Source: Gracilimonas sp. (lineage in GTDB: Bacteria; Bacteroidota; Rhodothermia; Balneolales; Balneolaceae). From it: a DNA stretch of 64,000 nucleotides. Location of the stretch: positions 31,792 through 95,791 of the forward strand of contig JAKURD010000012.1 of the NCBI GenBank assembly GCA_022450045.1, given 5' to 3'. Made by a program: the position numbers and the translations under genes. The notes under the pieces are model-generated. The model saw nothing but the letters and a program-made list of their open reading frames with translations, was not told the origin of the DNA and searched no databases. Numbering within the stretch: the stretch's first letter is position 1; the number at the start of each line of letters is the position of its first letter. Below, piece after piece: positions 1 through 64,000 of this stretch.

Positions 1-271
1 CAACTCCTGAAATAGCCCCCATTGCAGGACCTAAAGATCGTGAAACAAAAAAGTAATCGCCGCCGGAGGTGGGCATGCCGGTAGCTAATTCAGCTGCACT
101 GGAGGCAGTGATCATACAAACAACACCGGCAATGAGATAAGCAAAAATAGCTGCCGGGCCAGACATTTCGAGGGCTACTCCGGCCAATAAAAAAATCCCA
201 GCACCGATCATTGTGCCGGCTCCAATGGTTAGGGCGTCCCAAAATCCAAGTTCACGCTTTAAATCTGCCAT
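1..271 (-). CDS. APC-family amino acid permease, N-terminal part (runs off window)
   Basis: The ATG is at 271 and the frame stays open to base 1, giving about 90 residues of an N-terminus. The protein begins MADLKRELGFWDALTIGAGT and continues with GAGIFLLAGVA, the glycine-rich first transmembrane helix that binds substrate in APC transporters. A second hydrophobic helix (IFAYLIAGVVCMITAS) and a TSGGDYFFVSRSLG segment follow, as is usual in this superfamily. It is expected to be an inner-membrane amino acid or polyamine transporter. The substrate cannot be told from this part. The gene is cut by the window edge and is not evidently broken. Confidence 0.85.
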   Translation of the reverse strand, partial: MADLKRELGFWDALTIGAGTMIGAGIFLLAGVALEMSGPAAIFAYLIAGVVCMITASSAAELATGMPTSGGDYFFVSRSLGPAMGAISGV

Positions 272-354
272 ATAATAATATTAGGGTGTTTTATTGAGAG
301 GAGAAACTAATACCAATTTGAGAAAACTAAAATTACAGTTATCGTTTTTTTAAA

Positions 355-1602
355 TCAGGGGTCCGTCTCATCTTTTTTGGAGATAAGTCTTACACCTCGT
401 TTAAAGGTGATGTAATGCCAGGTCCATTCCGCAAATACTCGAAATCGGTTCCGGAAACCGATAAGAAAAAAAATGTGGATGAGCCCCCACATCAGCCATG
501 CAAAAAAGCCACTAAATTTGAATCCGCGGATATCAGCTACCGCCTTCGCGCGGCCGATAGTTGCCATAGTTCCTTTATCAACATAATGAAAAGGTTTTCG
601 GGTTGAAGCATTTTTTTTAAGGAGTTCCCCCAGGTATTTGCCCTGTTGAAGTGCTACCGGAGCCAGGCCGGGAAGCGGATTCCCATTTTCATCTTTTACA
701 TGTGCAGCATCTCCCACAACAAATATATGATCAGAACAAGCAATGGAAAGATCGTCTTCTACCATAGCGCGACCCATTCGGTCGGTTTCAACTCCAAGTT
801 CCTGAATAAGGGGTGAAGCTTTCACTCCTGCTCCCCAAATTATATTCGGAGTTTCAATAAATTCTCCGTCAATCTGAACACCCTCTTTTTTGATTTCCTG
901 AACGGGTGAATTCAACAGCACTTCAACACCCATGTTTTTGAGGGTCTCTAATCCCTTTTCAGGAAGTGGCTGGTCGAATCCATTGAGAATACCATCAGCT
1001 GCCTCTACCATGTAGATCTTCGTTTCTTCCGGTTTGATATTCCTGAAATCACGCATCATACTGCGTTTGGCAATTTCAGCGATGGAGCCGGCCATCTCCA
1101 CACCGGTAGGTCCGCCGCCAATAACCACATACGTGAGATATGGCTTTCGTTTTTTGGGATCGATGATCTGCTCGGCTTTTTCAAGAGAAAGTAAAATACG
1201 CTCGCGGATCTCGAGAGCATCGGATAAGGTTTTCAATCCCGGAGCATGTTTTTGCCAGGCTTCATTCCCAAAGTAGTTGTATTGAGCTCCGGGCGCTAAC
1301 ACCAGGTAATGAAAGGGAAGGCTGGATCCGTTTCTAAGGTGAATACGCCGGCCTTCTTTATTAATTTTAGTGACTTCCCCCAATACCACCTGCACATTTT
1401 TCTGCTTGCTGAAAATAGCCCGAATAGGCATGGCAATATCACCGGGTGAAAGGGCAGCTGTGGCCACCTGATACAACAGAGGCTGGAAGAGATGGTGATT
1501 GGTTTTGTCAACAATGGTTATGTTGAAATCTGATCTGGCCAGCTTTTTAGCAGCGGAAATACCTGCAAAACCGCCCCCGACAATAATCACATTTTTTCCC
1601 AT
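355..1602 (-). CDS. ndh: Type II NADH dehydrogenase (NDH-2), FAD-dependent
   Basis: The 415-residue protein is a membrane-associated flavoprotein expected to pass electrons from NADH to quinone without pumping protons. The FAD-binding GGGFAG motif lies near residue 9, a second nucleotide motif (GGGPTGVEMAG) lies near residue 162, and the C-terminal FAD motif VVGDAAH lies near residue 297. A hydrophobic C-terminal stretch (FFAWLMWGLIHIFFLIGF) fits the membrane anchor of larger NDH-2 proteins. Length is normal for the family. It ends 22 bases before the next gene upstream, so co-transcription with 1624-3360 is possible. Related sulfide:quinone reductases look similar, but no extra cysteines of that type are evident. 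Confidence 0.85.
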   Translation of the reverse strand: MGKNVIIVGGGFAGISAAKKLARSDFNITIVDKTNHHLFQPLLYQVATAALSPGDIAMPIRAIFSKQKNVQVVLGEVTKINKEGRRIHLRNGSSLPFHYLVLAPGAQYNYFGNEAWQKHAPGLKTLSDALEIRERILLSLEKAEQIIDPKKRKPYLTYVVIGGGPTGVEMAGSIAEIAKRSMMRDFRNIKPEETKIYMVEAADGILNGFDQPLPEKGLETLKNMGVEVLLNSPVQEIKKEGVQIDGEFIETPNIIWGAGVKASPLIQELGVETDRMGRAMVEDDLSIACSDHIFVVGDAAHVKDENGNPLPGLAPVALQQGKYLGELLKKNASTRKPFHYVDKGTMATIGRAKAVADIRGFKFSGFFAWLMWGLIHIFFLIGFRNRFRVFAEWTWHYITFKRGVRLISKKDETDP

Positions 1603-1623
1603 TATTCAATATTTAGAAGCCGG

Positions 1624-2445
1624 TTATTCTTTCATTTTGGACTTTGATATTCCATCAACATTATCTTTTTCATATTCATTTTCCGGAAGCTTGATTTTAT
1701 CCGAACTGGCATCCTTTTCTTGATCAATGGCATTGGCTTTAAAATGCCGCTCTATTTTTCCCTGAAGTGTTTCAGTAAGTTCTTTCAGGTTAGTTTTCTT
1801 TTTGGCCTTTCGCCCTTTCACAAATTGAGCAAAAGCAAGGGAAGCGGCTATTATTATGGCAGAGAAGATCAAAGCTGGAGCAGTATCGTTTCCAGTCCTA
1901 TCAAAGATGATTGCTGCTAAGAGTAAAAATCCACCGAAGCCGGTTAGCAGGCCGGGCAGATAGAGTTTGTTAAGTGTTTTCAGGCTTTGCTTAACTGTGA
2001 TCTTGGTGCTTCCATCCAGCTGCTCAAATTCAACTTCAGGAGAAGTTGACGAAGCAAAGAGTTTAGCAGGTCCCACAGGTTTAGCCTTCCACACTGTTTT
2101 TGTTCTGCGTTGGGAAATTTCTCCCAAGGTGTTGAAGTGAAACTCGATTTGGCCTTTCAGCTCACTTACGAGATTTTTGTTGATTGAGCCATGCGCAAAT
2201 CCAACAATTTCCGTGGTATTAAAATTATTGGTATCCACCATGATCGGTTCATGTATGGAAATTCCGGAATGTTCAAGATAGGCTTCGTAAATGTACTTTT
2301 TGGGTATATTGAGTTCTTCTGCGATCTTATAGATGCGGTCGATTCTTTCAGGATAATCTTTTTCTTCAGATGATGAACCTTCTCCAAATTTTTGCAGTAA
2401 TTGTGCCTTTTGAATAATCTTTCTTATCTCATCTTCCGAAAACAT
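1624..2445 (-). CDS. Unrecognised membrane protein with two transmembrane helices
   Basis: I do not recognise a named family. The 273-residue protein has a hydrophilic N-terminus (FSEDEIRKIIQKAQLLQKFG) followed by a helical segment (LNIPKKYIYEAYLEHSG). A beta-rich middle comes next, then two adjacent hydrophobic helices at about residues 160-181 and 189-208 and a charged C-terminal tail rich in K, E and D. The arrangement suggests a cytoplasmic sensor-like domain tethered to the inner membrane. It starts only 12 bases after the hslO stop, so the two are probably one transcript. The ATG start is the only convincing one. Confidence 0.7.
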   Translation of the reverse strand: MFSEDEIRKIIQKAQLLQKFGEGSSSEEKDYPERIDRIYKIAEELNIPKKYIYEAYLEHSGISIHEPIMVDTNNFNTTEIVGFAHGSINKNLVSELKGQIEFHFNTLGEISQRRTKTVWKAKPVGPAKLFASSTSPEVEFEQLDGSTKITVKQSLKTLNKLYLPGLLTGFGGFLLLAAIIFDRTGNDTAPALIFSAIIIAASLAFAQFVKGRKAKKKTNLKELTETLQGKIERHFKANAIDQEKDASSDKIKLPENEYEKDNVDGISKSKMKE

Positions 2446-2457
2446 ATTCTTGTTGAT

Positions 2458-3360
2458 CTAATTTAATTTTGCCTGGGCGTCCAGGATTATTTTCTCAACT
2501 TCCTCTTTCGAGATCAGTTCTCTCTTGTTGCAATACTGACATATTACTTCCTGTCCCTCACCTTCCATGTTTTTGAGATCGTTAAGGCTAAGCATGGACA
2601 AGGCACTCTTAAATCTCTTGCGTGTACAGCGGCAGAAGAAATCTACAGGCTGTCGGTTCAACTCTTTTGCTTTCAGGGGTGAAATAGCTTTCTGCATGAT
2701 CTCGTCAATGTACTGTCCGTCAGATAGCAACTCATCGATAGGAGGAAATGAACCCAGCCGTTCTTGAAGCATATCAATTTGCCCTTCCGGGGCCCCGGGG
2801 AGGCGTTGGATCATAAGTCCGCCGGCATTAGTGACGCTTCCATTCTCATCAATTCCAACATCAATTAGTAGAGCAGACGGGATTTGTTCAGATTGGGTGA
2901 GGTAGTGGGCAACATCGCTGGTTACATCCCCTTTCATTAGCTGAATGCTGCTGGTCCGAGGTTCGGCTTCATTATATAATATTTTTGAAAATGTGAGAAT
3001 ACCTAAGCCCAACCCGTCACCGAGTTGAGTGTCGGAATCAGAATAATCAAGTTCGGCAGCAGGGTTCTGAACATACCCCCGAATTTCACCAATCTGATTG
3101 GCCTCCGCTACCAAAAATCCGATCGGTCCATTGCCATCCATGCGAAGTTGAATACGCTCCTCGCCTTTAAGCTCTGATGCAAGCAGCATGGTTGCCGTGA
3201 GTGCCTTGCCAAGGATCACCGTGTTGAGCAGAGAAAGATCGTGGTTAGCCTTAGCGGTTTTTACAACTTCGGTGGTTTTAACAACAGATATTTTAAAGTG
3301 ACCGTCCGTTGTAATTCCCTTGATGAGTCGGTCTTTGAAATTATATTCTTCGATGTTCAT
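2458..3360 (-). CDS. hslO: Hsp33 redox-regulated molecular chaperone HslO
   Basis: The 300-residue protein matches Hsp33, a cytoplasmic holdase activated when oxidation releases a zinc ion from four cysteines. The C-terminal zinc site is visible as Cys243-x-Cys245 (FFCRCTRKRF) and Cys274-x2-Cys277 (CQYC), the normal CxC...CxxC spacing. The N-terminal domain includes TVILGKALTATMLLASELKG and the GGLMIQRLPGA segment typical of the family. Length is normal. It is the first gene of a probable minus-strand unit running into 1624-2445. The region upstream holds repeats, not another gene. Confidence 0.95.
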   Translation of the reverse strand: MNIEEYNFKDRLIKGITTDGHFKISVVKTTEVVKTAKANHDLSLLNTVILGKALTATMLLASELKGEERIQLRMDGNGPIGFLVAEANQIGEIRGYVQNPAAELDYSDSDTQLGDGLGLGILTFSKILYNEAEPRTSSIQLMKGDVTSDVAHYLTQSEQIPSALLIDVGIDENGSVTNAGGLMIQRLPGAPEGQIDMLQERLGSFPPIDELLSDGQYIDEIMQKAISPLKAKELNRQPVDFFCRCTRKRFKSALSMLSLNDLKNMEGEGQEVICQYCNKRELISKEEVEKIILDAQAKLN

Positions 3361-3380
3361 AGGAGTGATAGAATGCTATT

Positions 3381-3543
3381 TAACGTCAGTTGGATATAAG
3401 AAATAAGTTAAAAGGATAAAAATGGATGATTGCGGGTCATTCCCGTGGAGACGGGAATCTAATGGTTGCCATTACTTCAGAATTCGCTGCGAAACGACCA
3501 TTCAACGTGTTCAACAGGTGGTCTTTATATCGAATTCACGGTA
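3381..3543. repeat. MITE-like element, short copy 1
   Basis: This 163-bp segment begins TAACGTCAGTTGGATATAAG and ends with GTCTTTATATCGAATTCACG, so its two ends are imperfect inverted repeats of about 20 bp. An internal palindrome (ATTCCCGT...ACGGGAAT near 3440-3460) is also present. A second copy lies at 3828-4022. No open reading frame of note is inside, so it is non-autonomous. No transposase lies in the window. Confidence 0.7.
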
Positions 3544-3636
3544 TTTAAAGAATCTCTTTTTGAAAATATTTCGTCCCAAAGATACGTAGAAAATTAGTTT
3601 TTATTGGGTGGAGGAAAGTTTTATCTACTGATGTCA

Positions 3637-3816
3637 TGGCGCCTTTGACCCACCCCTTCCCGAATGCTTTCGGGACCCGATCGGGGAAGTTCTTGGGTGG
3701 TTTTTTGTGTTGGATTATCGATTTTAGCCACTGGCGATAGTCTTTAAGCTATATCTAAATTCACCAAAGCGCCTTCCTCTCCCGGGAGAGGAAACAAAGG
3801 TGAGGGTGAAGTTCGC
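3637..3816. repeat. Dispersed palindromic intergenic repeat, copy 1
   Basis: About 180 bp is shared, with scattered differences, with 46335-46515. The first half is a compound palindrome (CCACCCC...GGGTGG around CTTCCCGA/TCGGGGAAG) followed by a T-rich run at 3700-3706. It could therefore work as a terminator for transcripts on the plus strand. The second half carries the palindrome CCTCTCCCGGGAGAGG at 3776-3791. No coding potential is seen. It lies between the two MITE-like copies. Confidence 0.7.
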
Positions 3817-3827
3817 CAACTCTAAAC

Positions 3828-4022
3828 TAACGTGAGTTCGAGATAAGAACTAAGTGAAAGGATAAAAATGAATTCTTTTGGTCATTCCCGTGGAGATGGG
3901 AATCTAATGGCTGCCATGAATTACGTATTCGCTACCTGACCGGCCATAGGATTTCGGGCATTCGCCGCGAAATGACCGTTCAACGTACTCAAGAGATGGT
4001 CTTTATATCGAATTCACGTTAA
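3828..4022. repeat. MITE-like element, short copy 2
   Basis: This 195-bp direct copy of 3381-3543 starts TAACGTGAGTTCGAGATAAG and ends with the near-complement TTATATCGAATTCACGTTA, which gives clear terminal inverted repeats of about 19 bp. It shares the internal ATTCCCGT hairpin with copy 1 and has an extra segment of about 30 bp near 3930-3960. The gap 3361-4122 thus consists almost entirely of repeats plus the terminator of the following gene. Confidence 0.75.
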
Positions 4023-4040
4023 ACTAAATCCTTATCTACA

Positions 4041-4075
4041 TAAAAAAACGCTCCAACACAAAGTGCGGAGCGTTT
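4041..4075 (-). terminator. Rho-independent terminator of the M28 peptidase gene
   Basis: Read on the minus strand, AACGCTCC (4074-4067) pairs perfectly with GGAGCGTT (4054-4047), with further pairs inside the loop. A run of seven T follows. It lies about 50 bases past the stop at 4123. Confidence 0.85.
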
Positions 4076-4122
4076 AAATGCCTTTAACATTGAATATTCT
4101 TTTACTGAATATTCAACGTTCC

Positions 4123-5496
4123 TTAATCCCCAAACGAACCGGCCGGGCCCGGAAATACAACCGGACTTTCAAAGCCGTCTTTTGAAACGCTGGCAACACC
4201 AAAGTAATAGTTGTCGATCACGATGTTTTCGAGGGTGTGCTCGGTTACATCAGCTGGCACAAACACGCTTTTTTCCCATTGGTTGGAGTCTGTGAGTCGC
4301 CAGTAGATCTTATAACCGGCAAGTTGGGGATTTTCACTGGGGTCAAGTGCTTTCCAGCTTAGCGTCGTGCTTGGTCTCACAGCGCCGGAAATTTCCACAT
4401 TGGCCGGTGGACTTGGAGCCCAACTCATCGCGGCCATTGTTACTGCATTCAACCCGGTCAATTTAGCAACGAAATCAAATTCCACTTCGCTCAGTACGTC
4501 ACCATATTCCACGCCATCCTCAGTTTTGAGATCCTGATGCTGACGGTTATAATCTTCATTGGTTTCCATGATCCGTACTCCGGGGAATCCGGCATCGTTA
4601 AACGGACGGTGATGCCCTCCTCGGCCAAAACGGTCCAACCGGTAGATCATCATTACATCCAGATTCCGAATATAAAGATCAGCCATTTTATCGATGTAGC
4701 GAGCTAAATTTCGTGAAGGAGAATCAACCTCTCCACCGGTAAAGCGTCGTATTCTTGCTTCACGCTCGGTCTCAACAGCACGAGTTCCTTCCGAAAATAC
4801 CCGGGCGGTGGTGTTATCAATTACCCCATTGATACCCTGTATATTTCCGATCATATCGTTATTGATCACACCCTTAATATCCCATCCTTGTTCTTTGGCA
4901 TATTCAGCCAGTATCTGTCCGCCAAATAAGCCCTGTTCCTCACCGGAAAGCAGAGCGTACATAATGGAACCTTCAAATTCATACTCAGTCAACACCCGGG
5001 CAGCTTCCAATACACCCGCAACACCGGATGCGTTGTCATTAGCTCCGGGTGAAACAGATTCTCCGTCCATAACACTACTCACCCGTGAATCAATGTCACC
5101 ACTCATCATCACAAAACGATTTGGGTCTGCGGTTCCTCGTTGGATAGCGATCACATTAACGATCTCAACCGGTTCCGGAATTCTATTTTCGCCACCCACA
5201 TAATCACGAACGTAGAATACTTCGAGACAACCCCCGCAAGTTTCAGAGATATTTTCAAATTCCTTTTTTAACCACCTGCGTGCTGCACCTATTCCTTCCG
5301 TTTCTGAAGTGGTATCAGAGAGTGTATGGCGGGTTTCAAAACCAACTAATTTAGTGAGATCAGCTTTTATACGTTCTACTGATGGAGCTTTCCCAATTTC
5401 TCTTAAAACTTCTGTCTGCATGATTTGGGCCATGCCGAGCCCCGCAAATAAAGTCGCGAACACTAATGACAAAACCGTAGCTTTTATTGATCTCAT
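4123..5496 (-). CDS. Secreted M28-family metallopeptidase with C-terminal fibronectin III-like domain
   Basis: The 457-residue protein has a signal peptide (residues 1-23, ending GLGMAQ) and should act outside the cytoplasm as a zinc aminopeptidase. M28 landmarks are PGANDNASG near residue 150 (metal-bridging Asp), LLSGEEQGLFGG (catalytic Glu-Glu), NNDMIGN and a late His in NRQHQ. The usual first zinc ligand, His of an HxD motif, is Asp here (SGDIDSR). I believe this variant recurs in related bacteria. From about residue 365 a fibronectin III-like domain follows (VRPSTTLSWKA, LAGYKIYWR). It is a single gene with its own terminator, 28 bases from the next gene upstream. Confidence 0.85.
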   Translation of the reverse strand: MRSIKATVLSLVFATLFAGLGMAQIMQTEVLREIGKAPSVERIKADLTKLVGFETRHTLSDTTSETEGIGAARRWLKKEFENISETCGGCLEVFYVRDYVGGENRIPEPVEIVNVIAIQRGTADPNRFVMMSGDIDSRVSSVMDGESVSPGANDNASGVAGVLEAARVLTEYEFEGSIMYALLSGEEQGLFGGQILAEYAKEQGWDIKGVINNDMIGNIQGINGVIDNTTARVFSEGTRAVETEREARIRRFTGGEVDSPSRNLARYIDKMADLYIRNLDVMMIYRLDRFGRGGHHRPFNDAGFPGVRIMETNEDYNRQHQDLKTEDGVEYGDVLSEVEFDFVAKLTGLNAVTMAAMSWAPSPPANVEISGAVRPSTTLSWKALDPSENPQLAGYKIYWRLTDSNQWEKSVFVPADVTEHTLENIVIDNYYFGVASVSKDGFESPVVFPGPAGSFGD

Positions 5497-5524
5497 AAGT
5501 TTATTATTTATTGAAATGATCGTG

Positions 5525-5947
5525 TTAATCTTTATCCTGATCCAGGAAATCCTGTAAATTTTGCCGGAATTTAATTTGAGCTTTCAGCCCTGCACGGTGA
5601 CCGAGTAAACCGCCCAATCCACAGGCAAGTATCACTGTGAACATAAAAGTAAGCTTAAAATTTCCCAGCCCTGCATCATACAGTTCCACCCAAACAAGCG
5701 GGGGAATTGCTACCAACAAAGCAAAAATGTAGGGAACCGGATTTGCTCCTTGTAAACGACGCATAAAACGCCGGCCTGTCACAAAGGTAATGTTGAGATA
5801 TACCAAGCCAAAACCGAGTAAAAATAACGTACCCACAAAGGTAGGGTCACTTACTTTTTTTAGAAATTCAGAAGAGAAAAGGGTAAATGCTGCAGAAACT
5901 ATAAATATACCTGAAGCATAAAAAATTAATCGGGGCAGGTTGTCCAA
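5525..5947 (-). CDS. Small integral membrane protein, function unknown
   Basis: The 140-residue protein has four hydrophobic segments, at about residues 7-25, 38-60, 75-93 and 101-123. Loops are short and basic (GRRFMRRLQG, GHRAGLKAQIKFRQN). No catalytic motif is seen and I do not recognise the family. It ends 28 bases before the ATG of the M28 peptidase, so the two may be co-transcribed. Confidence 0.65.
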   Translation of the reverse strand: MDNLPRLIFYASGIFIVSAAFTLFSSEFLKKVSDPTFVGTLFLLGFGLVYLNITFVTGRRFMRRLQGANPVPYIFALLVAIPPLVWVELYDAGLGNFKLTFMFTVILACGLGGLLGHRAGLKAQIKFRQNLQDFLDQDKD

Positions 5948-6061
5948 AATGGGTATTATTTAGTTATGTTAAATTCTTTTAAAGTCTGGCTGAAATTCCT
6001 AAAAACCAATCCCAAATTCCAACACAAACATATCTTTTAACTTCAAAGGCCATTGCGGCAA

Positions 6062-7342
6062 TTATCTATCAGCTAACCAGACCTCCGGATTCACAAACTC
6101 CCGGTCAACCCGAACGGCAAAAAACAACACTTCACCCAATTCAGTTTGTGCCGTTCCGGATCTTCCTATGAAATCTCCTTTTTTCAGTACCGTTCCTGTT
6201 TCGACATCTATCTGGCTCAGATTACCATATACGGTATGATATGCTCCATGCTTGACGATAACCACCTCTCCATATCCTCTCATTGGTAAAATCTGAGTCA
6301 CATATCCATCTGACACCGCTTTTACTTCAGAACCGGACTCACTTACAATATCAATGCCTGGATGTTCTGTTATGGTTCCATACAGTGGATTTCGAACCCG
6401 TCCGAATTTTCTTGCGATGGTAGTACTTGAAACAGGCCATGATAATTGTCCTTTGGCTTCCGCAAATGACTCTTCATACTCGGAAAGTTCAGAATATCGC
6501 TCTACTTCTGCTGTCCGTCGACCGGTATCTGCAATATTCCGGGCTTCCTCCAATTTTCTTAACCGTTCCGCTTCCGCTTCCGCTTCTGCCTGCTCTAATT
6601 CCTGGAATGTATTTTCGAGGCCTTCTTTTGCTTCGCGTGTTTTACGAAGTTCAGCCAACCAGGTACTTCGTTCCTGTTTGATCTCCTCCACCGTTTGCTC
6701 TTGTTGCTGTCGCTGATCGGCTAACTCGTTTTTCTCTTGCTGGATCTCGGTTAGCACATCCCTGTTTCGTTTGTAGCTGTCTTCTAAATTCTTTTTGACC
6801 TTATCCAGCTCGCGTTTAGCTTCGTTGATAGCATCAGCCTGTTTAGTTTTTTGCTCATCGAACCGGCGCAGATAATTAGACCGAACCAACATCTGGTTGA
6901 TGGATTCAGAAGTAAGCAACATTTCAAGATTCCCGGAGCGCCCGTTCTTATATGCATAAAGCACGATCTGTTTATAGTTCTCGATCAACTGCTCGAGTTC
7001 CAATTCCCTGAGTTCTATTTCTTTTTGCGTGAGTGCTATTTCCGCATCGATCTGATTTTGCTCTTCCTGTAAACTATTGATCTTGTCATCCTGTAAAGCG
7101 ATCAGGTTATTTAAAAATTGAAATTGTTCATACGATCTATCAAATCGTTCTTCAGCCTGATTTACCCGCTGCTGATAGTTTTTGATGCGGGCCTCCAAAA
7201 CATTGATCTCTGCCCTCGTATTCTTCTGATCTCTTAAAAGCTGTTCTCTTCGTTCCTGATAGCTTTGAGCAAACACATTACTGCTTAACAGTACCGCAAC
7301 ACATACCGTGATCACTGTCTTTATGTAACTACTAAGTCTCAT
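6062..7342 (-). CDS. EnvC-like murein hydrolase activator (coiled coil plus LytM/M23 domain)
   Basis: The 426-residue protein has a signal peptide (to about residue 25, SSNVFAQ), a long charged coiled coil (about 28-280) and a C-terminal LytM/M23 domain (about 300-426). The first metal-site motif HPGIDI is present. In the second site the residues read KHGAYHTVYGNL, where active M23 enzymes have HxH ending in a YxHL-like sequence, so one ligand is Asn. This suggests a non-catalytic activator of amidases in the periplasm during cell division, as EnvC is. Its ATG overlaps the stop of the DUF4292 gene by 4 bases, so they are translationally coupled. Coiled coil plus LytM also fits NlpD-type factors less well. 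Confidence 0.85.
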   Translation of the reverse strand: MRLSSYIKTVITVCVAVLLSSNVFAQSYQERREQLLRDQKNTRAEINVLEARIKNYQQRVNQAEERFDRSYEQFQFLNNLIALQDDKINSLQEEQNQIDAEIALTQKEIELRELELEQLIENYKQIVLYAYKNGRSGNLEMLLTSESINQMLVRSNYLRRFDEQKTKQADAINEAKRELDKVKKNLEDSYKRNRDVLTEIQQEKNELADQRQQQEQTVEEIKQERSTWLAELRKTREAKEGLENTFQELEQAEAEAEAERLRKLEEARNIADTGRRTAEVERYSELSEYEESFAEAKGQLSWPVSSTTIARKFGRVRNPLYGTITEHPGIDIVSESGSEVKAVSDGYVTQILPMRGYGEVVIVKHGAYHTVYGNLSQIDVETGTVLKKGDFIGRSGTAQTELGEVLFFAVRVDREFVNPEVWLADR

Positions 7343-8100
7343 GAGCGTTCAATTCTAATACTTTCGGGGATATCGACGGTTAACTTTAGGTTGCCGGGAT
7401 TTACGCTCAGGCTTCTCACTAAGAACACGACCCTTGAGCCACCATCAGAACTAAATATCGTTATTTTTCGGGGCAATTCGAACCCTTCCAGTTCACTGTA
7501 ACTTTCATAGATGATCTCTGAATAAGGTGCTGAGCCGCGTCGGTTTTGAATGACCTGTTCCACCCAGCCGTTTTTCTTATTCACAAAAACCTGAGAACCA
7601 TCTTTTAAACGCAGCTGATATGAATTATTGCTTTCTAAAACTGAGCTTACTTCCTCCGCAGATACCGTGAAATTGATCAAGTCCAGAATATTGATGGACG
7701 TCAGTTCATTCAGGCTAGTCATACGGGCATCATAAATAGATATTTTTTGAGCTTCCTTGTCGAGCCGGTTATAGATCAAAATTGAGTCTTGATCTACCAG
7801 CATTTGTCCGCCTTCAATTCCAATTCTATTCTGTATGGTGAGCAGGCTCAACTGCCGGTTTGCTTCAAAATCGATGGTAACACGGTCGCTGTTCCCCGGT
7901 TCACTTACCAGTGCTCTTCCCTTACCTGATAGCGTTTTGAGCTCCTCAGAATAATCAGGAATGGAAGAAACCACTGTTTCCTTATCAACAGAACTCCTGT
8001 TAAAACTCTCCTCAGTAACCGGGCGTGATGTACTGCAGGCAGAGATCAAAGTTGCTGCTAAGATCAGAAATGTTAAAGAAGAAAGTGGAGTTGAATTCAC
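7339..8100 (-). CDS. DUF4292 outer-membrane-type lipoprotein
   Basis: A GTG start at 8100, one base after the TPR gene's stop, gives 253 residues beginning MNSTPLSSLTFLILAATLIS. The next residues form a lipobox ending at Cys (SAC), so it should be a lipoprotein. The open frame continues upstream to 8283, but that part overlaps the TPR gene out of frame and lacks a signal. The body (GKGRALVSEP, IGIEGGQMLVDQDSILIYNRL) matches DUF4292, a LolA/LolB-like fold found in Bacteroidota, with a proposed role in envelope lipid or lipoprotein handling. It sits between a TPR protein and an EnvC-like factor, an arrangement that suggests envelope work. Confidence 0.75.
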   Translation of the reverse strand: MNSTPLSSLTFLILAATLISACSTSRPVTEESFNRSSVDKETVVSSIPDYSEELKTLSGKGRALVSEPGNSDRVTIDFEANRQLSLLTIQNRIGIEGGQMLVDQDSILIYNRLDKEAQKISIYDARMTSLNELTSINILDLINFTVSAEEVSSVLESNNSYQLRLKDGSQVFVNKKNGWVEQVIQNRRGSAPYSEIIYESYSELEGFELPRKITIFSSDGGSRVVFLVRSLSVNPGNLKLTVDIPESIRIERS

Positions 8101-8101
8101 A

Positions 8102-9787
8102 TTAATTAATTTTTTCTTGCAGCTGAGTCCGGCTTGAATCTTTTTCCAGGGCTTTTTTCCACCAATCCCGGGCTTCATCGAGATCACCCAGCTTTTCATG
8201 CACATCGCCCATATGTTCCAACACCTCAGCACTCGACTCTCCGGTATCAATAGAGGCTTTAATAAAACGCTGAGCACGATCATAATCTTCTAATTTAAAA
8301 TATACCCAGCCTACGGTGTCCAAATATGCGGCATTCTCGGGATTGACTTCAATAGCTTTTAGTGCTAACTCCTTCGCGCGTTCCAGGTTTTCTCCGCGAA
8401 CCGACAAATGGTATGCGTAGTTATTCATGGCATTATCATTTTCAGGATCATACCGAAGAGCCAGTTCATAGGCTTCATCCGATTCTTCATGTTTTCCAAG
8501 GTTTGCTCGTGTATCACCGAGCGTACTGTATATTGCCGACTTAAAAGGACGACGCGCCGGAGTGCTCACCGCATTGGAAAGCCATTCTTCAGCTTCTTCA
8601 TTTTGATCCATTAACATATAGGCGCTTCCTGTAAAAAACTGAATAAATGCATCATCCGGGACGGACTCATCTGCTTTTTTGCCCACCTCAACCGTTTCCT
8701 CATATTTTTCCAAACTCATTAAAAGCTGAAGTCGTTGTCGCCAGGCGATCTCATCCTGCGGCAATAATTCATTCGCTCTCTCCAGGTTTTCAAGTGCTTT
8801 TGCGGGCTGAGCCGTTTGAATATAATACTGACCGGCCAAAGTAAAAGCAGGCCCGTAATCGGATTCAGTTTTGGTAAAAGAGTCCAGCACTCTTTCTGTT
8901 TCCACCCGAAGCTGAATATTCTGTGGATCATTCTGGATCCTTGAATATAAAAAGCGGGCGATGTTCATTTTTTCCTGTGCTTCTAACAGCGGATCAGAAA
9001 TAAAATTAGTAAGTAATGTGCCGGCACTGTCCCATTTTTGTTCGTCAAGATAAATTCCCGCTAAATTGATGAGTGATTGAGGATCACGGGCATTCCGGGT
9101 TAGAGCATCGTTAAGCGTTTCCGTAGCTTTTTCTGTACGACCGGTTTTAACGTAATATTCCCCAAGCAAATTTAGCATCTCCAGGTTATCGGGATCTGCT
9201 TCTCTGATCTTCTCAAGTTGTGCGACCGCAGAATCCGGAATTGCTAATGCTTCGAAGTTTCTAAACTTCATCAATAAAACAGACGGATCAGCCCCTCTCA
9301 GTTTTAGAATTTCATCCAGGGTTTGATTTGATTTAACAAACTCTCCATAATCCTTGTAAGTATCAGCGAGCATATATAGAGCATCAAAATCACCGGGATG
9401 ATAATCGAGCAAGGTATTTAACTCCCTGAGCGTTGCTTCATTTTGCCCGGCACTTCTGTAAATACGAATAAGTTTTAACCTGAACCATTTATTGTCCGGC
9501 TCTGAATCTACGGCTTGCTTTCCATAAAGAGCCGCATTCGGGAGGTCATTGAGTTGCAGATAGGTATCTGCCAATGCGTAATCAATTCCGGTTGACGAAC
9601 CCAAATTTCGTTTAGCATCCAGTAAAAACTGTCGTGCTTTTTCATACTCTTCATTCTCAAAAGCTTCCATTCCTTTGATATAAGCTGACTTTCCGGACAG
9701 CTCTTTCTGGGTCTGTACTTGCCCATAAACAGGGATTACAAACAGCATTATAAAAAATATATTCAGACAGTATTTCATGACATTCAT
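8102..9787 (-). CDS. Exported tetratricopeptide-repeat protein
   Basis: At least ten TPR-like units (for example NEEYEKARQFLLDAKRNLG, LENLERANELLPQD, LERAKELALKAIEVNPENA) fill about residues 25-560. The N-terminus MKYCLNIFFIMLFVIPVYGQ is a signal peptide. The frame is open to a GTG at 9838, but the in-frame ATGs at 9787 and 9778 place the signal peptide properly, so I chose 9787; 9778 is equally possible. TPR proteins are scaffolds. Coupling to the DUF4292 lipoprotein (1-base gap) and the EnvC-like gene suggests one envelope-related operon. The last units (AAYLDTVGWVYFKLEDYDRA) are of the type seen in lipoprotein-associated TPR proteins. Confidence 0.8.
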   Translation of the reverse strand: MNVMKYCLNIFFIMLFVIPVYGQVQTQKELSGKSAYIKGMEAFENEEYEKARQFLLDAKRNLGSSTGIDYALADTYLQLNDLPNAALYGKQAVDSEPDNKWFRLKLIRIYRSAGQNEATLRELNTLLDYHPGDFDALYMLADTYKDYGEFVKSNQTLDEILKLRGADPSVLLMKFRNFEALAIPDSAVAQLEKIREADPDNLEMLNLLGEYYVKTGRTEKATETLNDALTRNARDPQSLINLAGIYLDEQKWDSAGTLLTNFISDPLLEAQEKMNIARFLYSRIQNDPQNIQLRVETERVLDSFTKTESDYGPAFTLAGQYYIQTAQPAKALENLERANELLPQDEIAWRQRLQLLMSLEKYEETVEVGKKADESVPDDAFIQFFTGSAYMLMDQNEEAEEWLSNAVSTPARRPFKSAIYSTLGDTRANLGKHEESDEAYELALRYDPENDNAMNNYAYHLSVRGENLERAKELALKAIEVNPENAAYLDTVGWVYFKLEDYDRAQRFIKASIDTGESSAEVLEHMGDVHEKLGDLDEARDWWKKALEKDSSRTQLQEKIN

Positions 9788-9956
9788 AATAACGCTAAGT
9801 ATAACAGGAAAGTGCCATTTATGCTTGCTTAGATTCACCTTTCTAAGCTTTTAAATGTCTTTCTCTAACATTATCAGCTAACGCAAAAGAATGTTCAATA
9901 TATGCCTTAAAAATTAGCATTTGTTTAACAAGTAATACTTTGCCTATTTTACAGCC

Positions 9957-10025
9957 ATGCTATTTCAAAGCAGACATAGGATCAACTTAATTTCACTTCG
10001 GCGGCGGCTCCGGCAACGGCGGTAG
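9957..10025 (+). CDS. Arginine-rich leader peptide, putative attenuator of the arg operon
   Basis: A short ORF of 22 codons reads MLFQSRHRINLISLRRRLRQ followed by two more Arg and TAG. Eight codons are Arg: AGA, AGG and six CGG, with three CGG in a row at 9999-10007. It lies 104 bases before the first gene of the arginine operon, on the same strand. This is the classical layout of ribosome-mediated attenuation, where low charged tRNA-Arg stalls the ribosome in the leader. There is no clear Shine-Dalgarno sequence, which is common in this phylum. The assignment is inferred from composition and position only. A chance ORF is possible but unlikely with 8 of 22 Arg codons exactly here. Confidence 0.75.
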   Translation: MLFQSRHRINLISLRRRLRQRR

Positions 10026-10070
10026 TCATTCCATTGCTGCATCTTTCAGCAGCGCTCATCTTCTTACCGC
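10019..10070 (+). promoter_or_regulatory. Stem-loop after the Arg leader, putative attenuator structure
   Basis: GCGGTA (10019-10024, overlapping the last Arg codon and stop) can pair with TACCGC (10065-10070). An inner hairpin GCTGC/GCAGC lies at 10036-10053. A ribosome stalled on the Arg codons would cover the left arm, so the structure could switch with translation. A T-run after the stem is missing, so a simple intrinsic terminator is not evident. Control could instead act by other folds in the GC-rich codon run or on translation of the next gene. Confidence 0.45.
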
Positions 10071-10128
10071 GAGATCCTAATTAATAACTTCCACAGGCGA
10101 AGTTTATCACTCACTATTTTATATACCA

Positions 10129-10779
10129 ATGTCCGTTCAAATTTTTATAGCTACAGAAATTCATACATTCTTCGCAGAAGATATCTGTTCACTAATTGAA
10201 AAAGCGGCCCACCAACGCGGGACCGGTATTGCAAAGCGTGAACCTGATTATATCAAAACTAAAATGACCAATGGTAATGCTGTTATTGCCCTGGATGGAG
10301 ATCAGCTTGCCGGCTTTTGTTACGTTGAAATTTGGGAAGACAAAAAATACGTGGCCAACTCGGGGCTGATCGTGCATCCTGGTTATCGCGGACGGGGACT
10401 TGCCAAAAAGATCAAAACCAAAGCCTTCAAACTATCCCAAAAAAAGTATCCCGGTTCAAAACTATTTGGCATTACTACCAGCCTTCCGGTGATGAAGATC
10501 AACTCAGATCTGGGATATAGGCCTGTTACATTCTCTGAACTTACACAGGACGAAACCTTCTGGAAAGGTTGCCAAAGCTGTCCCAATTACGACATCCTGA
10601 CTCGCAACAACCGCAAAAACTGCCTCTGTACTGGCATGCTCTTTGATCCGAGACATCTCAATAGCAAGCCTAAACAAGAACGCGACCAAACTATTGCCAA
10701 GTACTATCGATGGGTGAAATTGAAAACCGTTAAGTACCTCAAAAAAATTAATCCCGTAAATCTGTTTTTACTTATATAA
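10129..10779 (+). CDS. GNAT N-acetyltransferase, candidate N-acylglutamate synthase
   Basis: The 216-residue protein has a GNAT fold, with the acyl-CoA-binding loop at HPGYRGRGLAKKIK and the preceding beta strand SGLIV. It is the first gene of the arginine operon, which has no argA or argJ, so by position it should make N-acetyl- (or N-succinyl-) glutamate. This is inference. The C-terminal part carries CxxC, a 13-residue gap and CxC (start CQSC, end NCLC), which may bind metal and is unusual for a small GNAT. It lies 2 bases before argG and downstream of the Arg-rich leader, so its expression should respond to arginine supply. Confidence 0.75.
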   Translation: MSVQIFIATEIHTFFAEDICSLIEKAAHQRGTGIAKREPDYIKTKMTNGNAVIALDGDQLAGFCYVEIWEDKKYVANSGLIVHPGYRGRGLAKKIKTKAFKLSQKKYPGSKLFGITTSLPVMKINSDLGYRPVTFSELTQDETFWKGCQSCPNYDILTRNNRKNCLCTGMLFDPRHLNSKPKQERDQTIAKYYRWVKLKTVKYLKKINPVNLFLLI

Positions 10780-10781
10780 CC

Positions 10782-11984
10782 ATGAGCAACAAGAAAAAAG
10801 TTTTACTCGCATTCAGCGGCGGGCTCGATACCAGCTATTGTGCCATTTGGCTTGCAAAAGAAAAAGGGTATGAAGTCCATACCGCAGCCGTACATACCGG
10901 TGGATTTAATGAAGCTGAAGAAAAAGCTTTAGCTGAAAAGGCCAAGAACCTGGGTATCAAAAATCATGTGATGCTTAATGTGGAAGAAGAATTCTACGAA
11001 AAGGGTATCAAGTATCTGATCTTTGGGAATGTCCTCAAAAATCACACCTATCCGCTTTCGGTAAGCGCTGAACGTGTATTTCAGGCTGTGGCTATAGCCG
11101 AGTATGCCAAGGAAATTGGAGCCGACGCCATTGCACATGGAAGTACCGGGGCCGGGAATGATCAGGTTCGCTTTGATTTGGTTTTTAATGTAATGGCTCC
11201 CGAAATGGAGATCATTACCCCGATTCGAGACCAAAAGTTAAGTCGCGAGGAAGAGGTAGAGTATCTGCAACAAAATGGTATCGATCAGGAATGGGAGAAG
11301 GCGAAATATTCCATCAATAAAGGATTGTGGGGTACTTCTGTGGGCGGAGCCGAAACGCTGACTTCTCACCTGGGACTTCCTGAAGGTGCATGGCCTACAA
11401 AAGTCTCAGCAAAAGAACCGAAAACGATCGAGCTGCATTTTGAAAACGGTGAATTCGTCGGTATTGATGGACAAATTTTTGATCCGGTTCAAGCAATAAA
11501 AGAGCTGGAGAAGATCGCTTCTCCCTATGGAGTTGGTCGTGACATTCATGTGGGGGATACAATCATTGGCATCAAGGGCCGCGTGGGATTTGAGGCTGCC
11601 GCCCCGATGCTCATCATAAAAGCACATCAGCTTTTGGAAAAGCACACCCTCGGTAAATGGCAGTTGTACTGGAAAGATCAACTGGCAGAATGGTACGGAA
11701 TGCTGATGCACGAAGGGCAATATCTTGACCCAGTGATGCGCAATATCGAAACCTTCCTGGAGGACACACAGAAGAATGTCTCCGGGAAAGTATTTTTAAA
11801 ACTGGAGCCCAGGCGATTTGAGCTGCAGGGCATTGAATCTGAAAACGATCTAATGGCTTCTAACTTTGGCCAATATGGTGAAATGAATAACGCATGGAGC
11901 GGCGAGGATGTAAAAGGCTTCACCAAGATTCTGGCTAATTCTATGCTTATTCAACAAAAAGTACAGGAACAAAATAATGATTAA
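10782..11984 (+). CDS. argG: Argininosuccinate synthase
   Basis: The 400-residue cytoplasmic enzyme joins citrulline and aspartate using ATP. The pyrophosphatase-loop motif AFSGGLDTSYC is at residues 9-19. Other family segments are HGSTGAGNDQVRFD and the citrulline/aspartate-binding part near residues 115-130. Length is standard. It starts 2 bases after the GNAT gene and overlaps argC by 8 bases, so it is part of one transcript. Confidence 0.97.
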   Translation: MSNKKKVLLAFSGGLDTSYCAIWLAKEKGYEVHTAAVHTGGFNEAEEKALAEKAKNLGIKNHVMLNVEEEFYEKGIKYLIFGNVLKNHTYPLSVSAERVFQAVAIAEYAKEIGADAIAHGSTGAGNDQVRFDLVFNVMAPEMEIITPIRDQKLSREEEVEYLQQNGIDQEWEKAKYSINKGLWGTSVGGAETLTSHLGLPEGAWPTKVSAKEPKTIELHFENGEFVGIDGQIFDPVQAIKELEKIASPYGVGRDIHVGDTIIGIKGRVGFEAAAPMLIIKAHQLLEKHTLGKWQLYWKDQLAEWYGMLMHEGQYLDPVMRNIETFLEDTQKNVSGKVFLKLEPRRFELQGIESENDLMASNFGQYGEMNNAWSGEDVKGFTKILANSMLIQQKVQEQNND

Positions 11985-12942
11985 AGTGGGCATCATTGGC
12001 GGCGCGGGTTATACATCCGGAGAACTAATTAGAATTTTACTTCATCATCCTGAGGTACAACTCGAAAGTGTAGTGAGCCGAAGTCACGCTGGAGAATTCT
12101 TATATAAAGCCCATCCCGACCTGACGGGCGAAACTGATCTGAAATTTGATTCAGATTTAAATCAGGGTGTAGATATTGTCTTTCTCTGTTCTGGACACGG
12201 AAAGTCAAAAGGATTGGTAGAAACCGGGGTACTTCCGGAGTCTGCAAAGATCATCGACCTGAGTACTGATTTCCGTCACAAAGGTAGTTCTCACGATTTC
12301 ATTTATGGCCTGCCGGAGCTGAATCGTGGGGAGATTAAAAAAGCAAATCATATAGCCAATCCGGGATGTTTTGCAACGTGTATTCAACTTACGCTGCTAC
12401 CACTTGCCAATGCTGGTTTATTGAATGAAGATGTACATGTAACGGCTATTACCGGAAGTACCGGCGCGGGCCAGAACCCAACCGCAACCACGCATTTTAG
12501 CTGGAGAAGTAATAATGCCTCTATCTACAAACCCTTTAAGCATCGTCACCTAAAAGAGATCAAACAAAGTTTGACGCAGCTTCAGAATGGCTTCAACAAG
12601 GAGATTCATTTTATCCCCATGCGCGGGGCTTTTACCCGGGGTATTTTAGCAGCTTCTTATTTATCAACCGAAAAATCTCTGAATGAAATAACTTCGATGT
12701 ATCAGGGATTTTATGCCGGTCACCCCTTTATTCATCTCTCGAAAGAACCGGTAGATGTAAAACAGGTGGTTGGAACCAACAAGGTCTTCCTTCACCTCCA
12801 AAAAGAAAACGGTATAATTCTCATCACAGGAGTCATTGATAACCTGGTGAAAGGAGCTTCCGGTCAGGCAGTGCAAAATATGAATTTGCTCTTTGGGCTT
12901 GATGAAACAGAAGGGCTTACTCTAAAATCAATAGCATTTTAA
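11977..12942 (+). CDS. argC: N-acetyl-gamma-glutamyl-phosphate reductase
   Basis: The 321-residue enzyme reduces the acyl-phosphate made by ArgB to the semialdehyde with NADPH. The nucleotide motif GIIGGAGYTSGEL is at the N-terminus and the catalytic cysteine lies in NPGCFATC (about residue 131). GSTGAGQNPT and FIPMRGAFTRGI are further family motifs. The start overlaps the argG stop by 8 bases, which suggests translational coupling. Confidence 0.96.
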   Translation: MIKVGIIGGAGYTSGELIRILLHHPEVQLESVVSRSHAGEFLYKAHPDLTGETDLKFDSDLNQGVDIVFLCSGHGKSKGLVETGVLPESAKIIDLSTDFRHKGSSHDFIYGLPELNRGEIKKANHIANPGCFATCIQLTLLPLANAGLLNEDVHVTAITGSTGAGQNPTATTHFSWRSNNASIYKPFKHRHLKEIKQSLTQLQNGFNKEIHFIPMRGAFTRGILAASYLSTEKSLNEITSMYQGFYAGHPFIHLSKEPVDVKQVVGTNKVFLHLQKENGIILITGVIDNLVKGASGQAVQNMNLLFGLDETEGLTLKSIAF

Positions 12943-12944
12943 TC

Positions 12945-13754
12945 ATGGCTAAGAAACAAGACATCGCGATCATAGGAGCCGGGAACCTGGGCATTGCCGT
13001 TGCAAAAGGCATTGTCGGAGCTAAATTGGCGAAATCAAAAAACATGTATTTAACACGCCGGCATCTGGAAAAACTGCTTGAGTTGAAGAAGCAAAAATTT
13101 CAGATCACTTCGAATAATATCGAAGCTGTACAAAACGCAGAGTACATTTTTCTCTGCGTTCAACCCAAACAACTACCGGAAGTTTTAAAGGAAATTAACT
13201 CTGTTCTCGATCCCAAAAAACACGTACTCATCTCTACTATAACCGGGGTTGAAATTGCCTCGATAGAACAGCATCTGGAGCAGGAAATCCCCATTATTCG
13301 TGCCATGCCCAATACTGCAGCGGCCATTCAGGAATCAATGACCTGTATGTGTGGGAAGAATGTCTCTAACGGGCAACTCCAGGAAGTGAAAGTGCTTTTT
13401 GAAGCTTTGGGTGAGGCCATGATCATTGATGAAGATCTAATGAAAGCCGCTACGGTATTAGCAGCAAGCGGAATCGCTTTTTTCCTTCGATATATTCGCG
13501 CGGCTACTCAAGGCGGAATTCAGCTTGGTTTTCATGCTGACGATGCCCAGAAAATTGCTATGCAAACTGCCCGTGGAGCGGCCTCACTTTTAGTTGAAGG
13601 TCACAATCATCCTGAAACTGAGATCGATAAAGTAACCACACCTCAGGGCTGCACCATCGCAGGATTGAATGAAATGGAACATCAGGGACTTAGTTCAGCT
13701 GTGATCAAAGGACTAATGGCCTCATTCGAAAAAATTAACACCATTACAGAATGA
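12945..13754 (+). CDS. proC: Pyrroline-5-carboxylate reductase
   Basis: The 269-residue enzyme makes proline from P5C with NAD(P)H. The N-terminal Rossmann motif is IIGAGNLGIAVAKGI. The C-terminal catalytic/dimer region VTTPQGCTIAGLNEMEHQGL matches the ProC signature, in which the family has a TSPGGT-type sequence. It sits between argC and argD, 2 bases after argC and overlapping argD by 4 bases. Proline synthesis is thus placed under arginine-operon control, an arrangement that connects ornithine-derived P5C to proline. Confidence 0.92.
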   Translation: MAKKQDIAIIGAGNLGIAVAKGIVGAKLAKSKNMYLTRRHLEKLLELKKQKFQITSNNIEAVQNAEYIFLCVQPKQLPEVLKEINSVLDPKKHVLISTITGVEIASIEQHLEQEIPIIRAMPNTAAAIQESMTCMCGKNVSNGQLQEVKVLFEALGEAMIIDEDLMKAATVLAASGIAFFLRYIRAATQGGIQLGFHADDAQKIAMQTARGAASLLVEGHNHPETEIDKVTTPQGCTIAGLNEMEHQGLSSAVIKGLMASFEKINTITE

Positions 13755-14878
13755 ATCTATTTCAAGTATATCCGCTTTTTGATGTGGAGCCAGTGAAAGC
13801 TAAAGGCAATTACGTATATGATGCTGCCGGACAGAAATACCTCGATTTTTACGGAGGTCATGCGGTCATTTCTATCGGACATTCACATCCGCATTATGTG
13901 GAACGAGTGAATGCACAGTTGAACGAAATCGGTTTTTATTCAAATTCAGTTCCCATCAGAATTCAGGAACAACTCGCTAAGAAATTAGGGAAACTTTCAG
14001 GTTATAATAACTGGAATCTGTTCCTTTGCAACTCCGGGGCCGAAGCGAATGAGAATGCACTGAAAGTTGCTTCAGCTCAAAATCAGCGTAAGAAGATCAT
14101 AGCGTTTAAAGGAGGGTTTCACGGAAGAACTTCCCTTGCGGTTTCTGTCACGGACAATCCAAGCATCCTTTTTCCGGTGAATGAAGGAGCTGATGTTATC
14201 CGTTTTGCTTTTGAAGACTTTGAAGGAGTAGAATCGGCCCTGAAAAATGAGGATGTCAGTTCAGTGATTATTGAAGGCATTCAGGGAGTAGGTGGAATTG
14301 TGGCTCCTTCTGTCAGTTTCTTGAATCACCTGAGAAAACTATGCAATGAAACAGGAACCGTACTGATCCTGGACGAAGTACAATCAGGCTTTGGGCGAAC
14401 CGGGGAGTTTTTTGCTCACCAATTGTTTGGGGTTGAGCCGGACATCATCACAATGGCAAAAGGCATGGGTAATGGATTTCCGGTGGGAGGTGTGTTTATT
14501 CATCCCAAATTTAAAGCTTCCTTTGGAATGCTGGGAACTACTTTTGGAGGAAATCATCTTGCCTGTGCGGCATCTTTGGCCGTGCTGGAAGTACTTGAGC
14601 AAGAGAAACTCATTAGCAATGCAAAAGCGATGGGCCGGTATCTGGAAGCCGGGTTAAGTCAACTTCAAAAAGTAAAAAAAGTACGGGCATTTGGGTTAAT
14701 GGTCGGCGTAGAATTTGAAGAACCGGCAGCAGAATGGAGAAAGAAATTGCTATACGAACACTACATTTTCACCGGTTCCTCCTCCAACAAAAATGTACTT
14801 CGATTGCTGCCTCCACTTTCCATTGGTAAAGAAGAATGTGATGAATTAATTCAAGCTTTAAAGGAGGTTTTGAAATGA
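13751..14878 (+). CDS. argD: Acetylornithine (or succinylornithine) aminotransferase
   Basis: The 375-residue PLP enzyme of class III converts the N-acylglutamate semialdehyde to N-acylornithine. Visible motifs are NSGAEANENALK, the PLP-phosphate-binding GGFHGRTSLAVS, ILDEVQSGFGRTG and the Schiff-base lysine in MAKGMGNGFPVGG (about residue 236). Length is normal. The ATG overlaps the proC stop by 4 bases. Its position between argC and argF' fits the order of the pathway. Confidence 0.95.
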   Translation: MNLFQVYPLFDVEPVKAKGNYVYDAAGQKYLDFYGGHAVISIGHSHPHYVERVNAQLNEIGFYSNSVPIRIQEQLAKKLGKLSGYNNWNLFLCNSGAEANENALKVASAQNQRKKIIAFKGGFHGRTSLAVSVTDNPSILFPVNEGADVIRFAFEDFEGVESALKNEDVSSVIIEGIQGVGGIVAPSVSFLNHLRKLCNETGTVLILDEVQSGFGRTGEFFAHQLFGVEPDIITMAKGMGNGFPVGGVFIHPKFKASFGMLGTTFGGNHLACAASLAVLEVLEQEKLISNAKAMGRYLEAGLSQLQKVKKVRAFGLMVGVEFEEPAAEWRKKLLYEHYIFTGSSSNKNVLRLLPPLSIGKEECDELIQALKEVLK

Positions 14879-14965
14879 ACGGATCTAAAACGAACAAGAA
14901 AAGTCCTCAAGGAGAGACTTCTCAATCTCTAAAGAATAATATATAACAGCAACCCCGAATTAAAT

Positions 14966-15919
14966 ATGAATTCATTCCTATCCATAAAAGATATTGAAAA
15001 TCTTCCGGCGTTGGTGAAAGATGCACTGGAGATCAAAAAGAATCCACATGTGTACACAGATCTTGGGCGGCAAAGATCAATGTGCCTTATTTTTCTAAAT
15101 CCCAGCTTACGAACCCGGTTAAGTTCCCAAAAAGCAGCTTTTAATCTTGGGTTGAATACCGCTGTGTTGGATGTTGGGAGTCAGGGCTGGAGGCTGGAAT
15201 TTGAAGATGGCGTCGTTATGGATGGCGACAAAGCTGAACACATGAAAGAAGCGGCTGCCGTCATCGGTTCTTATTTTGATGTGGTAGCGATCCGTGCTTT
15301 TGCCAAACTGGAAGACCGGGCAGAAGATTACAGTGAGCAGGTGATGGAATCCTTCAAAAAATACTGTCCTGCTCCGGTTATTAATATGGAGTCTTCGACG
15401 GGACATCCCTTGCAGGCCCTGGCCGACCTTATCACCATAGAAGAACATAAAACCGTCGAAAAACCGAAGGTGGTCTTGACCTGGGCTCCCCATCCGAAAG
15501 CACTTCCTCAAGCTGTAGCAAATTCATTTTCAAGATGGATGCAGGAAGCGGAATTTGATCTTACTATTACCCATCCTGAGGGCTATGAATTGGTTGATGA
15601 AGCCATTGGCAATGCGAAAGTGGAGTATGACCAGCAGAAAGCTTTTAAAGGCGCAGATTTCATCTATGCTAAAAACTGGAGCAGTTACTCCGATTATGGG
15701 AAAGTTTTTTCAACGGATCCATCCTGGATGGTAACATCAAAAAAAATGAGCCTGACAAATAATGGTAAATTCATGCACTGCCTTCCGGTACGGCGAAATG
15801 TGATCGTGGAAGATGCGGTACTGGACAGCGACCAGAGTCTTGTTATTCCTCAGGCCTCAAATAGGGTGACCTCAATGCAAGCCGTACTTAAGAATATCTT
15901 GGAGGGATTGACGAAGTGA
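14966..15919 (+). CDS. argF': N-acetylornithine (or N-succinylornithine) carbamoyltransferase
   Basis: The 317-residue protein belongs to the carbamoyltransferases that act on acylated ornithine, as in Bacteroides and Xanthomonas. The carbamoyl-phosphate site reads FLNPSLRTR instead of the STRTR of normal OTCase. HPLQALAD and HCLPVRRN are also typical. The acyl specificity is decided around residue 90 in characterised enzymes (Glu in the acetyl type, Pro in the succinyl type). Here that stretch is DKAEHMKEA with no proline, which weakly favours acetyl; I could not align it rigorously. An 87-base gap separates it from argD and it overlaps argB by 4 bases. Confidence 0.92.
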   Translation: MNSFLSIKDIENLPALVKDALEIKKNPHVYTDLGRQRSMCLIFLNPSLRTRLSSQKAAFNLGLNTAVLDVGSQGWRLEFEDGVVMDGDKAEHMKEAAAVIGSYFDVVAIRAFAKLEDRAEDYSEQVMESFKKYCPAPVINMESSTGHPLQALADLITIEEHKTVEKPKVVLTWAPHPKALPQAVANSFSRWMQEAEFDLTITHPEGYELVDEAIGNAKVEYDQQKAFKGADFIYAKNWSSYSDYGKVFSTDPSWMVTSKKMSLTNNGKFMHCLPVRRNVIVEDAVLDSDQSLVIPQASNRVTSMQAVLKNILEGLTK

Positions 15920-16680
15920 GTGCTCTAAAAGTCATAAAGATTGGCGGAAAAGTGATCGATGACAACCAAAAAATGGATACTTTTCTGGAGGCTTTCGTTT
16001 CCATAAGAGAACCGAAAGTACTGGTTCATGGTGGAGGATCTATCGCATCCGGAATGAGCGAGCGACTTGGCATCAAACCAAACGTGGTGGCTGGCCGGCG
16101 CATAACTGATACAGAAACGCTGGAAGTGATCACTATGGTGTATGGAGGATTGGTGAACAAGAAGATCGTGGCAAAATTGCAGTCGCTTGGGGTAAATGCC
16201 GTGGGATTATCAGGAGCCGATCTAAATATCATTTCCGCAACAAAGCGAGATCCCGAGCCCGTAGATTTTGGATGGGTAGGAGATGTGGATCAGGTAAATC
16301 CGGAGTGGGTCACAACATTTTTAAATAAAGGGATTACTCCTGTTTTAGCTCCCCTCACACATAATGGAAGTGGAAACATGCTGAACACGAATGCAGACAC
16401 TATCGCTTCTTCCGTGGCTTCGGCTTTGAGTTCTGATTTTGAAACGGAACTTATGCTTTGTTTCGAGCAAACCGGGGTGATGAACGGTGAAAAACTTATC
16501 ACAGAAATGAACCAGCTTTTATATCGACATTTAAGAGATACAGGAGTAGTGACCGATGGCATGATTCCAAAGATCGAGGTAGGGTTTCAGGCACTTAAGA
16601 ATGGGGTTAGAAAAGTGAACATTAGAAACTTTGAGGATGTGGCAAAACCGGATTCAGGAACAGTTTTTATATCAAATTAG
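15916..16680 (+). CDS. argB: Acetylglutamate kinase
   Basis: The 254-residue amino-acid kinase phosphorylates N-acylglutamate. It has the N-terminal KIGGKVID, the substrate-binding VHGGGSIASGM and GVVTDGMIPKIE near the C-terminus. The start is GTG, overlapping the argF' stop (GTGA overlap). The protein is slightly shorter than enterobacterial ArgB but complete. No N-terminal helix of the arginine-inhibited hexameric type is visible, so feedback inhibition by arginine is uncertain. The leader peptide may then be the main control. Confidence 0.94.
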   Translation: MSALKVIKIGGKVIDDNQKMDTFLEAFVSIREPKVLVHGGGSIASGMSERLGIKPNVVAGRRITDTETLEVITMVYGGLVNKKIVAKLQSLGVNAVGLSGADLNIISATKRDPEPVDFGWVGDVDQVNPEWVTTFLNKGITPVLAPLTHNGSGNMLNTNADTIASSVASALSSDFETELMLCFEQTGVMNGEKLITEMNQLLYRHLRDTGVVTDGMIPKIEVGFQALKNGVRKVNIRNFEDVAKPDSGTVFISN

Positions 16681-16803
16681 GCAATGGAATGGAACACGGA
16701 TAACCCGGATTTGGCGGATAGCCACTGGTAAAATTTTAATCTATATAACATTTTCGTGTTTTTGAGCTTTCGTGGCAAAAATTCACGACTACTAAAAACA
16801 ATC

Positions 16804-17868
16804 ATGAACAAGATCGAACAACTTAGTGAGCAGGCCATTGAACTCTTAAAAAAGCTCATTTCAACCCGGTCGTATAGTGGTGAAGAAGATGAGACTGCCA
16901 TGCTGCTTTCGAATGTGTTGGAAGAATTCGGTTTCACCCCGAAACGAAAAGGAAATAATGTTTGGGCATGGTCCGGAAAAACCGATTCTGAAAAACCCAC
17001 GCTGATGTTGAATTCCCATCACGACACGGTCAAGGCTTCTTCCAAATGGACCAAGGACCCCTTCACCCCAACTTTCGATAACAATCAAATGTTTGGATTA
17101 GGAAGCAATGATGCCGGTGGACCTCTGGTAAGTTTATTAGCTGCTTTTATTTACCTGTCCCAACAAGAGCAACCTTACAACTTGGTATTTCTTGCTTCGG
17201 CTGAGGAAGAAACTTCCGGGAAAAACGGGGTTCCAATTGTACTGCCTGAATTGGGAAAAATAGATCTCGCCATTGTAGGTGAACCGACCTCTATGGAGCT
17301 GGCCATTGCCGAACGTGGCTTGATTGTGCTGGATTGTGTGGCTCACGGAGAAAGCGGCCACGCCGCCCGGAATGAAGGGGAGAATGCCCTCTATAAGGCT
17401 ATGGATGACATACACTGGTTCCGCACCTTTCATTTTGAAAAGGGTTCGGAAGTGCTCGGAGAAATCAACATGACGGTGACGATGATCGAGGGGGGAAGTC
17501 AACATAATGTAGTACCGGATGAATGCCGGTTTGTGGTCGATGTACGCCCTAATGAGTTTTATTCGAACGAGGAAGTGATTGATATCATCCGCAATCATGT
17601 GGATTGTGAGATAACTCCAAGATCCACCAACTTAAATGCTTCAGGAATTTCAACGGAACATCCGGTGGTAAGAAAAGGTGAGAAGCTGGGCATCAAAGCC
17701 TATGGTTCCAAAACGATGTCAGACCAGGTTCACATGCCATTTAATAGTGTGAAAATAGGCCCCGGAAACACCCGCCGTTCGCATACCGCGGATGAATTTA
17801 TTTATCTGGATGAAATTCGAGAAGGCATCAAAACGTATATTGAGCTTTTGGACAACTTACAGATATAA
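16804..17868 (+). CDS. argE: M20-family deacylase, probable N-acetylcitrulline/acetylornithine deacetylase
   Basis: The open frame extends to 16756, but the ATG at 16804 (MNKIEQLSEQAIELL) matches the family N-terminus and gives 354 residues. Metal ligands of the M20 fold are visible in SHHDTVK, GSNDAGG, ASAEEETSG (catalytic Glu-Glu) and VGEPTSME. The late His is probably in RRSHTADEFI. Because ArgF' uses acylated ornithine, the deacylation step should act on N-acylcitrulline before ArgG. LysK/DapE-type M20 enzymes look alike, so the assignment rests mainly on context. It is 123 bases after argB and 69 bases before argH. Confidence 0.85.
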   Translation: MNKIEQLSEQAIELLKKLISTRSYSGEEDETAMLLSNVLEEFGFTPKRKGNNVWAWSGKTDSEKPTLMLNSHHDTVKASSKWTKDPFTPTFDNNQMFGLGSNDAGGPLVSLLAAFIYLSQQEQPYNLVFLASAEEETSGKNGVPIVLPELGKIDLAIVGEPTSMELAIAERGLIVLDCVAHGESGHAARNEGENALYKAMDDIHWFRTFHFEKGSEVLGEINMTVTMIEGGSQHNVVPDECRFVVDVRPNEFYSNEEVIDIIRNHVDCEITPRSTNLNASGISTEHPVVRKGEKLGIKAYGSKTMSDQVHMPFNSVKIGPGNTRRSHTADEFIYLDEIREGIKTYIELLDNLQI

Positions 17869-17869
17869 C

Positions 17870-17903
17870 GTGTTACCGTGGCTTAATAGAAGCACGGTAA
17901 CAC
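17870..17903. repeat. Perfect hairpin between argE and argH
   Basis: GTGTTACCGTG (17870-17880) is the exact reverse complement of CACGGTAACAC (17893-17903), with a 12-base loop. The stem starts directly after the argE stop. It lacks a T-run, so it is more likely a processing or mRNA-protecting structure or a repeat than a terminator. A related 12-bp hairpin stands before the MetZ-like gene at 43743-43777, and both are followed by TTAACAC. Confidence 0.7.
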
Positions 17904-17937
17904 TTTAACACCTTCACACTTAAACACTTGAAGAAAA

Positions 17938-19227
17938 ATGAAGAAACTTTGGGAAAAAGGAATTGAAACCGATGCATTCATTGAGAAGTTCACGGTAGGG
18001 AATGATCGGGAATTAGATCTGGAACTTGCTAAATATGACGTTCAGGGAACCATCGCCCATATTACCATGCTCGAATCAGTGGGTTTACTGGAATCAGACG
18101 AACTTGAGGAACTTACCGGTGAATTGAATCGCATTCTGGATGAAATGATTGAGCCGGGTGATTTTGAGATCGAAGAAGGAGTGGAGGACGTGCATTCCCA
18201 GATCGAACTTATGCTGACTCGGTCACTTGGGGATGTCGGCAAAAAAGTTCACTCCGGCCGCTCACGAAACGATCAGGTGCTGGTTGATATTCGTCTTTAT
18301 CTCCGTGATCAGATCAAAGAGATCGCTTCCCTTTCCAAAAAATTATTCGATACGCTGATCTCACAAAGTGAATCAAATAAAGAGGTCCTGCTGCCCGGAT
18401 ATACACACACTCAGGCTGCCATGCCCTCAAGTTTTGGGATGTGGTTTGGAGCCTATGCCGAGAGCCTTGTGGATGACCTGATGATGTTGGAATCAACATA
18501 TAAGATCATCAATCGAAATCCCCTGGGGTCCGCGGCAGGGTATGGATCTTCTTTCCCTTTAGACCGAACCATGACCGCCGAACTGCTCGGCTTTGAAGGA
18601 TTGAACGTGAATTCTGTGTACGCACAGATGGGGCGTGGAAAAACAGAGCAAACGCTTTCCTTTGCCATGGCGGGGCTTGCCGGAACGCTAAACAAACTGG
18701 CATCGGATGTTTGCCTCTATAACAGCCAAAACTTCAACTTTATCAAACTGCCCGATGAACTGACCACCGGCTCCAGCATCATGCCGCACAAAAAGAACGC
18801 GGATGTTTTTGAGTTGATCCGTGCCAAGACGAACCTGCTTCTTTCTCTGCCCAATCAAATTGTGATGACCACTTCAAACCTGACCTCCGGCTATCACCGT
18901 GACTTCCAGGTTCTAAAAGAGATCTTATTTCCGGCCATTCAAGAATTAAAAGACTGCCTCTTCATCACCGGGTATGCAGTTGAAAAAATTCAGGTGAATG
19001 ATCAGATCTTAGACGATCCAAAATACAAACTCATCTTTTCGGTGGAAGCAGTTAATGAGCTGGTGTTAAATGGAACTCCTTTTCGTGATGCTTATCAAAA
19101 AGTAGCACAGCAGATCGAAGATGGAAGTTTTGAGCCGCCTGCTGAGCTTAACCATACTCATGAGGGTAGTATTGGAAATTTGGGAAATAAAGAGATTCGG
19201 GAAAGGTTAAACAGACTTGAGATTTAA
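17938..19227 (+). CDS. argH: Argininosuccinate lyase
   Basis: The 429-residue enzyme of the fumarase/aspartase superfamily releases arginine and fumarate, the last step of the pathway. SGRSRNDQVLVD (about residue 105) and the signature GSSIMPHKKNADVFE (catalytic Ser, about residue 280) are present, as are TVGND-type and HTHTQAA-like segments. Length is slightly below the usual 455-460. It closes the operon. The intergenic hairpin before it could set its expression apart from the upstream genes. Confidence 0.95.
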   Translation: MKKLWEKGIETDAFIEKFTVGNDRELDLELAKYDVQGTIAHITMLESVGLLESDELEELTGELNRILDEMIEPGDFEIEEGVEDVHSQIELMLTRSLGDVGKKVHSGRSRNDQVLVDIRLYLRDQIKEIASLSKKLFDTLISQSESNKEVLLPGYTHTQAAMPSSFGMWFGAYAESLVDDLMMLESTYKIINRNPLGSAAGYGSSFPLDRTMTAELLGFEGLNVNSVYAQMGRGKTEQTLSFAMAGLAGTLNKLASDVCLYNSQNFNFIKLPDELTTGSSIMPHKKNADVFELIRAKTNLLLSLPNQIVMTTSNLTSGYHRDFQVLKEILFPAIQELKDCLFITGYAVEKIQVNDQILDDPKYKLIFSVEAVNELVLNGTPFRDAYQKVAQQIEDGSFEPPAELNHTHEGSIGNLGNKEIRERLNRLEI

Positions 19228-19278
19228 GACATAAGATTAAAGATTGTTTGTCTCAAGCCTTTCATCTCACTACTGATC

Positions 19279-19830
19279 ATGAACCAACTTTATTTCATAG
19301 CCCTTATTCCGCCCTCACCCCTAAGAGATGAAATTCAGCAATTGAAGCTGGATGTGAGAGATAAGTTTGGCAGTAAACATGCACTGAATGCTCCTCCACA
19401 CATTACACTCTTGAGTCCCTTTCGCATTGAGAAAGAAAATGTGGATCGCCTGCATTCTATGTTAGAAGTATTTACACAGGGGTTTAACCCCTTTAAAGTT
19501 CAATTCAATGATTTTTCCACCTTTCCGCCCCGTGTGGTTTTTATTAATGTGATTAAGTCACCCGTGCTCACCGAAGTGCAAACCAAACTTGAAAAACTGG
19601 GCCGTTCTAATCCGGAGCTTTTCAACTACAATTATGATGAGCGGCCGTATCATCCTCACTTAACACTGGCCTTCAAGGATCTCACTAAAAGTGACTTTTA
19701 TGCTGTTTGGAAAGAGTTTGAGCATCAGGAATTCCGAAAGGACTTTTTAGCCGAACAGCTTTACCTGCTAAAGCATAACGGTGAAGTTTGGGAAGTTTCT
19801 GAAACATTTCCTTTGGCCAATCCTGGCTAA
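19279..19830 (+). CDS. 2H phosphoesterase (2'-5' RNA ligase / LigT-ThpR superfamily)
   Basis: The 183-residue protein has the two HxT/S motifs that define the 2H superfamily: HITLLSPF (about residue 41) and HPHLTLAF (about residue 126). These enzymes open or form cyclic phosphodiester bonds on RNA ends or small nucleotides, and the natural substrate is often unknown. The length agrees with ThpR-like proteins. It lies 51 bases after argH on the same strand and may be read with it, but has no evident link to arginine. Confidence 0.85.
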   Translation: MNQLYFIALIPPSPLRDEIQQLKLDVRDKFGSKHALNAPPHITLLSPFRIEKENVDRLHSMLEVFTQGFNPFKVQFNDFSTFPPRVVFINVIKSPVLTEVQTKLEKLGRSNPELFNYNYDERPYHPHLTLAFKDLTKSDFYAVWKEFEHQEFRKDFLAEQLYLLKHNGEVWEVSETFPLANPG

Positions 19831-19922
19831 GATCAACCTAATCCAAATAAACCGGAATGCACCCAACTAGTTTAATGTTGAAGGGTCGGAATAATTATTC
19901 AATAACTTATAACAATTCAAAA

Positions 19923-21053
19923 ATGACAAAGTCACTTAAATTATTTGAAGAAGCAGACCTGGGATCAATAACATTACAAAATCGTGTGGTTATGGCTCCT
20001 ATGACCCGCAGCCGTGCTACCGCCGATCATGTTCCCACCGATATCATGGCAACCTATTATGGGCAGCGTTCTAATGCCGGACTTATTATTACGGAAGGAA
20101 CTGCCCCTTCTCCGAATGGAGTTGGATACCCCAGAATTCCCGGTATTTATAATGATGAGCAACGTGAAGCCTGGAAACCGATAGCAGATAATGTTCGTCA
20201 AAATGGCGGAAAAATATTCATGCAATTAATGCACACCGGACGTATCTCCCATGAACTGAATATGCCTGATGATGCAAAGATCCTGGCGCCAAGTGCGGTA
20301 CCTTTCACCGACGATCAGATGTACACCGATCAGAAAGGCCCACAAGACTATCCCGTTCCTGAGAAGATGACGGAAGCCGAAATACAGTCAACCATTCAGG
20401 AACATGTTGATGCAGCTAAGCGTGCAATTGAAGCCGGTTTTGATGGCGTCGAGATACACGGAGCCAATGGATATCTGATCGAACAATTTTTAGCTCCCAA
20501 CACCAATACACGAGACGACAACTACGGCGGATCCATCGAAAACAGGAATCGTTTTGCCATTGAAGTTTCAAAAGCTGTAGTTGATGCCATAGGCAAAGAA
20601 AAAACCGGGATCCGGCTTTCTCCTTATGGTGTATTTAGTGGCATTAAGCCTCACGATAACATCGACGAACAGTACATTGAACTTACCAAAGCCCTTAACG
20701 ATCTTGGATTACTATACATCCATATTGTTGATCACTCCGCCATGGGCACACCGGAGGTTCCCGATTCCATCAAAATTGCGATCAAAGATCACTTCAGTGA
20801 TGGAGCGATTATTCTTTCAGGCGGATACAATGATGCAGAAGAAGCAAGCAAAGACCTTGAAAATGAGAATGGACATTTGATTGCATTTGGACGGCCGTTC
20901 ATTTCAAATCCGGATCTTGTGAACCGCTTGAAAAATGACATTTCCCTGGCTGATCCCGATCATGACACCTTCTACACTCCGGGTGCTGAAGGTTACATCG
21001 ATTACCCAACAGCTGATGAATCACAAACTCTAAATACCGTGAATTCGATATAA
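19923..21053 (+). CDS. Old yellow enzyme family alkene reductase (FMN)
   Basis: The ATG at 19923 (MTKSLKLFEEADLGSI) is chosen over the longer open frame from 19857, because family members begin at this point. The 376-residue FMN enzyme should reduce activated C=C bonds with NAD(P)H. VVMAPMTRSRA, the QLMHTGRIS segment, HGANGYLIEQFLAP and GGSIENRNRF are typical, and the active-site His-Asn pair lies in HGAN. Family members usually end soon after an AEGYxDYP motif. Here the last residues TVNSI and the stop are encoded by a MITE-like terminal repeat (21038-21056), so the C-terminus has been altered by the element. Confidence 0.92.
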   Translation: MTKSLKLFEEADLGSITLQNRVVMAPMTRSRATADHVPTDIMATYYGQRSNAGLIITEGTAPSPNGVGYPRIPGIYNDEQREAWKPIADNVRQNGGKIFMQLMHTGRISHELNMPDDAKILAPSAVPFTDDQMYTDQKGPQDYPVPEKMTEAEIQSTIQEHVDAAKRAIEAGFDGVEIHGANGYLIEQFLAPNTNTRDDNYGGSIENRNRFAIEVSKAVVDAIGKEKTGIRLSPYGVFSGIKPHDNIDEQYIELTKALNDLGLLYIHIVDHSAMGTPEVPDSIKIAIKDHFSDGAIILSGGYNDAEEASKDLENENGHLIAFGRPFISNPDLVNRLKNDISLADPDHDTFYTPGAEGYIDYPTADESQTLNTVNSI

Positions 21054-21344
21054 AGAATTTTAAAAAGGCTATGAGATCCATCTGACGGATTACCCGTCTG
21101 GTGGATGGGCCTGAATGAGTATGTAAGCTGAATTAAAATGATCAAACCGAGAGAGGTAGATTAAACAGCCACGAACTTGATCTGATGGAAACCCCATTTG
21201 ATTGATGGTGCAGGCGCAGGATGCTGGATTAGGCTAAGGAAAAGACGCAGGTGCCCAAATCAGTCAATTGGTCAGATGGACTTAGAGCCATCAGACCGTG
21301 CCTCAAAGGCTTTAACGAGGATAATTATCTCGAACTGGCGTTAA
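21038..21344. repeat. Long MITE-like element, copy A, with hairpin-rich interior
   Basis: The left end CGTGAATTCGATATAAAGA matches the terminal repeat of the short elements exactly over 19 bases. The right end TTATCTCGAACTGGCGTTA matches the opposite terminus with two differences. The interior (about 21068-21336) is shared with 40402-40652 but not with the short copies. It contains three hairpins with the loop-proximal pattern TGAYGG...CCRTC: 21076-21105, 21179-21206 and 21270-21297. No ORF is evident. The gap 21054-21405 consists of this element plus a short unassigned spacer. Confidence 0.7.
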
Positions 21345-21405
21345 ATAAGATCTTTAGAAGTTGAGCCCGATTCTCTCACGGAGTTTCAGGCTTTATTATT
21401 TTTGC

Positions 21406-22188
21406 TCAGGCTTCCTGATCTTCCAATTTTGAGGTAGGCTCAAAATATTCCTGAATGTTATCACGAAGCTTAAGTGCCAGTTCTTTGCGATCAGACGACT
21501 GTTCTGTACGCTCCCCGAATTTTATCTTACAATCGATCTGTGTGGTTTGGGCGAGTTTCATCAAATGTTCGAGAAACCCGTCTCTGGCTCCAAAAAAACA
21601 AACGCTGTCACGGGCATGCTGATCTCCGGGGCCGGTTCTGTAACTGATGGATGCAGTATGCACCGGCACTTTTTGTTTAGCAGGAAATTGAAGTAAAGAG
21701 GCATGAAAAGGTAAAATACCTTCTCCACCCGATGAGGTAGCTTCCGGGAAAAAGACCACTCCCTGATACTCATTCATAAACTCCGACAATTTTTTATTTA
21801 CCCTTTTCACATCGGTCTTGCGCTTACGGTCTACAAATATCACCCCAACAGAATGTACCATAAAACCCAACACCGGCCAGTTGCGAACGGCTTTCTTGGC
21901 CACAAAAGTGCATCTCAGGCTCAGGTAAAGAGGGATAATATCCAGATAACTTAAATGATTGGAAACCAGGAAGAAGGGAGCAGCCGGGGGTGACCCCTGG
22001 ATCTTAACATCCATATTAAAAATAAGAGCAGTGCCTTGTGACCAGGTACGCATAAATAGATTTCGCCAGGGCTCATATCTCCGCCTGAAGATCCTGAGAA
22101 TGGCCAATCCAACAGCATAAATGGCATAGGTAGAAAGGGTAAATATCAGCAGCAGGGTAAGCTTTATAATACCTCGGATCTTACTCAT
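21406..22188 (-). CDS. PlsC-type 1-acyl-glycerol/lyso-lipid O-acyltransferase (OlsA-like)
   Basis: The 260-residue protein has an N-terminal membrane helix (LTLLLIFTLSTYAIYAVGLAI) and the acyltransferase HX4D motif in NHLSYLDIIPL (about residue 87). VFFPEATSSGGEGILPFHASL is the second conserved block, with the FPE variant of FPEG. It should esterify a lyso-lipid at the inner membrane. Because an OlsB-like N-acyltransferase gene lies 27 bases upstream on the same strand, the pair may make ornithine lipid; as a PlsC homologue it could equally make phosphatidic acid. Confidence 0.85.
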   Translation of the reverse strand: MSKIRGIIKLTLLLIFTLSTYAIYAVGLAILRIFRRRYEPWRNLFMRTWSQGTALIFNMDVKIQGSPPAAPFFLVSNHLSYLDIIPLYLSLRCTFVAKKAVRNWPVLGFMVHSVGVIFVDRKRKTDVKRVNKKLSEFMNEYQGVVFFPEATSSGGEGILPFHASLLQFPAKQKVPVHTASISYRTGPGDQHARDSVCFFGARDGFLEHLMKLAQTTQIDCKIKFGERTEQSSDRKELALKLRDNIQEYFEPTSKLEDQEA

Positions 22189-22215
22189 CGTTTTCCTGCT
22201 GAAATTTAGTGTTTT

Positions 22216-22974
22216 TTACCAAAAAAACATCTTTCTGGTGCGGTCAGTGATATTCTCGATATCAAGAAATATCATCACATATAGAAGTTCGAGATCTTTA
22301 TGATAAGCCGGTTTGCTGATGATATCACAACCAACACTCAGGTAGTTTTCAAGTAATGCGGGAGCTTTGAATTTCTTTTTCAAGGACCGCACTTTTTCCT
22401 CTTCATTTTGTTTGAAAGGAGGCTTAGCACTTACCTGATATTCTTTGTGGATCACTCCCTGGTCTTTAAGTTCGTTATAAATGGCCAATCCTTCTTCACG
22501 CGAAGTAGCAGGGATTCCCAGGCTGCCTAAGAGATATCTTTTGTCCAATGCTTGTAAGTAGCCCGCAAATCCTTTCCAAAGTAAGAAAAGAACACGTCCG
22601 CTTCTATGCTTTTCTTCTATACAAGCCCGGCCAACCTCGAAACTTTTGGAAAGCACTTCCTTGGGCAGGTCCTCTAAATTAAACAGGCTTTCTGAGTAAA
22701 ATCCTTCACCCGATACCGCTTGTTCATACGTCTGTAACCGATATGTTCCAACTATTTCACCGGTAGCATTTTCTTTGACAATGAGGTGATGACACTGAGC
22801 ATCAAATTTATCCTCATCAATGGTTTTTGAGGAATCAAACTCCCGTTCAAGTTCTTGATAAAAAACCCGATACCTCAAAGATAAAGCACCTTCAATTTCT
22901 TTTTCAGTCCGTGCAATGCTTACAGTATACCGATGATTGGAAATATCCGGCAAGATCTTTTTCTCTGCTTTCAA
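22216..22974 (-). CDS. GNAT-like N-acyltransferase, OlsB-type (ornithine acyl-ACP acyltransferase candidate)
   Basis: The 252-residue protein matches the Acetyltransf_5/OlsB group. Key segments are LSLRYRVFYQELEREFD with Asp/His residues downstream (DEDKFDAQCHHLIV), GTYRLQTYEQA and FEVGRACIEEKHRSGRVLF. OlsB adds a 3-hydroxy fatty acid to the alpha-amino group of ornithine, and the product is then O-acylated by an OlsA-like enzyme, here the next gene. The substrate is not proved by sequence, as some members make other lyso-aminolipids. It is the first gene of this minus-strand pair. Confidence 0.75.
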   Translation of the reverse strand: MKAEKKILPDISNHRYTVSIARTEKEIEGALSLRYRVFYQELEREFDSSKTIDEDKFDAQCHHLIVKENATGEIVGTYRLQTYEQAVSGEGFYSESLFNLEDLPKEVLSKSFEVGRACIEEKHRSGRVLFLLWKGFAGYLQALDKRYLLGSLGIPATSREEGLAIYNELKDQGVIHKEYQVSAKPPFKQNEEEKVRSLKKKFKAPALLENYLSVGCDIISKPAYHKDLELLYVMIFLDIENITDRTRKMFFW

Positions 22975-23219
22975 CTTTTATTCTGCTCTAATTTTTTTAA
23001 AAACTCTGTATCAATTTTTGTTTAAGCCAACAATTCAGGGTATAAAAAAGATTCCGGTTATCAATTTTTTTAAACCAAGAAAATAATGCCTGATTTCTAA
23101 ATATAGTCTCATAATTGCTCGAAAATATCACTAAATCCATTCATCATTTCAATAAAATATTCGGAAAAGCTAAATATTGGTACTCCCATTCAATTATCAG
23201 TATCATTGGCAGCATTCGG
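22975..23219. other. Divergent intergenic region between OlsB-like gene and MFS gene
   Basis: This AT-rich region of about 300 bases (with the hairpin that follows) separates divergent genes and should hold both promoters. I see no ORF, repeat of the described families or riboswitch that I recognise. Confidence 0.4.
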
Positions 23220-23252
23220 AACGGTTTTGGCAAAAGCCGTTTTTGCTTTTTT
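23220..23252 (+). terminator. Intrinsic-terminator-like hairpin upstream of the MFS gene
   Basis: AACGGTTTT (23220-23228) pairs with AAAAGCCGTT (ending 23241) around a GGCA loop, with one G-U pair, and is followed by TTTTGCTTTTTT. It is oriented on the plus strand, 24 bases before the MFS start. No plus-strand gene lies just upstream for it to terminate, so it may act within the MFS leader. Confidence 0.5.
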
Positions 23253-23275
23253 GTAATTACATAATACCTTAAACT

Positions 23276-24487
23276 TTGAGCAGTACGGCAGAAAAATCAC
23301 AACCTCGTTTACTCCGTGATGTAAACCTTTACATTATATTCGGCATCACGTTAACAGCGGTGATGGGAGTTTCCTCCATCGCTCCCGCCTTTCCTTCCAT
23401 TGCCGATGCCATGCATGTTTCTGCTCAGCAGATCGGACTGCTCATCACCTTCTTTACCTTACCGGGAATTTTTATCACTCCGGTTCTTGGTATTCTGGCC
23501 GACCGGTTTGGGCGGAAGGTCGTATTAGTGCCATCTCTGATCCTATTTGGAATAGCCGGTACCGCCTGTGCATTTGCCACTTCATTTGAGCAAATGCTGT
23601 TCTTCCGGGCGCTTCAGGGGATGGGAAGTGCTTCTTTAGGAGCCCTGAATCTTACGCTGATCGGCGATCTTTACTCCGGAAATCAGCGCGCAACAGCCAT
23701 GGGATATAATGGAAGCGTGTTGAGTATAGGCACAGCATTTTATCCCGCAGTAGGTGGAGCACTGGCAGTGCTCGGCTGGCACTATCCTTTCTTTTTAAGT
23801 CTATTAGCTATTCCGGTCGGACTTTTTGTGCTTACCCATCTTGAAAAAACAGGATCGGACGGTGGACTCAACATGACTGAGATCTTTTCAAATGTTGCAT
23901 CGTCACTGATCTCTAAAAAAGTGATCCCGCTCTTTGTGGGAATCTTCCTGACCTTCATTATGCTTTATGGCGGATACATCACTTTTTTCACCATTCTTTT
24001 GGATGAAAAATTCGAACAGAACTCATTGTGGATCGGGATCATATTATCCGGCTCTTCTTTTATGACTGCATACGCTTCCTCCCAGCTGGGGAAATTGACC
24101 AAACGATTTTCCGAGGTCAACCTGATCCGCACCGCCGCCATCTTGTACTTATCCATTTTTCTGATGCTTCCCCTCGTTGAAAACATTTGGTGGTTCATCA
24201 TACCCGTGATCATTTTTGGAGCTGCCCAAGGGATCAATATCCCAAGCATCCTCAATCTCCTCACCGGGTATGCAGATAAGGAATATCGGGCTGCCTTCCT
24301 TTCCGTGAACTGGGTAGTGATGCGAACCGGTCAGGCACTCGGACCTTATATACTGGGACTTGTATATGCAGGTATCAGCCTCAATGCCACATTCTACGCT
24401 GCAGCCATTGCAGCGGGATTATTTATGATCTCATCCTTCTTCTTCATGAAGAAAGAATGGTATGCCTTTGAGGAAACAGTTTTATAA
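23276..24487 (+). CDS. Major facilitator superfamily transporter (drug/metabolite efflux type)
   Basis: The 403-residue protein shows about twelve hydrophobic segments. MFS motif A is visible as DRFGRKVVLVPS after the second helix (about residue 75), and a motif-C-like GTAFYPAVGGALAVLGW lies in helix 5. The set resembles Bcr/EmrD or QacA-like exporters; the substrate is not predictable. The start is TTG at 23276. No in-frame ATG would keep the first helix (IIFGITLTAVMGVSSIAPAF) with a normal N-terminus. An intrinsic-terminator-like hairpin precedes it. Confidence 0.85.
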   Translation: MSSTAEKSQPRLLRDVNLYIIFGITLTAVMGVSSIAPAFPSIADAMHVSAQQIGLLITFFTLPGIFITPVLGILADRFGRKVVLVPSLILFGIAGTACAFATSFEQMLFFRALQGMGSASLGALNLTLIGDLYSGNQRATAMGYNGSVLSIGTAFYPAVGGALAVLGWHYPFFLSLLAIPVGLFVLTHLEKTGSDGGLNMTEIFSNVASSLISKKVIPLFVGIFLTFIMLYGGYITFFTILLDEKFEQNSLWIGIILSGSSFMTAYASSQLGKLTKRFSEVNLIRTAAILYLSIFLMLPLVENIWWFIIPVIIFGAAQGINIPSILNLLTGYADKEYRAAFLSVNWVVMRTGQALGPYILGLVYAGISLNATFYAAAIAAGLFMISSFFFMKKEWYAFEETVL

Positions 24488-24650
24488 AAATTCCTGCCTT
24501 CCTTTACTTTTCAAATACAGCTCTCTTTTATTTTAACCACTGATTAAAGCCGTTTTACGCTACTTGTGTCATGGTCGGGTTATTTTTTGTAACACATACT
24601 GTTCTTATTTCTCTTAGTAGAGAAGGGATACTAATTTCGGATTATAATTT

Positions 24651-27256
24651 ATGAGAAAACTTGAGAAGTTTACAAGATATAAGATAGCGTTGTTCTGCGG
24701 GGTGTTGATAGCATTTTTGATAAGCTTTCCTATACAATCAACGGCTCAGGTTATAATTAAAGAAAAGTTAGAGCTGACTGACAGTAACAAGAGCATACTC
24801 GGCAAGGCCTCGGTGCAAAACGAAGAGTACAGTTGTTGCTATTTGCACGTTGGTGGCCAGTATTCATTAAGAATTGGTGGTTTGCCGGTGGTTATCAATT
24901 ATGGGAAGAAGGAATAGGATTTGTAAGCAGTAATTTATACCGGGGCAAAATAATTGATTTAGGGGTATTCCCGCAGTGGAAGCATTTCAGTTTTTATTTA
25001 TACGATCCTGAAAAGGATAGAAGGTCCGATCATCTAAATGTCACATATTATCCTGAATCAGAAGACTCCTCCCTTGCCAAAATGCCGCCTCCCGTTGCCT
25101 TAGATTTTTTTGGTGACCCGTTTACTCCAAGCGGGGAAGTAACTATCAGGGAAGATGGATTTATGAGATTAGATATGAGGGGAGGCAGTATAGGGAGTAA
25201 AGATCTTTATATAGATATGCCAAGAGACAGCCTGATAAAGGCAGAAATTAAGGAAATTGATATAATAGAGCATGTTGATGTAGGAGTTGTCAGAGCTGGT
25301 GAAGTATATCGGTTTTACATTACTTCAGAATTCCCGATGGTTTCTGGCCAGAAGCTATATCCAAAGTATAAATATTGGAACAATTATGATAGAATTGCGG
25401 AACTTAGATTTGATGATTGGACCGATCTTCGTTTTGATGATCTCACCGTATTTATTGAAGTAGTCGAACATCCCAAAACACCTCGATATATCAGATTGAG
25501 ATCAAGTCCAAGTGAAGTGCTTCCGGATTATGATAAACAGGTATCTTTTAGCTTGGAAAGAATAAATAAAGACTATACAGCAGAAGATTTCCCCAAGGAT
25601 CAAAAGTTTGATGTTCAGATGGATGAGTCAAAAGAACAATTTGCTACACTGCACGATCCCGAAACCGGACAAAGGGGAACCAGTCTAAAGGAGGTTTCGG
25701 GGAATTTTCATATGGACATCCATACATATGAAGAAATAGAAGGATTTACAGGCAATATTAACGTCGAAGCTTCTACTAAAGTTTTAGGCCCTGTTGTAAA
25801 AGAGAAAGTTGAAATTTCCGGGGACTGGGATGTGGAAATTGTAAACAAAAAAATGTTTTTAGACTTTAGTCCCAATCCGGTGGGTAAAGGAGACACAGCA
25901 TTAGCACGGCCATACTTGATATATGCGAATGGAATTCAACAATATCTTCCTGCTAATTATCCTTTAGCGTATGCCAGTGTGGCAAATGCCTCAAAACCCC
26001 TGGGTACATTACGGAATGTTGCAACCGGTGAAACCTCTGATCGCTTGTACAATATGCCCCAGGGCGTTCAGTTTGTAACCCGCTCAGATATTCCTCAGGA
26101 TACTGCCGCAGCGCGCATGGTGGTGAGCGCATATGTAGACAAAGAAATACCGTCAGAAATTAACGGAATGTCTTTATCAAGCCAGTCTATAAGTGAAAGC
26201 AGAGCGATTTTGAATAACATTGAGCCGGCAGAAAAGGAACTGATGGAGCAACAGTTTCTTGAGAGGATAGAGAGTGAAAGTGTAAGTAATAGTATAAATC
26301 AAGGTCAAAACCTGGAAGCCAATTCCATTGGTATAATGAGTCACAATTCAGATCAGGATTATCTTTATGGATATGGAAATTTATTGATAACAGATAAAAC
26401 GTGTGACGAGGAGATCAGCCCATGTACAACTGAGGATCAAAATCCTCAAGAACTAAATATGGATGTTTTTGAAACATACTCAGAGGAGGATGTTTTCACC
26501 GGAAAAAGCGTAAAAAGTGAAGAGCAATTCACAACAGAAGTTAAAGGCTGTTCGTATCGTCTTGATCCCAATAAAATTCCCGGATATACATCACAACGTT
26601 TAGGGGTGACATTTCCACTAATCACGGTGCCGATTGAGCGTGATCCTGGAGAACCCTATTATGTACCCTTTTCCGATATGGAAATTGAAATCTGTTTATT
26701 AGAAAGTATGGAGAAATGGTTATTTAATATTGATAATTTGAGAATACCACTTTTTAGTTCCTATTGTTCACAACATGAATATCTTAATCTTGAAGATGGC
26801 AATAATACAGCTCTATTAACCAATCACATTAATAGTTATGAAGAATATCTAACCGTTGTAGAAGATATTGAGTATTGGGAAAAAGGCTCTTATAGTCAGC
26901 TTGGGGAAAAACCTAATAAATATGTTTTTGAAGCAGGAATAAAGATTCACGAAGACTATCATTTAAATCAATTAATAAACTCGCTTAATAAAAGGTTGAA
27001 TGACGCTTTCAAAAAAATAAGGACACTTCATTACGAAAAAAATGATTTTCAATGTCCGATTGACGTAAGAGAATCAGCAACATTTCAAATAAATCAAATT
27101 CTATCAGACGCTTATAATGCTGCTACCTCAAAACAATTGAATTTGGAAGAAATGAAACAAAATGAGATAAAAGCTGATGATTACTCTTCATCTAAGTATG
27201 AAGAGATATTAACGAACATTCAAAATTGGGCTAAAAAACAACCTTGGTTCCAGTAA
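24651..27256 (+). pseudogene. Exported metallopeptidase-like protein split by a frameshift
   Basis: The ATG at 24651 opens a frame with a clear signal peptide (KIALFCGVLIAFLISFPIQSTAQ) that stops at 24917. A second frame, open from before 24833 to 27256, carries the remaining 780 or so residues without any signal peptide. One base change between 24833 and 24917 would join them, so this looks like one gene of about 860 codons with a frameshift or sequence error. The product is mostly unrecognised beta-rich sequence. Near the C-terminus (second frame residues 706-710, bases 26948-26962) is HEDYH, a zincin HExxH motif, followed 36 residues later by a Glu in RESATFQ that could be the third ligand. 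It heads a cluster of exported proteins. Confidence 0.6.
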
Positions 27257-27272
27257 ATTTAAGGGGATTTTT

Positions 27273-28538
27273 ATGATGCTTAAACCAAAAAAATATTTCT
27301 TGTTATCCTTAATTTTTTTAGGGGCAGGAATACAAAATTCATTTAGTCAGTCTTTGTGGGATATTACTCCTAATTCAAAGAATTACGCTTCGGTAGCAAA
27401 CGATACAAGTTTGGCCAATTTAAAGAAACAAGTCGAAAATAAAGAATGGTTTGTTTCTGAGGACGCCTTGATTTTGTTAGCATATCACTATGGTAGTCAA
27501 CAGAAAGAATTTATTATTGAGAATTTAGAAAAACCTCCAAAAGACACATCTGAATATCTCTATTGGGATAAGTATTATTTCTACAATTTAATGAGAGGGT
27601 ATTTAGGAGTAGAAGAAGCAATTGCAGCTATGGACTCAGTGGCGGAGTTCGCACCAGATGGAAAAATAAAAATCAGGGCAATTTCCTCTTTGGCTGAGGC
27701 AGGTGTTTATAAACATTTTGAAAAAGTAAGAGAAGCATTTATTGAGGGTAAGAGCAACTATTTTTTACTCTTAAAAGCTTACCGCAATTCCCCTTATCAA
27801 GATGAGATAGGGAATTATTTAGAGATCATTATCCAAGATTCCACAATTTTTACCGCATTACAAGCCGCATCTTTGTATTCTGAATTTGATAAAATGAAAA
27901 CTGTTGAGCTTTTAGAAAACAGATTTTACCATTCAGAAGGAAAAAATAGAAAGGCCTTTTATGACAGATTAGGTATTCTAAATTCTGAGGGGCAATTTAA
28001 TAGAACAGTTTGGGCATTGGAAAATGAAACTGAGGAACATTTAATTGTTCAATATATTCCTGCTTTTAAATGGATTGAGGAAGGTAAAGTTTCGCAATCT
28101 TACATTAGGCCATCTTTCGTGCTTTTTTTAAAAAAATTATTCGAAAATTCAGAATCGGAACTGATACGCGGCCATATTAAAAATGGTTTTTTGAAGACTT
28201 ATAAGCCACTGCCTCCTGATCTTTCCACTAGTGAATTAAGCATGCTTGATAGTTTAATTACAATAAAACACCAAATTGCATCTGATACCTATAAATGGCT
28301 TGGAGATGAGGGTTTTGTTAAAGAACTGGATAATCGACTTCAGAATGCACGTCAGCATTTGGATCGAAATAATTATGAAAATGCTGCCAGACAGATTTCT
28401 AATTTTATTGATCGAGTTAAAAAAGTATATGAAGAAAGACAGATTGACAATAACAGTCCTCGGTATGTCACAAAAAATGGATATAAGTTTTTGTTTTACA
28501 ATGCAATATATTTATTAGAAAGATTATCTAATGAATGA
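27273..28538 (+). CDS. Exported helical-repeat protein with FIMAH-like C-terminal domain
   Basis: The 421-residue protein has a signal peptide (residues 1-26, ending NSFSQ) and then mostly alpha-helical sequence that could form HEAT-like repeats (ENLEKPPKDTSEYLYWDKYY, KIKIRAISSLAEAGVYKHFE). The last 75 or so residues (LGDEGFVKELDNRLQNARQH, AARQISNFIDRVKKVYEE, NGYKFLFYNAIYLLERL) resemble FIMAH-type helical domains found in surface proteins. The same domain ends the next gene, so the two are paralogues. It starts 16 bases after the HEDYH protein gene and is AT-rich. Confidence 0.7.
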   Translation: MMLKPKKYFLLSLIFLGAGIQNSFSQSLWDITPNSKNYASVANDTSLANLKKQVENKEWFVSEDALILLAYHYGSQQKEFIIENLEKPPKDTSEYLYWDKYYFYNLMRGYLGVEEAIAAMDSVAEFAPDGKIKIRAISSLAEAGVYKHFEKVREAFIEGKSNYFLLLKAYRNSPYQDEIGNYLEIIIQDSTIFTALQAASLYSEFDKMKTVELLENRFYHSEGKNRKAFYDRLGILNSEGQFNRTVWALENETEEHLIVQYIPAFKWIEEGKVSQSYIRPSFVLFLKKLFENSESELIRGHIKNGFLKTYKPLPPDLSTSELSMLDSLITIKHQIASDTYKWLGDEGFVKELDNRLQNARQHLDRNNYENAARQISNFIDRVKKVYEERQIDNNSPRYVTKNGYKFLFYNAIYLLERLSNE

Positions 28539-28629
28539 TTTAAATAAATCTGTAGTGTATCGAGAGGAAATTGATAAGGCAATTTTAACAGGTGGCGGTT
28601 TACAGAGAGCTCATCCGAGACATTGTTAA
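28531..28629 (+). CDS. Possible 32-residue ORF between the two paralogues
   Basis: The frame ATG AAT GAT TTA AAT at 28531 overlaps the end of the preceding gene by 8 bases and stays open for 32 codons (MNDLNKSVVYREEIDKAILT, then GGGLQRAHPRHC). No family is recognised. It may be a small gene, the remnant of a third gene lost between the duplicated copies, or chance. Confidence 0.25.
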   Translation: MNDLNKSVVYREEIDKAILTGGGLQRAHPRHC

Positions 28630-28647
28630 TAGAGCAGATATAGAACA

Positions 28648-30030
28648 ATGGAAACCATGTACAGACTAAATTTAAGACATACTATTATGCAATTTATTAG
28701 AAACAATTATAAAACAGGCATCGGATTAGTATTATTTTTGTATTGCTTATTATTAACAGTTCCGGCTTTAAGTCAATGTTATAAAATAGAATCAGATCTT
28801 GTTGTTGAGTCAATGAGAAGTGATCAACAATTGCATAACCTTGATGTTGATACCACCCAAATTGACTCTGTCTTCAATGCTCTTAGGCATGGAAAATTAT
28901 TAAAAAGTCAATATGCTGCATTATTTCTTGCTGAAAGAGGTGAGCGGGGCGCTATTGAGTTAATTAAACAAAAATACCAACAGGAAAAAGAATTTACTCG
29001 TGGTGCCTTACAATATTTAAAAGCGTTACATATGTTGAATGCCAGCTCAACAGAAACGCTCCTTATTTCCTTTGCTGATTCGGTATATCAGAACATATCT
29101 ACGGGAAATGCTGCCAGATCAGATTATTTTGTTTATCAAGAACTTACAAAAATGCTAATTGAAAAAAATAATTACTCCCAATTTCCCCGAGTAATTGAGC
29201 AACTTAAAAGTAGCAATAATGTTGAGAATAGAGATATACTCTTAAATTTACTTCCCACTTTTTTTAAAATTGAAGAACTCAGAGATGAAATTATAGAAAC
29301 CCTGCAATTTGTTTTGCAAAACTATTCATGTTCAGATGACCTCTTCTATGTTGTTAATATTACCTGTGCTTTTCCTGAGTCAGAAAAACTACAGGAAGCT
29401 CTTAAAAAAGTTGCATTAGAAGCATCCTCTCAAGAAATTCGTTGGTGGGCATTAGTAAGGTTGCAGGGGACTTATAATGACCAAAGCCTCTTGGATTTAG
29501 CATTAAATAACTTGGAAAATACAAGTAGTTCCGGTGAAATTGATAAATACTTGTCAATAATAACCAGCGAATATACTCCAAGGAGTCTATTACTCATAGA
29601 AAACCTAAAAGATAACAGCTCGAGTAATCTGGTACGGGAGAAAGCAGAAGAGGTCTACAATAATTATTGGTGGCTTTATTTTGAACCGGTTGGCAAAGCA
29701 TTTAATTACTCCCTGCCTCAAACCCTGGATAGTCTTCACGCTCACACACAAACCGTTGCATCTTATAGTTGGCTTGGTGATCAGGGCTTCGTCAAAGAAC
29801 TTACAAATAGATTGGAGAATGCCAGCCGCCACTTAGCTCGAGGGGATTCTGCCAATGCAGCCAAGCAAATCACTAATTATCAGGATCGGTTACAACAGGT
29901 GTATGAGCAAAACGGTCAAAATAATAATCCCCGGTTTGTAACGGAGGATGGCTACAAGTTTTTATTTAAAAATGCAGAGTATATACTAATCCAGTTACCC
30001 CAACATCCATCAAATCCAGACAATAAATAA
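28648..30030 (+). CDS. Exported helical-repeat protein, paralogue of the preceding gene
   Basis: The 460-residue protein has a hydrophobic export signal (GIGLVLFLYCLLLTVPALSQ). An in-frame ATG at 28687 would give a more typical signal peptide, so the start is uncertain. The middle is helical and repeat-like (ALRHGKLLKSQYAALFLAER, EIRWWALVRLQGTYNDQSLL). The C-terminus (WLGDQGFVKELTNRLENASR, AAKQITNYQDRLQQVYEQ, DGYKFLFKNAEYILIQLP) closely matches that of the gene at 27273, including the WLGD-GFVKEL block. Gene duplication within a secreted-protein cluster is the simplest explanation. Confidence 0.7.
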   Translation: METMYRLNLRHTIMQFIRNNYKTGIGLVLFLYCLLLTVPALSQCYKIESDLVVESMRSDQQLHNLDVDTTQIDSVFNALRHGKLLKSQYAALFLAERGERGAIELIKQKYQQEKEFTRGALQYLKALHMLNASSTETLLISFADSVYQNISTGNAARSDYFVYQELTKMLIEKNNYSQFPRVIEQLKSSNNVENRDILLNLLPTFFKIEELRDEIIETLQFVLQNYSCSDDLFYVVNITCAFPESEKLQEALKKVALEASSQEIRWWALVRLQGTYNDQSLLDLALNNLENTSSSGEIDKYLSIITSEYTPRSLLLIENLKDNSSSNLVREKAEEVYNNYWWLYFEPVGKAFNYSLPQTLDSLHAHTQTVASYSWLGDQGFVKELTNRLENASRHLARGDSANAAKQITNYQDRLQQVYEQNGQNNNPRFVTEDGYKFLFKNAEYILIQLPQHPSNPDNK

Positions 30031-30042
30031 CGGAGGACGGTT

Positions 30043-30732
30043 ATGAAGTTGTTGAAACATTTTTTAGTTGCATTGATAATCATTGTTCCCGGATACGATT
30101 CTTTACTTGCTCAAAACACGGTCTCAAAGGCTGAACCTCAGGCCTCTGCCTCTTCCTATACCGTTCCTGTTGGTACAAGTAATAATGAAATTCAGCTTGT
30201 TCTCGAAAACTCTACCGGAAAATCATTAAAAGATATTTCAGTAATAATTGACTCAAAGCCTTCCTGGATGCAACTGAATAATAATGAAATTGAAATAGCC
30301 AATCTTCAAGTTAATCAAGAAGAAATTGTTTCCTTTCTCTTTTCCGTCAATGGTGAAGCTACCATAGATGACACCGCTGTAGTCAATATCATTGCATCCA
30401 ATAACGAAGCGTTTATCTGGGCTAAAACCATTCGATTAAGTCCCGGCGCTCCAGAGAAATTTGAGCTCTTGTCAAATTATCCTAACCCATTTAATCCTTC
30501 CACCACCATTAGCTACCGGTTGCCGGCTCAAATGAATATCGTAGTTAGTATTTATAATATTTTAGGCCACAAAGTAGCCACCTTAGTTGAGGGGCCGCAA
30601 AATGCCGGACAGCATGAATTGCTTTGGGATGCAAGTAATATGGCCAGTGGTTTATACTTCTACAGAATTGTTGCCAAAGGGGAAAACACAAAAACCATTG
30701 TTGATCAAAAAAAGATGATGCTTATTAAATAA
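30043..30732 (+). CDS. Exported protein with type IX secretion (Por) sorting domain
   Basis: The 229-residue protein has a signal peptide (FLVALIIIVPGYDSLLAQ), a short beta-rich domain (residues about 30-135) and a C-terminal T9SS type A sorting domain (about 140-229). The last has the motifs NYPNPFNPSTTISYRLP, VSIYNILGHKVATL and GLYFYRIVAKGENT. It should be exported to the periplasm by Sec and then carried across the outer membrane by the type IX system. It starts 12 bases after the paralogue gene and ends the cluster. The tag is evidence that the organism has T9SS, although no T9SS machinery genes are in the window. Confidence 0.85.
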   Translation: MKLLKHFLVALIIIVPGYDSLLAQNTVSKAEPQASASSYTVPVGTSNNEIQLVLENSTGKSLKDISVIIDSKPSWMQLNNNEIEIANLQVNQEEIVSFLFSVNGEATIDDTAVVNIIASNNEAFIWAKTIRLSPGAPEKFELLSNYPNPFNPSTTISYRLPAQMNIVVSIYNILGHKVATLVEGPQNAGQHELLWDASNMASGLYFYRIVAKGENTKTIVDQKKMMLIK

Positions 30733-30897
30733 AGCTCCTGAAATGGGCATGATCGAAGATCTGTAGTGCATAAAGCCGGCTGTTCAATTTTATCCATCAC
30801 CTTCATAGGATGAAAAAAATATTTCCTGCGAACTCATTCTTCTCATCCCTTGTTTTCGAGATAAATTAACAGCCAATTATCTAAACTAAATCTATTT

Positions 30898-31854
30898 ATG
30901 AGTGAACAAATGAAAGCCGCTTTTATTGAAGAATACGGAGATCTTACTAACATAAAAACCGGTCAACTGGACAAGCCCGAAGCCGGTGAAGGAGAGGTTT
31001 TAGTACGGGTTAAAGCTGCCGGGGTAAACCCCGTGGACGCTGCCGTTGCACAGGGGATGCTTAAAGATGCCATTCCCGGGAAGTTTCCTTTAATCCCGGG
31101 ATGGGATGTAGCGGGTGTAGTTGAAGGCGTCGGCCACTCAGTCAGCCGTTTTAGTTCCGGTGATGAAGTTTATGCATATGCAAGACGTCCCAAAATTCAA
31201 CACGGAACGTTCGCAGAATATGTGAGCTTACCGGAATCTTACCTTGCCGAACGGCCAACCAATATTTCTATGGAAGAAGCCGGCGGAATCCCATTAGTGG
31301 GGTTAACAGCCTATCAATCTATTTTTGATTTTGGAGAACTCAAAAAGGGTCAGACCTTATTAATTTTAGGCGCTTCAGGTGGTGTGGGCACTTTAGCTAT
31401 TCAATTAGCGAAATCTGTTGGGGCAAACGTAATTGGTGTGGCAAGTGAAGCCAATCATGAATATATGAAAGAACTCGGAGCTGATATCACGATCGATTAC
31501 AAAAATAATCATGTGGGTAAAGCAGTTAAAAAAGCCCAGCCTGAGGGAGTTGATCTTATCTTTCATTGTTCACGCGGGGATTCTTTCACACAAGTTATGG
31601 AAACTGATGTATTAAAAGACGGCGGGAAAGTGGTTTCTATAACCAAGAGTAAACCCGATATCAGCGATGATATTGAATTTAGATACGTATTTGTAGAACC
31701 CAATGCCGAACAACTCGAGCATATTGCCGGGCTTGCCGATAACGGTAAGATAAAAGTGCCGGTTTCCAAAACCTATTCATTGGAAGAAGCCATACAGGCT
31801 CTTCAGGAAATTGAGAAACTCCACACCAGAGGTAAGTTGATCATTACCCCCTAA
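30898..31854 (+). CDS. NADP-dependent quinone oxidoreductase (zinc-independent MDR family)
   Basis: The 318-residue protein is of the medium-chain dehydrogenase/reductase type. The N-terminal catalytic domain has VKAAGVNPVDAAVAQG and the nucleotide-binding motif is GASGGVGTLAIQLAK (about residue 155). The zinc-ligand cysteines of alcohol dehydrogenases are absent, so it is probably a quinone/enone reductase of the QOR/YhfP type. The ATG at 30898 is preferred. A strong terminator follows at 31881. Confidence 0.87.
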   Translation: MSEQMKAAFIEEYGDLTNIKTGQLDKPEAGEGEVLVRVKAAGVNPVDAAVAQGMLKDAIPGKFPLIPGWDVAGVVEGVGHSVSRFSSGDEVYAYARRPKIQHGTFAEYVSLPESYLAERPTNISMEEAGGIPLVGLTAYQSIFDFGELKKGQTLLILGASGGVGTLAIQLAKSVGANVIGVASEANHEYMKELGADITIDYKNNHVGKAVKKAQPEGVDLIFHCSRGDSFTQVMETDVLKDGGKVVSITKSKPDISDDIEFRYVFVEPNAEQLEHIAGLADNGKIKVPVSKTYSLEEAIQALQEIEKLHTRGKLIITP

Positions 31855-31880
31855 GATTTATTACATAAAAATATCCCCGA

Positions 31881-31906
31881 AGCCGGTCCATAGGATCGGC
31901 TTTTTT
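31881..31906 (+). terminator. Rho-independent terminator after the quinone oxidoreductase
   Basis: AGCCGGTCC (31881-31889) pairs with GGATCGGCT (31893-31901) with one G-U pair and an ATA loop. A run of T follows. It is 27 bases after the stop. Confidence 0.85.
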
Positions 31907-32041
31907 ATTAACATTCATTTTCAGCTCTGTTGTCCCTGTTCAGGAATTTTAGCAAAATTAACAAGTCGAGAGCGGTTTGTTTTGTAAAAGGCATTTTCGG
32001 ATGGTATAATCCAATATACTTTCAACCAAAATGAATTTCTG

Positions 32042-33781
32042 ATGAAACGCCTTCTTTTTTTAACCTTTGTTCCGTTATTGCTCTCCCTAATTCTGATTCC
32101 CACTGAAACCCTGAAAGCCCAGATCGACCGCGAAGCCGGTAACCTGATCTCCACCCGTTCGGAGGTCATTGCCCAACGGGGTATGGTAGCTACCAGTCAG
32201 CCACTGGCAACACAGGTAGGGCTGGAGATATTGAGAAATGGAGGTAATGCGATCGATGCAGCTATCGGAGCCAACGCCGCAATGGGTCTTATGGAGCCCA
32301 CCGGCAACGGTATTGGGGGTGATCTCTTTGCCATTATCTGGCATGCCGAGAGCCAACAGCTTTACGCGCTCAATGCCAGCGGACGTTCTCCGCGCGGACT
32401 CTCCTACAACCGGCTGATGGAGATCCTGGAAGAAAAAGGAGAAAACAGCATTCCTGCCTATGATCTGCTTTCGGTCTCTGTGCCAGGAGCAGTGGATGGA
32501 TGGTTTGAGATGCACGAACGGTTTGGCTCGGTTGATATGAGTGATATTCTTTCGGAACCGATCTGGTATGCTGAAAACGGATTCCCGGTCAGTGAGGCGA
32601 TCTCGGCTTCATGGAGGCGCAGTGTTTCTTTTCTGAAGACTCAGCCCGGAGCTTTTGAAGAAACTTTTACCATTGACGGCGAGGGGCCTGAAAAAGGAGA
32701 GGTGTTCCGCAATCCTGATCTCGGGAATACCTTCCGTCTATTAGCGGAACAAGGTCGCGATGCATTCTACCGGGGAGAAGTTGCCAGAAAGATCGATACC
32801 TGGATGAAAGAGAATAACGGCTATCTGCGTTATGAAGATTTTGACCAACACCGTTCAGAATGGGTGGAACCGCAAACGGTGAACTATCGCGGCTATGATG
32901 TGTATCAGGTAGGCGGGAACGTGCAGGGAACAGCCGTACTTCAGATACTCAATATTTTGGAAGGATTTGATCTTAGCGAGACCGGATTTGGAACTACAGA
33001 AACCCTTCACTTGATGATCGAAGCCAAGAAGCTGGCTTTTGAAGACCGGGCAAAGCACTATGCTGATCCTGCTTTTCACGACGTTCCTTACGACGAATTG
33101 CTTTCCAAAGAATATGCTGCTGAACGCCGTAAATTGATCGGCGAACGTGCCCGCAGAGATCTCACCACCGGTGTAGAGGTACTGGAGGACGGAGACACCA
33201 TTTATCTGACCACCGCCGATGAAGAGGGCAATATGGTCTCTCTCATTCAAAGTAACTTCAGGGGAATGGGGACGGGATTTGTGGTTCCCGGAACCGGATT
33301 CAGTTTTCAAAATCGTGGAGAGTTATTCTCTCTCGATCCCAATCACCCTAATGTTTATGCTCCCGGCAAGCGACCGTTTCATACCATCATCCCCGGCTTT
33401 TTAATGAAGGACGGAAAACCGATCATGGCATTTGGTAATATGGGCGGGGGGTATCAGCCGATCGGACATGTAAGCATTTTGACTAATGTGATCGACTTTG
33501 GGATGAATATTCAGCAGGCCGGTGATGCCTTCCGCTGGGAGCATTCCGGATCCACCCAACCCACCGATGCCCTCTCGGATAAACTGACCGATACAGGACA
33601 GGTAAGCATTGAATCAGGCGTGGATTTTAGTGTTGTTCAGGCCCTCCGACAAATGGGGCATCATGTTCAGATCGGAGACAGCTTCTTCGGACGCTTCCAG
33701 GCCATCATGCGCGACCATGAAAAAGGCGTGTATTTCGGAGCTTCGGAGTCGAGAGTGGATGGTCAGGCTGCGGGGTATTAG
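32042..33781 (+). CDS. ggt: Gamma-glutamyltransferase-family Ntn hydrolase, exported
   Basis: The 579-residue protein has a signal peptide (to about residue 26, ETLKAQ). It has the GGT landmarks GGNAIDAAIGANAAMGLMEP, GNGIGGDLFAI and NASGRSPRG. The self-cleaving Thr should lie in GDTIYLTTADEEGN (about residue 383). FSFQNRGELFSL and the late GGGYQPIGH are as in the family of exported acylases. It should act in the periplasm on glutathione or gamma-glutamyl amides, releasing glutamate. Cephalosporin-acylase-like relatives share all these motifs, so the substrate is not certain. It is a monocistronic gene, 187 bases after its neighbour. Confidence 0.88.
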   Translation: MKRLLFLTFVPLLLSLILIPTETLKAQIDREAGNLISTRSEVIAQRGMVATSQPLATQVGLEILRNGGNAIDAAIGANAAMGLMEPTGNGIGGDLFAIIWHAESQQLYALNASGRSPRGLSYNRLMEILEEKGENSIPAYDLLSVSVPGAVDGWFEMHERFGSVDMSDILSEPIWYAENGFPVSEAISASWRRSVSFLKTQPGAFEETFTIDGEGPEKGEVFRNPDLGNTFRLLAEQGRDAFYRGEVARKIDTWMKENNGYLRYEDFDQHRSEWVEPQTVNYRGYDVYQVGGNVQGTAVLQILNILEGFDLSETGFGTTETLHLMIEAKKLAFEDRAKHYADPAFHDVPYDELLSKEYAAERRKLIGERARRDLTTGVEVLEDGDTIYLTTADEEGNMVSLIQSNFRGMGTGFVVPGTGFSFQNRGELFSLDPNHPNVYAPGKRPFHTIIPGFLMKDGKPIMAFGNMGGGYQPIGHVSILTNVIDFGMNIQQAGDAFRWEHSGSTQPTDALSDKLTDTGQVSIESGVDFSVVQALRQMGHHVQIGDSFFGRFQAIMRDHEKGVYFGASESRVDGQAAGY

Positions 33782-33869
33782 GATCTGCATCAATATCCTT
33801 ACAGGAAGCCAGAGCTTCCGGGACTACGTTGTCCCGAGCCTTGGGAGAGCTTAGCAATGAGGGTAAACC

Positions 33870-34352
33870 TCAGCTAAATAGCTCTCCAAATTGCTCATTC
33901 CATGGAGTATGAATATTAATAAAACGAAAGTCTACAGATGTGTTTTCAGTTAAAATCTTAATTGGTATTTCAGAACGCGCGTCAGCTGTAACGTAAAAAG
34001 CTACATCGGGGTCACAATGTGCTTGTGCAAATAGCTTTGAGTCATTGGGAATCAGAACCCGTGGCAACTTCTTTTTCTTAAGTACCTTCTTCTCCTCAAA
34101 AAGGATCCGAGCAAAAAGCCCGGTTTGCTCAGCATCATCAATATTGAAAGGAGAAACCATAATTTGCTTGAGTGGTAAATCACTTCGCTCGCCACGAACA
34201 CAATACTCTGCAATGGATATTGTGGAGGTTTTCAGGGTAAAATCATGATCTAAAAAATACCGATAATACCCCTTGGCATTTTCATGAAGCTTTTCATTTT
34301 TATTTAACAACCGTATAAAAAAACTGGTATCTAAAAGAACAGCTTCACTCAT
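33870..34352 (-). CDS. PIN-domain protein
   Basis: The 160-residue protein begins with the PIN motif LLDTSFFIRLLNKNE (first acidic residue at about position 8). A central Glu lies in TISIAEYCVRG, and acidic residues are in IPNDSKLFAQAH and YVTADARSE. PIN domains are metal-dependent RNases, often the toxin of VapBC-type pairs. The start overlaps the stop of a 259-residue upstream gene by 8 bases, so both are co-translated. That partner is far larger than a normal VapB antitoxin, so the pair may not be a classical toxin-antitoxin system. Confidence 0.75.
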   Translation of the reverse strand: MSEAVLLDTSFFIRLLNKNEKLHENAKGYYRYFLDHDFTLKTSTISIAEYCVRGERSDLPLKQIMVSPFNIDDAEQTGLFARILFEEKKVLKKKKLPRVLIPNDSKLFAQAHCDPDVAFYVTADARSEIPIKILTENTSVDFRFINIHTPWNEQFGELFS

Positions 34353-35124
34353 AATCTCCTCTTAATTTTCCAAGCCATTTATCTGCATCAATTCCGTGCC
34401 AGTGCGGAGTAGCTTTTTCAATTAACGAATCCAGATAATCTTCATCATATTTTTTCTGGATGTCAATCATCTCAATCAGCTGTAAGCTCTTGGTGTCCAT
34501 TTCTCCGGATTGCAAGTGTTGTTTGCCTTTCACCCGTACCCCATAAGTACGATAAAGCATATTTTCTTCTTTCTCTTTTAATGTGGTTCTATCAGTAGCA
34601 ATCGTCAACACACCATACTCCTTAGTATCCACATGGATATTGGAATTATTTTTACCCCCAGCATCGGTGATTTCTCCATATACATAAAACTCAGCATCTA
34701 CCCATGTTTCCTCTGTACGCTTCCACGCTGTTTTTGGCGAAACGACAAATGGAGTGGAGTCTTCAGCCACAGAAGTAGCAATTTCATAGGTTAAATCTTT
34801 TTCATCTGCATTTTTTTGGAGGTTCTCAAACGCCAAAGCAGACTTGTGTTCCAGAATATCAATAGATTCCTGTTTCTGAACATCCATTAATAAAGCATTG
34901 AATCCCACAACCTCCTGTCTAGACGTGGTAAAAATATTCTCTACCGACCCATCCTCAATTTTATATGAAATGTGTGGACGGTCTTTTTTTGATCCCGGAA
35001 ATAACATGTTCTCAAAATCGTTCATAAGGGCTTTGATATCAGAAATATCAAATAAGTCTGGGCTAATTTTCTTTTGCCCGATTTTACCTGTCACACGTAT
35101 CGTTATGGATTCTTTGTTTTGCAT
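34345..35124 (-). CDS. Unrecognised protein paired with a PIN-domain gene
   Basis: The 259-residue cytoplasmic protein has no signal or membrane segment. It begins KESITIRVTGKIGQKKISPD, continues with an acidic region including MNDFENMLFPGSKKDRPHIS, and has a small beta-rich domain (EFYVYGEITDAGGKNNSNIH, YGVLTIATDRTTLKEKEE, YGVRVKGKQHLQSGE) near residues 145-220. No family is recognised. It precedes and overlaps the PIN gene, the usual order of antitoxin before toxin, so it may control the PIN protein or supply target recognition. This is inference from layout only. Confidence 0.6.
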   Translation of the reverse strand: MQNKESITIRVTGKIGQKKISPDLFDISDIKALMNDFENMLFPGSKKDRPHISYKIEDGSVENIFTTSRQEVVGFNALLMDVQKQESIDILEHKSALAFENLQKNADEKDLTYEIATSVAEDSTPFVVSPKTAWKRTEETWVDAEFYVYGEITDAGGKNNSNIHVDTKEYGVLTIATDRTTLKEKEENMLYRTYGVRVKGKQHLQSGEMDTKSLQLIEMIDIQKKYDEDYLDSLIEKATPHWHGIDADKWLGKLRGDYE

Positions 35125-35260
35125 AGAAGTAATTTAATAGAAACTAACCTTTTTTAATAGTGAATATGAATAGAAGTACATACTAATGGGCCACAATCAG
35201 TTAATAGAGCTCCTTTAACTACATTTCCAAATCAAAATGTTAACACCAATGTTTGCACCC

Positions 35261-35305
35261 AAAAACAAAAAAGCCCCGCACATCACTTATGGTGTACGAG
35301 GCTTT
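35261..35305 (-). terminator. Rho-independent terminator after tRNA-Phe
   Basis: On the minus strand AAAGCCTCGTACA (35305-35293) pairs along 13 positions, with G-U pairs, with TGTGCGGGGCTTT (35282-35270). A T-rich tract follows. Confidence 0.85.
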
Positions 35306-35313
35306 ACTTGATG

Positions 35314-35386
<73 letters not shown>

Positions 35387-35464
35387 CTTCACAAGGACGG
35401 CAAAGATAAAGGGTTTATTATCTACATACAATATTGAATTCATTATCGAGTAAAAAAGTCGGGC

Positions 35465-37165
35465 TTAGATGTGAATATCCTTCAGCCGAAGCTGTAAAGT
35501 GCGGCGCCCGTTCCAGTTATTTTCCTCGATCACATACGCCACTTGGAAAAGATTCCCATTTCGAACACCGGGCAGATATTCGTGCATGTTAAAACCAATG
35601 GTATCGAACACCCCGGAGTTCTCTTGCTTCACCCTCATTTTAAGATGCCCGTTGCCAACGATGGTTGGCTCGCCCACAGCTTTCACATTTTGACTTACAA
35701 AAATAGGACGAAGATTTCCCGGCCCGAAAGGCTCGAACTGACTCAGCAGCTTCCAGAATTTCATGTCCACTTCACCCAGGTCAAGTTTGGCATCTATGGT
35801 GAGTTCCGGCTCAAATGAGTTTTCGGAGAGATCGGTAAAAGCCAATTCATTCATACGGCGGCGAAATTCGCTCAGGTTTTTTTCGGTGAGCGTAAGTCCA
35901 GCCGCAAATTCGTGTCCCCCAAATTGTTCAAGCAAATCTTCACACTTTTTGATCGCTTTGTAGATATTAAACCCTTTGATGCTTCGAGCCGAACCCTTCA
36001 CTTTTCCATTCACTTTACTGAGCATAATGGCCGGACGATGGTACAAGTCCACCAAACGAGAAGCCACGATCCCGATCACCCCCAGGTGCCAGCCTTCTGC
36101 ATAAAGCACGATCGTTGAGGTTTCCTCCATATTAAAATCCTCATCGATCTGTGCTATGGCTTCTTTCATGGTTTTGGAGTCGGTATCCCTACGCTTCAGG
36201 TTGATAGATTCCAGTTCATAGGCATGGGCCTTGGCCTCCGAAAGGGTTTCTGAGATCATTAGCTTGACCGCGGTACTGGCGTCGCCCATACGTCCTGCCG
36301 CATTAATGCGCGGGCCAATGGAAAATACGATTTTCGCAGTATTCACTTCATCCTTCGAAACTTTGATAAGATCAAGCAAGGCCTTTATTCCTACCCGCGG
36401 ACTTTTCTGGATCATATTGAGCCCGGCTTTCATAAGCACCCGGTTTTCATCGATGATGGGCACGATATCGGAGGCGATCGAAATGGCTACCAAATCTAAA
36501 AATTTATATGAAACCGATTCCGGCAAGCCAAGCTTTTTAATGGTTCCCTGTATCAGTTTGAAACCGACGCCCGCTCCGGAAAGGCCGTCAAAAGGATAAT
36601 TGCAATCTGGCCGCTTGGGGTCGAGTACCGCAACCGCATCCGGAATCTCATCCCCAACGGTATGGTGGTCACAAATAATAAGGTCGATGCCTTTTTCCTT
36701 AGCAACTTTAGCTTCTTCAATAGCGGTAATTCCACAATCCACAGATACAATAAGGGAAGCTTTGATCTCTTCAGCATATTTTATCCCGTCCGGATTAATT
36801 CCATAGCCTTCTTTAAAGCGATGGGGGATGTAGTAATCGGCATCAACCCCAAATTCTTTCAGAAACGTATAGATGCAGGAAGTGGCCGTAGTCCCGTCTA
36901 CGTCGTAATCGCCGTAAACGAGTACTTTCTCACTTTTGCGGATAGCCAGTGCCAGGCGTTCGGCACCAACATCCATATCCTTCATTAAAAAAGGATCGTG
37001 GAGGTTATCTATCTTTGGTCTGAAAAAGTATTCTGCATCATCGTATGTTTTTATGCCGCGTATAGCCAGCAAACGGGCTATTTTATCCGGAATTCCAAGC
37101 TTGTTCCCTAATTCCGGGACGTACTTTTCCTCTTCCGGCTGCGCGTATACCCAGCGGAATGACAT
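35465..37165 (-). CDS. recJ: Single-stranded-DNA-specific exonuclease RecJ
   Basis: The 566-residue enzyme degrades ssDNA 5' to 3' in recombination and mismatch repair. DHH-family motifs are in order: GDYDVDGTTATS (about residue 82), VSVDCGI, ICDHHTVGDEIPDAVAVLDP and GPRINAAGRMGDA. The DHHA1 motif GGHEFAAGL comes near residue 415 and a C-terminal OB-like domain follows. Length is standard. It is monocistronic; its start faces the dehydrogenase gene at 37459 across a 293-base gap. Confidence 0.96.
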   Translation of the reverse strand: MSFRWVYAQPEEEKYVPELGNKLGIPDKIARLLAIRGIKTYDDAEYFFRPKIDNLHDPFLMKDMDVGAERLALAIRKSEKVLVYGDYDVDGTTATSCIYTFLKEFGVDADYYIPHRFKEGYGINPDGIKYAEEIKASLIVSVDCGITAIEEAKVAKEKGIDLIICDHHTVGDEIPDAVAVLDPKRPDCNYPFDGLSGAGVGFKLIQGTIKKLGLPESVSYKFLDLVAISIASDIVPIIDENRVLMKAGLNMIQKSPRVGIKALLDLIKVSKDEVNTAKIVFSIGPRINAAGRMGDASTAVKLMISETLSEAKAHAYELESINLKRRDTDSKTMKEAIAQIDEDFNMEETSTIVLYAEGWHLGVIGIVASRLVDLYHRPAIMLSKVNGKVKGSARSIKGFNIYKAIKKCEDLLEQFGGHEFAAGLTLTEKNLSEFRRRMNELAFTDLSENSFEPELTIDAKLDLGEVDMKFWKLLSQFEPFGPGNLRPIFVSQNVKAVGEPTIVGNGHLKMRVKQENSGVFDTIGFNMHEYLPGVRNGNLFQVAYVIEENNWNGRRTLQLRLKDIHI

Positions 37166-37458
37166 GATTGTTTTGTGCTTTATTTTTATTCATAAAGGCT
37201 GATCGGCGGTCAAACCGGGACGCCAACGCTAACTGCGTTCTATTACATATAAAATACTATTAAACGGGAGAAAATCAGCATCTTTGTTCATATAAATTAA
37301 AGTGCTGTCTTTATAAGTTCATCCTGTTGTGAATAACTCTCATCTTACAAACTTTAGTATCACTCTTTGCAAAGAGGTTGAGAACCGTCAAATAAATACC
37401 GAACTTTGGAAGCGGTTCCAAGGTCCCGTCTTTCCAATATAAACCCTTACCTTTTATT

Positions 37459-38634
37459 ATGATAAATGTACTCACTAAAGAATCCAATCCATTGAATAAA
37501 GAGAATAAGAATTTCCCCATTTTTAACGAACTGTCTAACAAAGAACATGAGCAGGTGGTGATCTGCTCTGATCCCGCAACAGGGCTGAAGGCCATCATCG
37601 CCATTCACAATACCACACTTGGACCTGCCCTTGGCGGAACCCGAATGTGGGATTATGAATCTGAAGAGGCGGCCATGAGAGACGTACTCAGGCTCTCGCG
37701 TGGCATGACCTATAAATCCGCTATTTCGGGGTTGAATTTGGGCGGCGGCAAAGCCGTTATCATCGGCGATCCTCACACCGAAAAAACCGAAGCTCTGTTT
37801 CGTTCTTTTGGTCGTTTTGTAGATGGACTTGGCGGGCGCTATATCACCGCTGAAGATGTTGGAATGACCGAGAAAGAAATGGAATGGATCTATTCTGAAA
37901 CCAAGTATGTAACCGGAATTCCAAAGGCATTGGGCGGAAGTGGAAATCCATCTCCCGTCACTGCATATGGCGTTTATATGGGCGTAAAAGCTTGCGCCAA
38001 TAAAGCCTATGGCAGCGATTCACTGGAAGGCAAAAAGATCGCCCTTCAGGGTGCCGGAAACGTGGCATCTTATTTTGCACGTCATGCTGCCAAGGAAGGA
38101 GCCAAATTATACATCTGCGATATTTACGAAGACAAAGCCAAGGAATTAGTTGAGGAAGTTGGCGGTGAATTGGTAGCCCCCGATTCCATCTACGGATTGG
38201 ATGTAGATATCTTCACTCCGTGTGCCTTAGGGGGCATTATAAACGACGATACCCTGGATCAGTTCAAGTGTGATATTATAGCAGGCGGAGCCAATAACGT
38301 ACTGGATGAAGAAGACAAGCACGGACAGATGTTGCTCGACAAGGGTATCATTTACGCTCCTGATTATGTCATCAATGCCGGAGGAATCATTAATATTGCG
38401 AGCGAGCTTGAGGGATACAACGAAGAGCGCGCGTTGCAGAATGCCGGTAATATCTATAACACCATCACCGATATTCTCAATTATTCGGAAGAGCATGGCA
38501 TGCCGGCTCATAAAGCCTCTAATACCTTAGCTGAAAAACGCATTGAGACCATCGGAAACATCAAGAATAAATACTCCTCCAAAGCGAATGTTTCCGGAAG
38601 ATTGGGTGAGGTTTATAAGCGATTTATTGATTGA
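37459..38634 (+). CDS. Glu/Leu/Phe/Val dehydrogenase, most like leucine dehydrogenase
   Basis: The 391-residue enzyme reversibly deaminates branched-chain or aromatic amino acids with NAD. ALGGTRMWDYESEEAA, the catalytic lysine in LNLGGGKAVIIGDP (about residue 95), and the dinucleotide motif LQGAGNVASYFARH are visible. These resemble leucine and valine dehydrogenases more than glutamate dehydrogenases, which are longer. The N-terminus is about 25 residues longer than in Bacillus enzymes, so a later start cannot be ruled out, although no better ATG is close by. It has no obvious operon partner. Confidence 0.88.
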   Translation: MINVLTKESNPLNKENKNFPIFNELSNKEHEQVVICSDPATGLKAIIAIHNTTLGPALGGTRMWDYESEEAAMRDVLRLSRGMTYKSAISGLNLGGGKAVIIGDPHTEKTEALFRSFGRFVDGLGGRYITAEDVGMTEKEMEWIYSETKYVTGIPKALGGSGNPSPVTAYGVYMGVKACANKAYGSDSLEGKKIALQGAGNVASYFARHAAKEGAKLYICDIYEDKAKELVEEVGGELVAPDSIYGLDVDIFTPCALGGIINDDTLDQFKCDIIAGGANNVLDEEDKHGQMLLDKGIIYAPDYVINAGGIINIASELEGYNEERALQNAGNIYNTITDILNYSEEHGMPAHKASNTLAEKRIETIGNIKNKYSSKANVSGRLGEVYKRFID

Positions 38635-38699
38635 CCAATATTGATAAAGATCATGGGAAAAGGGGCCAGGGCATCTGGAGCCTGCAGTACCCCAATCAA

Positions 38700-40286
38700 C
38701 TAAGAATAAGCCGGCTCAACAACCCGCTCAATCTTCAACTTCTTACCCGTCACTTCCTTGAATAGTTCGGATTTGCGTTCCGCTCCCCATATTTCCAGGT
38801 AAGGTTCGCCCTCTGTCCAGATGTTAATTTTGATGAGATCCTCTTCGGAATATACTTCCAGTTCTTTAACGTTCTGATAATGACTCCGGTCCAATCCGTC
38901 AGCAACCCTCAAGATCCCGGAAAGCTTTTTAATTCGTTTTCTTATCGCAGGCGCCATTTTCCAATACTCGTCATGCCTTTTCTTGGGAGTAGATCGGCGA
39001 TGATAGCGGGCTACATTGGCGATGATCTCAATCTCATGCTCTTTAAATCCTTTCAGGTCAGAATGCCTGATGATGTAGAGTGCATGTTTATGATGTTTGG
39101 AATGAGAAATATAATAGCCGATGTCATGCAGGTAAGCTGCATATTCTAAGAGCTCGCGGTCGCCATCTGCGAGCACCATTTCATCCTGAAGCGCATCAAA
39201 AATGGTTAGAGCCATGTTGGCCACATGTCGGGAATGATTCTCGTGCCAGTCGGTTTTTCGGAGTAACTCAAAGACGCTGCGCCTGCGAGGGTCAGCAAAA
39301 GCCCCGGTCCACGGCAGCCCGATCATCTCCTTTTTCAGGTAACGGATCACGATTCCTTCACGCAATGCCTGAGATGAAATTTTAATGGTTTTAATCCCGA
39401 ATTTTCGGATCAGAAAATCAACCAAAACAACTCCGGTATTTATAAACCCAATGCGCTTGGTATCAAGTCCGGATACTTTTTTACGCTGTGTTTTATTGAG
39501 TTTGATGAAATGATCGTAGAACTCGTTGAAATCCTGAGCAGAGAATTCCATCTCGTTCAGGGTTACATCTACTGATTTTCCTTTTCGGGCTGCGATCATC
39601 TGCGCAATATTTTCCATAGTACCCGAAGAACCGATGATGGTATCAGTGCGGTGTTGGGCAAAAGCCTGCGCTACATCCCTAAGCTGTTCCTCATAATGAG
39701 ATTCCAGTTTCTTTATGTCTTCAGGGGTGATGGGATCAGAAGGTTTGAAGATCTCGGTCATCCGGGAAACCCCGATCTTTTTACTGGCTGTGTAGAAGAA
39801 TTTTTCCTCATTCCCCAAAATAAACTCCACACTGCCACCGCCAACATCCGCTATTAGTACGGGTTTTTCCGTCAATTTCACCCCATGGCGAACAGCTAGG
39901 CCAATTAATTCGGCCTCCACTCTTCCCGGGATGGCTAGTATTTTGACGCCTACTTCATCAATGCTTCTTTGAATAAATTCACCACCGTTTTCTGCTTCGC
40001 GGATGGCAGAGGTGGCATAAGCCAGAATTTCCTCACATTCATAACTATCGGCTAAGCGCTTAATGTTCTTAAGGGCTGAAAGTCCTCGTTTGAAGGCCCC
40101 GTCGGATAGCCGTTTCCCCATTCCGCCTTTGGCAAGCTGTACCATTTCCTTAAGCTTATCGAGCGTGCGAAAACTGCCATCTGAAAAGACATCCACAATG
40201 ATGGCGTGAAAAGAGTTGGTACCGATATCAATAGCGGCAACGCGTTTAATGGGGACAACCTGGTTGTTATTGCTGCTGATGATCAC
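38700..40286 (-). CDS. Ppx/GppA-family phosphatase with C-terminal HD domain
   Basis: The 528-residue protein has the ASKHA phosphate-binding motif AAIDIGTNSFHAIIVD (about residue 17), ADVGGGSVEFILG (about residue 142) and SSGTMENIAQM. A C-terminal HD-type domain is visible as YAAYLHDIGYYISHSKHHKH with HRRS downstream. It should hydrolyse polyphosphate or pppGpp in the cytoplasm and so affect the stringent response. Which of the two it prefers cannot be read from sequence. It stands alone, and a repeat element lies in the gap beyond its start. Confidence 0.9.
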   Translation of the reverse strand: MIISSNNNQVVPIKRVAAIDIGTNSFHAIIVDVFSDGSFRTLDKLKEMVQLAKGGMGKRLSDGAFKRGLSALKNIKRLADSYECEEILAYATSAIREAENGGEFIQRSIDEVGVKILAIPGRVEAELIGLAVRHGVKLTEKPVLIADVGGGSVEFILGNEEKFFYTASKKIGVSRMTEIFKPSDPITPEDIKKLESHYEEQLRDVAQAFAQHRTDTIIGSSGTMENIAQMIAARKGKSVDVTLNEMEFSAQDFNEFYDHFIKLNKTQRKKVSGLDTKRIGFINTGVVLVDFLIRKFGIKTIKISSQALREGIVIRYLKKEMIGLPWTGAFADPRRRSVFELLRKTDWHENHSRHVANMALTIFDALQDEMVLADGDRELLEYAAYLHDIGYYISHSKHHKHALYIIRHSDLKGFKEHEIEIIANVARYHRRSTPKKRHDEYWKMAPAIRKRIKKLSGILRVADGLDRSHYQNVKELEVYSEEDLIKINIWTEGEPYLEIWGAERKSELFKEVTGKKLKIERVVEPAYS

Positions 40287-40370
40287 GATAGATAAATCTC
40301 TTTAAAGCTTTTTTAATCATACACAAAAGATAGCAGTTTTTACAATGGATAGATTCAAGAATAATAGGCT

Positions 40371-40652
40371 TAATGTGAGTTAAAGATAAAGAGTTTTAAA
40401 ACAGCTGCAAGATCTATCTGACGGAAACCCCGTCTGATGGATGGGCCTGAATGAGCATGATAAGCTGAATGATAACGGTCAGACCGAGGGGTAGATTAAA
40501 CATTCCCGGATTCGATCTGATGGAAACCTCATCTGATCGATAGGCACAGGATCCGGATGCTGGATTTGGATACGAAATGAACTTGAGTGTTCCGATCAAA
40601 CAAACGGTCAGACGGACTTGGAGCCGGCAGACCGTTAGCGAGGATAATTAAA
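40371..40652. repeat. Long MITE-like element, copy B, with hairpin-rich interior
   Basis: This copy is homologous to 21038-21344, with a diverged left terminal repeat (TAATGTGAGTTAAAGATAAA) and a right end that is no longer recognisable. The conserved interior carries the same three hairpins (40410-40443, 40513-40541 and 40605-40634). In the first stem the copies differ by changes that keep pairing (C-G here against U-G there, and the reverse), and the same U-U mismatch is kept in both. The gap 40287-40713 is mostly this element. Confidence 0.65.
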
Positions 40653-40713
40653 AAATCATGCTTGCTCAATCAGTTTTGAATACCTACCATTGGCTAATTC
40701 GAGAATCAACTGT

Positions 40714-41226
40714 ATGTTTATGCGATCTTTATTGTTACTCCTTTTTATTCCCGTATTTTTACTGGGAGCCTGCCAACCCAAAGAAACTCAAATCCCGCCA
40801 TCTCCGGATGAGGTAAATATGGTTCTTGATGACTGGCACGCCGCCGCTGCAGAAGGAGACTTCGAGCGCTACTTCAATCATTTTGAAAGTGATTCTTCCA
40901 TTTTCATGGGAACGGATGCTACCGAACGGTGGACCATTGCTGTGTTCAAACCGTGGTCAAAACCATATTTTGAAGATGACGGTGTGGCCTGGACTTTCAC
41001 CCCAACTTTTCGAAAAGTATATTTTTCAGATACCGGAAAGACTGCGTGGTTTGATGAGGAACTCGATACTCCAAATCTGGGGCCGAGCCGGGGATCCGGG
41101 GTTTTGGTAAAAAATGAAAATGGGTGGAAAATTGCACATTACAACCTTACTATTCCCATCCCCAATTCTATTGTAGATGATGTGGTACAACAAATTGAAA
41201 CTGAACTAAATAAATCGAAAGAATGA
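40714..41226 (+). CDS. Lipoprotein with SnoaL/DUF4440-like (NTF2 fold) domain
   Basis: The ATG at 40714 gives 170 residues. MRSLLLLLFIPVFLLGACQP has a lipobox, so it should be a lipoprotein; the frame is open from a TTG at 40690, which is less likely. The rest is an NTF2-like fold (VLDDWHAAAAEGDFERYFNH, AFFNPVW-like WTIAVFKPWSKPYFED, GVLVKNENGWKIAHYNLTI) as in ketosteroid isomerase-like proteins, and often such proteins have no known substrate. Its stop overlaps the next gene's ATG by 4 bases, so it is coupled to the M14 peptidase. Confidence 0.75.
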   Translation: MFMRSLLLLLFIPVFLLGACQPKETQIPPSPDEVNMVLDDWHAAAAEGDFERYFNHFESDSSIFMGTDATERWTIAVFKPWSKPYFEDDGVAWTFTPTFRKVYFSDTGKTAWFDEELDTPNLGPSRGSGVLVKNENGWKIAHYNLTIPIPNSIVDDVVQQIETELNKSKE

Positions 41227-43730
41227 TGAAGAAAGGGATATTAGGCACATTAATAATAGGATTTTTAATGTCGGCTCAGGCATGGGCTCAGCTGCAATCG
41301 CCCGCCGAATTTTTAGGCTATGAACTTGGGGAGCAATGGACTCCTCACTATAAAGTGCTGAATTACTTTCAGCATGTAGCCGAAGAATCACCGATGGTTA
41401 CCCTGAGTGAATATGGGAAAACAAATGAAGGCCGGGAGCTGGTGTATGCGGTGGTGACCACATCAGGCAACCAAGCCAATATTGAAGAGATCCGCCTGAA
41501 CAATTTAAAGCTTACGGGACTTGAAGACGGTGAACCTACCCAAAACCAAAAGGCTATTGTTTGGCTCAGTTATAATGTGCACGGAAATGAGACTTCCTCG
41601 AGTGAGGCCGCATTGAATACCATTTATAAACTGGTAACTGAGAACGCAGATTGGCTTGAAAATACCGTTGTAATCATGGACCCGATGGTGAATCCGGATG
41701 GGAGAGACCGCTATGTGAACTGGTACCGAAGTGTAGTCGGTGAAGAAGTGAATGTGAATCCTGAAACCCGTGAGCACAGTGAGCCATGGCCCGGAGGGCG
41801 TACCAATCATTATTACTTTGACCTGAACCGGGACTGGGCCTGGCAAACACAGGTAGAAAGTCAGCAAAGACTTCCCCTCTATAATAGCTGGATGCCTCAT
41901 GTCCATGTCGATTTCCACGAGCAGGGTGTGAACTCCCCGTATTATTTTGCCCCGGCAGCTGAGCCATTCCATACGGCCATCACCGGCTGGCAGCGTGATT
42001 TTCAGACCATGATCGGAAAAAATCACGCCAAATATTTTAATGAAGAAAACTGGCTGTACTTCACCCGGGAGGTCTTTGACCTTTTCTACCCAAGCTATGG
42101 TGATACCTGGCCTACATTCAATGGAGCTATCGGGATGACGTACGAGCAAGCCGGTCACAGTTCAGCCGGACTGGGAGTGCTGACAGCCGAAGGAGACACG
42201 CTGATCTTACACGATCGGCTTACCCACCACACCACCACCGGATTATCAACAGTGGAGATCACAGCTCAAAATCACCAAAAAGTGATCAATGAGTTTTCGA
42301 ACTATTTCAGCAATACGATCGAAAATGGTGCCGGAGAGTACAAAACCTTCGTTATCAGGAAAAGCAGTAATCCGGATAAAGTAACGAGCTTACTTCAATA
42401 TTTGATGAAGCAGGAAATTGAATTTGGTGCGGCTACCCGTTCATTCAATACCAATGGCTATGACTACAGCACCGGTGAAACCGGACGCGTAAGTATTGAA
42501 GAAGGTGATTATGTGATCAGCACCTATCAGCCTAAAGGAACACTGGCACGCGTATTATTTGAGCCAAAGCCTGAATTGGTAGATTCCATGACTTACGATA
42601 TCACTGCCTGGGAAATGCACTATGCATTTGGTGTTGATGGGTATGCAATTCCCGAACGTGTGAACGCCGGTCCGGTTACGTCCACTGCGGTAGATGAACT
42701 TACTCCATCCGTTGAAAAGCCATATGCTTACCTGGCAAAATGGAATTCCATGGAAGACCTGAAATTCCTTTCTCAGATCCTGCAAAAAGGAGTTAAAGCA
42801 CGGTATGCAGAAGAAGCGTTCACCTTGAGTGGAAAAGAATACGAACCCGGTACTCTGATCATCACCCGAAATGGAAATGAGCATTTAGGAGATACCTTCG
42901 ATCAAATTGTAAAAGATGAAGCAGATCTTCTTAACCGCAGGTTGATTCCCGCGACTACAGGTTTTGTAGAGTCAGGAAAAGATTTCGGGTCTTCAGCAGT
43001 GCGTTATATTGAGACTCCCAAAGTGGCCCTGATTTCAGGTAACGGTACCAGCTCCAATATGGTGGGGCATATCTGGAATTACTTTGATCAGCAGATCAAT
43101 TATCCTGTAAACCTGATAAATACCGATGATATTAGCTCTGTAAATTGGGATGACTACCACGTGCTGATAATGCCAAGTGTATATGGCAGCGTAATCGGCG
43201 ACAATGAAATTAGTGCCATCAGGGAATGGGTGCAGGGTGGCGGAACGCTGATTGCTATGGAAGGGGCTAATAACTTATTTTCCGGTAAGGATGGTTTTGC
43301 CCTTTCACGAAAAGAAAGGGAATCTGATGAAGAAAGTGATGATCCGAATGCGAAACTGGTGAAATACGACGAAGCTTCCCGGGAGCGTGTGAAAGAGATG
43401 AATGCCGGTTCCATCTTTGAAACTACCATGGATTACACGCATCCGCTGGCTTTTGGATATGGTGAGAAGTATATGTCCTTGAAACTGGGCTCCACAGCAT
43501 TTGAGTATCTGGATAATGGCTGGAATGTGGGAGCTGCCAAAGAAGGCGCTCATCGAAGTGGTTTTGTTGGAAGTGAGGTTAAGAAAAGCCTTGAGAATAC
43601 CCTTTCCTTCGGAGTCCAGAATATGGGACGAGGCCACGTTGTATATATGATCGATAATCCGTTATTCCGAGGGTTCTGGCACAATGGAAAGTTGTTGTTT
43701 GGGAATGCGATATTTTTTGTAGGGAATTAG
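41223..43730 (+). CDS. Secreted M14-family zinc carboxypeptidase-like protein
   Basis: The 835-residue protein has a signal peptide (to about residue 23, AQAWAQ). The M14 zinc ligands are HxxE in NVHGNETSSSEA (about residue 120) and a later His in VHVDFHEQG. VDFHEQGVNSPYYFAPAAEP and MTYEQAGHSSAG follow. The C-terminal half resembles a glutamine-amidotransferase-like fold (MPSVYGSVIGDNEI, REWVQGGGTLIAMEGANN). This two-part architecture is common in secreted peptidases of this phylum. It should cleave peptides outside the cytoplasm. The gene is coupled to the upstream lipoprotein by a 4-base overlap. Confidence 0.88.
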   Translation: MMKKGILGTLIIGFLMSAQAWAQLQSPAEFLGYELGEQWTPHYKVLNYFQHVAEESPMVTLSEYGKTNEGRELVYAVVTTSGNQANIEEIRLNNLKLTGLEDGEPTQNQKAIVWLSYNVHGNETSSSEAALNTIYKLVTENADWLENTVVIMDPMVNPDGRDRYVNWYRSVVGEEVNVNPETREHSEPWPGGRTNHYYFDLNRDWAWQTQVESQQRLPLYNSWMPHVHVDFHEQGVNSPYYFAPAAEPFHTAITGWQRDFQTMIGKNHAKYFNEENWLYFTREVFDLFYPSYGDTWPTFNGAIGMTYEQAGHSSAGLGVLTAEGDTLILHDRLTHHTTTGLSTVEITAQNHQKVINEFSNYFSNTIENGAGEYKTFVIRKSSNPDKVTSLLQYLMKQEIEFGAATRSFNTNGYDYSTGETGRVSIEEGDYVISTYQPKGTLARVLFEPKPELVDSMTYDITAWEMHYAFGVDGYAIPERVNAGPVTSTAVDELTPSVEKPYAYLAKWNSMEDLKFLSQILQKGVKARYAEEAFTLSGKEYEPGTLIITRNGNEHLGDTFDQIVKDEADLLNRRLIPATTGFVESGKDFGSSAVRYIETPKVALISGNGTSSNMVGHIWNYFDQQINYPVNLINTDDISSVNWDDYHVLIMPSVYGSVIGDNEISAIREWVQGGGTLIAMEGANNLFSGKDGFALSRKERESDEESDDPNAKLVKYDEASRERVKEMNAGSIFETTMDYTHPLAFGYGEKYMSLKLGSTAFEYLDNGWNVGAAKEGAHRSGFVGSEVKKSLENTLSFGVQNMGRGHVVYMIDNPLFRGFWHNGKLLFGNAIFFVGN

Positions 43731-43742
43731 ATGGCGTTATAG

Positions 43743-43777
43743 TGTTACGGTGTTTTTCTTCTACTAACATCGTAACA
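43743..43777. repeat. Perfect hairpin upstream of the MetZ-like gene
   Basis: TGTTACGGTGTT (43743-43754) pairs over 12 positions with AACATCGTAACA (43766-43777), one pair being G-U. The sequence TTAACAC follows. It resembles the hairpin at 17870-17903 in core sequence (GTTAC(C/G)GTG) and flank. No T-run is present. It lies between the M14 peptidase stop and the MetZ-like gene. Confidence 0.65.
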
Positions 43778-43840
43778 TTAACACTCTGACTCCAAATTAT
43801 TATCTTAGGTAAACTTATTCAGGAGAACTAGTCGTAGATT

Positions 43841-44998
43841 ATGAAGTCGAAAGAAACAAAAGCTATTCGTACGCAGACTGAGCGTACGAAATTTGGAGAG
43901 CATTCTTCCCCCATTTATATGACCTCCAGTTATGTTTTTGAAGATGCAGAACATATGCGGGCTATGTTTGCAGGTGAGGAAGAAGGAAATGTGTATAGTC
44001 GCTATTCTAATCCTACAGTAGATGAGTTTATTGATAAAATATGTTTGATGGAGGGGGCGGAAGCAGGCTGGGCTACAGCATCAGGAATGGCAGCGGTTTT
44101 CTCAACTTTTGCAGCACTTTTAGATGCAGGAGATGAAATACTTTCATGTCGTTCTGTATTTGGTTCAACCCATAAACTATTCACAGAAATTTTTCCAAAG
44201 TGGAACATTAGCACCAATTATGTTTCCATTAACGATCTGTCGGAATGGGAAGAGGCCATCACCCCCAAAACAAAGATTCTTTACCTGGAAACTCCTTCCA
44301 ATCCAGCCTTGGATATTGTTGATTTAGAAGAAGCAGGAAAGCTGGCAAAGAAGCATAATTTGATTTATGTAGTTGACAATTGCTTCACTACGCCCATTAT
44401 CCAAAATCCGATCGAACACGGAGCTGATCTGGTGATTCATTCTGCTACTAAATACATTGACGGGCAAGGGCGCAGTCTGGGAGGGGTAATTGCAGGGAAA
44501 CAGGAATTGATAAATGAAATAGAAGCTTTTGCACGGCATTCCGGCCCGTGTCTTTCTCCTTTTAATGCATGGATGTTATCCAAAAGCCTGGAAACATTAC
44601 AAATTCGGATGGAGCGTCACTCTCAAAGTGCACTTGATATTGCTAAGAGATTAGAGGACCATGACAATGTGGAGTGGGTGAAATATCCGTTTTTAAAAAC
44701 CCATCCGAATTATGAAACGGCCTGTAAGCAAATGTCAATGGGTGGAGGAATTGTAACATTTGGCATCAAAGGTGGATTGGATGCTGGGCGAAACTTTCTT
44801 GATTCACTGGGCATGTTGTCACTGACAGCAAATCTTGGGGATTCCAGAACAATTGCAACGCACCCTGCCTCCACTACTCATTCTAAATTATCAGAAGAAG
44901 AGCGTCAAAAAGTAGGAATTTCCCAAGGATTGATTCGTCTCTCTATAGGTCTTGAAAATGTAGAAGACATCTGGGAAGATATTAATCAGGCTCTATAA
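43841..44998 (+). CDS. metZ: O-succinyl/acetyl-homoserine sulfhydrylase-type PLP enzyme
   Basis: The 385-residue protein belongs to the Cys/Met-metabolism PLP family. YSRYSNPTVDEF, the SGMAAVFSTF segment, YLETPSNPALDIVDLE, VVDNCFTTPIIQNP and the PLP-lysine in HSATKYIDGQGRSLGG (about residue 207) are present. The set of sequences and length are closest to MetZ, which uses O-succinylhomoserine and sulfide to make homocysteine. Cystathionine gamma-synthase and O-acetylhomoserine sulfhydrylase are alternatives that sequence reading cannot exclude. No SAM riboswitch is recognised upstream. Confidence 0.8.
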   Translation: MKSKETKAIRTQTERTKFGEHSSPIYMTSSYVFEDAEHMRAMFAGEEEGNVYSRYSNPTVDEFIDKICLMEGAEAGWATASGMAAVFSTFAALLDAGDEILSCRSVFGSTHKLFTEIFPKWNISTNYVSINDLSEWEEAITPKTKILYLETPSNPALDIVDLEEAGKLAKKHNLIYVVDNCFTTPIIQNPIEHGADLVIHSATKYIDGQGRSLGGVIAGKQELINEIEAFARHSGPCLSPFNAWMLSKSLETLQIRMERHSQSALDIAKRLEDHDNVEWVKYPFLKTHPNYETACKQMSMGGGIVTFGIKGGLDAGRNFLDSLGMLSLTANLGDSRTIATHPASTTHSKLSEEERQKVGISQGLIRLSIGLENVEDIWEDINQAL

Positions 44999-45005
44999 TC
45001 ATTAA

Positions 45006-45938
45006 TTATCGAGCCAATTCCGCTTCACTGGCAATAGATCCAAAAGCAGCCCAATTGCCGGTATCATACACATCACGCCAAATCTGATTAGCTCGTTCGG
45101 TGCGGCCGTTGATGCGATGCCAAAACCCAAGTCCGTAGCCAAGTGTGGCGTTATCTAATTCAGAATTCTTACCGGAAAGCAACTCATCAGGACTAAAAAC
45201 ACCTTTAAACACCATCAATAATTCATGGTAGCTGGTATTTTCGATCAGTTCCATGTCTCGGGAAACTTGATCAAGAACTTTTCCTGCTTCTTCATCACGA
45301 CCGATTTTTCGCATAGCCATATATTGCCAATACCAAAAAGCCACCCGCATATCATTATTGTCAGAGACTTTAAGTCCGTTTAGGTACGCCTGGTTTGCCT
45401 TTTCATACTCTCCTTTTAGATAGTGTGCCAATCCCAGGTGGTACCAGGTATTGGTTTGCAGGGAACTGAGAGGAATATTCCGAGCATTAGGCAAGCCATC
45501 TGCTTCAACCACATCGGCCTGTCCTTTAAAAAGCTGTGCTGCTTTTTGAAAATTCTGAATGGCGAGGTCAAATTCCCGCAAGGTGATGTATCGGTGTCCT
45601 CGGTGGCGGTATAGAGCCGGCTCATTGGGAAACTCAATAATAGCTGATGAAAGCTGAACAATAGCTTTTCGATAATCTCCGGTATAAGCGGTTTTGCGGG
45701 CCTCCCAAATGTAGCTGTCCACTAAACGATCTTCTTCCAAAGCTAACGCACTAAGAGAATCGATACGGTTAGTGAGGGCAGGAGGAAGAGAGTCGATCTC
45801 AGTTTTCAGAGTATCCCCTAAAAGTGAAATGGTTTGAGCGGAATCAGGGAGGTTTTCAAATCGAGTCTGGTTTGTTTCAGGCTCACATGCAGCAAAAAGC
45901 AATGTGGCAGCAATCGCAAAAAAGAATAGGTGTTTCAT
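45006..45938 (-). CDS. TPR-containing lipoprotein
   Basis: The start at 45938 (MKHLFFFAIAATLLFAACEP) gives a clear lipobox and 310 residues; the frame open to 46004 adds 22 residues without function. Helical TPR-like units are visible (GDYRKAIVQLSSAIIEFPNE, REFDLAIQNFQKAAQLFKG, GEYEKANQAYLNGLKVSDN). It should be anchored to a membrane and serve in protein contacts. It converges with the MetZ-like gene, whose stop is 8 bases away. No other gene is co-oriented close by. Confidence 0.75.
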   Translation of the reverse strand: MKHLFFFAIAATLLFAACEPETNQTRFENLPDSAQTISLLGDTLKTEIDSLPPALTNRIDSLSALALEEDRLVDSYIWEARKTAYTGDYRKAIVQLSSAIIEFPNEPALYRHRGHRYITLREFDLAIQNFQKAAQLFKGQADVVEADGLPNARNIPLSSLQTNTWYHLGLAHYLKGEYEKANQAYLNGLKVSDNNDMRVAFWYWQYMAMRKIGRDEEAGKVLDQVSRDMELIENTSYHELLMVFKGVFSPDELLSGKNSELDNATLGYGLGFWHRINGRTERANQIWRDVYDTGNWAAFGSIASEAELAR

Positions 45939-46068
45939 AAGAACCGGCTGATTGTTTGAAATAAACGATGTTGCCAAATATAAAATGGTCTGGCTCAACT
46001 TCAATAATTAATTGAAGAGAATAGTCAGAATTGAAGAGGGATCTTGAGAAAAAGAAAGGCATAAAAAT

Positions 46069-46100
46069 AGCCCGCTGGCTGGTACCGTGGGCTGCTTTTT
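46069..46100. terminator. Bidirectional terminator-like hairpin
   Basis: AGCCCGC (46069-46075) pairs with GTGGGCT (46087-46093) with one G-U pair. The sequence GCTTTTT follows on the plus strand and ATTTTTA on the minus strand. It lies upstream of the TPR lipoprotein gene. Confidence 0.5.
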
Positions 46101-46334
46101 GAATAACTACTCCCAATATACGGCGGAAATCATGCCTCGACCAAATTTGATTTACTTTGTATAACTAATAGAAAGTAATATAAACTCTATCAATGATTAT
46201 GATGCAGCAAAGATGATTTTTAAGCTGTTAATTTAGATGGTGAAATGAGGTTCGTAAGTAATTTCGAGCGATAGAAAACCCAAATCTGTGAGAAAGAGAA
46301 AAAGAGCAATTTAAGTTAGCTAATTTTCGATACC

Positions 46335-46515
46335 TTGGCGACTTTCACCCACCCCTCCCTTCCCGAATGCTTTCGGGACCCGAGCGGGGAAGCTCCTTGG
46401 GTGGTTTTTTTTGTTGAATTAGAGATTGTAGCCATTGGCAATATTCTCTAAGCCATCTCAATTTCACCACAACGTCTTCCTCTCCCGGGAGAGGAAACAA
46501 AGGAGAGGGTGGGGG
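46335..46515. repeat. Dispersed palindromic intergenic repeat, copy 2
   Basis: This is homologous to 3637-3816, with the same compound palindrome (CACCC...GGGTGG around TTCCCGAATGCTTTCGGGA), T-run and downstream CCTCTCCCGGGAGAGG palindrome. Small differences in the arms keep the pairing. The gap 45939-46629 also contains two terminators and otherwise no gene that I can support. Confidence 0.7.
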
Positions 46516-46554
46516 GCGGTAAAGCTCAGTAATTCTTCACTAAATCCATTACAT

Positions 46555-46587
46555 AAAAAAAAGCTCCGTAGCAGAGCGTACGGAGCC
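46555..46587 (-). terminator. Rho-independent terminator of smc
   Basis: On the minus strand GCTCCGTA (46586-46579) pairs perfectly with TACGGAGC (46570-46563), followed by eight T. It is 43 bases after the smc stop. Confidence 0.9.
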
Positions 46588-46629
46588 GAATGGTACTTCA
46601 AAATTCTGTATTCCTCTGTTCAATATTCC

Positions 46630-49600
46630 TTAGAGCACATCCTCAACTTCATCCAGCTTCACGCCAACAAGTCGGGAAACTCCGGTATCAGGCATGGTAA
46701 CGCCATACATCATTTCGGCCTTACTCATGGTTTTCTTGTTGTGGGTGATGATGATGAACTGCGTGTCTTCACTGAAGTTTTTGATCATCTTGGCAAACCG
46801 CTCAATGTTGGCGTCATCAAGGGGGGCATCTACCTCATCCAGAACGCAGAACGGAGACGGTTTCACCAGGTAAATGGCAAAAAGGAGGGCGATGGCCGTC
46901 AGTGTTTTCTCTCCTCCTGAAAGTTGTGAAATACCGGATGGACGTTTACCCCGTGGCTGTGCTTTTATTTCGATGCGTGCTTCCAGCGGGTCTTCCACAT
47001 CCTGCTCAATGATAAGGTCGCAATAGTCATCGGCTTCAAAAAGTGTTTTGAATACCTGCTGAAAGTTTACCCTGATCTTTTCAAACGTTTCATTAAAACG
47101 GTTGGTCGCTGTTTCATTGATCTCATCAATGGTTTCAAGGAGCTGTTCTTCGGCTTCTTCAAGATCCATGATCTGCTCTTCATAGAAATCGAGCCGTTCC
47201 TTTTCCTCTTTATATTCTTCAATAGCCAGCGGATTCACCTCCCCAATGCTGTTCAATTTCTGCTTTAGCCAACTGATACGCTCTTTGGCCTGCTCCGGAG
47301 TTTTGTCTTCGGGAAGCTCACTGGTCACCTGCTTCATCAGGATGCCATAGGTTTCCCAGATATGATCGGATAACGCCTGACTTTGCATGTCCATTTTCTC
47401 ACGCGCCATATCGAGATGATGGACCAGCTCCATATTCACCTCTTTACGCCGCCGCACTTCTTTCAGCTCTTTCTCAATCTCATTGATCATTCCGCGCTGC
47501 TTAGCCGCGGCTTCCTCCGCTTTTTCAAGGGCTTCATCAGCCTCTTTCTTGGCTTCACTGTTTGTAGTGATGTTCTCCTGAAGCTCTTTGGTACGGCCGG
47601 TCAGCGTTTCGATGCGTTCCTTACTTTCCCCGGTAAGCTCGGTACGATTCTCAATACGTCTCTTCACATTCTCGATGCCGGTTTCGGCACGCTGCACATC
47701 CCGCTCGAGATTATCTACTTTATTCTTAAGATCCTGATGCTTGAGCTGCGTATCGTTATATCGGCTTTGTGCAATAGAGCGTTCTTCTTCCAGTGTTTCA
47801 AGAAGTTCTTTTTTCTCCTGCTGTCTTTCATCCATCTCCAGCATTTTCTGCTGCAGCTCTTTTTGTTTGGGCTGAATGGAATTTAGTTCTTCCTGAGCAG
47901 TTCCCTCACTGCTCTTAAGGTTATCTTTACGGTTAACAAGCTCTCCGATATTCTTTTGATAGACCTGAACTTTTGAACTCAAACTGTGCTGTTGCTGCTC
48001 AAGCCGGCGCACTTCCTGCTCTTTCTCTTTCAGGATCTGGCTGAGTTTTCCTATGTCCAGCTTTTCATATTTTTCAACGATCTGCTGCAGATAATCTTCC
48101 AGCTTGGAGATCTCTTTAGAGGTCTTGGCCTCTTCCTTCTCGAGCTTCTCAATTTTATCTTTGAGTCCTACGCGGACTCCAGCATTTTTACTCTTGCTTC
48201 CGCTTTGGAAGAACCTGGCATTGGTGATTACTTCGCCGTCAGAGGTTACGCCAACGAGATCATCCTTTTTCCTGGTTCCGGCATAGGCGTCTTCAACGGA
48301 ATCAAACACCATCACGTTACCGAGCAGTAATTGCTTTAGGGCAGAATATTCTCGCTTCGATTTCACTTCATCAAAAAGACTGCCATCCTTAACAGGGTAG
48401 GTAGCGGCAAGTTGATCGAGCGGAATGAAAGTAGCCCGCCCTTTTTTGTTTTCTTTGAGAATTTTGGCAGCGCGTCGGGCTTCGTCCAGTGTTTTTACAA
48501 CCACGAAATTCAGTACATCTCCAAGAACGGCTTCTAATGCCACAGCATGCTTTTGATCGGTATCAAAGATCTCTGACACGGTGGTCATATCTTTGAAATC
48601 AAAACGATGGTTTTCAATCAGGAATTTAACGCTGCCGGGAAATGCTTCATTAGAGCTGGCAAGGTCATTCATCAGACGGATCTCAGATTCCAGCGATTCC
48701 TTTTTACTTTGAAGCGTTCGCAGTTCGTCTTTGATCTCGTTTTGCTTGTCAGCGAATTGCTCTCTTTTTTCGCGGGCCGTTTCCAGTTCTTCTTCCAGTT
48801 CGTCCCGTTCAACTACCAGGTTATCAAGCTTCTGTTCGATCAATCCCTGTTCGCCATTCAGGTTTTCGATCTCATCATTCAGGTCAACGATCTCATTGTT
48901 GATGCGCTCAAGGTCACCTTCCGTATTTTCAAGGCGGCTTTCAATTTTAATACGCTTGGTTTGAAGCTGATTCAATTCGTTATTAGTGGCACTCAGCTGA
49001 ACTTCAATTTCATACAGTTCACTGCGCTCACGATTGTACTGCTGCTGAATTTGCCCATACTTTTTCTTTGAATCCTCGAGTGCCTTATTGGACTTTTCGA
49101 GCTCATCATCAAAACCTTCCAGCTTGTTCCGGCTGGATTCCAATAACTCTGTCAATTCTTTAAGGTCTTTCTCCCCGGTTTCGATATCCTTGCCATATTC
49201 GGCGATCACCTTTTTCTCATTCTCGATCTTCTCACGAGTGATGCGCAAATTAGTGTCGGCCTCACGAATGGAGTTATGCAGCTGACTTACCCTTCGCTGG
49301 GCTTCAGCTTGATTACGCTCTTTTTCAAGCAATTTGGCCCGGGCCTTTTCATCATTTTCTTCGAGCTCTTCTATGGCTTTGGTGATCTCCCTTTTCTCTT
49401 TATCCGCATTTGTAATGCGCTCCTTCAGCGGCTCCAGCTCACTTTTGATCTTGTTGAAATCGTGAAGGGTGAGGGCTTTATCGAGAAGCTCTAATTCGTC
49501 TTTGTAAACCTTTGCCTTTTCTGCTTTCTCGGCCTGTATTTCAAGCGATCGTGCTTTCTTTCTCAATTCTACCAAAAGGTCATCAACACGCTGCAGGTCC

Positions 49601-50157
49601 TTTTTGGTAGATTCCAGTTTCCGGATCGTCTTCTTACGTTGATCTTTATACTTGGTAACTCCGGCTGCTTCCTCAAAAAGTCGGCGACGATCGTTATTCT
49701 TATCATTCAGGATCTCCTCCACCATTTTCAGCTCGATCACGGAATAGGCATCCGATCCCATCCCGGTATCCATGAACAATTCCATGATGTCCTTCAGCCG
49801 GCAAGAAGTGCCGTTGATCAGGTACTCACTGTCTCCTGATCTATATAATCTTCGTGAGATGGTAACCTCACTGTACTCAATAGGAAGAATTCCTTTATCA
49901 TTTACAAACGTGAGGGAAACTTCAGCCATCCCAAGGGCTTTCTTTTGAGCCGTTCCGTTGAAGATTACATTACTCATGGCGGAAGACCGAAGCAGTGAAG
50001 GCCGTTGCTCACCCAGAACCCAGCGCAAAGCATCTACAATATTTGACTTTCCACACCCATTCGGCCCCACAATAGAAGTGATCCCGCTGTCAAACTTTAC
50101 TTTTGTCTTGTGAGCAAAACTTTTAAAACCCTGTAATTCAAGTTCGGATATATACAT
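46630..50157 (-). CDS. smc: Chromosome segregation protein SMC
   Basis: The 1175-residue ATPase folds back on itself to form the arm of the condensin complex. Walker A GPNGCGKSNIVDALR is at residue 32 onward. Long coiled coils occupy about 170-500 and 670-1000 and are separated by the hinge (FPGSVKFLIENHRF, GRATFIPLDQLA). The C-terminal head has the signature LSGGEKTLTAIALLFA and Walker B/D-loop FCVLDEVDAPLDDANIERF. Length is normal. It is expected to work with ScpA and ScpB, which are not in the window. Its terminator is at 46555-46587. The gene upstream is a four-helix-bundle insertion, so the frr-smc neighbourhood may have been altered. Confidence 0.98.
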   Translation of the reverse strand: MYISELELQGFKSFAHKTKVKFDSGITSIVGPNGCGKSNIVDALRWVLGEQRPSLLRSSAMSNVIFNGTAQKKALGMAEVSLTFVNDKGILPIEYSEVTISRRLYRSGDSEYLINGTSCRLKDIMELFMDTGMGSDAYSVIELKMVEEILNDKNNDRRRLFEEAAGVTKYKDQRKKTIRKLESTKKDLQRVDDLLVELRKKARSLEIQAEKAEKAKVYKDELELLDKALTLHDFNKIKSELEPLKERITNADKEKREITKAIEELEENDEKARAKLLEKERNQAEAQRRVSQLHNSIREADTNLRITREKIENEKKVIAEYGKDIETGEKDLKELTELLESSRNKLEGFDDELEKSNKALEDSKKKYGQIQQQYNRERSELYEIEVQLSATNNELNQLQTKRIKIESRLENTEGDLERINNEIVDLNDEIENLNGEQGLIEQKLDNLVVERDELEEELETAREKREQFADKQNEIKDELRTLQSKKESLESEIRLMNDLASSNEAFPGSVKFLIENHRFDFKDMTTVSEIFDTDQKHAVALEAVLGDVLNFVVVKTLDEARRAAKILKENKKGRATFIPLDQLAATYPVKDGSLFDEVKSKREYSALKQLLLGNVMVFDSVEDAYAGTRKKDDLVGVTSDGEVITNARFFQSGSKSKNAGVRVGLKDKIEKLEKEEAKTSKEISKLEDYLQQIVEKYEKLDIGKLSQILKEKEQEVRRLEQQQHSLSSKVQVYQKNIGELVNRKDNLKSSEGTAQEELNSIQPKQKELQQKMLEMDERQQEKKELLETLEEERSIAQSRYNDTQLKHQDLKNKVDNLERDVQRAETGIENVKRRIENRTELTGESKERIETLTGRTKELQENITTNSEAKKEADEALEKAEEAAAKQRGMINEIEKELKEVRRRKEVNMELVHHLDMAREKMDMQSQALSDHIWETYGILMKQVTSELPEDKTPEQAKERISWLKQKLNSIGEVNPLAIEEYKEEKERLDFYEEQIMDLEEAEEQLLETIDEINETATNRFNETFEKIRVNFQQVFKTLFEADDYCDLIIEQDVEDPLEARIEIKAQPRGKRPSGISQLSGGEKTLTAIALLFAIYLVKPSPFCVLDEVDAPLDDANIERFAKMIKNFSEDTQFIIITHNKKTMSKAEMMYGVTMPDTGVSRLVGVKLDEVEDVL

Positions 50158-50162
50158 TTAGC

Positions 50163-50663
50163 AGGGTTGCAGATTACGGGTTTCGGGTTTCGGGTTTGGT
50201 GCTGTATCAGTCATTCTAAGTTAATTATACTTTCCAGCTTGTCTCAACATAGTTTATGAAGCTATTGATTTTTCGGCCTAAAGTGTCATATCTGTTTAGT
50301 AAATCTGTAAGTGGGTCGTCTTTAAAATGGATATCACTGATCATATTGAGTTGTGAAACGGTTTCATCGCAAGAAGAATGGGCAAAAATAAGGAATCGTA
50401 CAAATTCATCTTTATATCTGCGTCTGCCAAAGCCTTCTGCAATATTATCTTTAATACTTTTTGATGATCGTCGAATTTGACTTCCCTGTTCATACATTTC
50501 AAATTTGGGGAGAGTCATTGTGAGTTTATGAACTTCAAATGCCAGATCATAAGCCATCTGATAAATCTCTAGATCCCGATAACTCTTCATAAACTACTTC
50601 TCTGGCAATTCGTATTAACCTCAAAAACAACATGTAACCTGAATCACGAAACCCGCAACCCTC
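50163..50663. repeat. Inverted repeats flanking the four-helix-bundle gene
   Basis: The left end has AGGGTTGCAGATTACGGGTT followed by TCGGG repeats (50163-50195). The right end has CACGAAACCCGCAACCCT (50646-50663), which is its complement except for a 7-base insertion on the left. The four-helix-bundle gene lies between. The arms look like a transferable cassette. Confidence 0.55.
50225..50590 (-). CDS. Four-helix-bundle protein (23S rRNA intervening-sequence protein family)
   Basis: The 121-residue protein has the family start YRDLEIYQMAYDLAFEVHKL and the central block QIRRSSKSIKDNIAEGFGRR, then EFVRFLIFAHSSCDET. Members form pentameric four-helix bundles and are named from genes within rRNA intervening sequences, but most occur free in chromosomes with unknown function. 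Here it is a single gene between smc and frr, enclosed by inverted repeats (50163-50195 and 50646-50663). This suggests a mobile or formerly mobile cassette. Confidence 0.9.
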   Translation of the reverse strand: MKSYRDLEIYQMAYDLAFEVHKLTMTLPKFEMYEQGSQIRRSSKSIKDNIAEGFGRRRYKDEFVRFLIFAHSSCDETVSQLNMISDIHFKDDPLTDLLNRYDTLGRKINSFINYVETSWKV

Positions 50664-50667
50664 CCCT

Positions 50668-51237
50668 CTACACAGTCATTATTTCTTCTTCTTTTTTATT
50701 GAGGAGTTCTTCTACTTTACCGGTGTATGTATCCGTCAGTTTTTGAATTTCGTCTTCAGCCTCATAGCGGGAGTCTTCTGAAAGTGATTCGCTTTCCACC
50801 GTTTTCTTAACTTCATCATTCGCATTACGGCGGGAATTTCGGATACTTATACGCGCTTGTTCAGCTATATCTTTCGCGTGTTTAACCAGCTCTTTACGTC
50901 GCTCTTCTGTGAGAACAGGCAGTGGAATAAGGATTCGGTCGCCGTCATTACTTGGGTTCAACCCCAATCCGGCCGACATGATCGCTTTTTCAATATCCTG
51001 CATCCCCGTTTTATCATAAGGTGAAACGACCAATAACCGCGCTTCCGGCGCACTGATGTTGGCGAGCTGCTGCAATGGAGTTTGTGAACCATAATAGTCC
51101 ACTTTCACACTTTCAATAAGTGAAGGACTCGCTTTTCCTGCTCTAATATGCGAGAGTTCTTTTTTGAAAAATCCGGTAGCTTCGTCCATGTGAAGCTCAG
51201 CTTCATCAATAATTTCTTGTAATTCTTCCGGTATCAT
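50668..51237 (-). CDS. frr: Ribosome recycling factor
   Basis: The 189-residue protein separates ribosomal subunits after termination together with EF-G. Family motifs include AELHMDEATGFFKKELSHIRAG (partly), RILIPLPVLTEERRKELVKH and RNSRRNANDEVKK. Length is normal. It usually stands beside pyrH and tsf, which are not present here, so the gene has moved from the common arrangement or the operon is broken up. Confidence 0.96.
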   Translation of the reverse strand: MIPEELQEIIDEAELHMDEATGFFKKELSHIRAGKASPSLIESVKVDYYGSQTPLQQLANISAPEARLLVVSPYDKTGMQDIEKAIMSAGLGLNPSNDGDRILIPLPVLTEERRKELVKHAKDIAEQARISIRNSRRNANDEVKKTVESESLSEDSRYEAEDEIQKLTDTYTGKVEELLNKKEEEIMTV

Positions 51238-51429
51238 AATGCCAAAACTTGTTTATGCTTGTTTACTAACTTTGCGAAGTTAACAAAAACAGAAGTGAGG
51301 ACAAACTGGGAAGAACATTGAACAGTCAATTACGAACATCGAACTCATAAAAAAATGTCGATGATTTCGACAGGTGATTTATTTGTGTCGATGAATCATG
51401 ATTTTATAGACATATTATGGTTGAGCAGA

Positions 51430-51598
51430 TGGTAGTGCAGCAAGACCCCAGGTTTTCAGCAACTTGCTTTTCAAAGCCTAAAACCATGGAGGTTTATTGT
51501 GGAAACCAAAACCCAGGCTTGTCAGGTTTCCGAAGGGCTGGATTTTTTAAGATTACACGACAAGCTTGCAAAACCTGACAGGCCTTGTTCGCTGCCAT
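51430..51598. repeat. REP-like palindromes between frr and the next gene
   Basis: Two palindromes occur in this gap. The first (51448-51496) has CCAGGTTTTCAGCAAC...CTAAAACCATGGAGGTTT. The second (51512-51586) has AGGCTTGTCAGGTTT...AAAACCTGACAGGCCT. Copies of the first recur at 61869-61940 and 62935-63012. The part 51238-51430 shows nothing recognisable. Confidence 0.65.
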
Positions 51599-52942
51599 TC
51601 AAAGTTTAAATATCCCATTAAACTGCAAGAAAGCATCAAAAAGTGGTGTTTTACGCACCTCTTCCGGGTCAAATTCATATTTGGATTTGTTGGCACCCCG
51701 AACTTCTATTAATCCCCAATATTTAAGTGGAAGCATGATATGATAATAAAACTGCAAAGCAGGTGTGGTGTAAGGGTTCAGGGTAGAATAAAATTCAAAA
51801 CGGGCATCATCTAAAAATACATTCCCCATAATGTTACCGATAGAATGCCACTCATCTCCCATAAACTGCATACGAAACAGAATGTAGGGAATAGAATCCT
51901 GTTGGTAAGGCATAGGATCCGAGTTCGTTAAATAGACCATATTCATCTGTTTGAAAAAAGCCGAAAATAATTTTTGATAAAGTTTTCCGGCATGCGCTGC
52001 CTTCATAAGATGGGCGTTTTTCTTTACCGGCACAAACTTTCCTTTGTATTTACGAATCATTCCGGCCATATCCAGCAGCACCCGTAAAGTATGTAGCGGC
52101 CATACGTCTACTTCATTAATTACCTTTTTAAGGTCCTTTAAATTTTCAAGAAAGCCATCGGGCCAAATGAATTTATCAACAAGGACTTCAACATATTTAC
52201 GTTGCAGGTTTTCTTGCTCTTTAGTTACCTCAAAACCATTGTTTGTTGCAATTTCTGTTAAAAAAGTACGTGCGTTTTGAAAGAAGCCGACTTCACTGAG
52301 CATATCCAACGGCAGGTCATCTCGCAGGTAAAGAGGTGCGTTAGGGTCGGTCCAGTTGCTGAACATCAATTGGTGGATTTGGGCCGGCAACAGGCCTCCG
52401 TCTAACTCATCGAGTGAGATCCCCATTTTTTCGGCTTCGGCTTCCATAGTGCGATGGAAATCTTCAAATTCTTCCTCGCTGAGATTTTCCAGCCACTCCA
52501 TGATATCACCCATAGATTCTTCAAATGAGGCGATACTGTCGTAGTTTTCCTCAAATCCCAGACCCGGGAAAAGGTCTAAATTATATTTCTCATCCAGATA
52601 CTGCCGGGCCTCTTGTTTCGACATCCCGGAAAGATCCCAGGGAGTACCTTTAAAGTTCGTTATTACACCATTATTACCACATTTCTTACACTTCCAGCGG
52701 ATTTCAGGGGGCAGATTGTAACGCGCTAATTCGATTTCTCCTTCACAATAATCTTCCTTGTTTGTATCCCATTTCATGCAATCAAACCGGGATATAATTT
52801 TTTTTCCGGCATCAACAGCGGTAGCCTCTTCGGTGTAGCCGGCCGCATCGTCTATGGCATTTTGTTCTTCTACAGGCAGGTCATAGAATTCTTCGGAATC
52901 TAAAAAAGGCGCTTTGTTAAAATCAACTTTAATGGCAGGCAT
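51599..52942 (-). CDS. Unrecognised protein with a possible zinc-binding cysteine cluster
   Basis: The start at 52942 (MPAIKVDFNKAPFLDSEEFY) gives 447 residues; the frame is open to 53020, but the preceding residues are hydrophobic and less protein-like. Four cysteines at about residues 55-95 (FDCMKWD, DYCEGE, CKKCGN) could bind zinc. An acidic helical part follows (MGDIMEWLENLSEEEFEDFH), and the C-terminus is mostly helical, aromatic-rich sequence. No family is recognised. It is divergent from the cas operon, which starts about 450 bases away, so it may simply border it. No evidence ties it to CRISPR function. Confidence 0.6.
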   Translation of the reverse strand: MPAIKVDFNKAPFLDSEEFYDLPVEEQNAIDDAAGYTEEATAVDAGKKIISRFDCMKWDTNKEDYCEGEIELARYNLPPEIRWKCKKCGNNGVITNFKGTPWDLSGMSKQEARQYLDEKYNLDLFPGLGFEENYDSIASFEESMGDIMEWLENLSEEEFEDFHRTMEAEAEKMGISLDELDGGLLPAQIHQLMFSNWTDPNAPLYLRDDLPLDMLSEVGFFQNARTFLTEIATNNGFEVTKEQENLQRKYVEVLVDKFIWPDGFLENLKDLKKVINEVDVWPLHTLRVLLDMAGMIRKYKGKFVPVKKNAHLMKAAHAGKLYQKLFSAFFKQMNMVYLTNSDPMPYQQDSIPYILFRMQFMGDEWHSIGNIMGNVFLDDARFEFYSTLNPYTTPALQFYYHIMLPLKYWGLIEVRGANKSKYEFDPEEVRKTPLFDAFLQFNGIFKL

Positions 52943-53396
52943 GCAGTGCAAGAATTTATGAAACAGGTCATTTTCAAAAAGATAAACGTATTCAAATTTT
53001 AATGCAGTACAAACTTCCAAAGTTTCAGCAACTTGTTTGGCTCTGACTTTGGGATTTAAAGCCTTCTAATACTTGCAACTAAGTATAAAATAAACGTAAT
53101 TCAAAAAGAGAATGACGGGATACTTAAAGCAATATTGGTTTTTATTCGGTGGCTTACCCGCGCCCGCGCAGCATGGAAAACAGTTGGTTTGATGATTTAC
53201 GTTGGACGATTTGAGTTTTTATCTCAACCGGTGCAGGTATTGATGTTCTGAAACATCGAACTATCCACATTTAACGATACGATGTTACATGCGTTTTGAA
53301 GATAGAAATTTTGAGTTTTTTTGTTTAGGGGTGACGGGGGTTGTCACACCTTGTTGTTATTATTGAGCACGTAAACATGAACATATCATACAGAAT
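52943..53396. other. Intergenic region upstream of the cas operon
   Basis: About 450 bases should contain divergent promoters of the cas operon and the gene on the left. I see a T-rich run near 53310-53330, a small hairpin at 53335-53348 (GGTGACGGGGGTTGTCACA) and no convincing gene except the Cas6-like stub that follows. Confidence 0.4.
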
Positions 53397-53462
53397 ATGA
53401 AGTTACATCTTACACTTACACCAAATACTGAACCCATAATCAAACTTCAATACGAAATATAA
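53397..53462 (+). pseudogene. Short ORF resembling the N-terminus of a Cas6, directly before cas8
   Basis: ATG at 53397 opens 21 codons reading MKLHLTLTPNTEPIIKLQYE then Ile and TAA. This resembles the first beta strand and turn of many Cas6 RAMP endoribonucleases (M-R/K-L-x-L-x-L-x-P-x). Type I-B operons often begin with cas6 at this position. The stop is one base before the cas8 ATG. The likeliest reading is the 5' end of a cas6 whose remainder was deleted; a leader ORF coupling cas8 translation is possible. It is too short to decide by eye. Confidence 0.45.
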
Positions 53463-53463
53463 A

Positions 53464-55227
53464 ATGATTCAAAAACTAGCAAAATTAGGTAAGATTGTTC
53501 CAAAGGATATGTTCCCTGATAATCCGCTTGGGTTAAATAGAGAGTATGAGGTAGAAGATATTGTTTTTCTGGAATTTGAATCAGGAGATTATGGGTGGGA
53601 ATTTGAAGGTTTAACTATTGAAAAATATTCTAAGACCTATGCCGATAAATATTTGATGAAATCTGCCAAGGGTAGAAAAACTTCCGAGTTTCCTACAATC
53701 GATGTATACGCTGTAGATGGATTTAAAAATGAAGATGGTAAAATTGACCTTGTTCAAAGCAAATATGGCAATAAAATTACCTATATACTTGCCAAGCATA
53801 GTCCACTATTTGATGAAATAATTGAAGAAATAGAAAATAATGACGATGTAAAAAAAGAAATGGAGCATCGCCTGTTAGATTTTTCCCGCTTTGCCCTCAG
53901 TATAAAATTAAATGGCTTCTACATTGGAGAATACCCGGGGTTTCAAGAAGTCGTTCAACAATTAAAAGATAAATCAGGGAAGAAAGATTATTACCTGTTT
54001 AATAAAAAAAAGTACGAAGCGCATGAAAAGCTTTGTTCGATTACTAATAGTATTGAGCCAACAATATGGGGTTATGTTTCACCCTATAAGTTTTATGCTG
54101 TGAAAACGGAATATGCAGCTGTTCCCGGCGGTTTTGATGCAACACAGGCCTGGAAAAATTTTCCTGTATCACCAAGAGGGGCGGAGTATTTAGAACGAGC
54201 AGATAAGTTTATTCAAGAATATTTAAATTTCCGTTTTTGTGGCTATAACTACTTTCTGTTGCCAGAACGAATTTTAGAGATTGGTGATGAGCAGGAGTTT
54301 TTAGAGTATCTCATGGAGTTTAAAAAATTTTGTTTAGCCAGAGAAAATAAAAGTAACACTCAGTTGGAAGAAGATCTTCTTGAATTATTGGAGGAAGGTA
54401 ACAACTCAGCAAATTATACCCTCTTTTTTTATGAGAAGAATAATTCTGAATTTAAAATTTTAGCATCAATAGAAGATATATTTCCATCCTATGCTTCGAC
54501 AATAGTTGGAGCTAAGAAAGAATCGGAAAATCATGAAATTTTTAGAGGACTGACTCGCAAGAAAGAAAAATATAACCTGAAGTTCTTCTTTTCGTATATC
54601 AAAGAGTTTGTACCGGAACAGGCAGCTTTTTTAGAGATTGTGAGAGCAATTTTTATGCAAAAGAGCATTGATTACGACTACCTTTTACAACGAATGGTAA
54701 CTAAGTTTCGGGTGGATTTTGCGAACAACGAGCTTTTCACCGTAACGGTTTTAAAAGCTATTCTAATCTTAAAGTTACTTAGCAAACTCGAATTGATAGA
54801 ACTAACCAAAACCAACGAACAGACAATTATGGAAAATATTTACGAAGAGTTTTTTGAGGAGCATGCTGAGTTTTTTAATTCAGAAAATTCGGCAACTAAG
54901 AAAGCTGTTTTTTTGGAAGGGGTATTGGCTCAGTTTCTCTTAAACATTCAATATCAAGACCGTAAAGCAACACCTTTTCGCAGCAGACTTAATTCACTAA
55001 AGCTGAAAGAAAAACATATCAAAAGGTTATTACCGGAGATAATTGAAAAGTTAGAGCAGTACGACAAAAACTATTACCGAGATCTTGAAGAAACTATCTC
55101 ACACTATTTATTAAGTGCAAAATTTGATCTAAGTGATAACGAAATAAGCTTTTATTTCACAATGGGTATGAACCTGGCTAAAGAATTTAAATCAACAAAA
55201 GAAAACGAATCAACCAACGGAGAATAA
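53464..55227 (+). CDS. cas8b: Type I-B Cascade large subunit Cas8 (TM1802-like)
   Basis: The 587-residue protein is recognised as Cas8 from its position before cas7 and cas5 and by similarity of style to the TM1802 family (FLEFESGDYGWEFEGLTIEK, HRLLDFSRFALSIKLNG and the late RSRLNSLKLKEKHIKRLLPE). Cas8 recognises the PAM and recruits Cas3. There is no zinc-finger pair of cysteines that some Cas8b proteins have. It is AT-rich like the rest of the locus. The next gene begins 3 bases after the stop. Confidence 0.8.
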   Translation: MIQKLAKLGKIVPKDMFPDNPLGLNREYEVEDIVFLEFESGDYGWEFEGLTIEKYSKTYADKYLMKSAKGRKTSEFPTIDVYAVDGFKNEDGKIDLVQSKYGNKITYILAKHSPLFDEIIEEIENNDDVKKEMEHRLLDFSRFALSIKLNGFYIGEYPGFQEVVQQLKDKSGKKDYYLFNKKKYEAHEKLCSITNSIEPTIWGYVSPYKFYAVKTEYAAVPGGFDATQAWKNFPVSPRGAEYLERADKFIQEYLNFRFCGYNYFLLPERILEIGDEQEFLEYLMEFKKFCLARENKSNTQLEEDLLELLEEGNNSANYTLFFYEKNNSEFKILASIEDIFPSYASTIVGAKKESENHEIFRGLTRKKEKYNLKFFFSYIKEFVPEQAAFLEIVRAIFMQKSIDYDYLLQRMVTKFRVDFANNELFTVTVLKAILILKLLSKLELIELTKTNEQTIMENIYEEFFEEHAEFFNSENSATKKAVFLEGVLAQFLLNIQYQDRKATPFRSRLNSLKLKEKHIKRLLPEIIEKLEQYDKNYYRDLEETISHYLLSAKFDLSDNEISFYFTMGMNLAKEFKSTKENESTNGE

Positions 55228-55230
55228 ACT

Positions 55231-56100
55231 ATGGCTGCTATAATCAATCGGGAAGAATTCTTATTTATATATGATGTTACGGATGCAAACCCTAACGGAG
55301 ATCCTTTAGATGAAAATAAACCAAGGATTGATGAAGAATCGGGAATTAACATTGTAACTGATGTACGATTAAAAAGAACTATACGCGACTTTCTATTTAA
55401 TTTTAAAGGGTACAATGGTAAAAATGGTAAGGATATTTTTGTCCGTTCTACCGAATCCGAAAAAGGAGGGCTTAAAGATGGCAAAGAACGTACCGGCGAT
55501 TTTAAGAATTCTGAAGAAGAAATATTAAAATCATGTATTGACATTCGACTATTTGGGGGTGTATTACCGATAGATAAAGACTCTATAAAGTTTACCGGAC
55601 CAATACAATTCAAGATGGGAAGATCTCTTCATAAAGTAGAGCTAAAGCATATAAAAGGAACTGGAGCTTTTGCATCAAAAGCTGGTGCTAAACAGCAAAC
55701 ATTTCGAGAAGAATATAATTTACCCTACTCACTTATCGCTTTCTACGGAGTTGTCAACGAAAATGCAGCAAAAGAAACCGGTCTTTCAGAAGACGACCTT
55801 AAAGAGTTTTACGAAGCTATGTGGATGGGCACAAAAAACCTGATATCCCGCTCTAAAATGGGGCACATTCCCCGCCTACTTGTAAAAGTGAGACATAAAG
55901 AGCCTTATTTTTTTATTGGCGACCTGGATAAATATGTAAAACTGCAAACCGATAAAGCGGATGAAAAAATAAGAGATGTTACAGATGTATCTATTGATCT
56001 TTCTGATTTATCAAAAGTATTGGCGGATAACAAAGATAAAATTGAAACAATCAATCTTAAACAAGGAGACAGAGTTAGGGTGAACGGATGGGAGCACTAA
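55231..56100 (+). CDS. cas7: Cas7 backbone subunit, type I-B (Csh2)
   Basis: The 289-residue RAMP protein begins NREEFLFIYDVTDANPNGDP with LDENKPRID following, the signature of Csh2/Cas7b. DVRLKRTIRDF and RSKMGHIPRLLVKVRHK are further family segments. Six or so copies coat crRNA in Cascade. It starts 3 bases after cas8 and overlaps cas5 by 13 bases. Confidence 0.93.
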   Translation: MAAIINREEFLFIYDVTDANPNGDPLDENKPRIDEESGINIVTDVRLKRTIRDFLFNFKGYNGKNGKDIFVRSTESEKGGLKDGKERTGDFKNSEEEILKSCIDIRLFGGVLPIDKDSIKFTGPIQFKMGRSLHKVELKHIKGTGAFASKAGAKQQTFREEYNLPYSLIAFYGVVNENAAKETGLSEDDLKEFYEAMWMGTKNLISRSKMGHIPRLLVKVRHKEPYFFIGDLDKYVKLQTDKADEKIRDVTDVSIDLSDLSKVLADNKDKIETINLKQGDRVRVNGWEH

Positions 56101-56795
56101 AAAAATCAGAGGTGCTGGTTTTCGACTTATATGCTGATTACGCTCAGCTAAAAAAATATTATACCACTATGTCACCATTATCCTTCGCGATTCCTCCTGG
56201 TACAGTAATTCGTGGGATTTTGGGGGCATTAATTGGCATAGATAAAAGTGAGTCGCCTGAATATTTTCATGGGATTGACCTTTCTCTCCGGCTAATAAAT
56301 CCGGTTAAAAAAGTGAATATTCCAACCAATCTTTTAAAGACGACCTCCAGAAAACATTTTGCTAGATATGAGAATCATAAACCGACAAATATCGAGTTTG
56401 CTAAAGATGTACGATACCGCATATACCTTAAAACAGAGCAAAAAGAAATTTATGCGAGCATCAAGAAGCATTTAATTAATCATAGCTCTGTATATACATT
56501 ATCTGTAGGTATTTCTGAGGCATTGGCGAATTTTGAAAATTTTCGTGAAACTACTGTAGAATCCAATATTTTAGAAAAAACAACTATTGATAGTATTATT
56601 CCCACAGATTTAATTTCTGATCCGGATTTTAAAGAAGTAGAAATATTTACTACTACGCTTCCCATGAAAATGATGAATGATAGAGAGATTATCGAATATC
56701 GCGAATTTGCTTTCGAACGCCGTGGGTTACCTATTCGGGCAAAAGTAGAGAGTGCCGTAAAGTTAAGCAGTGGAGACCATGTCGTATTCTTTTGA
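56088..56795 (+). CDS. cas5: Cas5 subunit, type I-B
   Basis: The 235-residue RAMP protein has the Cas5 pattern: N-terminal VLVFDLYADYAQLKKYYTTM, then SFAIPPGTVIRGILGALIGI with glycine-rich helix and YTLSVGISEALANFENF. Cas5 caps the 5' handle of crRNA. The start lies inside the end of cas7 (13-base overlap), and the end overlaps cas3, which shows tight coupling. Confidence 0.9.
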   Translation: MGALKKSEVLVFDLYADYAQLKKYYTTMSPLSFAIPPGTVIRGILGALIGIDKSESPEYFHGIDLSLRLINPVKKVNIPTNLLKTTSRKHFARYENHKPTNIEFAKDVRYRIYLKTEQKEIYASIKKHLINHSSVYTLSVGISEALANFENFRETTVESNILEKTTIDSIIPTDLISDPDFKEVEIFTTTLPMKMMNDREIIEYREFAFERRGLPIRAKVESAVKLSSGDHVVFF

Positions 56796-59154
56796 ACTAT
56801 GGTCTCATCCAGAAAAACTGTTAAAAGATCATATTACAGGTGTGTTCGAAAATGGACATGTAATTTGCCAACGACTTTCTGTTGATTCTGATTTCAAAAT
56901 ATTGATTGATTTATGCCTGCTTCTACATGATTTTGGGAAATCAAGTATTTTTTTTCAGGAATACATTCATGCAATCCATGATAGAGATATAGGCAAAATA
57001 ACAGAGGAGGAGTTTGAAGACATAAAATACAAACTTGGAAAGCGAAAAAATCATGCTCGAATATCCTCTATCTGGGCGTTTTTGGCTATACGGCAAAAGC
57101 TTGACAATCCAGTATTTGCCTTGATCGGCTTGATAACAGTGCTACGTCATCACGGGCATTTAACTAATCTTGACGAGATGCTTGACTTTTCAGGGGTAGA
57201 TTTTTCTTCTTTAAAAGAAGTAAGCGCCAAAAGTAACTACGAAGAGTTTTCTCAAATTTTAGAATTTAATGGTTATGAATTAGAAGAGTTCAACCATATT
57301 TACTTCGAAAAAAAGTTAGACAGTTTTTTTGATTCAAGGCATTTTAGAAGAAAGTGGATAAAAGAAATACAGAAAAAACTTAATTCCGATACGTTTTATG
57401 ACACAAGCTTAGTCTTCTCAATTCTATTAGCTTCCGATAAAGGAGAGTGTATTTTTGATGGAGCTATATTTCAACGAGATATTGAAGAACTGCCGACAAC
57501 ACTTGTTGATATTTATAAGTTTAAAGAGTTTGGACCTTCAACAAAGAATGATTTAAATCAACTAAGAAACGAGGTTTATGATTCTGTAAACCAAAATATC
57601 TTAAAAATAACCTCTAAAGATAAATTTCTTTCAATAAATGTGCCTACTGGCATTGGCAAAACACTTACTGTTCTAAATTCTTGTTTTAAGCTTTTAGGAA
57701 AAAGAAATGATCTGCAGAAAATTATTTACTGTTTACCTTTCACTTCGGTAATTGATCAAAATGCAGAGGTTATTAGCGAAATACTTGAAAAAAATAAGAT
57801 CGAAAGTACTTCTGAGTATTTACTAATCAATCACCATTTAGCTGAACTAAAATACGAGGCTAAAACTGACAACAATGAAATTGATGACAATAAAAGTGAA
57901 TTTTTAATTACTCAGTTTGAATCAATCATCTGTGTTACAACATTTTATCAATTACTCTATGGGTTATTTACCGGAAAGAACAATGAAATAAAAAAGCTCC
58001 ATAGTTTCGCGAATTCGATAGTCATTCTTGATGAAGTTCAAAGCATTCCAAGTAAATATTGGCCGCTTGTTAAGGAGGCCTTAACGAAAATAGCTGATCA
58101 ATTAAACATTACATTTATTTTTGTTACAGCTACACTTCCTATGATCTTTTCAGAAGAAAAAGGGGAGATCAAAGAACTTGTTAAGGATAAAAAAACAATT
58201 TTTAGCTCTGTTGATAGAATTGAATTAGAAACGTCATTACTGAAAAGGCCTCTTAATAAAGAACAATTTTTAGAAATTTTGGAGAAAGATATAGATCAAA
58301 ATTCCGGTAAAAGTTTCTTAGTTATTTTGAACACTATTAAAGCATCGAAAGATATTTATTGGTCTTTAAAAGATTTGTATCCTAACCTAATCTACCTTTC
58401 TACCAATATTCCACCAGTCGAAAGATTGAAAAGGATAAAAAAGATAAAAGCTGCTAAAGAGAATTATATTGTAATATCTACACAGCTTGTCGAGGCAGGT
58501 GTAGATATAGATCTGGATATCGTTTACAGAGATATTGCACCACTTGATTCAATTTTCCAATCTGCTGGCAGATGCAATAGAAATGCAATGAGTAGTAAGG
58601 GTGTCGTAAAAGTATTTTCCTTATTAGATGAGACAAAAAGGTACGCCAGCTACATATACAGCAAAGCTGATTTAGACACGACCCAAATGTTGCTGAAGGA
58701 GAAAGAGATATTTAATGAAGGTGAGTTTTTCGATTTAGCAAATAAATACTATGCATCGATAACAAAAACACCAAGGGACGAATCCTTGCATATTCTTAAA
58801 GAAATAGAGAAGCTAAATTATACTAACGCATTTGATCCCCAACAGCATAAAAACGCGTTTGAATTAATTGAAGATATTTCAACTTATCCAGCGTATGTCG
58901 CCATCGAAGAAGAAGCAAATAGACTTATTGTAAAATATCAGGATTTAATTGATACTGATTTTGACTCTACTTTCGAGAAAAAGAGAGAAATAAAAAACGT
59001 TTTAAAAGGACTTTCGAAGTATTCAGTGTCCGTCCCCGAGAAGTATGCTTTTAAAAACGATTCATTTTATTATGTCATATCAAAAGAGCAAAAAGATTTT
59101 GCTTACGATCGGGAAACTGGCATAGAATTTGAAGATGGAGTAGCAATTATTTAG
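56779..59154 (+). CDS. cas3: Cas3 helicase-nuclease with N-terminal HD domain
   Basis: I chose the ATG at 56779 (MSYSFELWSHPEK) because the frame start at 56770 is GTG; either overlaps cas5. The 791-residue protein has HD nuclease motifs (SHPEKLLKDH, LLLHDFGKSSIFF, LRHHGHLTN). The SF2 helicase part follows with Walker A VPTGIGKTLTVLN (about residue 290), DEVQ box VILDEVQSIPS, TATLPM, and motif VI QSAGRCNRN. It degrades DNA recruited by Cascade. The C-terminal part matches Cas3 of I-B systems. No truncation is seen. Confidence 0.95.
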   Translation: MSYSFELWSHPEKLLKDHITGVFENGHVICQRLSVDSDFKILIDLCLLLHDFGKSSIFFQEYIHAIHDRDIGKITEEEFEDIKYKLGKRKNHARISSIWAFLAIRQKLDNPVFALIGLITVLRHHGHLTNLDEMLDFSGVDFSSLKEVSAKSNYEEFSQILEFNGYELEEFNHIYFEKKLDSFFDSRHFRRKWIKEIQKKLNSDTFYDTSLVFSILLASDKGECIFDGAIFQRDIEELPTTLVDIYKFKEFGPSTKNDLNQLRNEVYDSVNQNILKITSKDKFLSINVPTGIGKTLTVLNSCFKLLGKRNDLQKIIYCLPFTSVIDQNAEVISEILEKNKIESTSEYLLINHHLAELKYEAKTDNNEIDDNKSEFLITQFESIICVTTFYQLLYGLFTGKNNEIKKLHSFANSIVILDEVQSIPSKYWPLVKEALTKIADQLNITFIFVTATLPMIFSEEKGEIKELVKDKKTIFSSVDRIELETSLLKRPLNKEQFLEILEKDIDQNSGKSFLVILNTIKASKDIYWSLKDLYPNLIYLSTNIPPVERLKRIKKIKAAKENYIVISTQLVEAGVDIDLDIVYRDIAPLDSIFQSAGRCNRNAMSSKGVVKVFSLLDETKRYASYIYSKADLDTTQMLLKEKEIFNEGEFFDLANKYYASITKTPRDESLHILKEIEKLNYTNAFDPQQHKNAFELIEDISTYPAYVAIEEEANRLIVKYQDLIDTDFDSTFEKKREIKNVLKGLSKYSVSVPEKYAFKNDSFYYVISKEQKDFAYDRETGIEFEDGVAII

Positions 59155-59298
59155 AAGTTGAAAGGAACCTTTCCCTCTGTGCAAAATAATCTGTTAAGTA
59201 CTTCGCCCAACGAAATTAAAATTCCAGTAATTGTACATTCCGAATTATGGTATGGGGTGCAGAAAAATGAACGAAAGGAAGAAAACAAACAAAAGGAA
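59155..59298 (+). pseudogene. VapC-like PIN-toxin remnant
   Basis: Immediately after the cas3 stop, the frame reads KGTFPSVQNNLLSTSPNEIK followed by IPVIVHSELWYGVQKNERKE. This matches the inner part of VapC PIN toxins from the LKG turn to the helix carrying the conserved Glu (SELWYG). The N-terminus with the first Asp (LLDTN-like) and the C-terminal half are missing. The frame then runs on into a cas6 fragment, so it is a decayed toxin gene joined to the next segment. A TTG at 59158 could start a 97-residue chimera, but this is unlikely to be functional. Confidence 0.6.
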
Positions 59299-59304
59299 TA
59301 TCCA

Positions 59305-59425
59305 TGCCTACTCCCCCAAACCATCATCCGCTTCCCTAAAATCAAACTTCGCACGCGCGATGCGCATAAGCTGCTGAGGTACTTTGAGAATTTGTTTAAA
59401 GAGAAGTCAGAGCTGCTGCAGATCA
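59305..59425 (+). pseudogene. Partial 5' duplicate of cas6
   Basis: The frame QTIIRFPKIKLRTRDAHKLL and the following YFENLFKEKSELL correspond to residues about 5-39 of the intact cas6 at 60163 (QTIIRFPEIKLRTRDAHKLR). The nucleotide match is close over about 115 bases (59308-59422 against 60170-60284) and then stops. It has no in-frame ATG where the intact gene has its start. With the intact gene it forms direct repeats that enclose the PIN toxin-antitoxin pair. Confidence 0.75.
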
Positions 59426-59495
59426 ATATTGAATGCGGGTATTTCCTTTAATTTTCAAAATCTTAAAAGAACATATTTTTTATTACATTGGTAGT

Positions 59496-59777
59496 ATGTC
59501 ACGTAAAGAAAGAATATTAAATAAAATCAGGTCAATCGAGGATTCCGAAGTATTGCAGAAGCTGGAGCAATGGGTGGATAAGGTATGTAATACAGGAGTG
59601 AAGGAACAAGGTGAGACCTACCTGGAAAAATCAGCGTCAGCAAAAAAGCAGAGTGATTCAGGCAATGCGTTAAAATGGCTGCATAAAATTGCCGAACAGG
59701 GTGGAGTTTCTGCAATTGAAGATCCTGTGGAATGGCAAAAAAAAGAACGAAGAGACCGAAGCCTTCCAATACAATAA
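59496..59777 (+). CDS. Putative antitoxin of the PIN toxin, inside the cas operon
   Basis: The ATG at 59496 (MSRKERILNKIRSIEDSEVL) is preferred over the frame start at 59433, since antitoxins of this kind begin so; it gives 93 residues. The N-terminal helix-rich segment and the C-terminal SAIEDPVEWQKKERRDRSLP are typical of antitoxins paired with VapC-like PIN toxins in Bacteroidota. It is 4 bases upstream of the toxin. Antitoxins of this family neutralise the toxin by direct binding. Its own promoter region would lie in the 70 bases before it, overlapping the cas6 duplicate. Confidence 0.75.
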   Translation: MSRKERILNKIRSIEDSEVLQKLEQWVDKVCNTGVKEQGETYLEKSASAKKQSDSGNALKWLHKIAEQGGVSAIEDPVEWQKKERRDRSLPIQ

Positions 59778-59781
59778 CTAA

Positions 59782-60153
59782 ATGATATTGCTGGATTCCA
59801 ATATTATTATCTATGCGGCCCAACCTGCTTACCGGGAACTACGAAAGTGGTTAGAAAAACAGGTATTTGCTATTTCTGAACTTTCCAGGCTTGAAGTGAT
59901 GGGATATCACCGGATTGAAGAAGATAAAAGAGAATATTTCCATCAATTTTTTAATGTGAGTCGGATTTTACCTATTTCAGAAGAAGTTATTGAAACAGCT
60001 ATTCCTATTCGCAGAACTTATAATATGAGTTTGGGTGATGCTGTGATTGCTGCAACGGCCATACACTATGGCTGTAAGCTCTGCACCAACAATCAAAAAG
60101 ATTTTAAGAAAGTTGATAAACTTCGATTAGTAAATATTTCAGAATTTGTATAA
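59782..60153 (+). CDS. vapC: PIN-domain toxin (VapC-like)
   Basis: The 123-residue protein has all four acidic sites: MILLDSNIIIYA (Asp5), SELSRLEVMGYH (Glu), SLGDAVIAATA (Asp) and NNQKDFKKVD (Asp). Such toxins cut tRNA or rRNA. It starts 4 bases after its antitoxin and ends 9 bases before cas6, so it lies within the cas operon. An addiction or guard role for the CRISPR locus is conceivable, but the sequence shows only the arrangement. Confidence 0.85.
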   Translation: MILLDSNIIIYAAQPAYRELRKWLEKQVFAISELSRLEVMGYHRIEEDKREYFHQFFNVSRILPISEEVIETAIPIRRTYNMSLGDAVIAATAIHYGCKLCTNNQKDFKKVDKLRLVNISEFV

Positions 60154-60162
60154 CAAAAGTAT

Positions 60163-60819
60163 ATGACGCTCTCCCAAACCATCATCCGTTTCCCTGAAAT
60201 CAAACTTCGCACCCGCGATGCACACAAGCTGCGGGGATATTTTGGGAATTTGTTTAAAGAGAAGTCAGAGCTGCTGCACAATCATATGGGCAATGGAGAA
60301 TTCAGGTATGACTACCCCCAGGTGCAGTATAAAGTAATTGACCAAACGCCAATGCTGGTAGCCGTGAAGGATGGGGCGAAATTGCTGCCGGAGTTATTTC
60401 TCAAGATCAGGGAATTAAAAATTGGGCATGAAATTATCCCGGTTCACCAAAAAAATATAGAAGCCAAACAACTTGAAATAGGTGCAACGGAAGGATTCAA
60501 GGACTATCAATTTCAAACCTTATGGATGTGCCTGAATCAAAAAAACCATCAGCGATATGAAAACAGTACGCCTGATAAACAAAAACAACTTCTCGAGCGC
60601 ATCTTGATTGGCAATTTCCTTTCCTTTTTTAAAGGCATGGATCATTTCATAGAAGAACAGATTGAGGTGGATGCTAAGTTTCAGGAAAAACAAACACGGT
60701 TCAAAAATAATACCATGCTGGCTTTTGAAGGTAGTTTTAAAACGAATGTATCTCTGCCCGACTTAATTGGCCTGGGAAAATCAGTGGCTCGGGGTTTTGG
60801 AACGATAAAACGGATTTGA
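60163..60819 (+). CDS. cas6: Cas6 pre-crRNA endoribonuclease (Cas6b-type), intact copy
   Basis: The 218-residue protein starts MTLSQTIIRFPEIKLRTRDA and contains a C-terminal GLGKSVARGFGTIKRI, the glycine-rich loop of Cas6. The composition and middle part (FKDYQFQTLWMCLNQKNHQR) fit the Cas6b family that accompanies TM1802-type systems. A catalytic His is probably in the N-terminal HNHMGNGEFRYDYPQVQYK region. It cleaves the repeats of the array at 63220. Its 5' end is duplicated at 59305. It stands in the second half of the operon, away from cas8. Confidence 0.85.
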   Translation: MTLSQTIIRFPEIKLRTRDAHKLRGYFGNLFKEKSELLHNHMGNGEFRYDYPQVQYKVIDQTPMLVAVKDGAKLLPELFLKIRELKIGHEIIPVHQKNIEAKQLEIGATEGFKDYQFQTLWMCLNQKNHQRYENSTPDKQKQLLERILIGNFLSFFKGMDHFIEEQIEVDAKFQEKQTRFKNNTMLAFEGSFKTNVSLPDLIGLGKSVARGFGTIKRI

Positions 60820-60853
60820 AGCAGTCATTTTTATGAAGTAAAGATCAAACAAT

Positions 60854-61846
60854 ATGCACTTATACATTACCACATACGGGGCTTTTCTTCACATAAAAAA
60901 TGGCATGTTTGAGGTGAAGTACATCGAGGATGGAGAGGAGATCAAAAAGAAAATCCCGCCTAAAAAAGTATCGGGTATTGTACTTGATCGGGGCACCTCT
61001 CTCACCTACGAAGTGGTAAAAACGGCACTTGAACATAATATTGACATTGTTTTTGCCGAAGGAGATGGCGCCCCAATAGGCCGGGTCTGGCACAGCAAAC
61101 TCGGTAGTACCACAAAAATACGGAAGCGACAATTACAGGCGAGTTTAAATGAAGAAGCGGTTTATTGGATTAAACAATGGATCGCAGACAAAATTCAGAA
61201 CCAAATAGATTTTATAAAGGAACTAAAAAAACATCGTGCTGCAAAATCTGATGAAATTGATACGGCTTTGGATAAACTGAATTCCCAAAAAACAAAAGTA
61301 GAAGAACTGGAGGGAGACACCATTCTGGATATTGCAGGCACGCTCCGCGGATATGAAGGCACGGCAGGCCGGGTGTATTTTCAGTTGTTATCTTCACTTT
61401 TATCTAAGGAATATCAATTTAAGGGCAGGAGTTTTCGTCCGGCTGAAGACCCGTATAATGCTTTTCTGAATTATGGATATGGTATTCTCTATTCCCGAAT
61501 CGAAAAATGTATCATGATTGCCGGGCTCGATCCTTATGTTGGCTTTCTGCATCGCGACGACTACAACCAAACCAGTTTTGTCTTCGATTTTATAGAGCCT
61601 TACCGGCCTTTTGTGGATTTGACGATTTACCGTTTGTTTTCAGGGAAGAAAGTGAGCCAGGATCATTATCATGAAATTACAAATGGTATTGGGTTGACTA
61701 AAGAAGGCAAGAAATTAATAGTCGAAAATTTTATTCAGCGGTTTGATGTGGACAAGATTCGTTATCGCGGACGAAATCAAACCCGGATGAATGCCATTCA
61801 ACAGGATGCGCATACGTTTGCGAATGAGCTGATTTCTTTGGTGTGA
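60854..61846 (+). CDS. cas1: Cas1 integrase
   Basis: The 330-residue protein catalyses spacer integration with Cas2. The metal-binding acidic residues are in LRGYEGTAGRVYF (Glu), GFLHRDDYNQTSF (His) and VFDFIEPYRPF (Glu/Asp). The N-terminal beta domain (YITTYGAFLHIKNGMFEVKY) is normal. It starts 34 bases after cas6. Length and motifs are complete, so adaptation is likely to be active. Confidence 0.97.
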   Translation: MHLYITTYGAFLHIKNGMFEVKYIEDGEEIKKKIPPKKVSGIVLDRGTSLTYEVVKTALEHNIDIVFAEGDGAPIGRVWHSKLGSTTKIRKRQLQASLNEEAVYWIKQWIADKIQNQIDFIKELKKHRAAKSDEIDTALDKLNSQKTKVEELEGDTILDIAGTLRGYEGTAGRVYFQLLSSLLSKEYQFKGRSFRPAEDPYNAFLNYGYGILYSRIEKCIMIAGLDPYVGFLHRDDYNQTSFVFDFIEPYRPFVDLTIYRLFSGKKVSQDHYHEITNGIGLTKEGKKLIVENFIQRFDVDKIRYRGRNQTRMNAIQQDAHTFANELISLV

Positions 61847-61868
61847 TCCAGATTAAATGAATAAAGAA

Positions 61869-61940
61869 AGACATCCAGGGTTTTCAGCAACATTATTCGA
61901 TTCTACCTTCCAGAGTATAAATCCTGGAGGTCTGAGGTAT
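61869..61940. repeat. REP-like palindrome between cas1 and cas2
   Basis: The gap contains GACATCCAGGGTTTTCAGCA, and about 40 bases later AATCCTGGAGGTCT, its approximate complement. The same motif occurs near 51448 and 62935. It makes an unusual gap in an otherwise tight operon. Confidence 0.6.
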
Positions 61941-61971
61941 TAAAATCTAATTTCCATAAAAACCTGTTAAG

Positions 61972-62262
61972 ATGATTTGTTGGGTACTGTATGATATCAG
62001 AAATGATAATGCCAGAAGTAAAATTGCAAAAGCCTGTGAAAAATCAGGATTATACCGGGTACAATATTCGGTGTTTCTTGGAAGTATTGAAGCCAATGAA
62101 AAAGACACCCTTCAACTTCAAATCGAAGATCTTATGAATGAAGACCATGATTCGGTGTATATCTTCCCCATGAGTAAAGATGAGCTACAGACTTGCGCGT
62201 TATTGGGGCAGGCATTTGATAAAAAAATGATAACAGACGAAGTTAAGGCGATGTTTTTATAA
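61972..62262 (+). CDS. cas2: Cas2 adaptation protein
   Basis: The 96-residue protein begins MICWVLYDIRNDNARSKIAK, with the Asp of the beta-1 strand (YDI), and has YRVQYSVFLGSIEANEKD and YIFPMSKDEL as in Cas2. It forms the dimer that bridges two Cas1 dimers. Length is normal. A 125-base gap with a palindromic repeat separates it from cas1, and cas4 follows 63 bases later. Confidence 0.95.
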   Translation: MICWVLYDIRNDNARSKIAKACEKSGLYRVQYSVFLGSIEANEKDTLQLQIEDLMNEDHDSVYIFPMSKDELQTCALLGQAFDKKMITDEVKAMFL

Positions 62263-62325
62263 AAAGCATGAAAATTCTATCATCTAAAAACCTTGCAGGT
62301 CTATGCGAATTTATTATTTTGAAAA

Positions 62326-62907
62326 ATGAATAAATTCAGTGTCACCCCTTCCGAGATTATTCAGTACTTGTACTGTCCAAGGTTTATCTATTTTGAGAAA
62401 GTACTGGGAATCCCCCAATATGAAGAAAAATCCTACAAAGCTATGCGTGGGCGACATCTACATGAAAAGAAAACACGAATAAATAAAGAATACCTAAGAA
62501 AAAGCATCGGGGCAACTCATAAGCTGCAAGAACAATATTTAACCAATGATCTGCTGCGAGGAAAAGTGGACGAAGTTTTGACTCTTGAAGACGGAACCAT
62601 GGCTCCGCTTGATTATAAATTTGCCCAATACAAAAACAAAGTATTTAATACCTATAAAACCCAATTGGCTTGTTATGCGTGCTTAATTGAAGATAATTTC
62701 GATAAAAAAGTAGACAGGGGATATTTGGTATATACCCGAAGTAAAAATAAAGTGATTGAAATAGAAATTAATGAGACACAAAAACAGGAAGTTAAAGAAT
62801 GCGCTGTTGCCATTGGTGAAATCATTCAGGACAACCGATTTCCCAAATCCACTCGTTACAAAAAAAGATGTATAGAGTGTACCTACCGGAATATTTGTAT
62901 TCAATAA
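62326..62907 (+). CDS. cas4: Cas4 iron-sulfur exonuclease
   Basis: The 193-residue protein carries the RecB-like nuclease motifs GRHLHEKKTR, LRGKVDEVLTLEDG and PLDYKFAQYK. Four cysteines, one near the N-terminus (YLYCPRF) and three near the end (RCIECTYRNICIQ), should bind the Fe-S cluster. Cas4 selects and trims prespacers by PAM. The order cas1-cas2-cas4 differs from the common cas4-cas1-cas2. It is the last cas gene before the leader of the array. Confidence 0.93.
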   Translation: MNKFSVTPSEIIQYLYCPRFIYFEKVLGIPQYEEKSYKAMRGRHLHEKKTRINKEYLRKSIGATHKLQEQYLTNDLLRGKVDEVLTLEDGTMAPLDYKFAQYKNKVFNTYKTQLACYACLIEDNFDKKVDRGYLVYTRSKNKVIEIEINETQKQEVKECAVAIGEIIQDNRFPKSTRYKKRCIECTYRNICIQ

Positions 62908-62934
62908 AAAGTCTTTTAACTTTGATAGTGAAAC

Positions 62935-63012
62935 AGCAAAAACCTCCATAGTTTTCAGCAATTTGCAAAAAATCAGGCTGTATCGTTTAAAACCCTGGAG
63001 GTTTGGGTTGAA
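62935..63012. repeat. REP-like palindrome after cas4
   Basis: AACCTCCATAGTTTTCAGCAA and, about 40 bases on, TTAAAACCCTGGAGGTTT form a palindromic pair of the same family as 51448 and 61869. It separates cas4 from the AT-rich leader of the array. Confidence 0.6.
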
Positions 63013-63219
63013 ATTAGTTTCCGAACCTAAATTTATTTATTGGTAGCGGGTGTGGTCATCTTATTTTTATAATTTACAATGTATTAGAAGAACTTTTTTT
63101 CTCGGAAATGTTCAAATGAGCAGAACAAATGAATAAATATGAAAAGAAATCGGGAGTAATTAGTCTTAAAATAGATTTATATAGATCAAACAAATACAAA
63201 ATCTTATTGATAGCCGGCT
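63013..63219 (+). promoter_or_regulatory. CRISPR leader
   Basis: About 200 bases of AT-rich, non-coding sequence stand between the last palindrome after cas4 and the first repeat. Position and repeat orientation identify it as the leader, which should hold the promoter of the array and the integration site for new spacers. No certain promoter motif is read. Confidence 0.65.
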
Positions 63220-63909
63220 GTTCGAATCACTAATCCACTACAACAAGGATTGAAACTAACTGGGTTAATTCTTATACGGGTGAACCTATTGTTGTTCGAA
63301 TCACTAATCCACTACAACAAGGATTGAAACTCAGGTATTCAATCTCCAACCGCAAATCACTAAAAGTTCGAATCACTAATCCACTACAACAAGGATTGAA
63401 ACAATATCTAAGATTATGATTGGTATAGGAAAATTAGGTTCGAATCACTAATCCACTACAACAAGGATTGAAACATATTTGTGAAAGTGTCCTGCATTCG
63501 CTCAATAGTAGTTCGAATCACTAATCCACTACAACAAGGATTGAAACGTTCTATCGATTATAGTCTTGTCTGGCTTCACTATGTTCGAATCACTAATCCA
63601 CTACAACAAGGATTGAAACGAGCATCAAGGGCGAAGCCCGCTTGATAAGTTAGGGTTCGAATCACTAATCCACTACAACAAGGATTGAAACCTAACCTAC
63701 TTGGTACTTCTCAAATGACAATACACAGTTCGAATCACTAATCCACTACAACAAGGATTGAAACCTAAACATACTGATAAGAATATACCGGAAAAACCGG
63801 GTACGAAACAAAAATCCACTACACCAAGGATTGAAACTTCAAGCACGAGGCGCTTAAAGACTCCAACCCGGAGTTCGAATCACTAATCCACTACAACAAG
63901 GATTGAAAC
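63220..63909 (+). CRISPR. CRISPR array of ten 37-bp repeats and nine spacers
   Basis: The repeat begins GTTCGAATCACTAATCCACT and ends ACAACAAGGATTGAAAC. ATTGAAAC at the 3' end is the usual crRNA 5'-handle, so the array is read on the plus strand from the leader beside cas4. Repeats start at 63220, 63294, 63366, 63438, 63511, 63583, 63655, 63728, 63801 and 63873. Nine are identical; the ninth (63801) has changes in its first half (GTACGAAACAAAAATCCACT) and one base (ACACCAAGG). Spacers are 35-37 bp. After the last repeat the sequence is A-rich without another repeat up to the window end, so the array ends here. Confidence 0.98.
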
Positions 63910-64000
63910 AAACAAAAATAGAGAATAACCATCCATTTTAAAAAGTTAGAAGCAAAAATAAACTAAAAAAAGGATAAAAACATACAAAAAATAAAAAAAA

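Follow-up and report, generated by a model that had tools for sequence, protein, structure and literature searches.

In the trp, his and leu leaders of enterobacteria, ribosome-mediated attenuation is exerted by a short ORF in which codons for the amino acid made by the operon abound. Arginine operons are usually controlled by ArgR. Nascent arrest peptides such as the fungal AAP and SpeFL act as sensors in the ribosome tunnel; AAP, which is not rich in Arg codons, senses free arginine through its peptide sequence.

The nearest arginine cases that were found are Salmonella orf34-speF and S. aureus rbfL. For orf34-speF, pausing without arginine at consecutive Arg codons is described to change the RNA structure, and a "ring-like structure" is named (PMC6386406), while the Arg codons of the leader peptide of rbfL are described to sense arginine limitation (PMC13009471). 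Leader peptides before amino-acid operons are already suspected in Flavobacterium: for F. psychrophilum, a member of the same phylum as Gracilimonas, "strong clues" for leader peptide attenuation before such operons were presented and the elements before pheA and hisG were named conserved, arginine appearing once in the main text, in another context (PMC9723704). The Bacteroid-trp RNA (RF01692) is a Bacteroidetes motif related to tryptophan by name (PMC2864571) and differs from the present case, since it gave no match at E ≤ 1 to the leader region or to 12 related loci. In the literature searched (subscription papers, preprints and supplements aside), no arginine leader ahead of an arginine synthesis operon in Bacteroidota was found, which does not prove its absence.

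The locus considered here is contained in a window of 64,000 nucleotides (the whole stretch of DNA that was analysed) of Gracilimonas sp., a member of the Balneolaceae. With the trp, his and leu leaders it shares an end-product-codon-rich short ORF and helices that a stalled ribosome would prevent; it differs from them in being an arginine leader, in the AUG at the predicted RNA 5' end, in a Balneolaceae switch helix whose strands lie in the early ORF and beside the first gene, and in the absence of a shared intrinsic terminator. Since this last feature was looked for and not found, the leader is not classed as a trp-type attenuator. A short upstream peptide for arginine control is common to this locus and AAP, and the difference from an ArgR regulon is that 92 of 92 Balneolaceae genomes are without an ArgR match. 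Similar to orf34-speF, and judged by its description, is the upstream ORF with consecutive Arg codons; orf34-speF, however, controls ornithine decarboxylase, has two such consecutive codons and involves RNase G and Rho (PMC6386406). The rbfL leader differs by its rare AGG codon and by pausing that represses a biofilm regulator through covering of the ribosome binding site (PMC13009471).

The leader and the nine same-strand genes downstream of it are as follows:

9957..10025, + strand: arginine leader ORF, 22 codons, product MLFQSRHRINLISLRRRLRQRR followed by the stop, conserved in relatives
10129..10779, + strand: GNAT acetyltransferase (PF00583), first gene of the operon
10782..11984, + strand: argG, argininosuccinate synthase, scores under NCBIfam cut-offs
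11977..12942, + strand: argC (TIGR01850)
12945..13754, + strand: proC (TIGR00112)
13751..14878, + strand: argD-type aminotransferase, by profile matches
14966..15919, + strand: argF-type carbamoyltransferase of the N-acetylornithine type (NF003384, 312 bits vs cut-off 288)
15916..16680, + strand: argB (TIGR00761)
16804..17868, + strand: argE/dapE-type deacylase, by profile matches
17938..19227, + strand: argH (TIGR00838)

In view of its scores, ArgG is considered divergent, and the match of the carbamoyltransferase to the N-acetylornithine type above the cut-off suggests that arginine may be made via acetylcitrulline. A match to this ArgG was also absent in 9 of 29 family genomes examined that carry no full GNAT match (G021, G028, G013, G041 and others), which are possible arginine auxotrophs; most of the remaining GNAT-less genomes among these 29 have only a distant ArgG (~30 % identity).

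The leader ORF extends from an ATG at 9957 to a TAG stop at 10023-10025, with 103 bases between this stop and the GNAT ATG at 10129, and contains eight Arg codons (AGA, AGG and six CGG, three of them consecutive). Among 670 ATG-started ORFs of 10-45 codons on both strands of the window, it alone has six CGG and it alone has at least six Arg at an Arg content of at least 30 %; if GTG and TTG starts are also allowed, six CGG are found in one and the latter composition in two of 1254 ORFs. The binomial probability of at least eight Arg in 21 codons amounts to 1.5e-6, a single-ORF value uncorrected for ORF number. The string CGGCGGCGG was found once in the window. A regulon comprising several operons of this genome was looked for with the pattern CGNCGNCGGTAR, which was found at six places of the whole genome, none of them by eye a leader ahead of an amino-acid gene, a weak result since the leader's own CGGCAACGGCGGTAG end escapes the pattern. 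Thus, the 22-codon ORF with eight Arg codons ahead of a nine-gene arginine operon, as described in the sequence-only reading, is confirmed, and the stem-loop placed 3' of it is present as a hairpin at 10035-10054. Elsewhere in the window, the GC content falls to 33-35 % (26001-30000, 54001-60000 and 62001-64000) compared to 38-49 % in the rest, possibly reflecting acquired DNA.

The real proof that the putative leader is no product of chance is, at the level of sequence comparison, its conservation in relatives. The GNAT protein was matched in 46 of 92 Balneolaceae genomes, leaving 42 loci after omission of four weak matches or fragments, and an Arg-rich ORF precedes GNAT in 40 of them. In 30 loci (L001-L030), a script requiring 18-26 codons and at least four Arg detected an ORF that is 20-25 codons long, contains four or more Arg and lies 83-121 bases ahead of GNAT; ten further loci (L031-L040) were seen by eye to carry a longer ORF in which Arg clusters like VRRRPRAL or VRPRPV occur, and in L041 and L042 no such leader was seen by eye ahead of the GNAT gene. 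A strict test (ATG-started ORF within 350 bases of GNAT, at least three Arg among the last eight residues) was passed by 32 of 40 distinct Balneolaceae regions, as compared to 2 on the reverse strand and a mean of 0.9 in shuffles. Of other named genomes, 47 of 74 distinct regions passed (reverse strand 2, shuffled 1.45), these regions being mostly from Bacteroidota and representing the best 80 of 588 relatives. A second sample was spread evenly over the phylum, and 27 of its 85 non-Balneolaceae loci passed (reverse strand 1). Judged from these genomes, the candidate leader is nearly universal in Balneolaceae with the operon and far from universal in the phylum, and similar putative Arg leaders precede the same operon in part of the Bacteroidota. 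In 11 of the 85 loci of the phylum sample, all of genus g52 (L227, L237, L238, L243, L245, L251, L252, L253, L256, L257 and L260), a conserved ORF like MNKISLHITSLSRTNSPITSPEVRTLSL, not rich in Arg, ends 217-242 bases before GNAT, so that a different leader may occupy the same place there. Two tandem Arg-rich ORFs, ending ~230 and ~90 bases before GNAT, were noticed by eye in Winogradskyella and Psychroserpens (L074 and L090); the ATG-started one ends NRRR or KRRR, and the second, perhaps GTG-started, RRP-stop.

Comparison of 20 distinct Balneolaceae leaders revealed that the ATG is kept in all of them and that length changes of +6 (L006), +3 (L001) and -3 (L027) preserve the frame; L003 has lost the stop, with another one two codons further on, and the sole indel inside the ORF that is no multiple of three is found in L017, where two bases are missing close to the end and the stop is shifted. 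In-frame stops number 0 in frame 0, compared to 3 and 32 in frames 1 and 2, and the mean BLOSUM62 score over differing residues is -0.97 in frame 0 vs -1.27 and -1.24 in frames 1 and 2. Several Arg near the ORF end are common to the 40 leaders examined. The last three Arg positions (60 codons in 20 leaders) are written with 51 CGG, 5 CGA, 3 CAG/CAA and 1 ATG, no other Arg codon being used. Accordingly, frame and Arg codons, by which the sequence-only reading proposed to judge the leader in relatives, are both kept. Among the non-Arg residues, Ile at codon 9 is found in 20/20 leaders and Pro before the last Arg run in 14/20; the others vary by genus (IPRRR, PLRRR, IYRRRR, RLRQRR, RRPRALxGS), some being kept within genera and fewer between genera.

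A rare-codon reading was rejected, since CGG accounts for 18 % of the Arg codons in 40 ORFs of the window. A dedicated tRNA-Arg(CCG) was not found among 39 RF00005 matches in an assembly given as 96.8 % complete. The Arg anticodons found are ACG, TCG, TCT and CCT (one RF00005 match was not called by ARAGORN). Since no gene for tRNA-Arg(CCG) was found, decoding of CGG probably falls to the UCG species, and CGG together with CGA probably represents the codons expected for tRNA-Arg(UCG). The CGG letters also take part in a helix in Gracilimonas (B:B', see below), so that there may be two reasons for the preferred codons. In Flavobacteriaceae, the Arg cluster is written with CGT and CGC.

Four RNA elements were predicted between the early leader codons and GNAT:

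9977..9983, + strand: strand A (TAGGATC) of a long-range helix, inside leader codons 7-9
10073..10079, + strand: strand A' (GATCCTA), partner of A, upstream of GNAT
10019..10025, + strand: strand B (GCGGTAG), last Arg codons and stop, predicted to pair with 10064-10070
10064..10070, + strand: strand B' (TTACCGC), by predicted fold
10035..10054, + strand: hairpin C, 3' of the leader stop, by predicted fold, RNAalifold and covariation
10086..10104, + strand: hairpin D (AACTTC/GAAGTT), near the GNAT start, without U tract, by predicted fold

The predicted fold of the window RNA contains A:A', B:B' and the hairpins C and D, and is only modestly better than that of shuffles (z -1.61; 14 of 200 as good); D was not seen in L012 and L014. 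In all 26 distinct leaders (26/26), A:A' is the best contiguous helix that the early ORF can form with the sequence ahead of GNAT, beginning at ORF nt 19-23 in 20 leaders and at nt 12-13 in six of one genus. Its letters differ (TAGGATC/GATCCTA, TAGAATTGA/TCAATTCTA, ATAGTATTGA/TCAATACTGT, TAACATTGTTCG/CGAACAATGTTA, AAAGTATA/TATACTTT), and a helix as good was obtained in at most 11 of 500 shuffles for 16 of the 26 leaders and in more than 11 for the other 10 (worst case L025, 119/500). RNAalifold recovered A:A' and C unaided from 22 rows, with both-side changes at 9 of 15 pairs. In a MAFFT family alignment not fitted to structure, in which 13 pairs of A:A' and C were counted, 92.7 % of cells are paired (79.8 shuffled, 40.9 best slid), 56 cells are changed on both sides (19.1 shuffled), covariation is 0.533 (0.263 shuffled; reached by 0 of 500) and nine pairs are changed on both sides (6.7 shuffled; 4/500), whereas the number of pair types shows no excess (19 vs 17.9; 161/500). 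All six pairs counted for hairpin C change on both sides in this alignment (92.4 % of cells paired).

For A:A' alone, rows were cut in register from each row's own best helix, a choice favouring A:A'. Over 12 pairs, covariation is 0.238 vs 0.102 shuffled, while doubly changed pairs (5 vs 4.0; 144/500) and types (13 vs 10.8; 58/500) are not beyond shuffles. The core of seven pairs is 97.1 % paired with a covariation of 0.357 vs 0.145; here too, doubly changed pairs (3 vs 1.9; 37/500) and types (7 vs 6.4; 173/500) are not beyond shuffles. On the GNAT tree, many forks of which are weakly supported, one A:A' pair changed type at least seven times, being paired in 20/20, another three times and another twice. 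Taken together, the predicted helices A:A' and C covary in Balneolaceae. B:B' (GCGGT/ACCGC) is confined to seven same-genus rows, other genera having other nested pairings or none. Both A:A' and B:B' use leader codons, their disruption by a ribosome being modelled, for A:A' mostly with the need of a queue. A 5-pair hairpin (TGCAA/TTGCA, ORF nt 2-18) was noticed in 9 of 27 folded rows, the predicted fold of the window itself lacking it; since some of the start codon of the leader is contained in it, initiation there may be throttled.

Promoters of Bacteroidota carry TTG near -33. Two promoter-like elements precede the leader of Gracilimonas:

9920..9923, + strand: TTTG, -33-like promoter element, the TTG position shared in 25/26 loci
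9945..9952, + strand: TATTTTAC, -7-like element, matching 4 of 6 letters of TAnnTTTG

The TTG lies at -36 (20 loci) or -35 (5 loci) from the leader ATG, and a TAnnTTTG-like box fits best at offset -12 (mean match 4.0 of 6 vs 2.1 over all offsets, 26 loci). As the Bacteroidota -7 box is described as spanning positions -12 to -5 relative to the start site (PMC9723704), the RNA is predicted to start at, or a few bases from, the leader AUG. At a threshold of at least 4 of 6 matches, the motif is found upstream of the leader in 24 of 26 loci and between leader and GNAT in 6 of 26; a downstream promoter was rejected, at least 5 of 6 matches occurring in that interval in 0 of 26 loci. The concern attached to the original proposal, that transcription might start downstream of the ORF, is hence answered by a predicted start upstream.

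Ribosome-mediated arginine control through tRNA charging is the best reading of this locus, in which we infer translation, stalling and the sign of the response. It appears likely that the translated arginine leader senses Arg-tRNA charging via an RNA ring, with low expression when the ring is closed. Judged by the promoter motif, transcription would start at or beside the leader AUG, and a ribosome would consequently load once the RNA emerges. With ample arginine, the ribosome would pass the Arg codons and depart, after which leader codons 7-10 (A) would pair with A' just upstream of GNAT and, in Gracilimonas, B with B', thereby closing an RNA ring around hairpin C that is taken as the low-expression state. 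With scarce arginine, the ribosome would stall on the Arg codons, the ring would fail to form and the operon would be expressed. The AGA/AGG at codon 8 lies inside A, the CGG cluster overlaps B, and a queued ribosome would cover A. The closed ring might lower expression by making it harder for ribosomes to load on the long unstructured stretch ahead of GNAT, or might promote factor-dependent termination in this C-rich, G-poor stretch.

To model the opening of A:A', ribosome masks were placed on extended RNAs of the 26 leaders, giving mean A:A' probabilities of 0.75 for the free RNA, 0.74 when one ribosome occupies the last Arg cluster, 0.72 when it occupies the stop and 0.05 when another ribosome is queued behind the stalled one. 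In the model, stalling confined to the last Arg cluster thus leaves A:A' almost fully paired, and opening would require a queue or a stall further upstream; for the window alone, a single modelled stall lowers the probability from 0.90 to 0.25. The idea that the ring directly masks the start of GNAT was not supported, as the predicted openness of this start hardly changes (0.73 to 0.77).

A terminator reading of the hairpin after the stop was rejected in the window, where it has no U tract and where no terminator-like site follows the leader. Weak terminator matches occur at several places in 7 of 26 family leaders (1.7 expected), L023, L024 and L026 sharing one such site that overlaps the Arg codons. 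For regions of the Flavobacteriaceae type, the figure is 14 of 50 (3.8 expected), with many of these sites at a hairpin over the stop codon. Neither the 26 Balneolaceae leaders nor the 50 Flavobacteriaceae-type regions have an intrinsic terminator in common, even though a terminator may act in some lineages. A trp-like transcription attenuator is therefore not demonstrated, the hairpin 3' of the ORF being no terminator and no family-wide one being found. Before GNAT, the 26 family leaders contain 29.6 % C and 6.6 % G, compared to 20.2 % and 14.0 % before 27 control genes taken from this window only; a C/G ratio of at least 3 is found in 22 of 26 leaders vs 3 of the 27 control genes. Such a C-rich, G-poor stretch would suit Rho loading but also ribosome loading, and is no sign that Rho acts here. 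For translation as the output step the chances are about even, factor-dependent termination is a possible though less probable candidate, and some other step appears unlikely.

RRP-stop is a frequent end of the leader in Flavobacteriaceae, where it is embedded in CGYCGCCCGUAAGGG; GGAA..UAGGUGNGUCC..UUC comes next, ~60 bases before GNAT. A conserved RNA element, CGYCGCCCGTAAGGG ... TAGGTGNGTCC, overlaps the end of the Arg leader in L058, L074, L075, L086 and 41 other loci. For the alignment, 45 distinct rows were chosen by letter patterns from 165 GNAT loci, so that their likeness is partly due to selection. RNAalifold yields just four pairs for these rows, one of them with a double change in two rows; it is thus mainly the conserved sequence that speaks for the second hairpin. 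The pattern TAGGTGNGTCCNNTTC is present in 29 of 60 Flavobacteriaceae genomes (reversed control once), and 29 of its 30 places precede GNAT on the same strand by no more than 300 bases. The three loci with the element that were scanned against Rfam (L074, L075 and L086) gave no match at E ≤ 1, nor were there any in positions 9000-21000 of the window and 12 related loci. One may tentatively speculate, at somewhat less than even chances, that arginine synthesis in much of the ArgR-less Bacteroidota is controlled by Arg-codon leaders which are themselves near-leaderless and precede one conserved start of the operon, that the ring-closing long-range helix replaces the terminator in Balneolaceae, and that Flavobacteriaceae fuse the last leader codons (RRP-stop) to a conserved RNA specific for the arginine operon (two hairpins, one over the stop codon and one with the loop UGNGU), as a possible second sensor binding, e.g., arginine or a protein.

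ArgR (PF01316) gave no match in the source genome and in 0 of 92 Balneolaceae genomes (66 of them at least 90 % complete), compared to a match in 9 of 14 control genomes, in agreement with the suggestion of the sequence-only reading that an Arg leader would be a strategy different from ArgR. Among 247 Bacteroidota genomes, ArgR was matched in 93, GNAT in 103 and both in 4; that both searches covered the same 247 genomes is taken from equal settings and shared handles. The four comprise two with weak ArgR matches (G120, G140) and two in which ArgR adjoins GNAT (G293, G300), the match lying within ~0.6 kb of GNAT at loci (L284 and L279, respectively) without an Arg-rich leader. Fisher's test of this exclusion gives P values of 7.6e-26 (the weak two counted as without ArgR) and 2.5e-23 (with them), which ignore kinship between non-independent cases, and phylogeny is a confounder of the exclusion. 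At many GNAT loci of the phylum, both ArgR and a recognised Arg leader are missing.

The possibility that the peptide itself is the sensor, i.e., that nascent RRxxRRR arrests the ribosome upon sensing free arginine or a pathway metabolite in the tunnel instead of tRNA charging, would agree with the position of the Arg cluster at the very end of the ORF and with the non-Arg residues kept in much of the family (Ile at codon 9, Pro in most leaders). However, codons 7-9 are accounted for by the pairing with A', and the non-Arg residues differ by genus, several terminal Arg being common to the 40 leaders; such an arrest peptide is regarded as improbable. A chance Arg-rich stretch arising from CGG repeats, with which the single occurrence of CGGCGGCGG in the window would be compatible, is refuted by the cross-genus conservation as compared to reverse strand and shuffles, and its probability is next to nil.

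Leader genes have been proposed to raise expression of the next gene (PMC4833913), and since the ORF is situated at the predicted 5' end, it could be a constitutive aid to translation or reinitiation, or an opener of the 5' end, without any arginine sensing. This would leave unexplained both the Arg clusters before the arginine operon in other lineages (47 of 74 loci vs 2 on the reverse strand) and the missing ArgR, and is therefore very unlikely. RNA covariation and the sequence-conserved element of Flavobacteriaceae tied to the operon (29 of 30 loci) would also be expected of a structured RNA, i.e., a riboswitch or protein-binding site, with the ORF being incidental; it is the preservation of ATG, frame, stop region and Arg codons amid sequence change outside A/A', together with ORF indels in multiples of three (the gap of L017 excepted), that renders this explanation highly doubtful as compared to ribosome-mediated arginine control.

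Bacteria of this phylum are described as starting translation without Shine-Dalgarno sites (PMC9723704), and the locus offers a testable regulator in bacteria thus described. It points to a leader switch that lacks an intrinsic terminator, and to a conserved RNA for which the loci scanned gave no Rfam match. If the proposed control holds true, an ArgR-less family, and probably parts of the phylum, would read arginine by ribosome pausing, with the two strategies replacing each other.
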